49,297 bases of DNA from an uncultured Pelagibacteraceae bacterium. GTDB taxonomy: Bacteria > Pseudomonadota > Alphaproteobacteria > Pelagibacterales > Pelagibacteraceae. The translations under genes were made by a program, and so were the position numbers. The stretch's first letter is position 1. Every line of letters starts with the position of its first letter. The notes under the pieces are model-generated. The model had not been told where the DNA came from. It did no database searches and saw only the letters and a program-made list of their open reading frames with translations. The stretch spans positions 1 to 49,297 of the forward strand of contig CACNXU010000004.1 in assembly GCA_902624585.1 (NCBI GenBank), read 5' to 3'. Shown in pieces: positions 1 through 49,297 of the stretch.

Positions 1-375
1 ATACTTTCCACTTTAATTTTAACTACTTTATTAATCTTAAAATCCTTAGAAGAAAATGTAGTTTATTTTCAATCACCAACTGACATTAAATTATTAAATG
101 AATTAGAAAAAAATAAAATTAGAGTTGGAGGTATGGTTAAAAAAAATTCAATTTCGATTAATGCCAAGGAGCTAAATTTTATAATTACAGACCAAAAAAA
201 TGAAATTAATGTAACTTATTCAGGAGCTGTTCCAAATTTATTTGCTGAAGGTAAAGGTGTAGTTGCAGAAGGTTTTTTAAAAGATAGAAACTTTTTCAGC
301 GCTACAAAAATTTTAGCAAAACACGATGAAAATTATATGCCACCTGAAGTAAAAGAGGCTCTGGGGGAAAAATAA
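1..375 (+). CDS. ccmE: Cytochrome c maturation heme chaperone CcmE (5' end outside window)
   Basis: Periplasmic heme chaperone of system I cytochrome c biogenesis, which takes heme from CcmABCD and passes it to CcmF. The frame is open from base 1, so the start lies upstream; 124 residues are visible. They begin inside the hydrophobic membrane anchor (first 13 residues), followed by the beta-barrel (OB-fold) domain. The family's heme-attachment motif [12 protein letters not shown] is present, with the covalent heme ligand His at visible residue 108 (bases 322-324). A Met codon at 133 is internal and should not be taken as the start, because residues typical of CcmE precede it. The gene ends 1 base before ccmF, so the two are surely co-transcribed. 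Confidence 0.95.
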
Positions 376-376
376 A

Positions 377-2251
377 TTGATATATAGTCTAGTTGGATAT
401 TATTCTTTAGTATTAGGATTAATTGTTGGATTAACGTTATTCTATTTTTCTTTTAAAAATTTTAATAATGCAACAATATTAAATTCTAAAATATTATCTT
501 TTACATTTTTACAATTTTTTTTTGTTGTTATTAGTTTTTTGTGTTTAATTTTTTCTTTTGTTGTCTCAGATTTTAGTAATGAAACAGTTTTTAATAATTC
601 CCATACTACAAAACCTTTATTTTATAAAATAAGTGGGACTTGGGGAAATCATGAAGGAAGTTTATTATTGTGGTTATTAGTTTTAACATTTTTTATATTT
701 ATTTTTTTATTAAAAACAAAAAATCAACCAATAAAGTACAAAATATTAACTTTAGTTTTTCAGCAAGTAATAATTATTGGATTTTTTATTTTTTTAATAA
801 AGACATCAAATCCATTTAATTATCTTTTCCCTATACCAGTTGAGGGATTGGGTTTAAATCCAATTTTACAGGACCCAGCTTTAGCAATTCATCCACCAAT
901 TTTATATTTAGGGTATGTTGGATCATCGATAATTTTTTCATCAGTATTGTCTGCGACAGCTTTAAAAATGATCTCAATTAGCTGGGCAACTCATATTAAA
1001 AAATGGATCCTGACTTCATGGATATTTTTAACATTAGGCATTTTACTTGGATCAATATGGGCTTATTATGAGTTGGGATGGGGAGGATTTTGGTTTTGGG
1101 ATCCGGTGGAAAATGTATCGTTAATGCCATGGCTTGCATTAACTACTCTATTACATTGTATTATGGTTCTAGAAAAAAAAAATATTTTAAGTTCATGGAC
1201 AATTATTCTTTCAATAGCAACGTTCACTTTAAGTATGTGTGGAACTTTTCTTGTAAGATCAGGTATTTTAAATTCTGTACATACATTTGCAAATGATCCA
1301 GAGAGAGGTGTTTTTATATTAATTTTTCTATTTATATTAATTTTTTTATCATTATTTATTTTTTTCTTTTTTCACAAGGATAATGAAAAAAATTCCAATC
1401 AGTTTTTTTGGCTAAGTAAAGAAACATCAATTTTAATAAATAATTGGTTTATGATGTATTTTTTGTCTGTCGTTTTAATTGGAACTGTTTATCCTATATT
1501 TTTAGACGTTATATCCTCAGAAAAAATATCAGTAGGTCCTCCTTTTTATCATAAGTTAATAATACCATTTTTAATTCCATTTTTACTAATGATGGCAATA
1601 GGACCTAAATTAAAATGGATAAAGTCAGATTTTGAGAATAAATTTTACCTTATTTGCTTATTGTTAATATCAATTTTCTTAGCTTATTTTATATTAAAAA
1701 GTTTTAATCAGAAAATTTTGATTAATACAATTTTGATATCAAGTGCACTTTATTTATTTTTTATAACAATTAGAGATTTTTTTGTTAAGAAATATAAAAA
1801 CTTGTCTCAAAATATTTCTCATTTTGGATTTAGTTTATTAATTTTAAGTATTTTATTTAACAATCTTTTTTCAAGCGAAATCATAACTAATTTAAAGGTG
1901 GGTGAAACTTTTGAAAATTCAAAAGTAAATATATATTTTGAGAGTATAGACTCAAAAAAAAGTAAAAATTATGACTCAATTATTGCAAATTTTATTATTC
2001 GAAACTCAAATGGAGAGAAAGACAAACTTTCACCAGAGTTAAGAATTTATAACCAACCTGTTATTGCTACAAGTGAAGCTGATATCAAAACAAGTCTTAT
2101 TTCAGATAAATTTATTGTAGTTAATTTGGTACAAAATCAAGATTATTTTAATGTAAGATACCAGGTTAAACCATTAATGATGTGGATTTGGATTTCAGTT
2201 ATATTGATATCTTTTGGTGGTTTAATTAGCTTAATAAAAAAAAAATCATGA
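377..2251 (+). CDS. ccmF: Cytochrome c heme lyase subunit CcmF
   Basis: Integral membrane subunit of the cytochrome c heme lyase that ligates heme from CcmE to apocytochrome CxxCH motifs. It has 624 residues, close to the family's usual length of about 650, with many membrane segments. The tryptophan-rich WWD signature WGGFWFWDPVEN lies at about residues 234-245, and an upstream HEGSLLLWL segment sits at about residue 92. A long periplasmic loop precedes the last membrane helix. The start is a TTG at 377, immediately after the ccmE stop; no ATG in frame would keep the first helix. The end overlaps ccmG by 4 bases (ATGA), indicating translational coupling. Confidence 0.95.
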   Translation: MIYSLVGYYSLVLGLIVGLTLFYFSFKNFNNATILNSKILSFTFLQFFFVVISFLCLIFSFVVSDFSNETVFNNSHTTKPLFYKISGTWGNHEGSLLLWLLVLTFFIFIFLLKTKNQPIKYKILTLVFQQVIIIGFFIFLIKTSNPFNYLFPIPVEGLGLNPILQDPALAIHPPILYLGYVGSSIIFSSVLSATALKMISISWATHIKKWILTSWIFLTLGILLGSIWAYYELGWGGFWFWDPVENVSLMPWLALTTLLHCIMVLEKKNILSSWTIILSIATFTLSMCGTFLVRSGILNSVHTFANDPERGVFILIFLFILIFLSLFIFFFFHKDNEKNSNQFFWLSKETSILINNWFMMYFLSVVLIGTVYPIFLDVISSEKISVGPPFYHKLIIPFLIPFLLMMAIGPKLKWIKSDFENKFYLICLLLISIFLAYFILKSFNQKILINTILISSALYLFFITIRDFFVKKYKNLSQNISHFGFSLLILSILFNNLFSSEIITNLKVGETFENSKVNIYFESIDSKKSKNYDSIIANFIIRNSNGEKDKLSPELRIYNQPVIATSEADIKTSLISDKFIVVNLVQNQDYFNVRYQVKPLMMWIWISVILISFGGLISLIKKKS

Positions 2252-2766
2252 GAAACAAAATATTATCCATCTCTGTCTTTTTGTTTTTTTCTATCGTATT
2301 TGTTATTTTTTTTAAAGGTTTAAAAGAAACAAATATTTATACTCCTGATTTAGATATAAAAAAAGAAATTCCTTTTTTTCATGCCAAAGACTTTTACACA
2401 GGCAAGAAATTAAATACGTCAGATATTTTTAAATTAAATCAAACATATTTATTAAATATATGGTCTTCATGGTGTGTACCATGTAGAAAAGAGCATCCCC
2501 TCTTATTGAGTTTAAATGAAAATAAAAAAATAAACATTATAGGCATGAATTATAAAGATAATAAAATTAATGCTGAAAAATTTTTAAAAGAATTGGGCAA
2601 TCCATATAAGAGAGTATTTGAAGATTTAGAAGGAACAATTGCAATAGAGTGGGGAGCATATGGAGTTCCTGAAACTTTTTTGATTTACAATAATAAAATA
2701 ATTAGAAAATATATAGGACCCTTAAACTTAAATATTATTGAGGAAATAAAATTATTAATTAAATGA
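2248..2766 (+). CDS. ccmG: Thiol:disulfide interchange protein CcmG/DsbE
   Basis: Membrane-anchored periplasmic thioredoxin-like protein that keeps the CxxC cysteines of apocytochrome c and CcmH reduced before heme attachment. It has 172 residues: an N-terminal anchor helix (about residues 5-22), then a thioredoxin fold with the active site WCVPCRKEHP (Cys76 and Cys79). The family's GVPETF cis-proline segment follows near residue 137. The ATG lies inside the ccmF stop region and the 3' end overlaps ccmH by 4 bases, so ccmF, ccmG and ccmH form a coupled block. Confidence 0.93.
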   Translation: MRNKILSISVFLFFSIVFVIFFKGLKETNIYTPDLDIKKEIPFFHAKDFYTGKKLNTSDIFKLNQTYLLNIWSSWCVPCRKEHPLLLSLNENKKINIIGMNYKDNKINAEKFLKELGNPYKRVFEDLEGTIAIEWGAYGVPETFLIYNNKIIRKYIGPLNLNIIEEIKLLIK

Positions 2767-3125
2767 ATATTTTAAAAATCATTATTATTATTTTTCTTAT
2801 TTATCCAACAAGCAATCTTAAAGCGGAAGATTTAGAAATGAAAAATAAAATAACTAAAAATTTACGCTGTCTTATCTGTCAAGGCCAGTCTGTCTATGAC
2901 TCAGACTCTGAATTTGCCAATAGTTTAAAAATTATAGTTGATAAAAAAATTAATGAAGGTCTTTCAGAGGATCAAATATATGAATTTTTCAAGAACAAGT
3001 ATGGAGAATGGATACTTTATGATCCTGGATTAAATAAAAATACTTATATTCTTTGGTTATTGCCGTTATTGATATTTTTAGCAGGAGGTGCAATAATCTA
3101 TAATAGTTTTATAGTTAAAAAATAA
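2763..3125 (+). CDS. ccmH: Cytochrome c biogenesis protein CcmH (short form)
   Basis: Periplasmic thiol-redox subunit of the heme lyase complex. Its 120 residues comprise an N-terminal signal or anchor, the signature LRCLICQGQS with the redox pair Cys36 and Cys39, a three-helix domain and a C-terminal membrane helix (about residues 97-116). This is the short CcmH/CcmL form; it lacks the TPR-containing CcmI-like extension of E. coli CcmH. No separate ccmI follows, because the next gene is an unrelated beta-barrel protein. The ATG overlaps the ccmG stop (ATGA). Confidence 0.93.
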   Translation: MNILKIIIIIFLIYPTSNLKAEDLEMKNKITKNLRCLICQGQSVYDSDSEFANSLKIIVDKKINEGLSEDQIYEFFKNKYGEWILYDPGLNKNTYILWLLPLLIFLAGGAIIYNSFIVKK

Positions 3126-3133
3126 ATTAATCT

Positions 3134-3649
3134 ATGACCACTCTTAAAAAATTTATAATTAATGTTTTTATAATCATATTTGCTTTTTCATCAATTGCTG
3201 AGGAAAAAGTTTCAAATGAACAAAATACTGAATTTAGTGTTTATACAGGAATGTTTGATTTTAGCGATGATGGAAAAAGATCAACTTTAATTGGTTTTCA
3301 GCATCAAAACGAAAATTTAAATAGAGACACTTTTTTAGGAAACCTCTCCCCAATAACTGGATTTTTAATAACAGCTGATAACGCAGGATATGTTTACACA
3401 GGTGTTCAGGCTCAATATAAATTAGGAGCATTAAATCTAACTCCTAGCTTTACACCAGGAATATATCACGAAGGAGATGGTAAAGATTTAGGTCATTTAA
3501 TTGAATTCAAAAGTGAACTACAAATTTCACTTGATTTATCAAAAACAAGTGAATTAGGCTTTTCTTACAATCATATATCTAATGCTAGTTTAGGAGATAA
3601 AAATCCTGGGGCAAATAGTTATATGTTTAATTTTTTTAAAAACTTTTAA
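3134..3649 (+). CDS. PagL-like acyloxyacyl hydrolase-family outer-membrane protein
   Basis: Probable outer-membrane beta-barrel protein of the lipid A 3-O-deacylase (PagL) family. Its 171 residues begin with a Sec signal peptide (hydrophobic residues about 8-20, then an Ala-Glu cleavage region). Alternating beta-strand-like sequence follows, ending in an aromatic C-terminus (FNFFKNF). The C-terminal motif NHISNASLGDKNPGANSY aligns with the PagL segment that carries the catalytic His and Ser (HxSN). Where I recall the catalytic Glu in Pseudomonas PagL (12 residues after the Ser) this protein has Asn. Deacylase activity is therefore uncertain. It lies 8 bases after ccmH and 9 before the next dehydrogenase, so it shares a transcript with one or both. 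Confidence 0.65.
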   Translation: MTTLKKFIINVFIIIFAFSSIAEEKVSNEQNTEFSVYTGMFDFSDDGKRSTLIGFQHQNENLNRDTFLGNLSPITGFLITADNAGYVYTGVQAQYKLGALNLTPSFTPGIYHEGDGKDLGHLIEFKSELQISLDLSKTSELGFSYNHISNASLGDKNPGANSYMFNFFKNF

Positions 3650-3658
3650 AAGGTAATC

Positions 3659-4810
3659 ATGAATTTAAATGATTGTCATAATTTTAGTGATTTTAGAAAA
3701 CTTGCTAAAAAAAAATTGCCATCACCAATTTTTCACTACATAGATGGGGCTGCAGATGATGAAATCACTTACGCTAGAAATACAAGCGCATTTGATGATG
3801 TTGATTTAGTGCCAAATGTTTTAAGAGGTGTAGAGAATGTGGATTTATCGACAACAATATTTGGAAAAAAATTAGATTTACCTTTTTATTTATCACCTAC
3901 CGCCTTACAGAGATTATTTCATTATGATGGTGAAAGAGCTGTGGGTAAAGCAGCTAAAAAATATAATACCATGTTTGGGGTATCGGCACTAGCAACAGTA
4001 AGTGTGGAGGAAATTTCTTCACTCGTTGATACGCCAAAAATGTTTCAGTTTTATTTTCATAAAGATAGAGGTTTAAATGACTCTTGTTTAGAAAGAGCAA
4101 AAGCAGCTAATTTTGATGTCATGGCTTTAACGGTTGATACAATTACAGGAGGAAACAGAGAAAGAGATTTGAGAACTGGGTTTACATCACCACCTAAACT
4201 AACATTATCAAGTTTATTTAGTTTTGCGACAAAGCCAATGTGGGGAATAAATTATTTAACAAAAGGTAAGTTTGAACTACCTCATCTTCAAGATTTTGTA
4301 AAAGAGGGTACGAGCACAAACTCTTCAATTGGAAATTATTTCTCCACAATGCTAGATCAATCAATGAACTGGAAAGATGCCGAACAACTTTGCTCTAAAT
4401 GGGGAGGTCATTTCGCTTTGAAAGGTGTTATGAGTGTCGAAGATGCAAAAAGAGCTGTAGATATTGGATGCACAGGAATAATGGTTTCAAATCATGGTGG
4501 AAGACAACTTGATGGATCAAGATCACCTTTTGATCAACTTGCTGAAATCGTTGATGCTGTTGGTGACAAGCTGGATGTGATCTGTGAGGGGGGAATTCAC
4601 AGAGGAACTCATATGCTTAAAGCATTGTCATTAGGTGCAAAAGCATGTTCTGGTGGCAGACTTTACTTATATGCTTTAGCAGCAGCTGGACAAGCAGGCG
4701 TTGAGAGAGCTTTAGAGAAGTATAAATCTGAATTAATTAGAGATATGAAGTTGATGGGATGTACAAAGATAAGTGATCTTAATAGAAATAATTTAAGATT
4801 TAGAAAATAA
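3659..4810 (+). CDS. FMN-dependent alpha-hydroxyacid dehydrogenase, copy 1 (LldD/glycolate oxidase family)
   Basis: FMN-dependent L-2-hydroxyacid dehydrogenase family protein (L-lactate dehydrogenase, glycolate oxidase and mandelate dehydrogenase group), expected to oxidise a 2-hydroxyacid to a 2-oxoacid. It has 383 residues in a TIM barrel. Visible motifs are the N-terminal FHYIDGAADDE, a TVDTITGGNRERD segment and the active-site SNHGGRQLDG with the catalytic base His279. The FMN phosphate loop is unusual: the family's DGGxRRG reads EGGIHRG (Glu310, His314), whereas the later Gly-Arg pair (Arg334) is kept. It is a tandem paralog of the next gene, 4 bases away, with the catalytic His at the same residue number. 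The substrate cannot be read from the sequence. Confidence 0.85.
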   Translation: MNLNDCHNFSDFRKLAKKKLPSPIFHYIDGAADDEITYARNTSAFDDVDLVPNVLRGVENVDLSTTIFGKKLDLPFYLSPTALQRLFHYDGERAVGKAAKKYNTMFGVSALATVSVEEISSLVDTPKMFQFYFHKDRGLNDSCLERAKAANFDVMALTVDTITGGNRERDLRTGFTSPPKLTLSSLFSFATKPMWGINYLTKGKFELPHLQDFVKEGTSTNSSIGNYFSTMLDQSMNWKDAEQLCSKWGGHFALKGVMSVEDAKRAVDIGCTGIMVSNHGGRQLDGSRSPFDQLAEIVDAVGDKLDVICEGGIHRGTHMLKALSLGAKACSGGRLYLYALAAAGQAGVERALEKYKSELIRDMKLMGCTKISDLNRNNLRFRK

Positions 4811-4814
4811 AATC

Positions 4815-5966
4815 ATGAACATTAAGGACTGTTATAATTTTGATGATTTCAGAAAATTAGCAAAAAAAAAACTACCAGCACCGATTTTTCATTACATCGA
4901 TGGTGGTGCAGATGATGAAGTCACACTAAATAGAAATACAGAAGCATTTAATGATTGTGACTTGGTTCCAAATATTCTTAACAGCGTTGGTGAGCCAGAT
5001 CTATCAACAACAGTGTTTGGTAGGAAAATAAGTATGCCATTATTTTTATCACCTACAGCGATGCAAAGTTTGTATGATCCAGAAGGAGATAAAGCATCTG
5101 CGAGAGCAGCTGAAAAATTTGATACTATTTATAGTATGTCTACTATGGCGTCTTTTTCAATTGAAGAGGTCGCAAATGTTTCAAGTGGTCCGAAACTTTT
5201 TCAACTTTACATTCATAAAGATAAATCAATCACAGATGATTTAATTGATAGATGTTCTAGAGCAAATTTTGATGGCATGTGTATTACAGTTGATACTCTT
5301 GTAGCAGGTAATCGCGAACGTGATCATAGAACAGGTTTTACAACTCCACCAAAATTTACTTTGGATAGTTTATTAAGTTTTGCAATGAGACCAGGATGGG
5401 TTTTTAAATATTTTACTAACAGAAAATTTGAATTAGCAAATATTAAGAATAAGACAGATAAGGGTACCAATATTGCAAAATCAGTAATGGATTATATTAA
5501 CGAGCAATATGATCCTGCAATGAATTGGAAAGACGCTGAATATTGCATTAAAAAGTGGAACAAACCAATGGCACTAAAGGGAGTTATGTCAGTTGAAGAC
5601 GCTAAGAAAGCAATTGATATTGGTTGTACAGCAATAATGATATCAAACCATGGGGGAAGACAACTTGATGGTTCAAGGTCTCCTTTTGATCAAGTAAAAG
5701 CAATTTCTGATGCAGTAGGTGATAAATTGGAAATTATTTTAGATGGTGGCGTAAGAAGAGGAACGCATGTTTTAAAGGCATTGGCTGCAGGAGCAACAGC
5801 ATGTAGTTTTGGAAAAGCATTTCTTTTTAGTTTGGGAGCTGGTGGACAAAAAGGCGTTGAAAGATTGTTGGAAAATATGCAAAAAGAAATAAGACGTAAT
5901 ATGGTGTTAATGGGCTGTAAATCTGTAAAAAATCTTGATGCGTCAAAAATAGTATACCGAAATTAA
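4815..5966 (+). CDS. FMN-dependent alpha-hydroxyacid dehydrogenase, copy 2 (LldD/glycolate oxidase family)
   Basis: Second member of a tandem pair of FMN-dependent 2-hydroxyacid dehydrogenases. It has the same length as copy 1 (383 residues) and aligns without net gaps. It has FHYIDGGADDE near the N-terminus, LVAGNRERDHRTGF in the middle and SNHGGRQLDG with the catalytic His279. Unlike copy 1, the FMN phosphate loop is canonical (DGGVRRG: Asp310, Arg314), but the later family Gly-Arg pair reads Gly-Lys (Lys334). It is probably co-transcribed with copy 1. Nearby GlcD-like and D-2-hydroxyacid dehydrogenase genes suggest a role in lactate, glycolate or related 2-hydroxyacid use; the exact substrate is unknown. 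Confidence 0.87.
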   Translation: MNIKDCYNFDDFRKLAKKKLPAPIFHYIDGGADDEVTLNRNTEAFNDCDLVPNILNSVGEPDLSTTVFGRKISMPLFLSPTAMQSLYDPEGDKASARAAEKFDTIYSMSTMASFSIEEVANVSSGPKLFQLYIHKDKSITDDLIDRCSRANFDGMCITVDTLVAGNRERDHRTGFTTPPKFTLDSLLSFAMRPGWVFKYFTNRKFELANIKNKTDKGTNIAKSVMDYINEQYDPAMNWKDAEYCIKKWNKPMALKGVMSVEDAKKAIDIGCTAIMISNHGGRQLDGSRSPFDQVKAISDAVGDKLEIILDGGVRRGTHVLKALAAGATACSFGKAFLFSLGAGGQKGVERLLENMQKEIRRNMVLMGCKSVKNLDASKIVYRN

Positions 5967-6070
5967 ATACTGCTTAAATTCAGCTTTAATTGATTAATAT
6001 TAACAAATTTATTTTTCAATTCAGAATAGACAAAAAAGTTTTTTTCGTTTAGTTTGGCGACTTTAATTTT
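5967..6070. other. Intergenic region upstream of the aminotransferase
   Basis: This gap of 104 bases is one of the longer ones in the window. It is almost pure A/T with runs of A and T. I see no stem-loop strong enough to call and no promoter pair with good spacing, although it must hold whatever start signal the aminotransferase uses. No Shine-Dalgarno sequence precedes the ATG at 6071. Confidence 0.4.
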
Positions 6071-7237
6071 ATGAAATTAGCTGAGTCATTAAATAGATTA
6101 GGTACTGAAAGTGCTTTCACAGTTTTAGCTGAAGCTAAAAAACTTGAAGCACAAGGTAAACCAATGATTCATTTAGGTTTAGGTCAACCTGATTTTAAAA
6201 CACCTAAGCATGTTGTTGAAGCTGCAAAAAAAGCTTTGGATGATGGTCATCATGGTTATGTTATGTCTAATGGTATTCCAGAATGTAGGCAAGCGGTAAC
6301 TAGATGGATTAAAAAGCGTTATAATGCAGACGTTGATTTCGAGAGAATACTTATTATGCCAGGTGGTAAACCAACCATGCATTATGCTATTCAATGTTTT
6401 GGTGAACCAGGCGCTGAAATAATTCACCCAACACCTGCATTTCCAATTTATGAGTCTATGATAAATTATACTGGTTCAAAAGCAGTGTCATATGACTTAA
6501 CAGAAGATAAGGACTTAAAATTTAATGCAGATAAAATTTTGTCCTTAATAACTGATAAAACTAGATTGTTAATTTTAATTAATCCAAACAATCCAACAGG
6601 AAGTTTTGTAGAAAAACCAGAAATTGACAAGTTAGCTGAAGGATTAAAAAAACATCCACATGTAACAATTTTAAGTGATGAAATTTATAGTAGACAAATA
6701 TTTGACGACAAAGAAATGCCAACCTTTTTTAATTATCCTGAGTTACGAGATAGATTAATTGTCCTAGAAGGCTGGAGTAAAGCTTATTCAATGACTGGTT
6801 GGAGACTTGGTTGGAGCTTTTGGCCAGAACACTTAGTTGAACATGTAAACAAATTATTAATCAATAGTGTATCATGTGTAAATGCTGCTGCACAGTTTGC
6901 AGGTATTGCAGCTTTAGATGGTCCAGATGACTCAATTCATGAAATGATGGAAAAATTTACTCAAAGAAGAAAACTAATACACGAGGGATTAAACAGTCTA
7001 CCTGGTGTTGAATGCAGTTTACCTGGAGGCGCTTTTTATGCATTTCCAAAAGTGATAGAAACTGGAATGAATGGTTCTGAATTTTGCAAAAAAGCAATGC
7101 ATGAAGCTGGAGTTGCTATTGTTCCAGGAACAGCTTTTGGTAAAACTTGTCAAGATTACGTAAGATTTAGTTTTGCAGCTTCTAGAGATAATATTTCTCA
7201 AGCATTAGACAATATAAAAAAAATGCTTACTAAATAA
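6071..7237 (+). CDS. Class I/II pyridoxal-phosphate aminotransferase (AspB-like)
   Basis: Fold-type I PLP aminotransferase expected to move an amino group between an amino acid and a 2-oxoacid in the cytoplasm. It has 388 residues, typical of aspartate/aromatic-type class I enzymes. Motifs in order: HLGLGQPDF near residue 34, the LINPNNPTGSF segment, SDEIYS, and the PLP lysine Lys237 in SKAYSMTGWRLGW. A C-terminal VRFSFAASRDNI segment includes the substrate-carboxylate Arg. It lies between hydroxyacid dehydrogenases, so it could aminate the 2-oxoacids they produce; that link is inferred from position only. The specific substrate is not evident. Confidence 0.85.
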   Translation: MKLAESLNRLGTESAFTVLAEAKKLEAQGKPMIHLGLGQPDFKTPKHVVEAAKKALDDGHHGYVMSNGIPECRQAVTRWIKKRYNADVDFERILIMPGGKPTMHYAIQCFGEPGAEIIHPTPAFPIYESMINYTGSKAVSYDLTEDKDLKFNADKILSLITDKTRLLILINPNNPTGSFVEKPEIDKLAEGLKKHPHVTILSDEIYSRQIFDDKEMPTFFNYPELRDRLIVLEGWSKAYSMTGWRLGWSFWPEHLVEHVNKLLINSVSCVNAAAQFAGIAALDGPDDSIHEMMEKFTQRRKLIHEGLNSLPGVECSLPGGAFYAFPKVIETGMNGSEFCKKAMHEAGVAIVPGTAFGKTCQDYVRFSFAASRDNISQALDNIKKMLTK

Positions 7238-7275
7238 GCTGTATTTTATTCAAATTTTTTATTATTATCGCCATA

Positions 7276-8649
7276 ATGAATGAACAAGTTAAAAGTGAAT
7301 TAAAAAAAATCTTTAACGGAAGATTTTCCACATCTGAGTCAACAAGAGCAAATTATGCAAGAGGTGAGGATACTTATGACCCTATATTGTCACAAGCAGT
7401 TGTATTCCCAGAGACAAATGAGGAAGTTTCTCAAATTTTAAAATTATGCAATGAGCACAAAATACCAGTTGTACCTTTCGGAACGGGAACTTCCTTAGAG
7501 GGAAACGCTGTTGGTAACTCAAATGGAATAACAATTTCATTAGAAAAAATGAATAAAGTTTTGTCGGTAAATGCTGAAGATTTTGACTGCAGAGTTCAAG
7601 CTAATGTCACCAGAAAACAATTAAATGAATATTTAAGAGAAGACGGTGTTTTTTTTCCAATTGACCCAGGTGCTGACGCTGCATTAGGAGGCATGGCATC
7701 AACATCTGCTTCGGGAACAATGGCTGTTAAATATGGAACAATGAGAACAGTTATTTCAGGCTTAACAGTAATTTTACCAAATGGTGATATAATTAAGACA
7801 GGAGCTCGAACAAAAAAAACATCAGCTGGTTATAATTTAACAAACTTATTTATAGGATCTGAAGGCACTCTTGGTATAATTACTGAGGTGCAACTTAGAT
7901 TGTCACCAATTCCTGAAAGTATTATGAGTGCTGTATGCTATTTTCCCGATCTAGCTTCAGCAGTTAAAACTGCACAAGAAGTCATACAATATGGAGTACC
8001 TATTGCGAGAATTGAAATGCTCAATAAAGATCAAATGGAAATAAGTATTAAGTATTCTAAGTTAGATAATATTAAAGCATCTCCAACTTTATTTTTTGAG
8101 TTTCATGGTAGTGAGACAACAAACAATGAGTCAATAAGTATTGTTGAAGAATTATCTAAAAATAATAATGGCAGTGATTTTCAGTGGGCATCTTCTCCAG
8201 AAGAACAAAAAAAATTGTGGAAAGCAAGACATGATGTTTATTATTCAGTAAAAGCTTTAGGTGACAATATGAAAGTTTATTCAACAGATGTTTGTGTACC
8301 AATATCTAGATTGGTTGAATGTATTTCCTGGGCTGAAAAAGAGGTCAAAAGATTGGGACTTACTGCTCCAATGGTTGGACACGTCGGTGATGGAAATTTT
8401 CATTCAATAGTTTTATACGACCCACAGGATAAAGAAAAACAAAAAAAAATAAGACAGTATAGCGATGACTTAATCAGTAAAGCTCTAGAATTAGAAGGCA
8501 CTATCACAGGTGAGCATGGTATTGGACTCCAAAAGAAACATTATCTTTTAAAAGAACATCACGATAACGTTCCTGTTATGAAAGCAATTAAGAGAAGTTT
8601 AGATGTTAACAATATTATGAATCCAGGAAAAGTTTTTGATTTAAACTAA
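7276..8649 (+). CDS. FAD-linked 2-hydroxyacid dehydrogenase (GlcD / D-lactate dehydrogenase type)
   Basis: FAD-binding oxidoreductase of the vanillyl-alcohol-oxidase fold that oxidises a D-2-hydroxyacid such as D-lactate or glycolate and passes electrons to the respiratory chain. Its 457 residues match GlcD and bacterial DLD lengths. The FAD-binding part shows PFGTGTSLEGNAVG, a long glycine/alanine-rich stretch starting GADAALGGMAS and FIGSEGTLGIITE. The C-terminal cap domain has GHVGDGNFHS and GEHGIGLQKKHYL, the His-rich region that contacts substrate, and ends IMNPGKVFD. No GlcE or GlcF partner adjoins it, which favours a stand-alone DLD-like enzyme over the three-subunit glycolate oxidase. 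It is followed after 11 bases by a D-2-hydroxyacid dehydrogenase. Confidence 0.87.
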   Translation: MNEQVKSELKKIFNGRFSTSESTRANYARGEDTYDPILSQAVVFPETNEEVSQILKLCNEHKIPVVPFGTGTSLEGNAVGNSNGITISLEKMNKVLSVNAEDFDCRVQANVTRKQLNEYLREDGVFFPIDPGADAALGGMASTSASGTMAVKYGTMRTVISGLTVILPNGDIIKTGARTKKTSAGYNLTNLFIGSEGTLGIITEVQLRLSPIPESIMSAVCYFPDLASAVKTAQEVIQYGVPIARIEMLNKDQMEISIKYSKLDNIKASPTLFFEFHGSETTNNESISIVEELSKNNNGSDFQWASSPEEQKKLWKARHDVYYSVKALGDNMKVYSTDVCVPISRLVECISWAEKEVKRLGLTAPMVGHVGDGNFHSIVLYDPQDKEKQKKIRQYSDDLISKALELEGTITGEHGIGLQKKHYLLKEHHDNVPVMKAIKRSLDVNNIMNPGKVFDLN

Positions 8650-8660
8650 TCAAAATAGTC

Positions 8661-9614
8661 ATGAAAAAAATACTTATTACTAGAAAACTTTTAAGATCTT
8701 GTGAAGATAAAGCTGAAGAAATGTTTGATGCAAATTTCAATTCTAACGACGAACTTTATTCACAAAAAAAACTCATAGAGTTAAGTGCAGGCAAGGATGG
8801 CATTCTATCCTCTTTAACGGATAAACTGGATACCGAAACAATAAACCAACTTCCAGATAGCATTAAAATTATATCAAATTTTGCTGTTGGATTTGGAAAT
8901 ATAGATTTAGACGCTGCTAAAAATAGAGGTATTGCTGTAACAAACACACCAGATGTTTTAACAGATGCAACAGCTGAAATTGGAATTTTGTTAATACTTG
9001 GTGCATGTAGAAGAGCTTCAGAAGGAATTGAAAGTGCAAAACAAGGCGGCTGGAAATGGTCAGCAGACTATTTAATAGGAAAACAACTAACTGGATCTAG
9101 ATTAGGAATTTTAGGAATGGGAAGAATTGGTCAAAAAATTGCAAAGATAGCGAGTTCTTTAGGTATGATTATTCATTATCATAACCGATCAAAATTAAGT
9201 GAAGATAAAGAACAAGGTGCAACTTATCATGATAATTTAAAAAGTCTTTTGTCAGTATCTGATGTACTTTCTGTATGTTGTCCTGCATCAAAAGAAACAG
9301 TAGATATGATTAATAAAGAGACATTGGAGTACTTACCAAAAGGTGCTGTTGTTACTAACGTTGCTAGAGGAGATATTATTGAAGATGAAGCTATGATTGA
9401 TGCTCTTGATAGGAGAAAAGTTTATGCAGTCGGTTTAGATGTATACAAAAATGAGCCAAATTTAAATCCAGGTTATTTAAAACATAAAAGTGCTTTCATC
9501 CTCCCACATCTTGGCAGCGCAACTAAAGACACTCGTACCGCAATGGCTAACTTAGCTATTGATAATTTGGATGAATACTTCAAAACGGGAAATTGTAAAA
9601 ATAAAGTAAATTAA
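8661..9614 (+). CDS. D-isomer-specific 2-hydroxyacid dehydrogenase (glyoxylate/hydroxypyruvate reductase-like)
   Basis: NAD(P)-dependent D-2-hydroxyacid dehydrogenase that interconverts a 2-oxoacid and its D-hydroxyacid, for example glyoxylate and glycolate. Its 317 residues carry the nucleotide-binding motif LGILGMGRIGQKIA and the catalytic set: Arg of NVARGD (near residue 236), Glu of KNEP (near 264) and His of LPHLGSAT (near 282). Together with the preceding FAD dehydrogenase it could form a reversible glycolate/glyoxylate or lactate/pyruvate couple; this is inferred from adjacency and family. The downstream gene is convergent, 17 bases away, and no clear terminator hairpin is visible between them. 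Confidence 0.87.
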   Translation: MKKILITRKLLRSCEDKAEEMFDANFNSNDELYSQKKLIELSAGKDGILSSLTDKLDTETINQLPDSIKIISNFAVGFGNIDLDAAKNRGIAVTNTPDVLTDATAEIGILLILGACRRASEGIESAKQGGWKWSADYLIGKQLTGSRLGILGMGRIGQKIAKIASSLGMIIHYHNRSKLSEDKEQGATYHDNLKSLLSVSDVLSVCCPASKETVDMINKETLEYLPKGAVVTNVARGDIIEDEAMIDALDRRKVYAVGLDVYKNEPNLNPGYLKHKSAFILPHLGSATKDTRTAMANLAIDNLDEYFKTGNCKNKVN

Positions 9615-9631
9615 AAAAGTCTAATCGTAGT

Positions 9632-10531
9632 TTAAGTTCTAGATAACAACAGCATTGAAACTCCAATAACAAAAATAATTATTCCAATAATTTCTATAAT
9701 TTTTACTTTCTCTTTAAAAATATATCTTGAAGAAAAATAACTAAATAATAATTCAATTTGACCAACCGCTCTTACAAATGAGGACTGTATTAAAGTGAAA
9801 GCATAAAACCAAGATAATGATGCTAATAATCCAGCTATACCCGTTAAAAAACATTCATACTTATCACGATATAGTTTCTTAAATTCTGATTTTTCAAAAA
9901 AAATTAAATAAATGGTTAAAATTAATGTTTGTATAAATAAGCCAATGAATAGTGCTGTAATAGCTTTCCCAAAATTTGAGCTAATATTTTCTAATGTTAA
10001 AATAGCCGCTCTAAAATAAACAACACTTAAACCTAAGAACAATCCTGAAATCAAACCAATTATAGTAGTTTTTGAAAATAAATTATTAAGAAAAAGTCTC
10101 AAATCTTTTACAGATAATAATATAACACCGAGTGTTGATATAATAATTCCACTAATTCCAAACTTATTTAGTTTTTCGTTTAATATTAAATATTCAAATA
10201 ATGCTACTTGGATAACCTCAGTTTTGCTAAGAGATGTGCCTACAACGAAATTTGAAAAATTAAATAAATATAATAAAAAAAATGTAAAAATAATTTGAAA
10301 TATTGATGCTAGAGAAACGTTAAGTAGGAACCCTGGTTGTACTAAAATTTCTTTCAAGATTTGTAAGTCTCTAAAGAATATAAAAAATAAGATTGCTGAA
10401 AAAGGTAATGCAAATGCAAACCTAACATATGTAGAAGCTAAAGTAGAAACATCTTTATTTAATTTTTTTTGTAATGATGATCTTAAATTTTGAAAAAAAG
10501 CACCAAAAACTGTAACTAATATCCAATTCAT
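9632..10531 (-). CDS. EamA/DMT-family membrane transporter
   Basis: Inner-membrane permease of the drug/metabolite transporter superfamily. Its 299 residues form about ten hydrophobic helices in two EamA-like halves, the usual DMT size. The second half begins after a charged loop near residue 165. Members export amino acids or metabolites, or import nucleotide sugars; nothing in the sequence gives the substrate. It is convergent with the D-2-hydroxyacid dehydrogenase and divergent from TRAP operon 1, with which it shares an intergenic region of 73 bases. Confidence 0.8.
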   Translation of the reverse strand: MNWILVTVFGAFFQNLRSSLQKKLNKDVSTLASTYVRFAFALPFSAILFFIFFRDLQILKEILVQPGFLLNVSLASIFQIIFTFFLLYLFNFSNFVVGTSLSKTEVIQVALFEYLILNEKLNKFGISGIIISTLGVILLSVKDLRLFLNNLFSKTTIIGLISGLFLGLSVVYFRAAILTLENISSNFGKAITALFIGLFIQTLILTIYLIFFEKSEFKKLYRDKYECFLTGIAGLLASLSWFYAFTLIQSSFVRAVGQIELLFSYFSSRYIFKEKVKIIEIIGIIIFVIGVSMLLLSRT

Positions 10532-10553
10532 TAATAATTATTTATTTGTAAAA

Positions 10554-10571
10554 TATATAAAAGTCGACTTT
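10554..10571 (+). promoter_or_regulatory. Candidate -10 box and 12-base palindromic operator before TRAP operon 1
   Basis: A perfect 12-base palindrome, AAAGTCGACTTT, lies at 10560-10571. It directly follows a TATATA box (10554-10559) that could serve as the -10 element for the dctP gene starting at 10605. A transcript from that box would start inside the palindrome, the usual place for a repressor operator. The -35 region is weak (TTAATA near 10531). This is a pattern-based proposal only. Confidence 0.35.
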
Positions 10572-10604
10572 AATATTAAGTTAAACAATTAAGAGGGAAA
10601 TAAA

Positions 10605-11594
10605 ATGAAAATATTAAAAAAAATAATTTTTTCTCTAATTTTTGTTTCTATTGCAAGTGCAAGCATTGCTGAAACAAAAATGAGAATAACTCTTCAACTA
10701 CCTTTAAAAGCACACTTAGGTCAAAACCTTTTAGTGTTTAAAAAAGAATTGGAGTCAAGATCAGACATAAAAGTAGAAATTTATGACTCTGCACAACTTT
10801 ATAAAGACAAGGAAGTGCCTCAAGCTGTAGGTTCAGGCGCTATTGAGGCAGGTGTTGCGTCAATAACTAGATTTGCGGGCACAAATCCAGAGGTTGATAT
10901 TTTTTACTTACCATTTCTATTTGACTCAGAGGCAAAAATTAGAAAAGCAACCAAAGCTGGATCTGAAATCAGATCAATACTTGACCCGGCTATAGCTTCT
11001 ACAGGCGCTGTACCATTGTATTATCAGGCTTATGGATCTGCAATTATGCTTTCTAATGGCGGACCTATGAAATCGCCTTCTGATTTTAAAGATAAGAAAA
11101 TCAGAGTCTTTGGAAAAACTTTAGGAGCTTTTATAAGTTCTTTAGGGGGTAAGCCTGCATTAATATCTGGATCTGAACAATACCTAGCTTATCAAAGAAA
11201 AACTGTAGATGCTGGTATGACAGGAGTATCGGGTGTTAAATCAAGAAAGCTTTATCAAGTTATGGACACTTTAACAGTAACTAATCATGGAGATATAGAG
11301 TTCGTTGTTGTTGCAAACGATAAATGGTTAAAATCATTAACTCAAAAACAAAGAGATGCCATTGCTGAAGCTTCTAAAGTCGCTGAGAAGGCTGTTAGAG
11401 ATGACATGGCTAATATAGAAGCAGCTGCTTATAAAGAAGCAAAAGAAAATGGGATGAATATTGTGAACTTATCAAGTTCTGAAACATCTGCTCTTAAAAA
11501 AGCATCTTCCTCAGTAATAGATGATTATATTTCTAGAACTGGTGGAGCTGGTGGAGTCGGCGATAAGTTAGTTAAAGCTGCTAACAATCTATAA
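10605..11594 (+). CDS. TRAP transporter 1 substrate-binding protein (DctP family)
   Basis: Periplasmic binding protein that captures an organic acid-like ligand and delivers it to the TRAP membrane subunits encoded next. It has 329 residues with a Sec signal peptide (hydrophobic residues about 6-20, probable cleavage after SIA). The DctP core includes DKKIRVFGKTLGAF, whose Arg is the usual ligand-carboxylate contact, and later AYQRKTVDAGMTG and HGDIEFVVVANDKW. The ATG has a good GAGGG ribosome site. A stem-loop follows before dctQ. The ligand is unknown; the downstream lyase and dehydrogenase suggest a C3-C6 hydroxy or oxo acid. Confidence 0.9.
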   Translation: MKILKKIIFSLIFVSIASASIAETKMRITLQLPLKAHLGQNLLVFKKELESRSDIKVEIYDSAQLYKDKEVPQAVGSGAIEAGVASITRFAGTNPEVDIFYLPFLFDSEAKIRKATKAGSEIRSILDPAIASTGAVPLYYQAYGSAIMLSNGGPMKSPSDFKDKKIRVFGKTLGAFISSLGGKPALISGSEQYLAYQRKTVDAGMTGVSGVKSRKLYQVMDTLTVTNHGDIEFVVVANDKWLKSLTQKQRDAIAEASKVAEKAVRDDMANIEAAAYKEAKENGMNIVNLSSSETSALKKASSSVIDDYISRTGGAGGVGDKLVKAANNL

Positions 11595-11610
11595 TTAAAT
11601 ATAAAATAAA

Positions 11611-11632
11611 CCCCACAATTAAATTTGTGGGG
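11611..11632 (+). terminator. Stem-loop between TRAP 1 dctP and dctQ
   Basis: A perfect 8-bp stem, CCCCACAA (11611-11618) with TTGTGGGG (11625-11632), closes a TTAAAT loop and is followed by TTTT. It looks like a weak intrinsic terminator or mRNA-stabilising hairpin after the binding-protein gene. The dctQ ATG at 11640 is only 7 bases beyond the stem, so the 3' arm occupies the place of the ribosome-binding site. Confidence 0.75.
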
Positions 11633-11639
11633 TTTTGTT

Positions 11640-12116
11640 ATGAATTACTACGATAAAATTGTAAAATATTCAGGTTATTTAGCGTCAGCTTTATTTATAT
11701 CTATAGGATTTATAGTTTCTTATGAAGTTATCATGAGATACTTGTTTAATTCACCTACTATTTGGGTGAATGAGGTTTCAAGGTTTTTACAAATTTGGGC
11801 GACTTATCTTGCATTAACTTATTCATTTCATAAACAAGATTTTATTAGAATTACTGTTATTTACGATAGATTAAATGAAACTGGAAAAAAAATTTTAGAT
11901 TTTATTAGTTTTATTTTTATTATTATCTTTAGTTGTTTCGTTGTTTATTATGGATGGTTAATTGCATATGACTCTTTAAAAGTCGGACGAACCAGCTCAA
12001 CTATTTTAGATGTTCCGTCATTTTTAACAGAATTAGCGATACCTCTCTGTTTCGCTTTTTTAGTTTTAAGAGTAATTTTGGAGGCAATAAGATATATTAG
12101 GAATTTTTCCAAATGA
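11640..12116 (+). CDS. TRAP transporter 1 small permease (DctQ family)
   Basis: Small membrane subunit of a TRAP transporter, 158 residues with four predicted membrane helices. It contains the family-typical WVNEVSRFLQIWATYLA segment in helix 2 and a conserved following loop. I use the ATG at 11640; a TTG at 11625 would extend the frame but lies inside the stem-loop and adds no conserved residues. The 3' end overlaps the large-permease ATG by 4 bases. Confidence 0.88.
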   Translation: MNYYDKIVKYSGYLASALFISIGFIVSYEVIMRYLFNSPTIWVNEVSRFLQIWATYLALTYSFHKQDFIRITVIYDRLNETGKKILDFISFIFIIIFSCFVVYYGWLIAYDSLKVGRTSSTILDVPSFLTELAIPLCFAFLVLRVILEAIRYIRNFSK

Positions 12117-13384
12117 TAGTTGCAATAATTCTTTTTGTTCTTTTTTCAATATTATTTTTAGGAGTGCCAATCGCCTTTGGTCTTGGTTCGCTGGGTTTGG
12201 GTTTAATGTTATTAGGGGATATTTCCCCTCTTATGATTCCGCAGACCTTTTATAGTGTTGCAGATAATTTTATACTTTTAGCTGTACCAATGTTTTTAAT
12301 GATGTCTAATATTCTTTTAAAAGCAGGTGTTGGTGAAGATCTGTTTAATTTTGCTCAAAGCTGGGTAGGAAATTTTCCAGGAGGATTAGCAATAGCAACT
12401 ATAGTTTCATGCAGTATTTTTGCAGCAATCTCGGGTTCATCAGTTGCTACTGCTGCAACGATTTCAACTGTAGCATTCCCTGCAATGATTAAAAGAGGTT
12501 ATCATAGAAATTTTACATTGGGTATTTTAGCTGCAGGAGGAACATTAGGAATTTTAATACCTCCCTCTATTCCAATGATTGTATATGCATTTGTTGTTGA
12601 AGAATCTGTATTAAGTATGTTTTTAGCTGGTATTGGACCAGGAATAGTATTGGCACTTTTTTTTATTATTTTTTCAGTCATTTATGTAATTTTTTTTAAT
12701 AAAGAAGTTCAGAATGTCAAAACTTCATTTGAAGATAAAATTAAATATACAAAAAAAGGTTTACCAGTTCTACTAATGGCTTTTATAATGTTAGGAGGAA
12801 TTTATGCTGGTATATATACTCCTACCGAAGCAGGTGGAATAGGTTTTTTAATATCTTTTATATACGTTGTTACAAAAAAAAAATTAGATTTTAAAGGTTT
12901 TATGGAGGCTGGTTTAGAAACCATGAAGACAACAGTAACAATATTTATTATTATAGCTGGTGCAAAAATTTTTGGTAAAGCTATTTCGCTTTATAGAATA
13001 CCTCAAGAACTCTCTGCTTTTATTGTTACAAATATAACCGAGCAAGGAATGTTTATATTCGTTGTTGCAATCACTTTATTAATTCTAGGATTTATAATGG
13101 AAACCTTGTCATTAATATTAATTATGATGCCTATATTTGCTATCTCTATTGCTGCAATGAATATAGATTTAATTTGGTTTGGAATTATTTTTACACTTAT
13201 GATTGAGTGTGCATTGATAACACCGCCTGTAGGCTTAAATATTTATGTTTTGCAAGCGATTGGAAAAGCAAAAATGTCTGAAATAGCCAAAGGTGTTATA
13301 CCTTTTGTACTAATCATGCTTTTTACAGTTTATGTGATTTACTTGTTTCCTGACTTAGCATTATATATACCTTTTAAATTATAA
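12113..13384 (+). CDS. TRAP transporter 1 large permease (DctM family)
   Basis: Large membrane subunit that forms the sodium-coupled translocation path of TRAP transporter 1. Its 423 residues in about 12 hydrophobic segments are typical of DctM. Visible motifs are LGVPIAFGLG in the first helix, the GSSVATAATISTVAFPAM segment and the GGTLGILIPPSIPMIVYA re-entrant hairpin. A C-terminal ALITPPVGLNIYV segment follows. It overlaps dctQ by 4 bases and is followed 2 bases later by the lyase gene, so transport and metabolism share an operon. Confidence 0.92.
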   Translation: MIVAIILFVLFSILFLGVPIAFGLGSLGLGLMLLGDISPLMIPQTFYSVADNFILLAVPMFLMMSNILLKAGVGEDLFNFAQSWVGNFPGGLAIATIVSCSIFAAISGSSVATAATISTVAFPAMIKRGYHRNFTLGILAAGGTLGILIPPSIPMIVYAFVVEESVLSMFLAGIGPGIVLALFFIIFSVIYVIFFNKEVQNVKTSFEDKIKYTKKGLPVLLMAFIMLGGIYAGIYTPTEAGGIGFLISFIYVVTKKKLDFKGFMEAGLETMKTTVTIFIIIAGAKIFGKAISLYRIPQELSAFIVTNITEQGMFIFVVAITLLILGFIMETLSLILIMMPIFAISIAAMNIDLIWFGIIFTLMIECALITPPVGLNIYVLQAIGKAKMSEIAKGVIPFVLIMLFTVYVIYLFPDLALYIPFKL

Positions 13385-13386
13385 CT

Positions 13387-14262
13387 ATGTTCTCAAAAAT
13401 TAAATCAAAAGATAAAGCAGAAAATTTAAAAAAAATTTTAGATAAAAAAGGTATAATAGTTATGCCAGGTTGTTTTGATGCTCTTTCAGCAAAACTTATA
13501 GAGAGAGAGGGTTTTGATGTTGGATTTATGTCTGGCTTCAGTGTTTCTTCCACTAGATTGGGTATGCCCGATACGGGTTTGATTTCATTTTCAGAAATGG
13601 CAGAGCAGGTTAGAAATATATGTAATTCAACTACTATCCCAATTATTTTTGACGGAGATACTGGTTATGGAAATTCTGTTAATGTATTTAGAACAGTAAG
13701 AGGTTACGCTGATGCTGGTGCCGCTGGAGTAATGATTGAAGATCAAAAATGGCCAAAAAAATGTGGACATACTAAAGGAAAAGATGTTGTAGATATAGAT
13801 GAAGCAAAATCAAGAATTAAAGCGGCTGTAGATGCAAGAAAATACGGAAATAATGATATTTTAATTATGGCCAGAACAGATGCAATTGCAACACATGGAC
13901 TCGATGAAGCAATTAAAAGAATGCAAATATTTTCTAAAATTGGAGTTGATATTCTTTTTATAGAAGCTGTCAAAACAAAAGAAGATATGAAAAAAATTAT
14001 GAAAGAGGTACCTGGAAATCACATGGTAAATTTGATTGAGGATGGAGATACCCCCTTGTTAGAAATTAACGAATTAGAGGAAATAGGTTATAAAATTGCA
14101 GTCATGCCATTAACCTTAATGAGCGCTTCAGTTAAAACCATGCAGGAGTGCTTAAAAAATATGAAAAATAAATCTTACAATACCAATGTAACAAAATTTT
14201 CAGAACTGAGAGACATAGTGGGTTTCAATGAGTATTACGATATTGAAGATAAATATAAGTAA
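13387..14262 (+). CDS. Isocitrate lyase/PEP mutase-superfamily lyase
   Basis: Cytoplasmic C-C or C-P bond lyase of the isocitrate lyase/phosphoenolpyruvate mutase superfamily (2-methylisocitrate lyase, oxaloacetate decarboxylase, carboxyphosphonoenolpyruvate mutase and relatives). It has 291 residues in a TIM barrel. The metal-binding segment FDGDTGYGN and the superfamily loop KKCGHTKGK with catalytic Cys126 are both intact. MPGCFDALSAKLIE near the N-terminus is typical of the small oxaloacetate decarboxylase/PrpB-like branch. Its place 2 bases after dctM suggests it cleaves, or acts downstream of, the imported substrate. Which reaction it catalyses is not resolvable by eye. Confidence 0.82.
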   Translation: MFSKIKSKDKAENLKKILDKKGIIVMPGCFDALSAKLIEREGFDVGFMSGFSVSSTRLGMPDTGLISFSEMAEQVRNICNSTTIPIIFDGDTGYGNSVNVFRTVRGYADAGAAGVMIEDQKWPKKCGHTKGKDVVDIDEAKSRIKAAVDARKYGNNDILIMARTDAIATHGLDEAIKRMQIFSKIGVDILFIEAVKTKEDMKKIMKEVPGNHMVNLIEDGDTPLLEINELEEIGYKIAVMPLTLMSASVKTMQECLKNMKNKSYNTNVTKFSELRDIVGFNEYYDIEDKYK

Positions 14263-14324
14263 TGTTTTAAAAGAATTTAAAAGTATTTTCTTAAAAAAAT
14301 CAAACTTAACCAAAGGAGATTTAT

Positions 14325-15239
14325 ATGAGTGACGTTATCGCTTTTATAGGAGTTGGGAATATGGGAAATCCAATGGCAGAAAACTTACTTAAATCTGGAA
14401 AAAAAATTACTGTATTTGATGTTTCTAAAGAAATGATGGAGAAAGCAAAAAAAAAGGGACTAAACATATCGGAAAGCATTGAGGCTTTAATAAATAAAGA
14501 AGTTTCGATAGTCATAACAATGTTACCTGAGGGTAAACATTCAAAAAAAATATATCTAGGCGACAATGGAATAATCAACAAAGTTTCAAAACATTGCTTG
14601 TTGATTGATTGCTCAACGATAGATATAGAAACTTCAAAAGAAATTGGAAAAGCTGCAGATGACCAAAATATTATGATGATAGATGCTCCAGTAAGTGGGG
14701 GAGTAATGGGTGCTCAAAAGGCAACTCTTAATATAATGGTTGGTGGATCAAAAGAAGCTTTTGATAAAGCATTACCTGTTTTAAAAATTTTGGGAAAAAA
14801 CATCTATCATGCTGGCGAGATAGGTAGTGGTAATGGAGCTAAGATTTGTAATAATATGGCTTTAGGTATTGCTATGATTGCAGCTTCAGAGTCATTAATG
14901 TTAGCTAAAAGATTAAATATAGATATCAAAAAGGTTCATGAAATAATGAAAAATGCATCAGGTAATAGTTGGCCAATTTCTGTTTATCCACCTCTGCCAG
15001 GTCTAATTGATGGAACACCATCTAATAATAATTACCGCCCAGGTTTTTCAGCAAGCATGATGAATAAAGATCTCAAACTTGCTTATGAATGTGCAAAAAG
15101 TGTGAATGCCGAAACCCCATTAGGTAAGATGGCATTAGAAATTTATGATCAATTTTGTAAAGAGGGAAATGATACTAAAGATTTTTCAGCAATTTCAAAA
15201 GTTATCGGGGGAGATGCTTGGGATTATCCAATTGATTAA
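14325..15239 (+). CDS. 3-hydroxyisobutyrate dehydrogenase / tartronate semialdehyde reductase-family enzyme
   Basis: NAD(P)-dependent beta-hydroxyacid dehydrogenase, 304 residues. It has the N-terminal dinucleotide motif FIGVGNMGNPMAENLL, the substrate-binding DAPVSGGVMGAQKATL segment and the catalytic Lys173 in GNGAKICNNM. The C-terminal helical domain includes the GFSASMMNKDLKLA stretch. Candidate activities are 3-hydroxyisobutyrate oxidation (valine breakdown) or tartronate semialdehyde reduction (glyoxylate or glycerate routes). The latter would fit the lyase upstream, but that is inference. A gap of 62 bases and a strong AAAGGAG ribosome site (14312-14318) precede the ATG. Confidence 0.85.
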   Translation: MSDVIAFIGVGNMGNPMAENLLKSGKKITVFDVSKEMMEKAKKKGLNISESIEALINKEVSIVITMLPEGKHSKKIYLGDNGIINKVSKHCLLIDCSTIDIETSKEIGKAADDQNIMMIDAPVSGGVMGAQKATLNIMVGGSKEAFDKALPVLKILGKNIYHAGEIGSGNGAKICNNMALGIAMIAASESLMLAKRLNIDIKKVHEIMKNASGNSWPISVYPPLPGLIDGTPSNNNYRPGFSASMMNKDLKLAYECAKSVNAETPLGKMALEIYDQFCKEGNDTKDFSAISKVIGGDAWDYPID

Positions 15240-15255
15240 TTAATTTCCCTTTAAT

Positions 15256-15290
15256 AATTAACAACTAACTATAGGTTGTATTTGTTAATT
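15256..15290. promoter_or_regulatory. Inverted repeat upstream of the alcohol dehydrogenase/ABC operon
   Basis: A perfect 9-base inverted repeat, AATTAACAA (15256-15264) and TTGTTAATT (15282-15290), is separated by 17 bases. Its centre is about 75 bases upstream of the start point implied by the promoter at 15313-15341, a typical activator position. It could instead be a weak transcript-end hairpin of the preceding gene, though no T-run follows. Confidence 0.4.
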
Positions 15291-15312
15291 TATTGAACAC
15301 TTAAAAGAGGCA

Positions 15313-15341
15313 TTGACTTCATGGAATATAAAATTTTTAAT
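15313..15341 (+). promoter_or_regulatory. Sigma-70-type promoter for the alcohol dehydrogenase/ABC operon
   Basis: TTGACT (15313-15318), a 17-base spacer and TTTAAT (15336-15341) match the -35 and -10 consensus at five of six positions each. The predicted start point is about 15348, which leaves a leader of about 27 bases with a GGGAGG ribosome site (15361-15366) before the ATG at 15375. Confidence 0.6.
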
Positions 15342-15374
15342 GTGTCTTTTTTAAATTAATAGGGAGGCAAAGGA

Positions 15375-16436
15375 ATGAAAGCGCAAGTACTGCACAAATA
15401 TGATCCAGAGATGAAAGAAAAAGTTTGGGTCACAGGGGAAGAAATGCCGGATCCAAAAATTGAAAAGGCATCAGATGTAATTGTTAAAATTGGTGCTGCA
15501 GGTGTTTGCAGAACAGATTTGCACATTATCGAAGGAGTATGGAAACATATCCAAGACCCAGATGGAACTTTATTACCATGTGTGATGGGACATGAAAATG
15601 CAGGATGGATAGAAGATGTGGGTAAAGACGTTACAGATTTTAAAAAAGGTGATCCAGTTATTTTGCACCCTCTAATTTCTGGTACAGATGGAACTTGTTT
15701 AGACTGCAGAAGAGGAAACGATATGCATGCTGCTGCAGGAGCATTCCCAGGTTTAAGTATCAAAGAAGGAGGATACTCAGAACTATTAAAAACAAGTGTA
15801 AGAAATTTAATTAAACTTCCAAAAGTTTTAGCACCAAAAGATGTTGCACCATTTTCAGATGCAGGACTTACAGCTTATAGAGTTGTAAAAAAAGCCACAA
15901 GACATCTCCTGCCGGGTCAGAGTTGTACGATAATAGGTGCTGGTGGTCTAGGTCATATCGCTATTCAATGTTTAAAAGCAATGTGTGCTGCTGACATTAT
16001 TATAGTAGAAAAATCTGAAACTGCTCTTAAACACGCAATGGAGCTTGGTGGAGATCATGGAGTTTTAATTGATGGTAATGAAATAGAAAAAGTCCAAGAA
16101 CTAACAAAAGGAAAAGGCTCAGAGGCTGTAATAGATTTTGTTGGAGAAAAGGGATCTACAGCAATGGGTATTCAAATGACCTCTAATGGTGGTTTTTATT
16201 ATATTGTTGGATACGGAGAGGAAATCAAATCTTTAGCTGTTGATCTAATTATTTCAGAAAAAACAATTGTAGGAAATTTAGTGGGAACGTGGTCTGAATT
16301 ATATGAACTTATGGAGTTAGCTGATCGAGGTAAAGTAAAGCTATCTATGCAAGAGTATAAATTAGACGATGCTAATAAAGCACTTCATGACCTTAATGAC
16401 GGTAAAGTTAAGGGAAGAGCTGTTTTAGTTCCATAA
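15375..16436 (+). CDS. Zinc-type (MDR) alcohol dehydrogenase
   Basis: Medium-chain dehydrogenase/reductase, expected to oxidise an alcohol or polyol with NAD(P). It has 353 residues. Catalytic zinc ligands are visible in GAAGVCRTDLH (Cys) and VMGHENAGW (His, Glu), and the dinucleotide fold has IIGAGGLGHIAIQCLKA. The structural-zinc loop is altered: the usual four-cysteine pattern reads DGTCLDCRRGNDMH, keeping only two Cys. Loss of the structural zinc, or replacement of two ligands by Asp and His, is possible. It lies 20 bases before the ABC binding protein, so its substrate is probably related to the imported compound. Confidence 0.87.
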   Translation: MKAQVLHKYDPEMKEKVWVTGEEMPDPKIEKASDVIVKIGAAGVCRTDLHIIEGVWKHIQDPDGTLLPCVMGHENAGWIEDVGKDVTDFKKGDPVILHPLISGTDGTCLDCRRGNDMHAAAGAFPGLSIKEGGYSELLKTSVRNLIKLPKVLAPKDVAPFSDAGLTAYRVVKKATRHLLPGQSCTIIGAGGLGHIAIQCLKAMCAADIIIVEKSETALKHAMELGGDHGVLIDGNEIEKVQELTKGKGSEAVIDFVGEKGSTAMGIQMTSNGGFYYIVGYGEEIKSLAVDLIISEKTIVGNLVGTWSELYELMELADRGKVKLSMQEYKLDDANKALHDLNDGKVKGRAVLVP

Positions 16437-16456
16437 TTAAAAAGAGAGGAAAAATA

Positions 16457-17992
16457 ATGAAGATAATAAAAACATGCCTAACAGCTATAATATCTAGTGT
16501 TATGATATTTAGCCCAATGGCGTATGCAGATAAGTGGAGTGATCAATTTCCACATATTAAGGCAACAGGAGATATTCCTGGAGAATGTTCTTACGAGTCT
16601 ATGTCTAAGAAAAACTACAAAGGCAAGACTTTGAAAATAAATACACACGCTGTTCCGGTTATGGGAGAGCCAACAGCTCTTCATGCTGAGCAGTTTGCAA
16701 AACTTACAGGAGCAAAAGTTGACGTAACTCACACTCCTGCAGGAGACCTATACGCAAAAGCGATGGTACCTTTTCAAGCAGGTCAAGCTCCATATGATAT
16801 AGTTTTTGGATTTTCTAATTTTATTAATGATTGGAGAAGATATTTAGAACCAGTTCCAAAAAAATATGTTGAAATGAAGCAAATGCAAGATGTTACTCCA
16901 TCACATATTGGTATAGCTTCTTGGGATGGTGTAATGTATCAGTTCCCTGTAGATGGTGACAGACACTATCTTAAATACAGAAAAGATGTAATTGATAATC
17001 CTAAATATCAAAAAAAATATAAAGCTGACACTGGAAAAGAGTTAAGAGTTCCACGAACATGGAAAGAGTATGGAGAAATGGCTGCATACTTTAATGACTG
17101 GGACTGGGATGGTGATGGTGAAAAAGAGTATGGATCAGCAGAAGTTATGAAAAAAGATGACTTAATGTATGCTGCTTTTTATTCTAGATCAGCTGCTTAT
17201 TCTAAAAACCCTAAAACACCAGGTGGATTTTTCTTTGATTTAGAAACGATGAAGCCATTAATTAACAATCCAGGTTTCGTTGAAGCTCTTACTGATTGGG
17301 TTGAAGCAACTAAATATGTTCCTCCAGGAGGAATAAATTTTGGTCTAGGAGATGAAATTGGATCATTTGGTGGTGGACAAACTTTATTTAGTTTTTCATG
17401 GGATGATGCATTTGTTGCTGCTATGCAACCAGATAGTCCTATCAATAATAAAGTTGGTGCTGCACAATTACCAGGAGCTATGAAAGTTTGGAATAGAAAA
17501 TCTAATTCTTGGGACGAAGGTTTCAACCAAGCTCCTTTCTTCGTATGGGGATGGGCAGTTGGTGTTGCTAAGAAAAGTAAGGAAAAAGAAATGGCGTTTG
17601 ATTATCTTTGTTTCTTTGCTAACGAAGCTAACCACCAAGCTGACATTGGTATAGGAAGATTTGGGGTAAATCCATTTAGAGACGCTGACTTTCAAGCAGA
17701 TGTATGGACACAAATCGGTTGGGATAAAGATATTGCTCAATCATATGTAGATACTTTAGCTGAAATGGAAAAAAGTAAAAACCGAGTATTTCCATTGAGA
17801 GTTCCCGGAACTTTTGAGTTTAATGCTGCCTTAGCTACTGCTGCAGCAAAAGCTTTAGCTGGACAATTATCACCACAAGCTGCTTTAGATGAAGCTGCTA
17901 AGCAGTGGGAAGATATACTTAACAGAGTAGGAAAAGATAATGTAAGAAAAGCTTACGCTGTTGGTGTAGCAATGGAAGATAATAAGTTATAA
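16457..17992 (+). CDS. ABC importer extracellular solute-binding protein (family 1, sugar/polyol type)
   Basis: Periplasmic binding protein of the five-gene ABC importer that follows. It has 511 residues, longer than most sugar-binding proteins (about 400) and closer to glycerol-type GlpV proteins. A Sec signal peptide occupies about residues 1-24 (MAYA cleavage region before DKWSD). The mature part is rich in Trp, Tyr, Asp and Gly, including FNDWDWDGDGEKEYGSAE, and has the large-lobe features of carbohydrate-binding family 1. Together with a paired-ATPase module, this makes a polyol or glycerol-like ligand plausible; this is inference. A strong stem-loop lies just after the stop codon. Confidence 0.85.
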   Translation: MKIIKTCLTAIISSVMIFSPMAYADKWSDQFPHIKATGDIPGECSYESMSKKNYKGKTLKINTHAVPVMGEPTALHAEQFAKLTGAKVDVTHTPAGDLYAKAMVPFQAGQAPYDIVFGFSNFINDWRRYLEPVPKKYVEMKQMQDVTPSHIGIASWDGVMYQFPVDGDRHYLKYRKDVIDNPKYQKKYKADTGKELRVPRTWKEYGEMAAYFNDWDWDGDGEKEYGSAEVMKKDDLMYAAFYSRSAAYSKNPKTPGGFFFDLETMKPLINNPGFVEALTDWVEATKYVPPGGINFGLGDEIGSFGGGQTLFSFSWDDAFVAAMQPDSPINNKVGAAQLPGAMKVWNRKSNSWDEGFNQAPFFVWGWAVGVAKKSKEKEMAFDYLCFFANEANHQADIGIGRFGVNPFRDADFQADVWTQIGWDKDIAQSYVDTLAEMEKSKNRVFPLRVPGTFEFNAALATAAAKALAGQLSPQAALDEAAKQWEDILNRVGKDNVRKAYAVGVAMEDNKL

Positions 17993-18000
17993 AATACTAA

Positions 18001-18025
18001 TGTGGCCGTCTTAACGACGGCCACA
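18001..18025 (+). other. Intercistronic stem-loop after the ABC binding-protein gene
   Basis: A 10-bp perfect stem (18001-18010 with 18016-18025), containing the GC-rich core GTGGCCGTC/GACGGCCAC, closes a TTAAC loop of 5 bases. No T-run follows, so it is not a standard intrinsic terminator. It more likely protects the 3' end of the binding-protein message or sets a processing point before the permease genes at 18049. Confidence 0.8.
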
Positions 18026-18048
18026 AATAATAAAATCCAAAAAAATTT

Positions 18049-18915
18049 ATGAATTTTAAGCACAAGTATGTTTTTTTATTTCCAGGTTTATTTGTGCTCA
18101 TTGGAATACTTATATTTCCAATAATATTTACTATTAGATTAAGTTTATCTGGCTGGAATAGTTATACGCCAGAAATGAATTTCATAGGAATTACAAATTA
18201 CATAAGATTATTTACTGATGACCCTAGATTTTGGGAGTCATTTTTTAGATTAAGTTTTTTATCAGTATCAACTGTAATTTTACAGTACATAATAGGTTTT
18301 GCGCTGGCCCTGATGGTCTGGAGAGAAATTAAATTTAAAAGATTTTTTAGAGTAATTTTCTTAATACCCATGATGACTACTCCAGTTATAATGACTGTAA
18401 TTTGGAGAACTTTCTTTCACGAGTCACTCGGGCCTGTAAATGATTTGTTAGGAAATATTGGAATTGATCCTATTTTATGGCTAAGCGATCCCGTTATCGC
18501 AAAATTTACAGTTATAATTGTTGAAGTTTGGCAATGGACGCCATTTATGTTTTTATTATTATTAGCTGGATTACTGTCACTTCCTAAAGAACCTTTTCTT
18601 GCTGCAGCAATAGATGGAGCAAGTTCATTTAGGAAATTTGTATATGTTACTTTTCCACTAATGGCTCCAATTTCAATTGGGGCAATAATTATAAGACTTA
18701 TTGAGGCTTCAAAAATAATGGATACTGTTTTTGTTCTTACGTCAGGTGGGCCAGGGACCGCAACAGAAACTTCAAGTTTTTATATCTACATTAAAGGATT
18801 AAGAGAATTTCAAATGGGTTATGCAGCAACTCTCTCTTTTACTTATCTAGTTATAATGATCATAAGTTTAACAATCATAGCAAAAGTTTTAACAAAATTA
18901 ATGATTAAGGAATAA
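18049..18915 (+). CDS. ABC importer permease 1 (MalF-like)
   Basis: Inner-membrane permease of the carbohydrate-type ABC importer. Its 288 residues have six hydrophobic segments. The conserved cytoplasmic EAA loop EPFLAAAIDGASSFRKFVYV docks onto an ATPase subunit. It starts 23 bases after the binding-protein stem-loop, with no Shine-Dalgarno sequence visible, consistent with lower expression than the binding protein. Its stop overlaps the next permease start by 1 base (TAATG). Confidence 0.9.
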   Translation: MNFKHKYVFLFPGLFVLIGILIFPIIFTIRLSLSGWNSYTPEMNFIGITNYIRLFTDDPRFWESFFRLSFLSVSTVILQYIIGFALALMVWREIKFKRFFRVIFLIPMMTTPVIMTVIWRTFFHESLGPVNDLLGNIGIDPILWLSDPVIAKFTVIIVEVWQWTPFMFLLLLAGLLSLPKEPFLAAAIDGASSFRKFVYVTFPLMAPISIGAIIIRLIEASKIMDTVFVLTSGGPGTATETSSFYIYIKGLREFQMGYAATLSFTYLVIMIISLTIIAKVLTKLMIKE

Positions 18916-19763
18916 TGGAAAAATTATATAAGTTTTTAAAATATACATTTATCATTTTATGGACAGTTTTTATAGTTGCTCCATTTTTATGGGCAGTTTC
19001 AACTTCTTTCAAAGATTTTCAATCTGTAAATAGTAAAGTTACATATATTCCATGGTTAGATTTTGAACCGACATTAGAGGGATGGCGTGTACTTGTAAAA
19101 TCACCAGCAAGAGGTGGTGTTGATATTGTGGAACCTTACTTTAATAGTATTTTTGTAACTTGTACGGCTAGTCTAATAAGTATTATTCTTGGCACATTAG
19201 CCGCTTATGCCTTATCAAGATTTACTTTTAAAGCAGGTTTTGTTCGAAATAACGATATTACATTTTTCTTTATATCTCAGAGAATTATGCCACCAATTGT
19301 TTTATCAATACCCTTCTTTATTTTTCTAAGTACCATAGGTTTGTTAGATAGCTTGTTAGGTTTAGTCGTTGTTTATATTGTTTTATTAATGCCGATTGCT
19401 GTTTGGATAATGGTAGATTTTTTTAATAGAGTTCCAAAAGAGCTTGATGAGACTGCATTGATTGATGGATGTAATCCTTATCAGGCTTTCTATAAAGTTG
19501 TTTTACCCAATTCTATACCAGGACTAATAGTAGCTGGAATGTTTTGTATTATATTTGGTTGGATAGATTTTTTCTTTGCATTTATTCTAACATTTACTGA
19601 AGTTCAATTATTGCCTGTAAAAGTTGTAGCATTGAATTCTTCTATTACTCCATGGTGGAGCCTATCTGCTTCAGCATTAATATCAGTTGCTCCTTTAATA
19701 ATTGTTGCCTTTGTCGTAGAGAGATACTTGTCTAAAGGAAATTTATCTGGAGCACTAAAATAA
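18915..19763 (+). CDS. ABC importer permease 2 (MalG-like)
   Basis: Second permease subunit of the ABC importer, 282 residues with about six membrane helices. The EAA loop reads ELDETALIDGCNPYQAFYKV, and the WAVSTSFKD segment after helix 1 is typical of MalG/UgpE-type subunits. It is translationally coupled to permease 1 (1-base overlap) and to the first ATPase (1-base overlap). Confidence 0.9.
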   Translation: MEKLYKFLKYTFIILWTVFIVAPFLWAVSTSFKDFQSVNSKVTYIPWLDFEPTLEGWRVLVKSPARGGVDIVEPYFNSIFVTCTASLISIILGTLAAYALSRFTFKAGFVRNNDITFFFISQRIMPPIVLSIPFFIFLSTIGLLDSLLGLVVVYIVLLMPIAVWIMVDFFNRVPKELDETALIDGCNPYQAFYKVVLPNSIPGLIVAGMFCIIFGWIDFFFAFILTFTEVQLLPVKVVALNSSITPWWSLSASALISVAPLIIVAFVVERYLSKGNLSGALK

Positions 19764-20842
19764 TGAATTTAATTGGAGAAAACTTAATCTACAAACCTGA
19801 TAATCAGTTTCATCTTAACAATGTATCGTTTGATTTTAAAAAAGGAAATTTGTACACAATTTTAGGAAGAACTTTATCTGGAAAAACTACATTTTTAAAA
19901 ACCATAGCTGGTTTACTTAACCCAGATAGTGGAAATTTATCATTCGATGGCAAAGATTTTAGTAAAATTCCAGTGTGGGAGAGAAATGTGGCAATGGTTT
20001 ACCAGCAATTTATAAATTATCCCCACCTTAATGTTTATGAGAACGTAATATTTCCCCTCAAACAAAGAAAACTAAGCGCAGACAAAATTAAGACAGATGT
20101 TGATGAGGCTTTAAAAACAGTAGGGTTAGTTGGATTTGAAAATCGTAAAATTCAAGAATTATCTGGAGGGCAACAACAGCGAGTTGCACTAGCGAGATCT
20201 TTAGCAAAGAAAGCAAAGATATTGCTTCTAGATGAGCCATTGGTTAATCTAGATTATAAACTTAGAGAGCAATTAAGAGAGGAATTTAAAAAAATATTTT
20301 CTAAGGGGCTATCGTCAGATGCGATTTTAATTTATTCAACAACTGATCCACAAGAAGTAATGGAGTTAAATGGTGAAGTAATTGTTTTAGATGAGGGAAA
20401 AGTTTTACAAAAAGGTCCTGCAAAGGAAATATTTGAGAATCCTAGAAACTTAAAAGTAGCTGAAATTTCAAATGATCCACCAATGAATATTTTAAAAGGA
20501 ATTAAAAGTTCAGAAAAATTAATTTTTGAAAATATTTCTATTAACATACCTAGTCATTTCAAAAATCTAGAGGATCAAAACTATAATTTTGGGATAAGAG
20601 CTTCTGAAATAAAATTAGATGATCAAGGAGAGGAATTTGAAATTGAACTTGCAGAAATAAGTGGTTCAGAAACTTTACTTCATTTAAAAAAAGGAGATTC
20701 AAAAGTAATCGCATTAATAGAGGAAGTAATGAATTTTAAAATTCATGAAAAAGTAAAAATAAAATTTAATGAAAATAAATTTTATGCTTTTAACAAAGAA
20801 GGAGAATTAATTTCTTCTCCTTATGGAGATTTAAATGGCTAA
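19763..20842 (+). CDS. ABC importer ATPase subunit 1 (altered H-loop)
   Basis: Cytoplasmic ATPase of the MalK/UgpC class, 359 residues, with a C-terminal regulatory beta domain (about residues 240-359). Walker A is GRTLSGKTT (Lys41), the signature is the canonical LSGGQ (133-137) and Walker B is LLLDEP. The switch histidine that normally follows Walker B by about 30 residues is replaced: the segment reads STTDPQE with Thr194 where His is expected. A second, different ATPase gene overlaps its end by 8 bases, so a heterodimer is likely. The arrangement resembles the two-ATPase glycerol importer GlpSTPQV of rhizobia, as I recall it. Confidence 0.9.
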   Translation: MNLIGENLIYKPDNQFHLNNVSFDFKKGNLYTILGRTLSGKTTFLKTIAGLLNPDSGNLSFDGKDFSKIPVWERNVAMVYQQFINYPHLNVYENVIFPLKQRKLSADKIKTDVDEALKTVGLVGFENRKIQELSGGQQQRVALARSLAKKAKILLLDEPLVNLDYKLREQLREEFKKIFSKGLSSDAILIYSTTDPQEVMELNGEVIVLDEGKVLQKGPAKEIFENPRNLKVAEISNDPPMNILKGIKSSEKLIFENISINIPSHFKNLEDQNYNFGIRASEIKLDDQGEEFEIELAEISGSETLLHLKKGDSKVIALIEEVMNFKIHEKVKIKFNENKFYAFNKEGELISSPYGDLNG

Positions 20843-21908
20843 AATTGAATTATCAAATATTTCTCATAGTTATAATCCTAATGATTTGAATCCTACATAT
20901 GCACTAAATCCATTTTCTATGATATGGGAAAATGGAAAAAGATATGCAATATTAGGACCATCTGGATGTGGAAAAACTACAATGTTAAATATCGTTTCAG
21001 GTCTTGTTAAGCCCTCAAAGGGGAATGTTTTATTTGATGATAATGATGTTACTAATCTTATAACCGAAGAAAGAAACATTGCACAGGTTTTTCAATTTCC
21101 TGTGATTTATAGCACGATGACTGTTTTTGATAATTTAGCTTTTCCTTTGAGGTGTAGAAATTTTTCTGAAGAGAAAATTGAGGAAAGAGTAAAATCCGTT
21201 TCAGACACTTTAAGACTCTCAACCTTTTTAAATATGCCAGCAAGGAAACTTACAGCAGATCAAAAACAACTTATATCGTTAGGAAGAGGATTAGTAAGGG
21301 AAGATGTGGCTGCTGTATTAATGGATGAACCATTAACTGTCATTGATCCAGACTTAAAATTTAGATTGAGAAGAAATTTAAAAGAAATTAATGAGGAATA
21401 TAAGACGACATTAGTTTATGTAACTCACGATCAAAATGAAGCAATGACATTTGCTGATAATATTATTGTAATGGACCAAGGTGAAATAGTTCAAGTTGGT
21501 CTTCCTAAAGATTTATTTGAAAGACCTAAAACTACTTTTGTTGGCTATTTTATTGGTTCTCCTGCAATGAATTTATTTGAAACCCAATTGCATTCAGACA
21601 ATAGTGTAAAAATTAATGACACAACAATAAAGACAAATACAAATTTATCAAAATTGAAAAATAATAATATAAAATTAGGTATTAGATCAGAATTTGTAAA
21701 AGTAGCTAAAGACGAAAGTGAAAATTTGTTGGAAGTTAATATTCAAAAAATAGAAGACTTTGGAAACTTCAAACTATTAACTGCGAAAATGGGTCAACTA
21801 ACAATAAAGTCTAAAATTAATAGAGAAACTGAGATTTCTAACAATACAATAAAGTTACATTTTCCTGCTGAAAAATGTTGTGTTTATCAGAATAATAAAC
21901 TCATCTAA
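20835..21908 (+). CDS. ABC importer ATPase subunit 2 (altered signature motif)
   Basis: Second ATPase of the importer, 357 residues with a MalK-like C-terminal domain. Walker A (GPSGCGKTT, Lys47), Walker B (VLMDEP) and the switch His198 in VTHDQNEA are canonical. The ABC signature LSGGQ is replaced by LTADQ (139-143). Its defects are thus complementary to those of ATPase 1. In a head-to-tail dimer the altered signature would face the site whose own switch residue is also altered, leaving one consensus and one degenerate ATP site. The gene overlaps its neighbour by 8 bases and ends the operon. Confidence 0.9.
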   Translation: MAKIELSNISHSYNPNDLNPTYALNPFSMIWENGKRYAILGPSGCGKTTMLNIVSGLVKPSKGNVLFDDNDVTNLITEERNIAQVFQFPVIYSTMTVFDNLAFPLRCRNFSEEKIEERVKSVSDTLRLSTFLNMPARKLTADQKQLISLGRGLVREDVAAVLMDEPLTVIDPDLKFRLRRNLKEINEEYKTTLVYVTHDQNEAMTFADNIIVMDQGEIVQVGLPKDLFERPKTTFVGYFIGSPAMNLFETQLHSDNSVKINDTTIKTNTNLSKLKNNNIKLGIRSEFVKVAKDESENLLEVNIQKIEDFGNFKLLTAKMGQLTIKSKINRETEISNNTIKLHFPAEKCCVYQNNKLI

Positions 21909-21961
21909 GTTATATTTTCTACTCAAGATTGAATCAAAATATGCATGGGTCATTTTCGCTA

Positions 21962-22024
21962 TGGACTCTAATCGTCATTTATATTTTACTGCGCGGAGTT
22001 AATTAACTAATAGAGGAGAAACTA
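21962..22024 (+). promoter_or_regulatory. Promoter and leader of TRAP operon 2 (shared with TRAP operon 3)
   Basis: TGGACT (21962-21967), a 17-base spacer and TTTACT (21985-21990) form a plausible promoter. The predicted start falls at about 21997, where AGTTAATTAAC begins. The same layout recurs without gaps at 26782, including TCATTT inside the spacer and the identical 11-base leader start. A GAGGAG ribosome site (22013-22018) precedes the ATG at 22025. The rest of the gap after 21908 shows nothing I can name. Confidence 0.55.
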
Positions 22025-23182
22025 ATGATTAAAGATAAAAAATCATTGAAGGGTTCTAAAACTCCTTCAAGAAGAAAGTTCTTCAAAGCCGCAGCAGCGA
22101 CAGGTGCAGCAGCAGCAACTGCTGTAGCTATGCCAAACGTTGCATTTGGTGCTCCACAAACATTAAAGATGCAAGCAGCATGGCCATCAGGCGCGAATAT
22201 CTTTTTTGAAATGGCTGGAGATTATGCCAAAATGGTAGGAGACATGTCAGGTGGAAGTTTAAAAATAGATCTTCAGCCTGTTGGAGCAGTTGTTAAAACT
22301 GGAGAAATTGGACAAGCTGTAAGTGATGGTGTACTTGATATGGGTCACTGGGTTACTGCTTACTGGTATGGAAAAAATCCTGCCGCGTCTCTTTTCGGAA
22401 CTGGCCCATCTTATGGTCTATCATCTCAAGAAGTAATGGCTTGGATGGAAGAAGGTGGTGGAAGAGCATTATATGAAGAAACACTAGCTAAAGTTGGATA
22501 TGACTACGTCGGTGTTTTTGCAATGCCAATGCCTGCACAGCCATTTGGTTGGTTTAAAAAGAACGTAACTAAAGTATCTGATGTTAAAGGTATGAAGTAC
22601 AGAACAGTTGGTCTTGCAACTAACGTTCTTACAGCAATGGGAATGGTAGTTAGACAATTACCAGGCGGTGAAATTCAGCCAGCAATGAAAACTGGTTTGA
22701 TTGAAGCTGCTGAGTTTAACAACCCTACATCAGACTCTCAGTTTGGTATGCAAGATGTTTCTAAGCATTATCACTTAGGATCTTTCCACCAATCTCAAGA
22801 GATGTTTGAAATACCGATTAACAAAAAGACATTTAATAGCTTATCTCCTGCGAACCAAGCAATCTTAAAAAATGCTTCTTATGCAGCAAATACTGCTAAC
22901 TACTTTAAAGCTTTGGTAAGATACTCTGCTGATTTATCAAAACTGATGAATGAGCATAAAGTAAATGTTTACCAAACTTCAGATGCAATTCTTGCAGAGC
23001 AGTTAAAAGGTTGGGATAAAGTTATAGGTGACTTCTCTTCTAAAGACCCGTTCTTTAAGAAGATTGTTGATTCACAAAAAGCTTACGCAAAAAGAGTAAT
23101 GAAATACTTACTAATGAATCAACCTAACTACAGACTTGCTTATGAAAATGAGTTTGGTCCGTTAGCGAAAGTTAAAATCTAA
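22025..23182 (+). CDS. TRAP transporter 2 substrate-binding protein, Tat-exported (TakP-like)
   Basis: Periplasmic TRAP binding protein of 385 residues. The N-terminus is a twin-arginine signal: SRRKFFK (residues 15-21), then an Ala-rich hydrophobic stretch ending near AFGA. The core has GMKYRTVGLATNVL, LPGGEIQPAMKTG and AEFNNPTSD. I associate these with the 2-oxoacid-binding TakP group and related mannitol/chloroaromatic-type TRAP proteins, so pyruvate or another 2-oxoacid is a reasonable guess. An intrinsic terminator follows the gene. Its first 27 residues match 22 of 27 in the TRAP 3 binding protein, while the rest is much more diverged. Confidence 0.9.
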   Translation: MIKDKKSLKGSKTPSRRKFFKAAAATGAAAATAVAMPNVAFGAPQTLKMQAAWPSGANIFFEMAGDYAKMVGDMSGGSLKIDLQPVGAVVKTGEIGQAVSDGVLDMGHWVTAYWYGKNPAASLFGTGPSYGLSSQEVMAWMEEGGGRALYEETLAKVGYDYVGVFAMPMPAQPFGWFKKNVTKVSDVKGMKYRTVGLATNVLTAMGMVVRQLPGGEIQPAMKTGLIEAAEFNNPTSDSQFGMQDVSKHYHLGSFHQSQEMFEIPINKKTFNSLSPANQAILKNASYAANTANYFKALVRYSADLSKLMNEHKVNVYQTSDAILAEQLKGWDKVIGDFSSKDPFFKKIVDSQKAYAKRVMKYLLMNQPNYRLAYENEFGPLAKVKI

Positions 23183-23203
23183 GGTTTAAAGATATAAAAA
23201 ATT

Positions 23204-23231
23204 AAGGGGGCTTTTTAGCCCCCTTTTTTTT
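23204..23231 (+). terminator. Intrinsic terminator after the TRAP 2 binding-protein gene
   Basis: The stem GGGGGCT (23206-23212) with AGCCCCC (23217-23223), extended by two A-T pairs, has a TTTT loop and is followed by a run of 8 T. This is a textbook intrinsic terminator placed inside the operon, before the two permease genes. Partial read-through would give high binding-protein and low permease expression. Confidence 0.88.
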
Positions 23232-23271
23232 AATTGAATTTATTAAGAAAATTAAGATAAGTTAGTCGTTT

Positions 23272-23856
23272 ATGCATTCTTATATAAAATTTGCCGATAC
23301 CCTTAGCTCCTCAATGGGAAAAGCTTTTTCATGGTGTATTGTAATATTAATGGGTGGAACATGTTATGAGGTAATAATGGCTTATGCTTTTAACGCTCCA
23401 ACTTTATGGAATTTTGATTTTAGTCTTCAGATGTATGGCGCTATTTTCATGATGGCAGGTGCATACACTTTAGCAACTGAGGCTCATGTCAGGGGAGATG
23501 TAATTTACAGATTATTCCCAACAAAAGTTCAAGGATGGATAGATTTAGTATTGTATTTTATATTCTTCTTTCCTGGAGTAATTGCCCTTGCTTTTTATGG
23601 ATATGAATATGCAGCTAAGGCTTGGATGGTAAAAGAAACTAGTTGGAATAGTCCCGCGCAAATTCAAATTTATATGGCTAAATCTTTAATACCTCTGTCA
23701 GGTATACTTCTTACTATTCAAGGAGTGAGCGAAGTATTTAGAGCAATTATATGTATTAAGACAGGACATTGGCCTGAAAGAGAAGCTGGTGCCGAAGAAA
23801 CTGAAAAAATTTTAATGAGAAAATCAAAAGAGGAAGAAGATATTGATGTTGTTTAG
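23272..23856 (+). CDS. TRAP transporter 2 small permease (DctQ/FcbT2-like)
   Basis: Small membrane subunit, 194 residues with four membrane helices. Helix 2 has FDFSLQMYGAIFMMAGAYTL and is followed by EAHVRGDV, a loop shared by this TRAP subgroup. The charged C-terminal tail (about residues 168-194) is longer than in TRAP 1. It lies 40 bases beyond the terminator, with no clear ribosome site. The end overlaps the large-permease start by 14 bases. Confidence 0.88.
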   Translation: MHSYIKFADTLSSSMGKAFSWCIVILMGGTCYEVIMAYAFNAPTLWNFDFSLQMYGAIFMMAGAYTLATEAHVRGDVIYRLFPTKVQGWIDLVLYFIFFFPGVIALAFYGYEYAAKAWMVKETSWNSPAQIQIYMAKSLIPLSGILLTIQGVSEVFRAIICIKTGHWPEREAGAEETEKILMRKSKEEEDIDVV

Positions 23857-25207
23857 TCTTACAAATCCAGAAATTGCTATTTTAATGATGGTAATATTTT
23901 TGTTTGCTGTTCTTTTAGGTTTTCCGATCGCCTTTACTTTAATGGCAATGGGATTAGGATTTGGATACTATGCATATTTTGATCCATCCAGAATGGATCA
24001 TTTATTTGACAATAGGATATTTAAATTATTTGTTCAAAACACCTATTCTGTCATGGATAATCATGTCCTCACCGCCGTACCCTTATTTTTATTTATGGGA
24101 TACTTAGTTGAAAGAGCAGGAATAGTTGCAAGGTTATTTTATGCAATCAGGCTTGCCTCTCATTCTCTTCCAGCGTCGATGGCTGTTGCGGCTTTGATTA
24201 CATGCACTTTATTTTCAACTGCAACAGGTATAATCGGGGCCGTTGTAACTTTAATGGGTTTACTTGCATGGCCTGCAATGGTTAAGGCTGGTTATGATAA
24301 AAAATTTGCATCAGGAGTTATATGTGCTGGTGGTTGTCTAGGAATTTTAATCCCGCCAAGTATAATGCTTATTGTTTATGCTGTGATAGCCCAGCTATCG
24401 CCACTTAGATTGTTTGCAGCTGCAATATTCCCAGGTTTAATGTTGGCAGGCTTATATATTTTATATGCTATTATTTTAGCTTACTTTAATCCGTCAATAG
24501 CACCAAAACCTCCTAAAGAGGAAATACCTCCAAGAGCAGTTATATTAAAAGAAGTTCTTGTATCTTTTTTACCTTTATTTTCTCTTATTATTTTAGTTTT
24601 AGGGAGCATTCTCGCTGGCTTAGCAACTCCCGCAGAAGCAGCAGGAGTGGGTGCATTCGGAGCTTTGGTTTTATCATTCTTTTATAAGTCGCTTAAATGG
24701 AAAAATTTTAAAGAGTCAGTTTTTTTAACAGCAAAAACCACTGCAATGATTATGTGGTTATTTATTGGATCTTGGACATTTGCATCCGTATTTTCATATT
24801 TAGGTGGACACGAGGTCTTCGAACATTTTTTTAAGTCAATGGATATTAAACCTTGGCAGTTTTTAGTTATTACACAGATCATAATATTTTTATTAGGTTG
24901 GCCGTTAGAATGGACTGAAATATTAATTATATTTGTACCAATATTTTTACCACTAGTAGAATTTTTCGGAGTTAACCCTTACTTTTTTGCAATGTTAATT
25001 GCTTTAAATTTGCAGACTTCATTTTTAACACCCCCCATGGCAATGTCAGCTTATTACTTAAAAGGTGTACAATCTAAAAATGTCGAATTAATCGAAGTAT
25101 TTAAAGGGATAATGCCTTTTTTAGCAATTGTTATTTTAGGAATGGTTTTAATGTATTTATTTCCAGGTATAGCTTTATGGCTACCTGATCAGTTATTTGC
25201 AAACTAA
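23843..25207 (+). CDS. TRAP transporter 2 large permease (DctM/FcbT3-like)
   Basis: Large translocation subunit of TRAP transporter 2, 454 residues with about 12 membrane segments. LGFPIAFTLM in the first helix, ATGIIGAVVTLMGLLAWPAM, GGCLGILIPPSIMLIVYAV and LQTSFLTPPMAMSAYYLKG near the C-terminus are the expected DctM landmarks. It overlaps the small permease by 14 bases and is followed 4 bases after its stop by the amidase ATG. Confidence 0.92.
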   Translation: MMLFSLTNPEIAILMMVIFLFAVLLGFPIAFTLMAMGLGFGYYAYFDPSRMDHLFDNRIFKLFVQNTYSVMDNHVLTAVPLFLFMGYLVERAGIVARLFYAIRLASHSLPASMAVAALITCTLFSTATGIIGAVVTLMGLLAWPAMVKAGYDKKFASGVICAGGCLGILIPPSIMLIVYAVIAQLSPLRLFAAAIFPGLMLAGLYILYAIILAYFNPSIAPKPPKEEIPPRAVILKEVLVSFLPLFSLIILVLGSILAGLATPAEAAGVGAFGALVLSFFYKSLKWKNFKESVFLTAKTTAMIMWLFIGSWTFASVFSYLGGHEVFEHFFKSMDIKPWQFLVITQIIIFLLGWPLEWTEILIIFVPIFLPLVEFFGVNPYFFAMLIALNLQTSFLTPPMAMSAYYLKGVQSKNVELIEVFKGIMPFLAIVILGMVLMYLFPGIALWLPDQLFAN

Positions 25208-25211
25208 GTTA

Positions 25212-26549
25212 ATGAATGAAATTATAAATTTTTCTGTTGAAGAATTAATCACCAAAATTTCAAACTCTCAAATAACATCTGTTGAAATATGTGAGGCTTA
25301 TATTGAAAGAATTAACAAATTTGAAAAAGACATAAATGCCTGGGCTTTCTTTGATAAAGAATTACTATTAGAAAAAGCAAAGGAGTCAGATGACTATAAA
25401 AAATCTGGCAAACCCATAGGTCCTTTGCATGGAATTCCAGTTGCCGTTAAAGATATTGTTGGAACTTTAGATATGCCTACTGAATGTGGAACACCAATAA
25501 GAAAAGGAAAATCATATTCTCAAAATGCAGAAATAATAGATTTACTTCATGCTTCTGGTGCAATTGTAATGGGTAAAACAGTTACTACTGAACTAGCTTT
25601 TTTAAATCCATCTAAAACTAAAAATCCACATGATTATACTAGAACACCAGGAGGATCATCAAGTGGTTCCGCAGCAGTAATAGCATCATACATGGCCCCA
25701 CTCTCTGTTGGATCGCAAACAGGGGGATCAATAATAAGACCAGCATCATATTGTGGTGTTGTTGGATACAAACCTTCTTACGGTTTAATCTCAAGAAATG
25801 GAGTGTTAAAAACTTCAGAGAAACTCGATCACATTGGTGTCTTTGGAAAAAAAGTTGAAGATATTGCTTATCTAGTTAAAGAACTAATTAAAAAAGACTC
25901 CCATGATCCCGCCACTGTTTATTATTCTTCTAGCAGAATGGTCGATGCAGTAAAAAAAGGCCCATTATATGAACCAAAGTTCATTTTTTATAAAACTGAG
26001 TTTTGGAAAACAATTGATAAAAAATCAAAAGAAGCTTTTGAGTATTTTATTAAATCATTTAAAAAAAATATTGAAATTCATGATACTCCATCATATTTTA
26101 AAGATATTCATAAGTATCATCAAATAATTTACGAAACTGATTTAGCTAATAATTTTAGTGACTATTATAAAAATTTTAAAACAAAGCTGTCAAAAATTTT
26201 GCAAAATGCAATTGCTAATGGAAAAAAACATTCTGCAAAGGAATATGCTGAAGCAATAGATTTTATGAAAAGAAGTTACGACTCATATAAAGAAGTATTC
26301 GAGGATTATCATGGAGTTTTATCCCCGTCCAGTCCAGGTATTGCTTTAAAGGGATTAAAAAGCACTGGCTCAGCAGATTTCAATAAAGTATGGTCTTATC
26401 TAGGTACACCATGTGTTTCTCTTCCTTTACTTCAAGGAGAAAATAATTTACCATTAGGTATTCAAGTTATTGGTGAGAAGTATGATGATAATCGTTTTTT
26501 AGGTGTCTGCAGTTGGCTTGAAAAAGAAAGTGAGAAATTTAATGAATAA
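25212..26549 (+). CDS. Amidase-signature family hydrolase
   Basis: Cytoplasmic amide or carbamate hydrolase of the amidase signature family (GatA, AtzE and relatives), 445 residues. The Ser-cisSer-Lys triad is visible: Lys80 in AVKDIVG, the cis-Ser region PGGSSSGSAAV (near residue 149) and nucleophile Ser173 in SQTGGSIIRP. I use the ATG at 25212 rather than an upstream TTG at 25197, which would overlap dctM and add no conserved sequence. It is not likely to be GatA, since no gatB or gatC adjoins and the gene sits in a transporter operon. Processing of an imported amide is the simplest reading, but the substrate is unknown. Confidence 0.85.
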   Translation: MNEIINFSVEELITKISNSQITSVEICEAYIERINKFEKDINAWAFFDKELLLEKAKESDDYKKSGKPIGPLHGIPVAVKDIVGTLDMPTECGTPIRKGKSYSQNAEIIDLLHASGAIVMGKTVTTELAFLNPSKTKNPHDYTRTPGGSSSGSAAVIASYMAPLSVGSQTGGSIIRPASYCGVVGYKPSYGLISRNGVLKTSEKLDHIGVFGKKVEDIAYLVKELIKKDSHDPATVYYSSSRMVDAVKKGPLYEPKFIFYKTEFWKTIDKKSKEAFEYFIKSFKKNIEIHDTPSYFKDIHKYHQIIYETDLANNFSDYYKNFKTKLSKILQNAIANGKKHSAKEYAEAIDFMKRSYDSYKEVFEDYHGVLSPSSPGIALKGLKSTGSADFNKVWSYLGTPCVSLPLLQGENNLPLGIQVIGEKYDDNRFLGVCSWLEKESEKFNE

Positions 26550-26718
26550 ACTTGTAACTCTTATCGGACTTTCATTTGCAATTTTTTTTCTTATTGGGTT
26601 AGCTACAACACTTACAAGATCAATGATGATTGGTTTTCTTGATGTTATACCCGTTTACATTTTGATGGCTTTAGCAATATCAATGATGCTCTATGAGGCC
26701 TTTTTTGACAAAAAATAA
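26542..26718 (+). CDS. Small two-helix membrane protein
   Basis: A 58-residue protein starting at the ATG at 26542, overlapping the amidase end by 8 bases. It has two hydrophobic helices (about residues 3-22 and 30-52) joined by a short LTRSMMIG loop and ends in FFDKK. I do not recognise a family. The overlap and compositional fit suggest a real, co-translated gene. Its position between two TRAP operons would allow a role as an accessory transport subunit, but that is a guess. Confidence 0.6.
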   Translation: MNKLVTLIGLSFAIFFLIGLATTLTRSMMIGFLDVIPVYILMALAISMMLYEAFFDKK

Positions 26719-26781
26719 AATCTATCGATATTAGATTTACTACCTCAGATTGTAATACAATATTCATTTGTTATTTTAATC

Positions 26782-26846
26782 TAGACTCACAGGCTCATTT
26801 GTAATTAAATCTTATTAGTTAATTAACAATGAAGAGGAGATAACTA
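26782..26846 (+). promoter_or_regulatory. Promoter and leader of TRAP operon 3 (twin of TRAP operon 2)
   Basis: TAGACT (26782-26787), a 17-base spacer and TTAAAT (26805-26810) align without gaps to the TRAP 2 promoter. They share GACTC, TCATTT within the spacer and the identical AGTTAATTAAC at the expected start point (26817-26827). An AGAGGAG ribosome site (26833-26839) precedes the ATG. The 63 bases before this (26719-26781) show no other signal that I can identify. Confidence 0.55.
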
Positions 26847-27971
26847 ATGATTAAAGAAAAAAAATCATTGAAGGTTTCTAGATCACCTTCAAGAAGAAAG
26901 TTCTTTAAAACTGCAGCTGCAACTGGTGTTGCTGCTGTTGCTTTATCTGCTCCAGCTGTTGCCAAAGAAAGAGTAGAAGCTTCTATGGTAGCAACTTGGC
27001 CTAGAGATTTTCCAGGCTTAGGAACTGGCGCACAAAGACTTGCTCAAAGATTAAGCGACATGAGTGATGGTCGAATTCAAGTCACTTATTACGCTGCTAA
27101 TGAAAGAGTTAAAGCATTTGACTCGTTTGATGAAGTTGCATCAGGTAACTCGCAAATGTATCACGGTGCTGATTACTATTGGGTTAAAAAACACCCTGCA
27201 TTTGGATATTTTACTGCAGTTCCATTCGGTTTCACATATGCTGAAATGAATGCATGGTTAAAATTTGCTGGTGGACAAGAGTTGTGGGATGAATTGACCG
27301 ATGATTTTGGTACACAAAGTTTTGCTGCTGGTAATACTGGAGTGCAAATGGGTGGTTGGTTTAATAAAAAAATTAGATCAGCTAATGACTTTAAAGGTTT
27401 AAAAATGCGTATGCCTGGTTTAGGTGGACAAGTTCTTGGAAAACTTGGTGGTTCTCCAATTTCACTACCTGGTGGACAAATTTATGAAAACCTTGTGTCA
27501 GGTGCAATAGATGCAACAGAATGGGTAGGACCTTGGAATGATGAAGCGATGAAATTCCAGGAAGCTGCTAAGTATTATTACTATCCAGGAATGCATGAAC
27601 CAGGATCTACGTTAGCATGTGGTGTTAATAAATCTTGGTTTACTAGTTTGTCAAAATCAGATCAGTTAATTATTAAAACTGCATGTGATTGGGCTGACAC
27701 AACTACAATGGCTGAATACAATGCTAAAAACGGAGCTGCACTAGCACGATTAGTAAACGAAAGTGGAGTTAAACTAGAGAAGTTTAACGATAAAGTTTAT
27801 GATGCTTTCGCTAAAGGTGCTGCTGAAGTTTTCGATGAAGTTCAACAACATAGTGCTCTTGCTAAGAAAGTACATGCTGCCTTTGTTAAAGGTCGTAAGG
27901 AAATTGGTGCTTGGACTAACTTGTCTGACGGGCCATATGTTGCTCAAAGAAATAGAGCATTAGGAGTATAA
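26847..27971 (+). CDS. TRAP transporter 3 substrate-binding protein, Tat-exported
   Basis: Periplasmic TRAP binding protein of 374 residues with a twin-arginine signal (SRRKFFK at 15-21, Ala-rich helix, APAVAKE cleavage region). The core has LKMRMPGLGGQVL with the conserved Arg, LPGGQIYENLVSG and DATEWVGPWNDEA, typical of the mannitol/chloroaromatic-type TRAP group. The aromatic-rich AAKYYYYPGMHEPG follows. Its signal-peptide region and promoter resemble those of the TRAP 2 binding protein far more than the mature domains do. A hairpin follows the gene. Confidence 0.9.
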   Translation: MIKEKKSLKVSRSPSRRKFFKTAAATGVAAVALSAPAVAKERVEASMVATWPRDFPGLGTGAQRLAQRLSDMSDGRIQVTYYAANERVKAFDSFDEVASGNSQMYHGADYYWVKKHPAFGYFTAVPFGFTYAEMNAWLKFAGGQELWDELTDDFGTQSFAAGNTGVQMGGWFNKKIRSANDFKGLKMRMPGLGGQVLGKLGGSPISLPGGQIYENLVSGAIDATEWVGPWNDEAMKFQEAAKYYYYPGMHEPGSTLACGVNKSWFTSLSKSDQLIIKTACDWADTTTMAEYNAKNGAALARLVNESGVKLEKFNDKVYDAFAKGAAEVFDEVQQHSALAKKVHAAFVKGRKEIGAWTNLSDGPYVAQRNRALGV

Positions 27972-27991
27972 TTTAATTCCAATTATTATTG

Positions 27992-28013
27992 GAGGGCCCT
28001 TAAATGGGCCCTC
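27992..28013 (+). terminator. Stem-loop after the TRAP 3 binding-protein gene
   Basis: A perfect 8-bp stem, GAGGGCCC (27992-27999) with GGGCCCTC (28006-28013), closes a TTAAAT loop, the same loop sequence as in the TRAP 1 hairpin. It is followed by TTTATTA, a weak T-run, so partial termination or 3'-end protection is likely before the permease gene at 28044. Confidence 0.8.
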
Positions 28014-28043
28014 TTTATTATATATCATTAAAAGATTTTTAAT

Positions 28044-29027
28044 ATGATGGCCAAAAATAACTTATCTATTTTAATAAGAATATTTAGTTATTCTATTTTA
28101 GCCTTAACATTAGTTTTTCTCATCAATAATGTTTTAACAGTTTGGTTTGATTGGCCAGGAGTAAAAAAACTTTTTGCTCATTATGAATTATTTGGATTTA
28201 AAAAATTAAATAAACCTTTGGAGGGGCTAGCAATAAACTTATCATATATTCAATTACTATTTTATTTTGCGTCTTTCATAGGTGTTATATTTTTTGTTCT
28301 AAAATCTATAAAACAAACATTACAAACCGACTCTGAGATCTTAACGAAAATTACAGCTTACGTTGTAAGATCTTCTTTCTGGGCTGTGTTAATAGTTGGA
28401 GTAGCAGATTTTTTAATTTCATTTATGGTTGTGGAAAAACTAGTTGAGCCAATTTTTGGAGAACAACTTAAAATTAATTTAGTAATACCTGCTTTCAGAA
28501 TTACATATATACACTTTCCTTTAATATTGGCCTCTTTTGTAATTGGTTTTTTTACAAGATCTGTAGGGTTTATTTGGCTAGCGGTTTTAGTTGTTGGAAG
28601 TGAATTTTTGATAGTTCTCTCAAGATTTATATTTCAGTATGAACAGGCATTTCAGGGAGATCTTGTTCGTTTTTGGTATGCAGCTCTTTATTTATTTGCC
28701 AGCGCCTATGCTTTAATTCACGAGGGCCATGTTAGAGTTGATGTTCTTTATACTGGTTTTAGTGAACGTAAAAAAGCATGGACTAATGCAATTGGGTCAT
28801 TAATTCTAGGAATTCCTTTATGTTTGATTGTAATATTTTTAGGCATGGGGGGCAAAGCTAGTATCATCAATGGTCCTGTAATTTCATTTGAAATTACGCA
28901 GCAAGGTTCAAACGGTTTATATTTACTTTATCTAATGGCAGTTTATTTAGCTGTTTTTGCAGTAAGTATGTTAACTCAATTCACTAGCTACTTTATGAGT
29001 AGCAGTCACAAACTTTTAAAAAATTAA
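28044..29027 (+). CDS. TRAP transporter 3 small permease, enlarged (DctQ-like)
   Basis: DctQ-family membrane subunit that is unusually large, 327 residues against about 160-200 normally. The C-terminal half carries the DctQ core (FWYAALYLFASAYALIHEGH, then VRVDVLYTGFSERKKAW). The N-terminal half adds several extra hydrophobic segments (near residues 11-33, 67-88, 107-131 and 150-173). Large DctQ forms are known in the FcbT2-like group. The start could be the ATG at 28044 or the next ATG at 28047. It is 3 bases ahead of the large permease. Confidence 0.82.
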   Translation: MMAKNNLSILIRIFSYSILALTLVFLINNVLTVWFDWPGVKKLFAHYELFGFKKLNKPLEGLAINLSYIQLLFYFASFIGVIFFVLKSIKQTLQTDSEILTKITAYVVRSSFWAVLIVGVADFLISFMVVEKLVEPIFGEQLKINLVIPAFRITYIHFPLILASFVIGFFTRSVGFIWLAVLVVGSEFLIVLSRFIFQYEQAFQGDLVRFWYAALYLFASAYALIHEGHVRVDVLYTGFSERKKAWTNAIGSLILGIPLCLIVIFLGMGGKASIINGPVISFEITQQGSNGLYLLYLMAVYLAVFAVSMLTQFTSYFMSSSHKLLKN

Positions 29028-29030
29028 ATA

Positions 29031-31682
29031 ATGGAACATTTATTTTTAGCTTTACTTGTAATTATAATGATTGGAGCACTAGCTTCTGGTTTTCCAGTAG
29101 CTTTTGCATTACCTGGATCAGCAATAATTTCAATCGGGCTAGCTGCTTTTTTTGGTTATTTATTTGCAGGAGATAGTAGTGCTTATTTTGCTGTTGATGG
29201 TCCCAAAGAATGGTTAACCGCCGGTATTACAAACTTTAGGAGCAACTACTGGGATGTAGAAACTGATACTTTAATTGCAATTCCTTTATTTATTTTCATG
29301 GGGATCATGCTGCAAAAATCAAAAATTGCGGAAGATCTTTTAGTTACAATGGGGCAGTTGTTTGGACCTATCCCTGGAGGTTTAGGAATATCAGTAATTT
29401 TTGTTGGGGCGTTACTTGCAGCTACCACGGGTATTGTTGGTGCAACAGTAATAGCAATGGGATTAATATCACTACCCACAATGCTTAATAATAAATATGA
29501 TAAAAGTTTGGCAAGTGGAATTGTTTGTTCATCAGGAACTCTTGGGCAAATTATACCTCCTTCTATTGTATTAATTATCATAGCCGATCAATTAGCTAGC
29601 GCAGCAGACGTTGCAAATACTATGCGTCAGACTGATTACAAAATTTTAACTGGTGAATTTAATATGCCTGGAGAATTTAGAGTGGGTTCTACTTCTGCAG
29701 GAGATATGTTTTTGGGGGCATTATTACCTGGTTTAGTATTGGTTGGTTTGTATATGATTTATGTATTTATTTACGCAAGATTAAATCCTAAGGCAGCTCC
29801 TCCCGTTCCATTTAAAGGAAATTTTGACTCAAAATTTTGGATGAAGGTTTTAATAGTAATTATTCCTCCTCTTGCTTTAATATTTGCAGTTTTAGGATCT
29901 ATACTTTTAGGTATAGCAACCGTTAATCAAGCTGGATCTATTGGAGCAATAGGTGCAACTATGATGGCAGGTTATCGTTTACATAAAGGAAAAAAAGATG
30001 CTTATTATCCAATTATAATTGCAATTTTATCAGTCATTCCAATTTATATTTTATCTAAGAATTATAATTTAAATATTAAGGCTGTAGAAACTAGAGATCT
30101 TACAGCAATTTTTATAACAGGATTTTTTACAATTACTTTTTTAATTGGAATTATATGGAGTTTTTGGAGAGCGTACAAAATTGAGAATGTTTTAAGAGAG
30201 GTTGTTACAGAAACATGCGTAACGACTTCAATGGTTTTTATAATTTTATTGGGAGCTGCAATGTTAACCTCTGGATTTAGAGCGTTTGGAGGTGAAGAGT
30301 TAGTAAGAGATTTTCTTCAAGATCTACCAGGTGGATTTTGGACACAGTTTATCGTTGTAATGGCAGTGATTTTCTTACTAGGTTTCTTTCTTGATTTTAT
30401 TGAAATAGCTGTAGTTGTTGTTCCTATAATTGCTCCAATATTATTAGCTGAACCAGGAGCTAATGTGAGTGCAATTTGGCTTGGTGTAATGATTGGGGTG
30501 AATTTGCAAACCTCATTTTTAACACCACCATTTGGTTTTGCACTATTTTACTTAAAAGGTGTAGCTTCAAAACTTGTTACTACTTTAAATATCTGGAAAG
30601 GTGTAGTTCCATTCATTATTTTACAATTAATAGGTCTTGGAATTGTAGGTTTCTATCCATCATTAGTAAATTACCTGCCAGCAAGAACATATTTAACATC
30701 GAATGTTGCTCCACCACCGATGAATCCAAAGCTACAATATTGCTTACAAGAGTACAAATTTGCAATTTATAACACTGAAGAACAAAGAATTACTAATGCA
30801 ATAAAAGACATGCAGAAATTAACTCCCGCAAATCTTCCAATAGATAAACTAGATATTTTTGAAGAGCATTTTGATAATGCGCTTGGAACTTTTGCTATTG
30901 TTAAAAAACTTCAAAAAACGGAAGAAGAATATGAATTATTTACAAAAGATTATAGGGACTTACATTTCAATGTAAGAAAAATTGAGAAAAAAATTAGAAA
31001 AATAGATCAGAAAATTAAAAAAACTAAAGCGGAAATTAGAAATTTAGACGACGATAATTTATCAGCAAAAAATAAATTAGAATTAAAAATTGAAAATTAC
31101 GAGCTAGAAATTAATGAGCTTCAAAATAAAATTCCTGAAAGTTGGAAAGATAAAAATGGAGAATTTGAAGTATTACACAAAGCAAAAAACACTAGAACAA
31201 AAAGATATAGAAAAAATGTTGATGAAGCTTATGAAACTCTGGATCAAATAGTAATGTTTATAAATGATAATGAAAAATTAAAAGAACTTTCATCAGAAAT
31301 AAAAGAATTAAAATATTCCATAGATAATAAAAATTATGAAAACGCAATATCAATCATTGATAATCTTTTTGAAAAATTAGGAGAAATTTCTGGAACTGAA
31401 GAATTTGCAAATAAATTAGATGACCTAATATCTGTTATAGATAATGATGAGATAGATGAGCAAAAATTAATTGAAGTAAGTTCAGAAACTTTCAATCTTT
31501 TTAATTTAGAAGTTTCATGGAGAGATGATGCTAATAAGAATTTGATTCCTGAATTAACTAAATATAATGACGCTATCAAACATAATATTGGTCTAAGACT
31601 TCAAAACAGATTAACTAAAGAGCAAGCTAAATTTGTTGCAAGGTGTAACTCAGTTCATAGAGATATATCTTTAAACTTTTAA
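29031..31682 (+). CDS. TRAP transporter 3 large permease fused to a C-terminal coiled-coil domain
   Basis: DctM-family large permease with an unusual tail, 883 residues in one uninterrupted frame. Residues 1 to about 548 are the membrane domain: SGFPVAFALPGSAI, ATTGIVGATVIAMGLISLP, SGTLGQIIPPSIVLIIIADQ and LQTSFLTPPFGFALFYLKG. A region near residues 325-385 adds extra helices compared with TRAP 1. From about residue 549 to 883 the protein is soluble, charged and helical, rich in Lys, Glu, Asp, Asn and Ile, with heptad-like stretches such as KIEKKIRKIDQKIKKTKAEI. I know no name for this tail. Since the DctM C-terminus is normally near the membrane surface, the tail probably projects from the membrane. 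Its side (cytoplasm or periplasm) is not certain. Confidence 0.88.
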   Translation: MEHLFLALLVIIMIGALASGFPVAFALPGSAIISIGLAAFFGYLFAGDSSAYFAVDGPKEWLTAGITNFRSNYWDVETDTLIAIPLFIFMGIMLQKSKIAEDLLVTMGQLFGPIPGGLGISVIFVGALLAATTGIVGATVIAMGLISLPTMLNNKYDKSLASGIVCSSGTLGQIIPPSIVLIIIADQLASAADVANTMRQTDYKILTGEFNMPGEFRVGSTSAGDMFLGALLPGLVLVGLYMIYVFIYARLNPKAAPPVPFKGNFDSKFWMKVLIVIIPPLALIFAVLGSILLGIATVNQAGSIGAIGATMMAGYRLHKGKKDAYYPIIIAILSVIPIYILSKNYNLNIKAVETRDLTAIFITGFFTITFLIGIIWSFWRAYKIENVLREVVTETCVTTSMVFIILLGAAMLTSGFRAFGGEELVRDFLQDLPGGFWTQFIVVMAVIFLLGFFLDFIEIAVVVVPIIAPILLAEPGANVSAIWLGVMIGVNLQTSFLTPPFGFALFYLKGVASKLVTTLNIWKGVVPFIILQLIGLGIVGFYPSLVNYLPARTYLTSNVAPPPMNPKLQYCLQEYKFAIYNTEEQRITNAIKDMQKLTPANLPIDKLDIFEEHFDNALGTFAIVKKLQKTEEEYELFTKDYRDLHFNVRKIEKKIRKIDQKIKKTKAEIRNLDDDNLSAKNKLELKIENYELEINELQNKIPESWKDKNGEFEVLHKAKNTRTKRYRKNVDEAYETLDQIVMFINDNEKLKELSSEIKELKYSIDNKNYENAISIIDNLFEKLGEISGTEEFANKLDDLISVIDNDEIDEQKLIEVSSETFNLFNLEVSWRDDANKNLIPELTKYNDAIKHNIGLRLQNRLTKEQAKFVARCNSVHRDISLNF

Positions 31683-31685
31683 TTA

Positions 31686-32924
31686 ATGGAAAATTATATT
31701 TTACCAAAAAAACAGGCTATTGTTGTTTTTTTTGTATTTGCATTTGGTTATTTTTTATCATGTTTGTTGCGTGCAATTACTGCAACACTTTCCCCCGTAT
31801 TAACTTCAGAATTTAATTTGTTAGCAGCTGATTTAGGATTATTAGCTGGGGGTTATTTTTTGGGTTTTGCTTGTATGCAAATACCACTTGGATATTTGTT
31901 AGATAAATATGGACCAAAAAAAATTGTCTCTTCTTTTTTATTAATTGCATTATTTGGAACAGGATCATTTGCTTTAGCTGAAAGTTTTTCTGGATTGTTA
32001 GTTTCGCGAATTCTAATCGGCGTAGGTGTTAGTGCTTGTTTAATGGCTCCATTAACTGGTTACAGAATATGGTATGCAGAAAATCAACAACAAAGAGCAA
32101 ACTCATGGATGCTAATGATTGCGTCATTAGGTTTTTTGTCATCCACATTGCCTGTACAACTTTTATTGCCTAGTTTCGGGTGGAGGTGGATATTTGGTGG
32201 TATCGCTATCTTAATTTTAATTAGTATTTTTTTAATGTTAGTTTTCATTCCAAAATGGAATTTAACTAAAAATAAAGAGTCAGAAGAGCCAAGTAATACT
32301 GGAACTTTATCAGAAGTTTGGAAAAATAGATTTTTTGTAAGTGTAATTCCAATGGGTTTATTTAATTATGGGGGCTTAATGGCTATACAAACTTTATGGG
32401 CAGGCCCATGGATGACTAGAGTTGCTGGTTATACACCGCTTCAGAGTGCTACAGGATTATTTTGGATCAATGTAACTATGTTGGTATCCTTTTTCTTGTG
32501 GGGTTATTTTTTACCGAAAATTTCAGGTATAGGTTTTACTGCAAAAAGAATACTTAAATTAGGTTTACCAATTAGTTTTTCTGTAATGTTTGTGATTATA
32601 TTACTAGGCCCAAAAGCTGGTGCATTCTACATAACTTTATTTATTTTAAGTTCAATTTTTTTATCAGTTACACAGCCAGCTGTGGGCCTTTCTTTTTCAG
32701 GTTATTCTGCTGGTAAAGCACTAACTTCATTTAATTTATTAATATTTGCAGGAACATTCATAATGCAATGGCTAATGGGCCTAGTGATAGATATCGTTAA
32801 AGGCATGGGTCACACAGAAATATTTGCTTTTAAATCAGCTTTTTCAGTTTTCTTAATATTAAGTATTATTTCTTATATATTTTTTTTAATATTAAATAGA
32901 AAAAAATATGAAAATAAAACGTAG
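31686..32924 (+). CDS. MFS-family permease
   Basis: Major facilitator superfamily transporter, 412 residues with about 12 membrane helices. Motif A appears between helices 2 and 3 as GYLLDKYGPKK, and helix 4 has SRILIGVGVSACLMAPLTG, as in nitrate/organic-anion-type MFS members. The middle cytoplasmic loop is near residues 190-210. It starts 3 bases after the TRAP 3 permease stop and overlaps the following hydrolase by 17 bases, so it belongs to the same transcript. The substrate is not identifiable. Confidence 0.85.
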   Translation: MENYILPKKQAIVVFFVFAFGYFLSCLLRAITATLSPVLTSEFNLLAADLGLLAGGYFLGFACMQIPLGYLLDKYGPKKIVSSFLLIALFGTGSFALAESFSGLLVSRILIGVGVSACLMAPLTGYRIWYAENQQQRANSWMLMIASLGFLSSTLPVQLLLPSFGWRWIFGGIAILILISIFLMLVFIPKWNLTKNKESEEPSNTGTLSEVWKNRFFVSVIPMGLFNYGGLMAIQTLWAGPWMTRVAGYTPLQSATGLFWINVTMLVSFFLWGYFLPKISGIGFTAKRILKLGLPISFSVMFVIILLGPKAGAFYITLFILSSIFLSVTQPAVGLSFSGYSAGKALTSFNLLIFAGTFIMQWLMGLVIDIVKGMGHTEIFAFKSAFSVFLILSIISYIFFLILNRKKYENKT

Positions 32925-33726
32925 GAATTTTTTTTTGGAACTATTCATTGGTATCGTTGCTATTTACTTGATTGTTTTAATTTTCTTATTCTTTTTTCAA
33001 AGAAATTTAATGTATCATCCTGATGAGAATAATTATTCCGGAGATAATTTAGAAGTTAACATTGAAAAAGTTACTATCAAAACGACTGATAATATTAATC
33101 TATTAGGCTGGTTTCATAACAAAGATTTAAAAAATTATAAAACAATAGTTTATTTTCATGGAAACGCAGGGACACTTGAAAACAGAATCCACAAATTAAA
33201 TCATTTTAAAGGTATGGATGTTAATTTTTTAATAATTGCGTGGAGAGGGTTTAGTGGTAATAAAGGAAAACCAAGTGAGGAGGGTCTTTATACAGATGGT
33301 GCCAGTGCAATAAACTGGCTTAAAGAAAAAGGTCTAAAAGAAGAAGATATAATTATTTATGGAGAGTCATTAGGAACTGGAATTGCTACTGAAATTACTC
33401 AGAATAAAAATTTTGCAGGATTAATTTTAGAAACACCCTTCACATCAATGATAGAAGCTGCGAAAAATTTTTATCCATATATTCCAGTGGGTTTAATTTT
33501 AAAAGATAAGTATGAAAATAATGAAAAAATTAAAAATATTAATATTCCAGTATTAGTAATGCATGGTGAGGCTGACCAAATAGTTCCATTTTGGATGGGT
33601 AAAAAAATTTTTAATTTAGCAAGAGAACCCAAATATTCATATTTTACAAAATATGACGATCATATGATGGAATATGATGATAAACTTGTATTAGCTCTTG
33701 AATCGTTCGTTGATAGTTTAAATTAA
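32908..33726 (+). CDS. Membrane-anchored alpha/beta hydrolase (BEM46-like)
   Basis: Alpha/beta-hydrolase of 272 residues with an N-terminal membrane anchor (about residues 9-31), as in the ABHD13/BEM46 group. Motifs are YHPDENNY, the oxyanion region VYFHGNAGTLENR, the nucleophile elbow GESLGTG, the acid in HGEADQIVPF and the late His in DDHMMEYD. The catalytic triad is complete. Its N-terminus overlaps the MFS gene by 17 bases. The substrate is unknown. Confidence 0.83.
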   Translation: MKIKRRNFFLELFIGIVAIYLIVLIFLFFFQRNLMYHPDENNYSGDNLEVNIEKVTIKTTDNINLLGWFHNKDLKNYKTIVYFHGNAGTLENRIHKLNHFKGMDVNFLIIAWRGFSGNKGKPSEEGLYTDGASAINWLKEKGLKEEDIIIYGESLGTGIATEITQNKNFAGLILETPFTSMIEAAKNFYPYIPVGLILKDKYENNEKIKNINIPVLVMHGEADQIVPFWMGKKIFNLAREPKYSYFTKYDDHMMEYDDKLVLALESFVDSLN

Positions 33727-33774
33727 GCCATAATCTTAACAAAGATAATTCAAATTTTTTTTTTAAGCTAATTT

Positions 33775-34338
33775 ATGAAAATTTTTTTCTTATTTTTTAT
33801 TGTCCTTTTTTCTTTAAATAATTTATCAAATGCCAAAGAAAATTTAGCATCTGTAGACAGTCTTTTTCATATTGATCAAATGAATTCGCACGATGAAAAT
33901 TTTGCATTATATTTTAAAACCCGTGAAAAAGCTGTGTTAGCTCGAGGAGAAAATTCAAATTATATTAATGATTTTCCAAAAGATCTTTATATTTATAACT
34001 ACAAAACAAAAGAGTCTTTTCCATTAATTTCTTATGAATGGTTTCCTAAGACGGCAAAATATTTTTTGCAAGAGTATGATTTTCCGGTTTTCCCAGATGA
34101 TTTTGCATATTATCTTTTAAAAGATAACAAAACTCTGGTGATGATTAGTGCTGTAAAAAGTTTAAAAGCTAATTTTAAATTTGATATTGTTGAAAAAAAG
34201 TTAGAGCTTTATCCTATAAATGGAAAATTTGATTTTATTATTTCTTCGATAGCTAAAAATTGTGGACATTATGAATTTAAAGAACACTACAAATGTAGTT
34301 TTTATAAACCTTTAATTTCCAGTACCTTGATTAATTAA
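33775..34338 (+). CDS. Secreted protein of unknown function
   Basis: A 187-residue protein with a clear Sec signal peptide (hydrophobic residues 3-18, NLSNAKEN cleavage region). I do not recognise the family. The mature part is rich in Phe, Tyr, Asp and Lys, with short beta-like segments and a pair of cysteines near the C-terminus (CGHYEFKEHYKC) that could form a disulfide in the periplasm. Its 3' end overlaps the convergent ftsY gene by 8 bases. Codon and base use match the neighbours, so transfer is not indicated. Confidence 0.7.
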   Translation: MKIFFLFFIVLFSLNNLSNAKENLASVDSLFHIDQMNSHDENFALYFKTREKAVLARGENSNYINDFPKDLYIYNYKTKESFPLISYEWFPKTAKYFLQEYDFPVFPDDFAYYLLKDNKTLVMISAVKSLKANFKFDIVEKKLELYPINGKFDFIISSIAKNCGHYEFKEHYKCSFYKPLISSTLIN

Positions 34339-35248
34339 TTTGAGTAAATGCCTCTGCGAATTTTTCGGCCTCAAAAATTTGTAAATCATCTTCCTTTTCA
34401 CCTAATCCAAGTGCAATAATTGGTAGTTTATATTTTTTAGCAACAGCTAAAAGAATACCTCCTTTTGCTGTGCCATCTAATTTTGTCATAATAAGACCAG
34501 TTATTGGAATAATTTTATTAAATTCTTCAACTTGATTAATTACATTTTGACCAGAAGTTGCATCCAAAACTAAAATAACATCATGAGGAGCATCAGGATC
34601 AATTTTTTTAGTAACGTTTGCAATTTTTTTATATTCTTCCATTAAATTTTTTTTATTTTGTAGTCTTCCAGCTGTATCAATTAAAACTTGGTTAAAATTA
34701 TTGTTTAATGCTTCTTCAATAGCCTTGTAAGCGACAGATGCAGGATCAGAGCCTTGAGATGATTTTGTAATTTTAACATCAACTTTGTTTGCCCAATTTT
34801 CTAGTTGTTCTATAGCTGCTGCTCTAAAAGTATCAGATGCAGCTAGCATTACTTTGTTTCCATTAACTTTTAGTATTTTGCTTATTTTTCCAATAGTAGT
34901 TGTCTTCCCAACACCATTGACACCTGAAATTAATGTTGCATTTAATTTTTCTTTTTTTTTGAAGAATTCAATATTTTCCAAAGGTTTCATAATTGAAATA
35001 ATATAATTTTTTAAAATATTATTTATTTCGTCAGTTAAATCTTTATTGGGATCAATTTTTGTTTGAGAAATTATTTCTCTTATTTCTGAAGCCGAAACAA
35101 TACCAACATCTGATTGAATTAAGTAATCTTCGATTTTGTCTAATGTTTTGTCATCAATCTCTTTTTTTACAACTATATCTCTTAAACCTGTTGTAAAAGC
35201 TGAGGCACTTTTTTTAAAACCTGATTTAAATTTTTCGAAAATTCCCAT
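34331..35248 (-). CDS. ftsY: Signal recognition particle receptor FtsY
   Basis: SRP receptor GTPase that receives the Ffh-ribosome complex at the membrane. Its 305 residues are only the NG domain: an N-terminal helical bundle, P-loop GVNGVGKT (109-116), DTFRAAAIEQLENWA, DTAGRLQNK, TKLDGTAKGG and the final GLGEKEDDLQIF. The long acidic N-terminal A domain of E. coli FtsY is absent; a short amphipathic FEKFKSGFKKSASAF stretch could bind the membrane. It is coupled to dapF by a 1-base overlap and lies opposite ffh, its partner. Confidence 0.95.
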   Translation of the reverse strand: MGIFEKFKSGFKKSASAFTTGLRDIVVKKEIDDKTLDKIEDYLIQSDVGIVSASEIREIISQTKIDPNKDLTDEINNILKNYIISIMKPLENIEFFKKKEKLNATLISGVNGVGKTTTIGKISKILKVNGNKVMLAASDTFRAAAIEQLENWANKVDVKITKSSQGSDPASVAYKAIEEALNNNFNQVLIDTAGRLQNKKNLMEEYKKIANVTKKIDPDAPHDVILVLDATSGQNVINQVEEFNKIIPITGLIMTKLDGTAKGGILLAVAKKYKLPIIALGLGEKEDDLQIFEAEKFAEAFTQIN

Positions 35249-36072
35249 TAAATATTAAAATTTATCTCCTTAATATCTGAAACTGGTCCTTTCATATGAA
35301 TACTATTGTTTTCATCAATTGAAATTGTCAATCTACCTGTAGAAAATTCAATATCAACTTTATCATTTACCAGTCCGTTTTGTTTTGCAGCAAAAGCTGT
35401 TGCGCAAGCTGCAGTTCCACAAGCTTTGGTAAGTCCAGCTCCTCTTTCCCATACTCTAACTTTTATCAATTCTTTGTTAACAACAGTTGCTAAAGTAACA
35501 TTACATTTTTCTGGAAATAGAGAGTGGGTTTCAATTGTTGGTCCAATTTTTTCAATTTCAAAATTTTCGTTATTATCAACAAAAAAAACAACATGTGGAT
35601 TTCCAACATTTACAGCAGTCCCGCCAGAAAATTCGTGATTATTTTTGTCGTTAATTTTAATTCCTAAATTATTCGTATTTAATTCTTTGGACAATGGAAT
35701 CTCATCCCATTTTGTTTTTGCAACACCTATTTCTGTAGAAACCATTTTTTCTCCAACAATATTTGATTTTAATTTGCCAGATAAAGTTGTTAAGACAATT
35801 TCTTTTTTGTTATTTTCTTTGCCTAATAAATCAGCAATACATCGTGTACCATTTCCACACGCACCAGACATTCCTCCATCTGAATTATAAAATTCTACTG
35901 AAGCATCTGAAATGTCATTTTTTTTAATCAATATTAGTTGGTCACAACCAATAAATTTTCTGTCACAAATCTTTACAATTTGCTCTTTTGTCAAATTTGT
36001 AATTGTTTGCCTATTATCTATGATGACAAAATCATTACCTAAACCGTCCATTTTAAAAGCTTTAATATTCAT
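35248..36072 (-). CDS. dapF: Diaminopimelate epimerase DapF
   Basis: Converts LL- to meso-diaminopimelate for lysine and peptidoglycan synthesis. Its 274 residues match the family length. Both catalytic cysteines are present: Cys72 in GACGNGTRC and Cys218 in KACGTAACA. The N-terminal KMDGLGNDFVIID and GNPHVVFFVD segments are also typical. It starts 160 bases from ffh, divergently, and is the first gene of a dapF-ftsY pair. Confidence 0.95.
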   Translation of the reverse strand: MNIKAFKMDGLGNDFVIIDNRQTITNLTKEQIVKICDRKFIGCDQLILIKKNDISDASVEFYNSDGGMSGACGNGTRCIADLLGKENNKKEIVLTTLSGKLKSNIVGEKMVSTEIGVAKTKWDEIPLSKELNTNNLGIKINDKNNHEFSGGTAVNVGNPHVVFFVDNNENFEIEKIGPTIETHSLFPEKCNVTLATVVNKELIKVRVWERGAGLTKACGTAACATAFAAKQNGLVNDKVDIEFSTGRLTISIDENNSIHMKGPVSDIKEINFNI

Positions 36073-36112
36073 ATATAGATATTTAACTTATTTATTGACT
36101 TTTTGAACCTCT

Positions 36113-36118
36113 ATTATA
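36113..36118 (-). promoter_or_regulatory. Candidate -10 box for dapF-ftsY
   Basis: Read on the minus strand this is a perfect TATAAT, 40 bases upstream of the dapF ATG. The -35 position 17 bases further upstream is a poor match (T-rich). On the plus strand a TTGACT box lies at 36095-36100, but its spacing to any -10-like sequence for ffh is poor. Confidence 0.4.
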
Positions 36119-36132
36119 GGTTGTTGCCGTTT

Positions 36133-36228
36133 CCGCAAAAACATTAACTTTGCGGTGTCTTTGGAAACAAAGAGATCGACACTAGTCAGCGAGGGTTCGC
36201 CCACTAGTGCGTTACTGCTATGCGTAAT
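36133..36228 (+). ncRNA. Candidate structured leader RNA of ffh
   Basis: Four consecutive hairpins can be drawn on the plus strand. H1 pairs CCGCAAA (36133-36139) with TTTGCGG (36149-36155). H2 pairs TCTTTG (36158-36163) with CAAAGA (36168-36173) around a GAAA tetraloop. H3 pairs CACTAGT (36180-36186) with ACTAGTG (36203-36209) and has an inner GGG-TTCG-CCC hairpin. H4 pairs TTAC (36212-36215) with GTAA (36224-36227), just before the ffh ATG at 36233. An alternative stem, GTTTCC (36129-36134) with GGAAAC (36163-36168), excludes both H1 and H2. There is no Shine-Dalgarno sequence. It is probably a cis-regulatory leader; a separate small RNA is possible. Confidence 0.55.
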
Positions 36229-36232
36229 AGAT

Positions 36233-37591
36233 ATGTTTGAAAATTTAACAAATAAATTTGAAGAAATTTTTTCTTCTCTTAAAAAAGTACCTTCACTTGA
36301 TGAAGCTCAAGTAGATGAAGGTTTAAGAGGTATTAGGCAAGCCTTACTTGAAGCAGATGTCTCTTTGGATGTTGCAAAAGATTTTATTGAAAAAGTTAAG
36401 CCAAAAGCATTAGGCCAAGAGATAATAAGGTCTACCTCCCCTGGAGATATGGTTGTTAAAATTGTTTATGATCAGCTTGTAGACTTATTAGGTGCAACAA
36501 ATAATGAGATAAACTTAAACGCAGTACCGCCTGTGCCAATGATGTTAGTTGGGTTACAAGGTTCTGGAAAAACAACAACAACAGCAAAATTAGCAAAATT
36601 TTTAGAAAATAATAAAAAGAAAAAAGTAATGATGGTCAGTCTGGATATTTACAGACCAGCTGCACAAGAGCAACTTAGATCTTTAGGAGAACAAAATAAT
36701 ATTTTAACTTTACCTATTATAGAAGGTCAGCAACCTGCCGATATTTGTAGAAGAGCAATAAGTGCCGCTAATTTAAATGGAGCTGAAATAATTTTATTTG
36801 ATACTGCTGGTAGAACTCAAATCGATTTACAAATGATGAGTGAGATTAAGCAAATTGAAGCTGTCATTAATCCAACAGAAACTTTCTTAGTTGCAGACTC
36901 TTTAACAGGTCAAGTTGCAGCCTCGGTGGCAAAAGAATTTAAAAATACAGTTAATTTATCTGGTATTATTTTAACTAGGGCTGATGGTGACGCAAGAGGT
37001 GGAGCCGCAGTGAGTATGAAATATGTTTCAAACGTTCCAATTAAATTTTTAGGAATAGGGGAAAAAATAGATAATCTTGAAGTATTCCATCCAGATAGAA
37101 TTGCAAACAGAATACTTGGTATGGGGGATATCGTATCCCTTGTAGAAAAGGCGGCTCAAGATTTAGGTGAGGAGAATATTAAAAAAGCTGAAGAAAATTT
37201 AAAAAAGGGTCAATTTTCAATGGAAGATTATTTATCTCAATTAAGACAAATGAAAAAAATGGGTGGCATTGAGGGAATTATGTCTTTTATGCCAGGAGTT
37301 TCTAAAATTAAATCTCAAATGGATTCAGCAGGAATTGATGAGAGTATAATTACTAAAAATGAAGCTATTATTTTATCAATGACAAAAAAAGAAAGAGAGA
37401 ACCCAAAAATAATTGATGGTTCTAGAAAAAAAAGAATTGCTAATGGCTCTGGCACAGATCCGGCCACTATCAATAAATTGCTTAAGCAATTTAAAATGAT
37501 GTCTGAAATGATGAAAAAGATGTCAAAAGGAAATCTGAAAGGTATGTCTGATAAAGGTATACCGCCAGAGCTATTTAACCAATTAAAGTAA
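36233..37591 (+). CDS. ffh: Signal recognition particle protein Ffh
   Basis: GTPase subunit of the signal recognition particle that binds signal sequences and 4.5S RNA. From the ATG at 36233 it has 452 residues, the usual Ffh length; an open frame from 36155 runs through the structured leader and is not used. The NG domain has [18 protein letters not shown] (P-loop near residue 107), DTAGRTQ and [12 protein letters not shown]. The methionine-rich M domain has the [16 protein letters not shown] segment and a C-terminal Met/Lys stretch. It is followed 14 bases later by rpsP, with a strong AAGGAG ribosome site. Confidence 0.95.
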
Positions 37592-37605
37592 AAAAAGGAG
37601 AAGAA

Positions 37606-38085
37606 ATGTTAAAATTAAGATTATCAAGAGGTGGAACAAAAAAACGTCCTGTTTATAAGGTTGTTGTTGCCGACAGTCGTTTTGCAAGAGATGGACGATT
37701 TATAGAAAAGGTTGGTTTCTTTAATCCACTATTACCTAAAGAAAAAAAAGAAAGAGTGGGCCTAGAAGCCGAGAGAATTAAATATTGGCTTGGTCAAGGA
37801 GCTCAGCCAACAACTAGAGTAGCAAGAATTTTAGGTGAGAACGAACTAATGCCTATGCCTGCAAATGGAAATAATCCAAATAAAGCAGTGCCAAAAAAAG
37901 AGAGAAATAAAAAAGAGGAGGATAATAAAGAAGCTCCTAAGGAAGAAGCTCCAAAAGCAGAAGCAGCTCCAGCAGCAGAGGCTCCTAAGGAAGAAGCTCC
38001 AAAAGCAGAAGCAGCTCCAGCAGCAGAAGCTCCTAAGGAAGAAGCTCCGAAAGCAGAGGCAGCTCCAGCAGAGGAAAAAAAATAA
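37606..38085 (+). CDS. rpsP: Ribosomal protein S16 with a long repeat tail
   Basis: 30S subunit protein S16. The conserved core spans about residues 1-85 ([20 protein letters not shown], then [14 protein letters not shown]). After it comes a low-complexity tail of about 70 residues, making 159 in all, about twice the common length. The tail is Lys/Glu-rich, then consists of about three copies of a 16-residue unit ([16 protein letters not shown]) and ends EEKK. L19, two genes downstream, has a similar tail. The tail is likely disordered and exposed on the ribosome surface. Confidence 0.95.
37933..38073 (+). repeat. 48-base tandem repeat inside rpsP
   Basis: Two full units (37933-37980 and 37981-38028) differ by one base at the last position. 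A third unit from 38029 has a few substitutions and is slightly short at its end. The units keep frame and encode the Ala/Pro/Lys/Glu tail of S16, so copy number could vary between strains by slippage without breaking the gene. Confidence 0.9.
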
Positions 38086-38099
38086 TTTAAAGTTTATTT

Positions 38100-38786
38100 A
38101 TGTGGCAAGCTCAAGTGTTTACACTTTATCCAGAAGTTTTTCCTGGTCCTTTATCTAAAGGGCTTTATGGAAAAGCTATATCAAATAATTTATGGAAACT
38201 AAAAGTTGTAAACATAAGAGATGCAGCTGATGACAAACATAAAACAGTAGATGATACACCTTATGGAGGTGGCTCTGGGATGTTGTTAAAAGCTGATGTT
38301 CTTGCAAAGTCCTTAGACGAAAATAAAAATGAGAATGAGAGAATCTTATACTTGTCACCAAAAGGAAAAAAGTTTGATCAAAATTTGGCAAAAGAGCTTG
38401 CTAATGAAAAATCATTGTCAATAATTTGTGGTCATTTTGAAGGTGTAGATGAGAGAATACTTTCAACAAGAAAGATTGAGGAGATTAGTATTGGAGATTA
38501 TATTTTATCAGGTGGAGAGTCGGCAGCGTATGTAGTGATAGATAGCATTTTAAGATTACTGCCAGGTGTATTAGGAAATGAAAAATCTAAACTAGATGAA
38601 ACCTTTGAAAATGGTCTTCTAGAGTACCCTCAATATACAAAACCTCAAATTTGGGAGGAAAAAGCCGTACCAGACGTACTATTATCAGGGGATCATAATA
38701 AAATTAAACACTGGCGTTTATCTCAATCTGAGGCTATAACACGCGACCGAAGACCAGATTTATGGGAAAAATATAAGAAAAACTAA
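38100..38786 (+). CDS. trmD: tRNA (guanine-N1)-methyltransferase TrmD
   Basis: Methylates G37 of tRNAs next to the anticodon to prevent frameshifting. Its 228 residues carry the trefoil-knot SPOUT motifs: [38 protein letters not shown] and [14 protein letters not shown]. The C-terminal domain ends with [13 protein letters not shown]. It lies 14 bases after rpsP. The rimM gene that often sits between rpsP and trmD is absent here. Confidence 0.95.
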
Positions 38787-38802
38787 CTTGATACACATTA
38801 AC

Positions 38803-39357
38803 ATGAAAACAATTGAAGAAATAAATCAGCACAACGTTAAGAAAATACTTTCAGAGAAAAAAATTCCTGAATTTTATCCTGGAGATGTTGTTAAAGTTGG
38901 TGTGAGAATTACTGAGGGTAAAAAAGAAAGAATTCAATATTTTGAAGGGGTTTGTATTGCAAAAAAAAGTAGAGATTTAAATTCATCTTTTACTGTTAGA
39001 AAAATCTCTTTTGGGGAAGGTGTTGAGAGAACTTTTCCTTTATTTGGTACATTAATTGACTCGATCAAAGTTATCAGATCTGGTAAAGTAAGAAGAGCCA
39101 AACTTTATTATTTAAGGGACAGAACAGGTAAATCAGCAAGGATCGCTGAAAAAATTAGAAAAAAAATTGGTATTGATATTGATGTAAAACCAGAAACGGT
39201 TACTGAGGAAAATGTAGCTCCAGTAGCAGAAGCTCCAAAAGAACAATTAGCTCCAGCTGGAGAAGCTCCTAAGGCAGACGCAGCACCAGCAGTAGAGGCT
39301 ACTAAAGAAGAAGCTCCTAAAGTAGAAAAGTCAGAGGGTGCTTCAGAGAAAAAATAA
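38803..39357 (+). CDS. rplS: Ribosomal protein L19 with an Ala/Pro/Glu/Lys tail
   Basis: 50S subunit protein L19 at the subunit interface. I start at the ATG at 38803 ([15 protein letters not shown]), not at an upstream TTG at 38788. The core (about residues 1-120) has [33 protein letters not shown] and [16 protein letters not shown] tail from about residue 130 to 184 repeats motifs such as AEAPKE and APKADAAPA and closely resembles the S16 tail. The protein is therefore about 55 residues longer than usual. Confidence 0.94.
39217..39330 (+). repeat. Degenerate Ala/Pro/Lys/Glu repeat in rplS
   Basis: Imperfect, in-frame units with the same words as the rpsP repeat (for example GCTCCTAAGG and GAAGAAGCTCCTAAA). 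They are more diverged than the rpsP copies, suggesting an older or less homogenised version of the same element. Confidence 0.7.
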
Positions 39358-39367
39358 TATTTTTTCA

Positions 39368-40771
39368 ATGGCCACAACACTTTACGATAAAATTTGGAAA
39401 GATCACCTAGTAGATCAACAAGATGATGGTACAGCATTATTGTTTGTTGATAGACACTTAGTACATGAGGTAACTAGTCCACAAGCTTTTGAAGGTTTAA
39501 GAAATTCAAATAGAAAAGTTAGGCATCCTAAGTTGACTTTAGCTGTTGCTGATCACAATGTTCCAACTACAGATAGAACAAAAGGAATTGCTGATACTGA
39601 CTCAAAAATACAGGTAGAAACTTTAGAAGCGAATTGTAAAGAGTTTGGAGTACAACTTTTTAGCATGAATGACAAAAGGCAAGGTATTGTTCATGTGACA
39701 GGTCCAGAACAAGGTTTCACGCAACCAGGTACAGTTATTGTTTGTGGAGATAGTCATACCGCTACACATGGTGCCTTTGGAGCGTTAGCTTTTGGAATAG
39801 GAACTTCAGAAGTTGAGCATGTATTGGCTACGCAAACATTAGTTCAGAAAAAAGCTAAAAATTTTAGAATTAATGTAAATGGAAAATTACCTTTGGGTGT
39901 AACTTCAAAAGATGTCATTCTTCAAATTATTGGTAAAATAGGAACAGCAGGTGGAACAGGATGTGTTTTGGAATATGCTGGAGATCTAATAGAGTCTTTA
40001 AGTGTAGAACAACGTATGACTATTTGCAATATGACAATAGAAGGTGGAGCAAGAGCTGGATTGATTGCACCTGATGAAAAAATATTTCAGTATCTAAAAG
40101 ACAGACCTATGTCTCCTAAGGGTGAAAATTGGCATAAAGCAATAGACTATTGGAGTAGTTTAAAAAGTGATCCTAGCGCAAGTTTTGATAAAGAGATGAG
40201 TTTACAAGCTGATGAAATTGTACCAATGATTACTTGGGGAACATCACCACAAGACGTAATAACTATAGATGGAAATATTCCAAATCCAAAAAATGAAAAA
40301 GATGAAGACAAAAAAAATTCATTAGAAAGAGCATTAGATTATATGGGTTTAAAACCAGATATGGCAGCTACAGATATTAAGATTGATAAGGTCTTTATTG
40401 GCAGTTGTACAAATGGCAGAATTGAGGATTTAAGAGAAGCAGCTCAAATATTAAAAGATAAAAAAATAGCTTCACATGTTCATGCAATGGTTGTTCCAGG
40501 GTCAGGATTAGTTAAAGAACAGGCGGAGCAAGAGGGATTAGATAAAATCTTTGTAAATTCAGGGTTTGAATGGAGAGAGCCTGGATGCTCAATGTGCTTA
40601 GCAATGAATGCAGATAAATTAAAACCAGAAGAAAGATGTGCCTCTACATCTAATAGAAATTTTGAAGGTAGACAAGGAAGAGGCGGAAGAACTCATTTGG
40701 TAAGCCCGGGTATGGCAGCAGCAGCAGCTATTTCTGGAAATTTAGACGATGTTAGAAAGTTCCAAAATTAG
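39368..40771 (+). CDS. leuC: 3-isopropylmalate dehydratase large subunit LeuC
   Basis: Large [4Fe-4S] subunit of isopropylmalate isomerase in leucine synthesis. I start at the ATG at 39368 ([15 protein letters not shown]), giving 467 residues, the usual LeuC length. Cluster ligands are visible as the Cys in [12 protein letters not shown] and the CxxC of [47 protein letters not shown] and [16 protein letters not shown] are also typical. It is followed immediately by leuD (adjacent codons) and leuB. Confidence 0.96.
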
Positions 40772-41377
40772 ATGAGAAAATTTAATACCCTTAAAAGTAT
40801 TCCTGCGTACTTACCAATAGTTAATATTGATACGGATATGATAATTCCAAAACAATTTTTAAAAACAATTAAAAGAACTGGACTTGGAAAAAACCTTTTT
40901 TTTGAAATGAGATATGATGATAATGGAAATAAAATAGATGACTTTGTTTTAAATAAAGTTCCATATAATAATTCAAAAATTTTGATAGCTGGAAATAACT
41001 TTGGATGTGGATCTTCTAGAGAGCACGCTCCATGGGCATTGTTAGATTTTGGTATTACTTGCGTAATTAGTTCCAGTTATGCAGATATTTTTTATAATAA
41101 TTGTTTTAAAAATGGAATATTACCAATAATTCTAGAAGAAGAAAAAATAAAAGAGTTATCAGAGTATGCTAAAAGAAAAGAAGAGATTTCTATAGACCTT
41201 GCAGAAGAAAAAATAGTTTTTGGAAATAACGAGATTAAATTTGAAATCGACCCTTTCAAAAAAAAATGTTTGATCGAAGGTTTAGATGATATTGCACTTT
41301 CATTAAAAAAATCAGATAAAATTCAAATATTTGAAAATCATTTAAAAAATGAAAAGCCATGGATTATGAATGATTAA
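40772..41377 (+). CDS. leuD: 3-isopropylmalate dehydratase small subunit LeuD
   Basis: Small subunit that completes the isopropylmalate isomerase active site with LeuC. Its 201 residues match the proteobacterial family. Motifs are [17 protein letters not shown] near the N-terminus and [20 protein letters not shown], the substrate-binding loop. It starts right after the leuC stop and overlaps leuB by 8 bases. Confidence 0.96.
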
Positions 41378-42476
41378 AGTAAAAAAACGAAAAATACTTT
41401 TACTTCCAGGTGATGGTATTGGCCCAGAAGTAATAAGTGAAGTTAAAAAAATCATAAACTGGTTTAATGATAAAAAATCTTTAGATTTTGAAATAGATCA
41501 AGAACTTGTAGGTGGTTGTTCATACGACAAACATGGTACTCCAATTACTGATGAGGTTTTTTATAAAGCCTTAGAAAGTGAAGTGTTAATGCTAGGAGCA
41601 GTTGGTGGTCCCACGTGGGATAATTTAGAATTTTCAAAAAAACCTGAAAGAGCATTATTAAAACTTAGAAAAGAGTTAAAACTTTTTGCAAATTTAAGAC
41701 CTGCAATTTGCTTCAAACAATTAGTTGATGCTTCAACACTTAAGCCAGAGATAGTTTCAGGATTAGATATAATGATAGTTAGAGAGTTAACGGGAGGTAT
41801 ATATTTTGGTGAACCTAGAGGAATTAAGCCAATTGAGAATGGTGAAAGAAAAGGTATCAACACTCACACTTATACATCTAGTGAAATTTCAAGAGTAGCA
41901 AGAATTGCTTTTGATTTAGCTAGAAAAAGATCAAATAAAGTTACGTCTTGTGAAAAATCAAATGTAATGGAGGCTGGACAGTTGTGGAAAGAAGAAGTTC
42001 AAGAGCTTCATGATAAAGATTACAAAGATGTAGAATTAAGTCATATGTTGGCAGACAATTGTGCCATGCAACTTTTGCGAAATCCAAAACAATTTGATGT
42101 GATTGTAACCGACAATTTATTTGGAGATATGTTGTCAGATCAAGCTTCAATGTTAACTGGATCATTAGGCCTTTTACCTTCTGCATCTTTAGGCGCAAAA
42201 AATAGGGATGGTGAGATGAGAGCAATGTATGAGCCTATTCACGGGTCTGCTCCAGACATTGCTGGAAAAGGTATCGCTAACCCAATCGCTTCAATTTTAA
42301 GCTTTGCAATGGCATTAAGATATTCACTAGATCTTGATAAAGAAGCAGATATTTTAGAAAAAGCAGTTCAAGACGTTCTAGACGATGGTTTAAGAACTAA
42401 AGATATAATTTCTGACGGTATGAAAGAAATATCTACTTCAGCAATGGGTGATGCGGTAATTTCAAAATTGCAATAA
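41370..42476 (+). CDS. leuB: 3-isopropylmalate dehydrogenase LeuB
   Basis: NAD-dependent oxidative decarboxylase in leucine synthesis, 368 residues. [18 protein letters not shown] opens the enzyme, followed by [11 protein letters not shown], the active-site [13 protein letters not shown], the [20 protein letters not shown] metal-binding segment and the NAD-binding [18 protein letters not shown]. It completes leuCDB as a coupled set; leuA is not in the window. Confidence 0.96.
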
Positions 42477-42502
42477 AAAAGGAATTATTCTAAGGTTTAA
42501 AA

Positions 42503-44266
42503 ATGCCAAGTTACACAGCTCCAGTCAAAGATATGATGTTTCTCTTCGAAAAATTAAGAGATAATAAAAATTATAACGAGCTTGAGAGGTATAATGAAGT
42601 AACTCCAGACTTGGTAAAAGATATTTTGGAAGAAGCGGCTAAGATAAATCAAAATTTAATTTTACCACTTGCTAAAGCAGGAGATGAAAATCCAGCTGTC
42701 CTAGAAAATGGTATTGTTAGAACTCCTCCAGGATATAAAGAAGCATACCAGAAATATATTGAAGATGGTTGGACATCGTTATCTTGTGATCCTAAATACG
42801 GTGGGCAAGGGATGCCAAAAACTGTGAGTGCATTCTTTGATGAAATGTTATCTTCAGCAAGTCTATCATTTAAATTATATAGTGAATTAAGTATTGGTGC
42901 TTATAATTGTATAAATCACCATGCATCAAATGAAATAAAAGATAAATATTTACCAAAAATTGTTGAAGGTAAATGGAGTGGCACGATGTGTTTAACAGAG
43001 CCAGTTTGTGGAACAGATTTAGGTCTATTAAAAACTAAAGCAATCAAACAGTCTGACGATACGTATAAAATTAGTGGGCAAAAAATATTTATAACTTCGG
43101 GCGATCACGACTTAACTGAAAATATCATTCATTTGGTTTTAGCAAGATCTACCGATTCTCCATCTGGTACCAAGGGTATTAGTTTATTTCTCGTTCCAAA
43201 ATATATTGTTAATGAAGATGGCAGTGTTGGTCCAAGAAATGGTATTTCAACTGGATCTATTGAAAGCAAGATGGGCATTAAAGGTTCAGCTACATGTGTA
43301 TTAAATTTTGATGATGCAACTGGTTATATGATTGGTACTAAAGACAAAGGTCTTAGTGCCATGTTTACTATGATGAATTTAGAAAGAATAGTGGTTGGTA
43401 TTCAAGGTTTAGGAATTTCTGAAATTGCTTATCAAAACTCACTTGCTTATGCAAAAGAGAGAAAGCAAGGAAAAACGAATAATTCTCAATCTTCAAATGG
43501 TGCGGATTTTATTATTGAACATGCAGATATTAGAAGATCTTTACTGAATATGAAATCCATAATTGAAGGTGAAAGAGCCTTATGTTTTTGGTTGTCCCAA
43601 CAAACAGAGGTAAGTCTTCATCATCCAAATGAGAAGATAAAACATGATGCTTCAGATTATGTTTCATTAATGACTCCTGTAGTTAAATCGCTATTTACCG
43701 ATCTAGCAATGGAAATCACAAGTGATGCAATGCAAATATACGGTGGATACGGTTATACAAAAGATCAAGGCATAGAACAATTGTATCGAGATAATCGTAT
43801 TACCCCTATTTATGAAGGAACAAATTCAGTGCAAGCAGCAGATTTAGTATTTAGAAAATTATTTAATAAAAATGGCAATATTATTAATAAGTTTTTAGAA
43901 ATGGTTAAGTCAGAGTCCAAGTCTAAAAATGGAAAAGTAAAAACATTTTCCAAAGAATTAAATTATTATTTAGATATATTGTCTAAGTTTACAGGCTGGA
44001 TAGGAGATAAAAATAAAATTGAAAAAGATGATGTTAGTGCTGCAGCAAATGATTATTTAAAAAGTTTAGGATACATCTCAATTGCTTATGCTTGGATTAA
44101 AATTTTAGATGTAAGTTTCAATGATTTTAACACAAATAAAGAGTTTTATAGTGATAAGATAAATACCGCTAAATTTTATTTTGATAAAGTTTTACCTCGA
44201 GCTGAGTATCATTATAAATCTGCAATTTCTGGAAGCTCAAATATTATGAATTTTAAATTTAATTAG
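42503..44266 (+). CDS. dmdC: Acyl-CoA dehydrogenase, probable methylmercaptopropionyl-CoA dehydrogenase DmdC
   Basis: FAD-dependent acyl-CoA dehydrogenase, 587 residues, the long form typical of DmdC rather than the 380-residue fatty-acid enzymes. Motifs are GTMCLTEPVCGTDLGLLKTK, GQKIFITSGDHDL, the MQIYGGYGYTKDQGIEQLYR substrate region and the catalytic Glu of IYEGTNSVQAADL. Expected reaction: methylmercaptopropionyl-CoA to methylthioacryloyl-CoA. The assignment rests on length and on linkage with dmdB and dmdA in the order known from Ca. Pelagibacter. A general long-form acyl-CoA dehydrogenase is the alternative. Confidence 0.85.
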   Translation: MPSYTAPVKDMMFLFEKLRDNKNYNELERYNEVTPDLVKDILEEAAKINQNLILPLAKAGDENPAVLENGIVRTPPGYKEAYQKYIEDGWTSLSCDPKYGGQGMPKTVSAFFDEMLSSASLSFKLYSELSIGAYNCINHHASNEIKDKYLPKIVEGKWSGTMCLTEPVCGTDLGLLKTKAIKQSDDTYKISGQKIFITSGDHDLTENIIHLVLARSTDSPSGTKGISLFLVPKYIVNEDGSVGPRNGISTGSIESKMGIKGSATCVLNFDDATGYMIGTKDKGLSAMFTMMNLERIVVGIQGLGISEIAYQNSLAYAKERKQGKTNNSQSSNGADFIIEHADIRRSLLNMKSIIEGERALCFWLSQQTEVSLHHPNEKIKHDASDYVSLMTPVVKSLFTDLAMEITSDAMQIYGGYGYTKDQGIEQLYRDNRITPIYEGTNSVQAADLVFRKLFNKNGNIINKFLEMVKSESKSKNGKVKTFSKELNYYLDILSKFTGWIGDKNKIEKDDVSAAANDYLKSLGYISIAYAWIKILDVSFNDFNTNKEFYSDKINTAKFYFDKVLPRAEYHYKSAISGSSNIMNFKFN

Positions 44267-44268
44267 TA

Positions 44269-45885
44269 ATGAATCATTACGAGACAAATTTAGACAAAAA
44301 TAAAGCTAATCACGTTCCACTCACTCCACTGACATTTTTAAAAAGAGCAAAAGAAATTTATCCAAATTATGAAGCTTTAATTTATGAGGATAGAAAATAC
44401 ACTTGGGAAGAAGTTTATAAAAGAGTTGTAAAATTTGCTAGCGCTTTATCGAAAATAGGCGTTAAAAAAGGTGATACAGTTTCATTTTTAGCATTTAATA
44501 CGCCAGAAATTTTTGAAGCGCATTACTCAGTACCAATGACTGGTGCAGTTATCAATACTATAAACATAAGATTAGATGCTAAAACAATTTCTTACATTTT
44601 AGATCATAGTGAAGCAAAGGTACTTGTAGTAGATAGACAATTGCATGGAGAAGTAAAAAAAGCTTTAAAAACTTTTAACAAGAATATTACTATAATCGAT
44701 ATCAATGATAAATATGCTGATCAATCTAAATTAGAAAAAATTGGAGACTTAGAATACGAGAGTTTTTTAAATACAGGCGATGAAAATTTTCAATGGGAAA
44801 TGCCAGAAGATGAGTGGCAAGCAATATCATTGAGCTATACATCAGGAACTACAGGAAATCCAAAGGGAGTAGTATATCATCACAGAGGAGCATATTTAAT
44901 GTCAACAGGAAGCTCCGTAGCTTGGAATATGCCAAACAGATTAAATTTTTTGACAGTTGTTCCAATGTTTCATTGCAATGGTTGGTGTTATCCATGGACT
45001 GTTCCAATGCTTAATGGTCGAACAATTTGTTTAAGAAATATAGATATTAAAAAAATTTTTGAATTAATTGATAAATATCAAATTACTCATTTTGGTGGTG
45101 CACCAATAGTGTTAAATATGATTACTGGAGCACCTGAGAGTGATCAAAAAAAATTAAAGCAAAAAGTTTATGTATTAACAGCTGGAGCTCCTCCTCCAAG
45201 TATAATTTTTAAAAAAATGAAAGCCCTAGGTTTTGAAGTAATGCATGTATACGGTTTAACAGAAACTTACGGCCATGTTACCCAGTGTGCTTGGAATGAT
45301 GAGTGGAATGATTTTGATGAAGAGAAGCAAAATGAAATTAAAGCAAGACAAGGTGTCAAATATCCAAATACTGAAGGAGTAACTATTTTAGATCCTGAAA
45401 CAATGAAGGAAGTCCCTAGAGATGGAAAGACAATCGGAGAAATCATGATTAGAGGAAATGTGGTAATGAAAGGATATTTTAAGGATAAAGATGCAACTGA
45501 TAAAGCTATGAAAGATGGATGGTTTCATAGCGGTGATTTAGCTGTGATGCACCCTGATGGCTATATTAAAATACAAGATAGATCAAAAGATATAATTATT
45601 TCTGGAGGAGAAAATATTTCTTCAATTGAAATTGAGAATACTCTTTCGAAACATCCATCTGTTTCTATTGCTGCAGTTGTTGCAAAGCCTGATGAAAAAT
45701 GGGGAGAAGTACCATGTGCATTTATTGAAGCAGTCAAAGATAAACCAGTCAGCGAAAAAGAATTAATTGATTTTTGTAAAGAAACATTGGCAGGATTTAA
45801 AGTCCCAAAAAAAGTTATTTTTTGTGAGTTGCCAAAAACATCGACGGGAAAAATACAAAAATTTGAATTAAGAAAGCAAGTTTAG
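44269..45885 (+). CDS. dmdB: Acyl-CoA ligase, probable methylmercaptopropionate-CoA ligase DmdB
   Basis: AMP-forming acyl-CoA synthetase of 538 residues. The ATP-binding P-loop is SYTSGTTGNPKG, followed by FHCNGWCYPW (the substrate-pocket HxNGW), YGLTETYGH, the hinge DRSKDIIISGGENISSIEIE and the catalytic Lys near the C-terminus in TSTGKIQKFELR. Expected role: activation of 3-methylmercaptopropionate, the product of DMSP demethylation, to its CoA ester. It lies 2 bases after dmdC and in the same transcript as dmdA. Confidence 0.87.
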   Translation: MNHYETNLDKNKANHVPLTPLTFLKRAKEIYPNYEALIYEDRKYTWEEVYKRVVKFASALSKIGVKKGDTVSFLAFNTPEIFEAHYSVPMTGAVINTINIRLDAKTISYILDHSEAKVLVVDRQLHGEVKKALKTFNKNITIIDINDKYADQSKLEKIGDLEYESFLNTGDENFQWEMPEDEWQAISLSYTSGTTGNPKGVVYHHRGAYLMSTGSSVAWNMPNRLNFLTVVPMFHCNGWCYPWTVPMLNGRTICLRNIDIKKIFELIDKYQITHFGGAPIVLNMITGAPESDQKKLKQKVYVLTAGAPPPSIIFKKMKALGFEVMHVYGLTETYGHVTQCAWNDEWNDFDEEKQNEIKARQGVKYPNTEGVTILDPETMKEVPRDGKTIGEIMIRGNVVMKGYFKDKDATDKAMKDGWFHSGDLAVMHPDGYIKIQDRSKDIIISGGENISSIEIENTLSKHPSVSIAAVVAKPDEKWGEVPCAFIEAVKDKPVSEKELIDFCKETLAGFKVPKKVIFCELPKTSTGKIQKFELRKQV

Positions 45886-45891
45886 GTAATT

Positions 45892-46665
45892 TTGATTTTT
45901 CAAATAGAAAATAAAAATATTCATGCATCTGATGCCGGACAGGGAATAGATCTAGGTAAAGAGACTATTGTATTTCTTCATGGAAGTGGTCTTTCCCATA
46001 TAGTTTGGTCTTTAACAGAACAATTTTTTTCTAACAAAAATTTTAATGTTTTATCTGTAGATTTACCAGGCCATGGAAATTCTGATGGTCCTTGTCTTGA
46101 TACAATTGAGAAAATTGCTGATTGGTTAGAACAAGTATTTATTTCATTAAATTTAAAAAAATTGACTTTAGTTGGACATTCTCAAGGATGCTTGGAGATA
46201 CTTGAGTACGCATCAAAATATAAAAATAGATTGAAAAAAATAGTGTTTATTGGTGGTTCAAATAAAATGCCAGTTCATTCTGATCTAATTGATTTAGCAA
46301 AAAATGGAGATTCTGATGCAGTTAAATTAATGATGAAGTGGGGATATGAAGGATCAAAAAAATTTATTGGAGGCAATCCTGTAGAAAAAATTATTCAGTC
46401 ACCAAGAGATATTAGAGAAATATTAGCAGTGGATCTTGTTGCTTGTAACAATTATAAAAACGGAACTGATGCAGCAAAATCAATAGAATGCCCATCGTTA
46501 TTTATTTTTGGATCTTTAGACAAAATGGTAAACTTAGAAGCAGGTAAAAAATTTTCAAATTTAGTTAAAAACTCAACAGTATATGTAATTGAAGGATGTG
46601 GTCACATGATTATGATTGAAAAAGCATTTGAAATGAGAGACAAGGTCTTAGAATTTTTAAAATAA
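45892..46665 (+). CDS. Alpha/beta hydrolase within the DMSP cluster
   Basis: Soluble alpha/beta hydrolase of 257 residues with a complete triad: nucleophile in [11 protein letters not shown], acid in [10 protein letters not shown] and His in [10 protein letters not shown]. The oxyanion region is [12 protein letters not shown]. The start is a TTG at 45892; the first in-frame ATG comes only after the catalytic serine. It sits between dmdB and dmdA with gaps of 6 bases and a 1-base overlap, so it is translated with them. A thioesterase or other step in methylated-sulfur metabolism is possible. No function is established from the sequence. Confidence 0.83.
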
Positions 46666-47774
46666 TGAAAACTTTTTCAATAGCAAAATCAAGAAGACTT
46701 AGAGGTACTCCTTATACTTCAAGAATCGAAAAACAAGGAGTTACAGCTTATACCATATATAATCATATGCTACTCCCTGCTGCATTTGGTACATTGGAAG
46801 ACTCTTACCATCATCTGAAAGAACATGTGCAAGTATGGGATGTTGCTGCAGAAAGACAAGTAGAAATTTCTGGAAAAGATTCTGCAAAATTAGTTCAATT
46901 AATGACCTGTAGAGATTTATCAAAATCAAAAGATGGAAGATGTTATTATTGTCCGATAATCGACGATAATGGAGGGCTCATCAATGACCCAGTAGTATTG
47001 AGGTTAAACGAAAACAAATGGTGGGTTTCTCTTGCTGACTCGGATGTAATATTGTTTGCTAAAGGATTGGCAATAGGAAATAAATTTGATGTTAAAATTT
47101 TCGAACCCGATGTTGATATAATGGCAGTACAAGGTCCAAAGTCATTTGATCTGATGGAAAAAGTTTTTGGAGATAAGATTGTAAATTTAAAATTCTTTGG
47201 ATTTGATTATTTTGAATTTGGTGGTGATAAACATTTAATTGCAAGATCCGGATGGTCAAAACAAGGTGGTTACGAAATTTATGTTGAGCACAATGACTCA
47301 GGATTAAAATTATATGATCATCTTTTTGAAATTGGAAAAGAATTTAATGTTAAACCAGGGTGTCCTAATTTAATTGAAAGAATTGAGAGTGGATTACTTT
47401 CATATGGAAATGATATGGATAATGGAGATAATCCATATGAGTGTGGATTTGATAAATACATTAATACAGATAGTGATGTTGATTTCTTAGGAAAAGATAA
47501 ACTAAAACAAATTAAATCTGATGGAATAAAAAAAAAATTAATGGGAGTAAAGTTTGATACAGATAAAATTAGTCTTACAGGTTCTTTAGATCTAACTGAT
47601 CAAAACAATAAAACAATTGGAGAATTGAGATCAGCTTGCTATTCGCCACATTTTAAAAAAGTTATTGGCATTGCAATGATGAAAAAAGACCACTGGAATA
47701 CTGATCAAGATGTAAAAGCTAAGATAAATAGCCAAAATTGCACCGGTAAAGTTTGCGATTTACCTTTTATTTAG
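46665..47774 (+). CDS. dmdA: Dimethylsulfoniopropionate demethylase DmdA
   Basis: Transfers a methyl group from DMSP to tetrahydrofolate, giving 3-methylmercaptopropionate and 5-methyl-THF. It is a GcvT-fold protein of 369 residues, the length I recall for the Ca. P. ubique enzyme. Large parts also match that protein from memory (for example the N-terminal [20 protein letters not shown] and the C-terminal VCDLPFI). Trp197 and Tyr206, recalled as DMSP-site residues, are present in [15 protein letters not shown] plain glycine cleavage T protein is unlikely, given the linkage with dmdB and dmdC and the lack of gcvH or gcvP. Confidence 0.95.
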
Positions 47775-47791
47775 TATAAAAGCTCTAAAAC

Positions 47792-48787
47792 ATGAACATA
47801 GCTATAGTAGGTGCAACAGGTAATGTAGGAAGAAAAACTCTTGAGGTTTTTGATAAAAAAAACTTTAAGTTTGATAACCTATATCTAGTTGCATCAGAAA
47901 AAAGTGCAGGAACAAAAATCACATTTAGAGACAAAGAGTACGAGGTTGAAAATTTAGAGAACTATGATTTTTCAAAAGCAAACATAACTTTTTTTGCAGC
48001 TGGTGGAAAAATTGCAGAAAAGTATGCAGAAAATGCAGCTAAAAATACTATAGTAATTGATAACTCTAGTTTTTTTAGAATGGATCCAGAAGTTCCTCTT
48101 ATTGTTCCACAGGTAAATGGATCTGATATAAAAAAAATGAAAAAAAATATAATTGCAAATCCAAATTGTTCAACAGCACAACTTGTTATTGCACTCAAAC
48201 CACTTCATGATTTATTTAAAATAAAGAGAGTTGTGGTTTCAACTTATCAATCTGTTTCAGGTGGCGGTAAGGCTCCAATGGATGAATTAATTGAACAAAC
48301 CAAATTGTACTTAGAAGGAAAAAAAATTGATTCTAAAAATTTTACCAAACAAATTGCATTTAATATTATTCCACACATAGATGTATTCGCAGAAGATGGT
48401 TATACAAAAGAAGAATTAAAAATGGAGAATGAAACCAAAAAAATTTTAGATAATAAAATTGAACTTACAGCAACTTGTGTGAGGATTCCGGTTCTAGTAT
48501 CACATTCTGAAGCTGTAAACATTGAATTTGAAAAATCATATAATTTAGAAAAAGTGAGAAATGCCCTAAATAACGCAGAAGGATGTAAGGTAATTGATAA
48601 AAGGGAAAACGGTGGTTATAGCACTCCACTTGATGCCACAGGGAGTGATGAAACTTATATATCTAGAATTAGAGAAGATAAAACAAATCCCAATTCTTTA
48701 AATTTGTGGATAGTTTCTGATAACCTATTAAGAGGTGCTGCACTTAATTCTGTTGAAATTGCAGAAACAATAATTAAATCAAGTTAA
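47792..48787 (+). CDS. asd: Aspartate-semialdehyde dehydrogenase
   Basis: Reduces aspartyl phosphate to aspartate semialdehyde for lysine, threonine and methionine synthesis. Its 331 residues have the NADP-binding IVGATGNVGRKTLEVF at the N-terminus, the catalytic Cys126 in NPNCSTAQLVIALKPL and the STYQSVSGGGKAPMDEL loop. C-terminal IPVLVSHSEAVNIEFE contains the His of the active site. It lies 17 bases after dmdA and 4 before sdhC. Confidence 0.95.
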   Translation: MNIAIVGATGNVGRKTLEVFDKKNFKFDNLYLVASEKSAGTKITFRDKEYEVENLENYDFSKANITFFAAGGKIAEKYAENAAKNTIVIDNSSFFRMDPEVPLIVPQVNGSDIKKMKKNIIANPNCSTAQLVIALKPLHDLFKIKRVVVSTYQSVSGGGKAPMDELIEQTKLYLEGKKIDSKNFTKQIAFNIIPHIDVFAEDGYTKEELKMENETKKILDNKIELTATCVRIPVLVSHSEAVNIEFEKSYNLEKVRNALNNAEGCKVIDKRENGGYSTPLDATGSDETYISRIREDKTNPNSLNLWIVSDNLLRGAALNSVEIAETIIKSS

Positions 48788-48791
48788 GGAA

Positions 48792-49172
48792 ATGGAAAAT
48801 AGACCTTTATCACCACATATACAAATTTATAAATGGCATATTTCTTCATTGGTATCAATTTCACATAGAATTACTGGAATAATAAATTTTTTTGCGATTA
48901 CTTTAATTTGTTTATGGTTTGCTTTCATGCTTCTAGGTGAAGCCAACTATCAAATAATTAATAATTTTTTAGAAACATTTTTGGGAAAATTCATTTTGAT
49001 TAGCATAACTTGGTCATTCAGTTTTCAAATGTTAAGTGAGATTAGACATTTGATTATGGATTATGGTTATGGATTCGAGTTACAAAAAACAAAAGTTACT
49101 GGACTACTTGTTATTTTTGGATCAATAATTTTAACTGTATTAATTTATTTATTTGGAAGAGGTTTTGTATAA
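48792..49172 (+). CDS. sdhC: Succinate dehydrogenase cytochrome b556 subunit SdhC
   Basis: Heme- and quinone-binding membrane anchor of respiratory complex II. It has 126 residues and three membrane helices. The N-terminal signature RPLSPHIQIYKWHISSLVSI continues to SHRITGIINFF, and the heme-ligand region SEIRHLIMDYGYG follows helix 2. Its stop shares a base with the sdhD start. Confidence 0.95.
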   Translation: MENRPLSPHIQIYKWHISSLVSISHRITGIINFFAITLICLWFAFMLLGEANYQIINNFLETFLGKFILISITWSFSFQMLSEIRHLIMDYGYGFELQKTKVTGLLVIFGSIILTVLIYLFGRGFV

Positions 49173-49297
49173 TGTTACCTGCAACAAAAAAGTGGATTTT
49201 TTTAAGAATAAGTTCATTAATTTTATTACCTCTGATGTTTTGGTTTGTAGTAAATTTAGTAAACTTTTATGATAAGACATATGTTGAAATAGTTGGA
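49172..49297 (+). CDS. sdhD: Succinate dehydrogenase membrane anchor SdhD (3' end outside window)
   Basis: The first 42 codons of the next gene run off the window. The start overlaps the sdhC stop by 1 base (TAATG). The visible part has a hydrophobic first helix (about residues 12-32) preceded by TKKWIFLRISS and followed by NFYDKTY, as expected of an SdhD N-terminus. The call depends on position after sdhC as much as on sequence. Confidence 0.85.
   Translation, partial: MLPATKKWIFLRISSLILLPLMFWFVVNLVNFYDKTYVEIVG

Follow-up and report, generated by a model that had tools for sequence, protein, structure and literature searches.

A conserved, probably periplasmic C-terminal arm on the large permease of a clade of DctP-type TRAP transporters in SAR11 and other Alphaproteobacteria

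The large permease (DctM) of a TRAP transporter from Candidatus Pelagibacter (SAR11) continues, beyond a complete membrane domain and in the same reading frame, into an all-helical arm of about 335 residues. This arm, or tail, characterises one conserved DctM clade and, in every case examined, occurs together with an extension of four transmembrane (TM) segments in the partner subunit DctQ. Very probably it is periplasmic, and there it may help to dock the binding protein of the system. The DNA analysed, hereafter the window, is a stretch of 49,297 nucleotides holding three TRAP gene sets, the third of which is the tailed one (Table 1).

Table 1. Positions in the window of the TRAP gene sets and of the features of the tailed system
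Feature	Position	Strand	Composition or basis
TRAP set 1	10605-13384		P 329, Q 163, M 423 aa
TRAP set 2	22025-25207		P 385, Q 194, M 454 aa; M untailed
TRAP set 3, tailed	26847-31682		P 374, Q 327, M 883 aa
dctP, TakP-like binding protein	26847..27971	+	TAT-type signal; Pfam match and ligand residues
dctQ, 327 aa	28044..29027	+	4-TM N-terminal extension (about 1-172), then DctQ domain
dctM, TRAP large permease, 883 aa with C-terminal arm	29031..31682	+	ORF, PF06808 and TIGR00786 matches, orthologs
DctM membrane domain, residues 1-550	29031..30680	+	Alignment to PpSiaM/HiSiaQM up to 550-551
Insert, two hydrophobic segments (about residues 310-385)	29958..30185	+	Gap in PpSiaM alignment and hydropathy
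C-terminal arm (tail), about residues 549-883, all-helical	30675..31679	+	AF2 of tail alone; conservation
Short strand 553-555, may pair with C-terminal strand	30687..30695	+	DSSP on AF2 model, low local confidence
Cys571, first tail cysteine, motif APPPxNPxLQxC	30741..30743	+	Tail alignments
Conserved C-terminal motif GLRLQxxLTxxQAxxVxxCxSxHRDISLxF	31587..31679	+	Tail alignments
Cys872, motif RCNSVHRDISLNF	31644..31646	+	Tail alignments
Short strand 879-881 (ISL)	31665..31673	+	DSSP on AF2 model, low local confidence
MFS-like transporter ORF	31686..32924	+	ORF list

The dctM frame opens with ATG and runs uninterrupted to its stop. Its product matches PF06808 (DctM) at 205 bits, for a cut-off of 23.8, as far as residue 544, scores just under the cut-off of the NCBIfam dctM subfamily TIGR00786 (257 vs 268), can be aligned to PpSiaM (7qha_B) up to residue 551, and has the usual LVNYLP past the last TM segment. 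The ends of the PF06808 match and of the PpSiaM alignment indicate that the membrane domain is complete and that some 335 residues are extra in frame, with no stop between the two parts, as the original prediction had it. DctM proteins normally end soon after the last helix, as that prediction also stated; PpSiaM does so, and the same holds, to within a few residues, for all 24 untailed controls (among them second TRAP sets beside tailed ones, in loci L147, L159, L161 and L167). Where these controls have a separate Q, it measures 172-261 aa. The twin-proline sodium-site motifs are present (IIPPS, 176-177, and LTPPF, 499-500), and by its sequence the transporter is a DctP-type TRAP importer, whose predicted substrates are probably small 2-oxo acids. 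The membrane domain also contains a two-segment insert (about 310-385) that is not in PpSiaM and is present in an untailed relative of 590 aa; it seems to be older than the tail and, its hydrophobic segments being even in number, leaves the C-out topology preserved. The insert is common to the untailed sister at L159 and larger at L161.

Stop-free orthologs, full-length or nearly so, occur in 20 other genomes of the same genus and in more than 70 single-cell or MAG contigs, so that the junction is no assembly join. In the genus as a whole 21 of 61 genomes have full-length or near-full-length copies, three more have fragments at contig ends, and two complete genomes have no tailed DctM, which makes the distribution patchy within the genus. 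Among 385 genomes sampled across the Alphaproteobacteria, a profile of the tail matched 31 (24 of 276 genera), and a more diverse profile returned the identical 31. The matches always lay in open frames of 838-960 aa, i.e., fused to DctM. The profile search for the tail as a separate protein or in other fusions gave none in this sample or in that of the phylum, where matches were confined to alphaproteobacterial genomes; one SAR324 MAG and one MarineAlpha5 MAG also carry a tailed DctM. When 54 DctM membrane domains are placed in a maximum-likelihood tree, the 35 tailed ones all group together as a single clade (100/100), which is nested beside untailed relatives; some long branches leave its exact sister group unsure, and a single gain would be enough to explain the tail. 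Selection on the tail is purifying and weaker than on the membrane part, with dN/dS of 0.08-0.17 vs 0.02-0.06. The base composition, described earlier as host-like, is so at third codon positions (GC3 of 0.146 in the tail vs 0.177 in the membrane part), which agrees with the view that the tail is no recent insertion, but not overall (GC of 0.262 vs 0.337), the lower value being due to the Lys/Asn/Glu-rich content of the tail. Two other origins were considered and rejected: IMG/VR and phage records hold no relatives that would indicate a viral source, and DctM relatives do exist on plasmids, yet no place on these covers 80% of a tailed query.

Searches of Pfam, NCBIfam, PHROGs and PDB with the tail returned coiled-coil background (SMC, Rad50, COG4_N, designed coiled coils) and no consistent family, and fold searches with both AF2 models (tail and full-length) gave no PDB match at E <= 0.001. 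In the open-access literature searched, we found no description of such a domain on DctM, and according to a 2024 paper no DctP-type TRAP had been reported with a C-terminal extension of this kind (PMC11574862). The tail is therefore as uncharacterised as had been supposed, and the domain libraries and open-access papers hold no described DctM subfamily to which it would belong.

AlphaFold2 predicts the tail alone, from 23 sequences, as a confident all-helical structure (pLDDT 84.9, pTM 0.71), with helices at residues 566-596, 604-671, 677-699 and 705-745, a run of shorter ones at 747-803, and further helices at 810-837, 839-850 and 863-871, the longest of them having 68 residues or roughly 100 A. 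Confidence is low at both ends of the tail (about 40-60), where the two short strands are weakly paired; as each end of the sequence bears one of these strands and one of the cysteines, the modelled chain probably runs out and returns, closing at its base. The full-length model is unreliable for the membrane domain (pLDDT 56). In all, 124 distinct tails were read, 123 of them intact, and 121 of the 124 measure 331-346 aa. Across Alphaproteobacteria the two ends hardly change while the middle varies, and the C-terminal residue is Phe in 123 of the 124, including every intact tail. Two shortened tails (about 314 residues at L169 and about 248 at L170) have lost middle helices and retain both ends, both cysteines and the C-terminal Phe. 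The tail had been called a heptad-rich coiled coil, of which the helical half stands and the heptad pattern is weak: in a crude test, its peaks of helical periodicity (100-105 degrees) were no higher than those of shuffled sequences. A strong heptad coiled coil being unsupported by this test, helical bundle or arm is the safer name.

The side of the membrane on which the tail lies can be approached from both homology and the cysteines. The M subunit of PpSiaQM, a distant homolog, has by cryo-EM 12 TM segments in an N-out/C-out arrangement (PMC9971032), and a later paper likewise places the C-terminus of SiaQM in the periplasm (PMC11801797). Exactly two cysteines are found in 123 of the 124 distinct tails (248-346 residues long), many of which are from close Pelagibacter relatives, the exception being the broken contig L020; the same two-cysteine pattern is found in all 30 diverse alphaproteobacterial loci and in the SAR324 copy. 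The first cysteine lies 20-odd residues past the last TM segment, and the second invariably precedes the C-terminal residue by 11 positions. As the first tail search pattern included the first cysteine, it matters that a profile-only search with no cysteine requirement added one further copy, which is frame-broken. An invariant pair, with no cysteine elsewhere in the tail, points to a disulfide and through it to the periplasm. From the homology and the cysteines combined we place the tail in the periplasm with high confidence, and the cysteine pattern makes a C571-C872 disulfide very likely.

The DctQ of the tailed set is, as originally claimed, about twice the normal size (327 aa vs 163 and 194 aa in the other two sets of the window). 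The PF04290 (DctQ) match (41.1 bits, cut-off 28.3) is confined to residues 188-309, and the first 172 or so residues form the four-TM extension, which contains no known domain. An origin by duplication of DctQ is not supported (hhalign probability 0.7%), and the loops NNYLxFWxDWPG and FRGxxVHxPL of the extension are conserved (28044-28559). The 38 long DctQs read, of 327-369 aa, come without exception from tailed systems. The DctP scores 169 bits against PF03480, and the solved proteins closest to it are the keto-acid-binding 7ug8 and TakP (2hzk/2hzl). It aligns to TakP from end to end with 130 identities in 348 positions, keeps six of the six residues that bind pyruvate and the cation there (Y100 Q156 R177 E214 W215 E240 in TakP, PMC1839085; Y111 Q167 R188 E225 W226 E251 here), and reaches TakP residue 352, spanning the long C-terminal region through which TakP dimerises. 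TakP is a helix-swapped dimer (PMC1839085); the window DctP may be described as TakP-like, predicted to be dimeric and predicted to bind alpha-keto acids. A DctP that is also TakP-like, judging by sequence, stands beside the untailed M of the second set (22025-25207), from which it follows that the arm is an addition and no requirement for that type of binding protein.

The P-Q-M gene order is kept across alphaproteobacterial loci, and some neighbors recur. The MFS-like ORF starts 3 bases past the dctM stop codon and is possibly co-transcribed with dctM; the two genes are still neighbors in several relatives from Pelagibacter (L003, L004, L006, L008). Two tandem genes resembling FMN-dependent alpha-hydroxyacid dehydrogenases, a putative FAD-linked oxidase gene and a D-2-hydroxyacid dehydrogenase-like gene (3659-9614) share the window with the putative 2-oxo-acid TRAP. 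Upstream of the tailed dctPQM, at a distance of a few hundred bases, many alphaproteobacterial loci have a gene resembling bpt (N-degron pathway, aspartate/glutamate leucyltransferase): the 30 loci have 15 such ORF matches, most of them just upstream of dctP (L141, L142, L144, L145, L149, L154, L157, L158, L161, L165, L166), sometimes with DUF404/DUF403-like or MotA/MotB-like genes further upstream. None adjoins the operon in the Pelagibacter window.

As for what the arm does, it would start at the periplasmic face, right where the last TM segment ends, extend outward and then back on helices of up to 68 residues, and have its ends pinned near the membrane by the C571-C872 disulfide, and joined also by the pairing of residues 553-555 or so with the conserved ISL strand. 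Because it would then stand beside the face at which the binding protein docks, its likeliest job, in our reading, is to dock a TakP-type binding protein, a role that we infer and to which we give about an even chance. The arm would hold, orient or locally concentrate the dimeric TakP-like DctP and then hand it to the Q-M core, whilst the four-TM extension of Q would probably brace the same face. It is the signature of cysteine pair and terminal Phe, taken with the long DctQ and the TakP-like DctP, that brings docking ahead of a tether or a sensor. The original prediction had left all three roles standing (tethering the transporter, sensing load or recruiting another protein); recruitment, here of the binding protein, now leads, and load sensing in the cytoplasm is unlikely for a tail that is probably periplasmic.

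The arm could instead be a self-association or bracing domain, in which two arms pair, or the arm pairs with the added TM segments of Q, to give a stable Q-M dimer; it would then have little or no contact with DctP. Helical arms often dimerise, the VcINDY-type elevator relatives are dimers, HiSiaQM undergoes monomer-dimer self-association (PMC10942642), a dimeric Q-M would match the dimeric TakP binding proteins (PMC1839085), and the arm is always accompanied by the Q extension. We nevertheless regard this as rather unlikely, given that conservation is highest at the two ends, whereas a dimer interface would be expected to follow the helices, and that the heptad signal is weak. We consider it improbable that the arm is a spacer or tether, crossing the periplasm to peptidoglycan, outer membrane or a porin and so bringing the importer near the entry point; the reach of the longest helix and the narrow range of tail lengths would fit such a role, but the middle of the arm is its least conserved part, two lineages have shorter tails, and the domain libraries recognise no peptidoglycan-binding, lipoprotein or outer-membrane domain in it. 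A cytoplasmic tail, sensing load or recruiting an enzyme or regulator, is very improbable: Lys/Glu-rich helical domains are indeed common in the cytoplasm, and the topology of DctM is known from homologs outside the tailed clade, but PpSiaM is C-out by cryo-EM (PMC9971032) and an invariant cysteine pair with no others is the pattern of an oxidised compartment. That sequencing or assembly had joined dctM to a neighboring gene can be dismissed, with 124 distinct copies (123 intact) from many separate genomes and the tail never met as a separate gene.

A model of oligotroph uptake that was built for ABC transporters, and whose setting is oligotrophs such as SAR11, holds that slow diffusion of the binding protein limits uptake (PMC8168909); by analogy, we infer that an arm capturing that protein could be useful in SAR11. 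Tentatively, and well short of even confidence, we propose that Alphaproteobacteria including SAR11 have a widespread class of DctP-type TRAP transporters with a disulfide-closed helical receptor arm on M in the periplasm, gained together with the four-TM extension of Q, which would capture a dimeric alpha-keto-acid-binding protein and relieve this diffusion limit. SAR11 bacteria are among the most abundant in the ocean, and there the arm belongs to a transporter whose likely substrates are small 2-oxo acids. To our knowledge, how TRAP binding proteins find and dock on their membrane subunits is an open question, the published tripartite views being models. A clade whose permease bears a discrete domain that could be deleted from the presumed docking face, and two cysteines open to mutation one at a time, puts this question within direct reach of experiment.

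Compared with known systems, the tailed clade widens the architecture of DctP-type TRAPs (TC 2.A.56; SiaPQM, DctPQM), with which it has in common the P-Q-M set, the DctM and DctQ Pfam domains, the twin-proline sodium-site motifs and a TAT/secreted DctP. Whereas PpSiaM (427 aa) ends within a few residues of its last TM segment, the M of the window adds the arm of about 335 aa, along with a two-TM insert in M and a four-TM extension in Q; the untailed relatives of this M have a short Q. TakPQM of Rhodobacter sphaeroides, which takes up alpha-keto acids (PMC1839085), is alike in its binding protein, through the six ligands and an alignment that extends over the C-terminal region. The periplasmic domain of MalF in the maltose ABC transporter, which has been compared to the claw of VcGluQM (PMC11574862), is another permease-borne periplasmic domain near a docking face, as the arm would be, but it belongs to an unrelated class of transporters and no similarity to the arm was found. 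The claw itself is a periplasmic C-terminal domain predicted to stabilise docking of the binding protein, within a C-terminal extension that its authors call TAXI-specific (PMC11574862). It differs from the arm in being mainly beta-sheet (DUF3394), placed between two extra TM helices of a three-TM extension, and in being part of a TAXI-type system with Q and M fused, whereas the window has separate Q and M subunits of the DctP type and an all-helical arm with no extra TM segment after the core and no match to DUF3394 in the domain libraries. Even so, as a periplasmic extension at the C-terminus of the membrane component and an aid to docking, which the arm too may be, the VcGluQM claw is its nearest precedent, though unrelated in fold.
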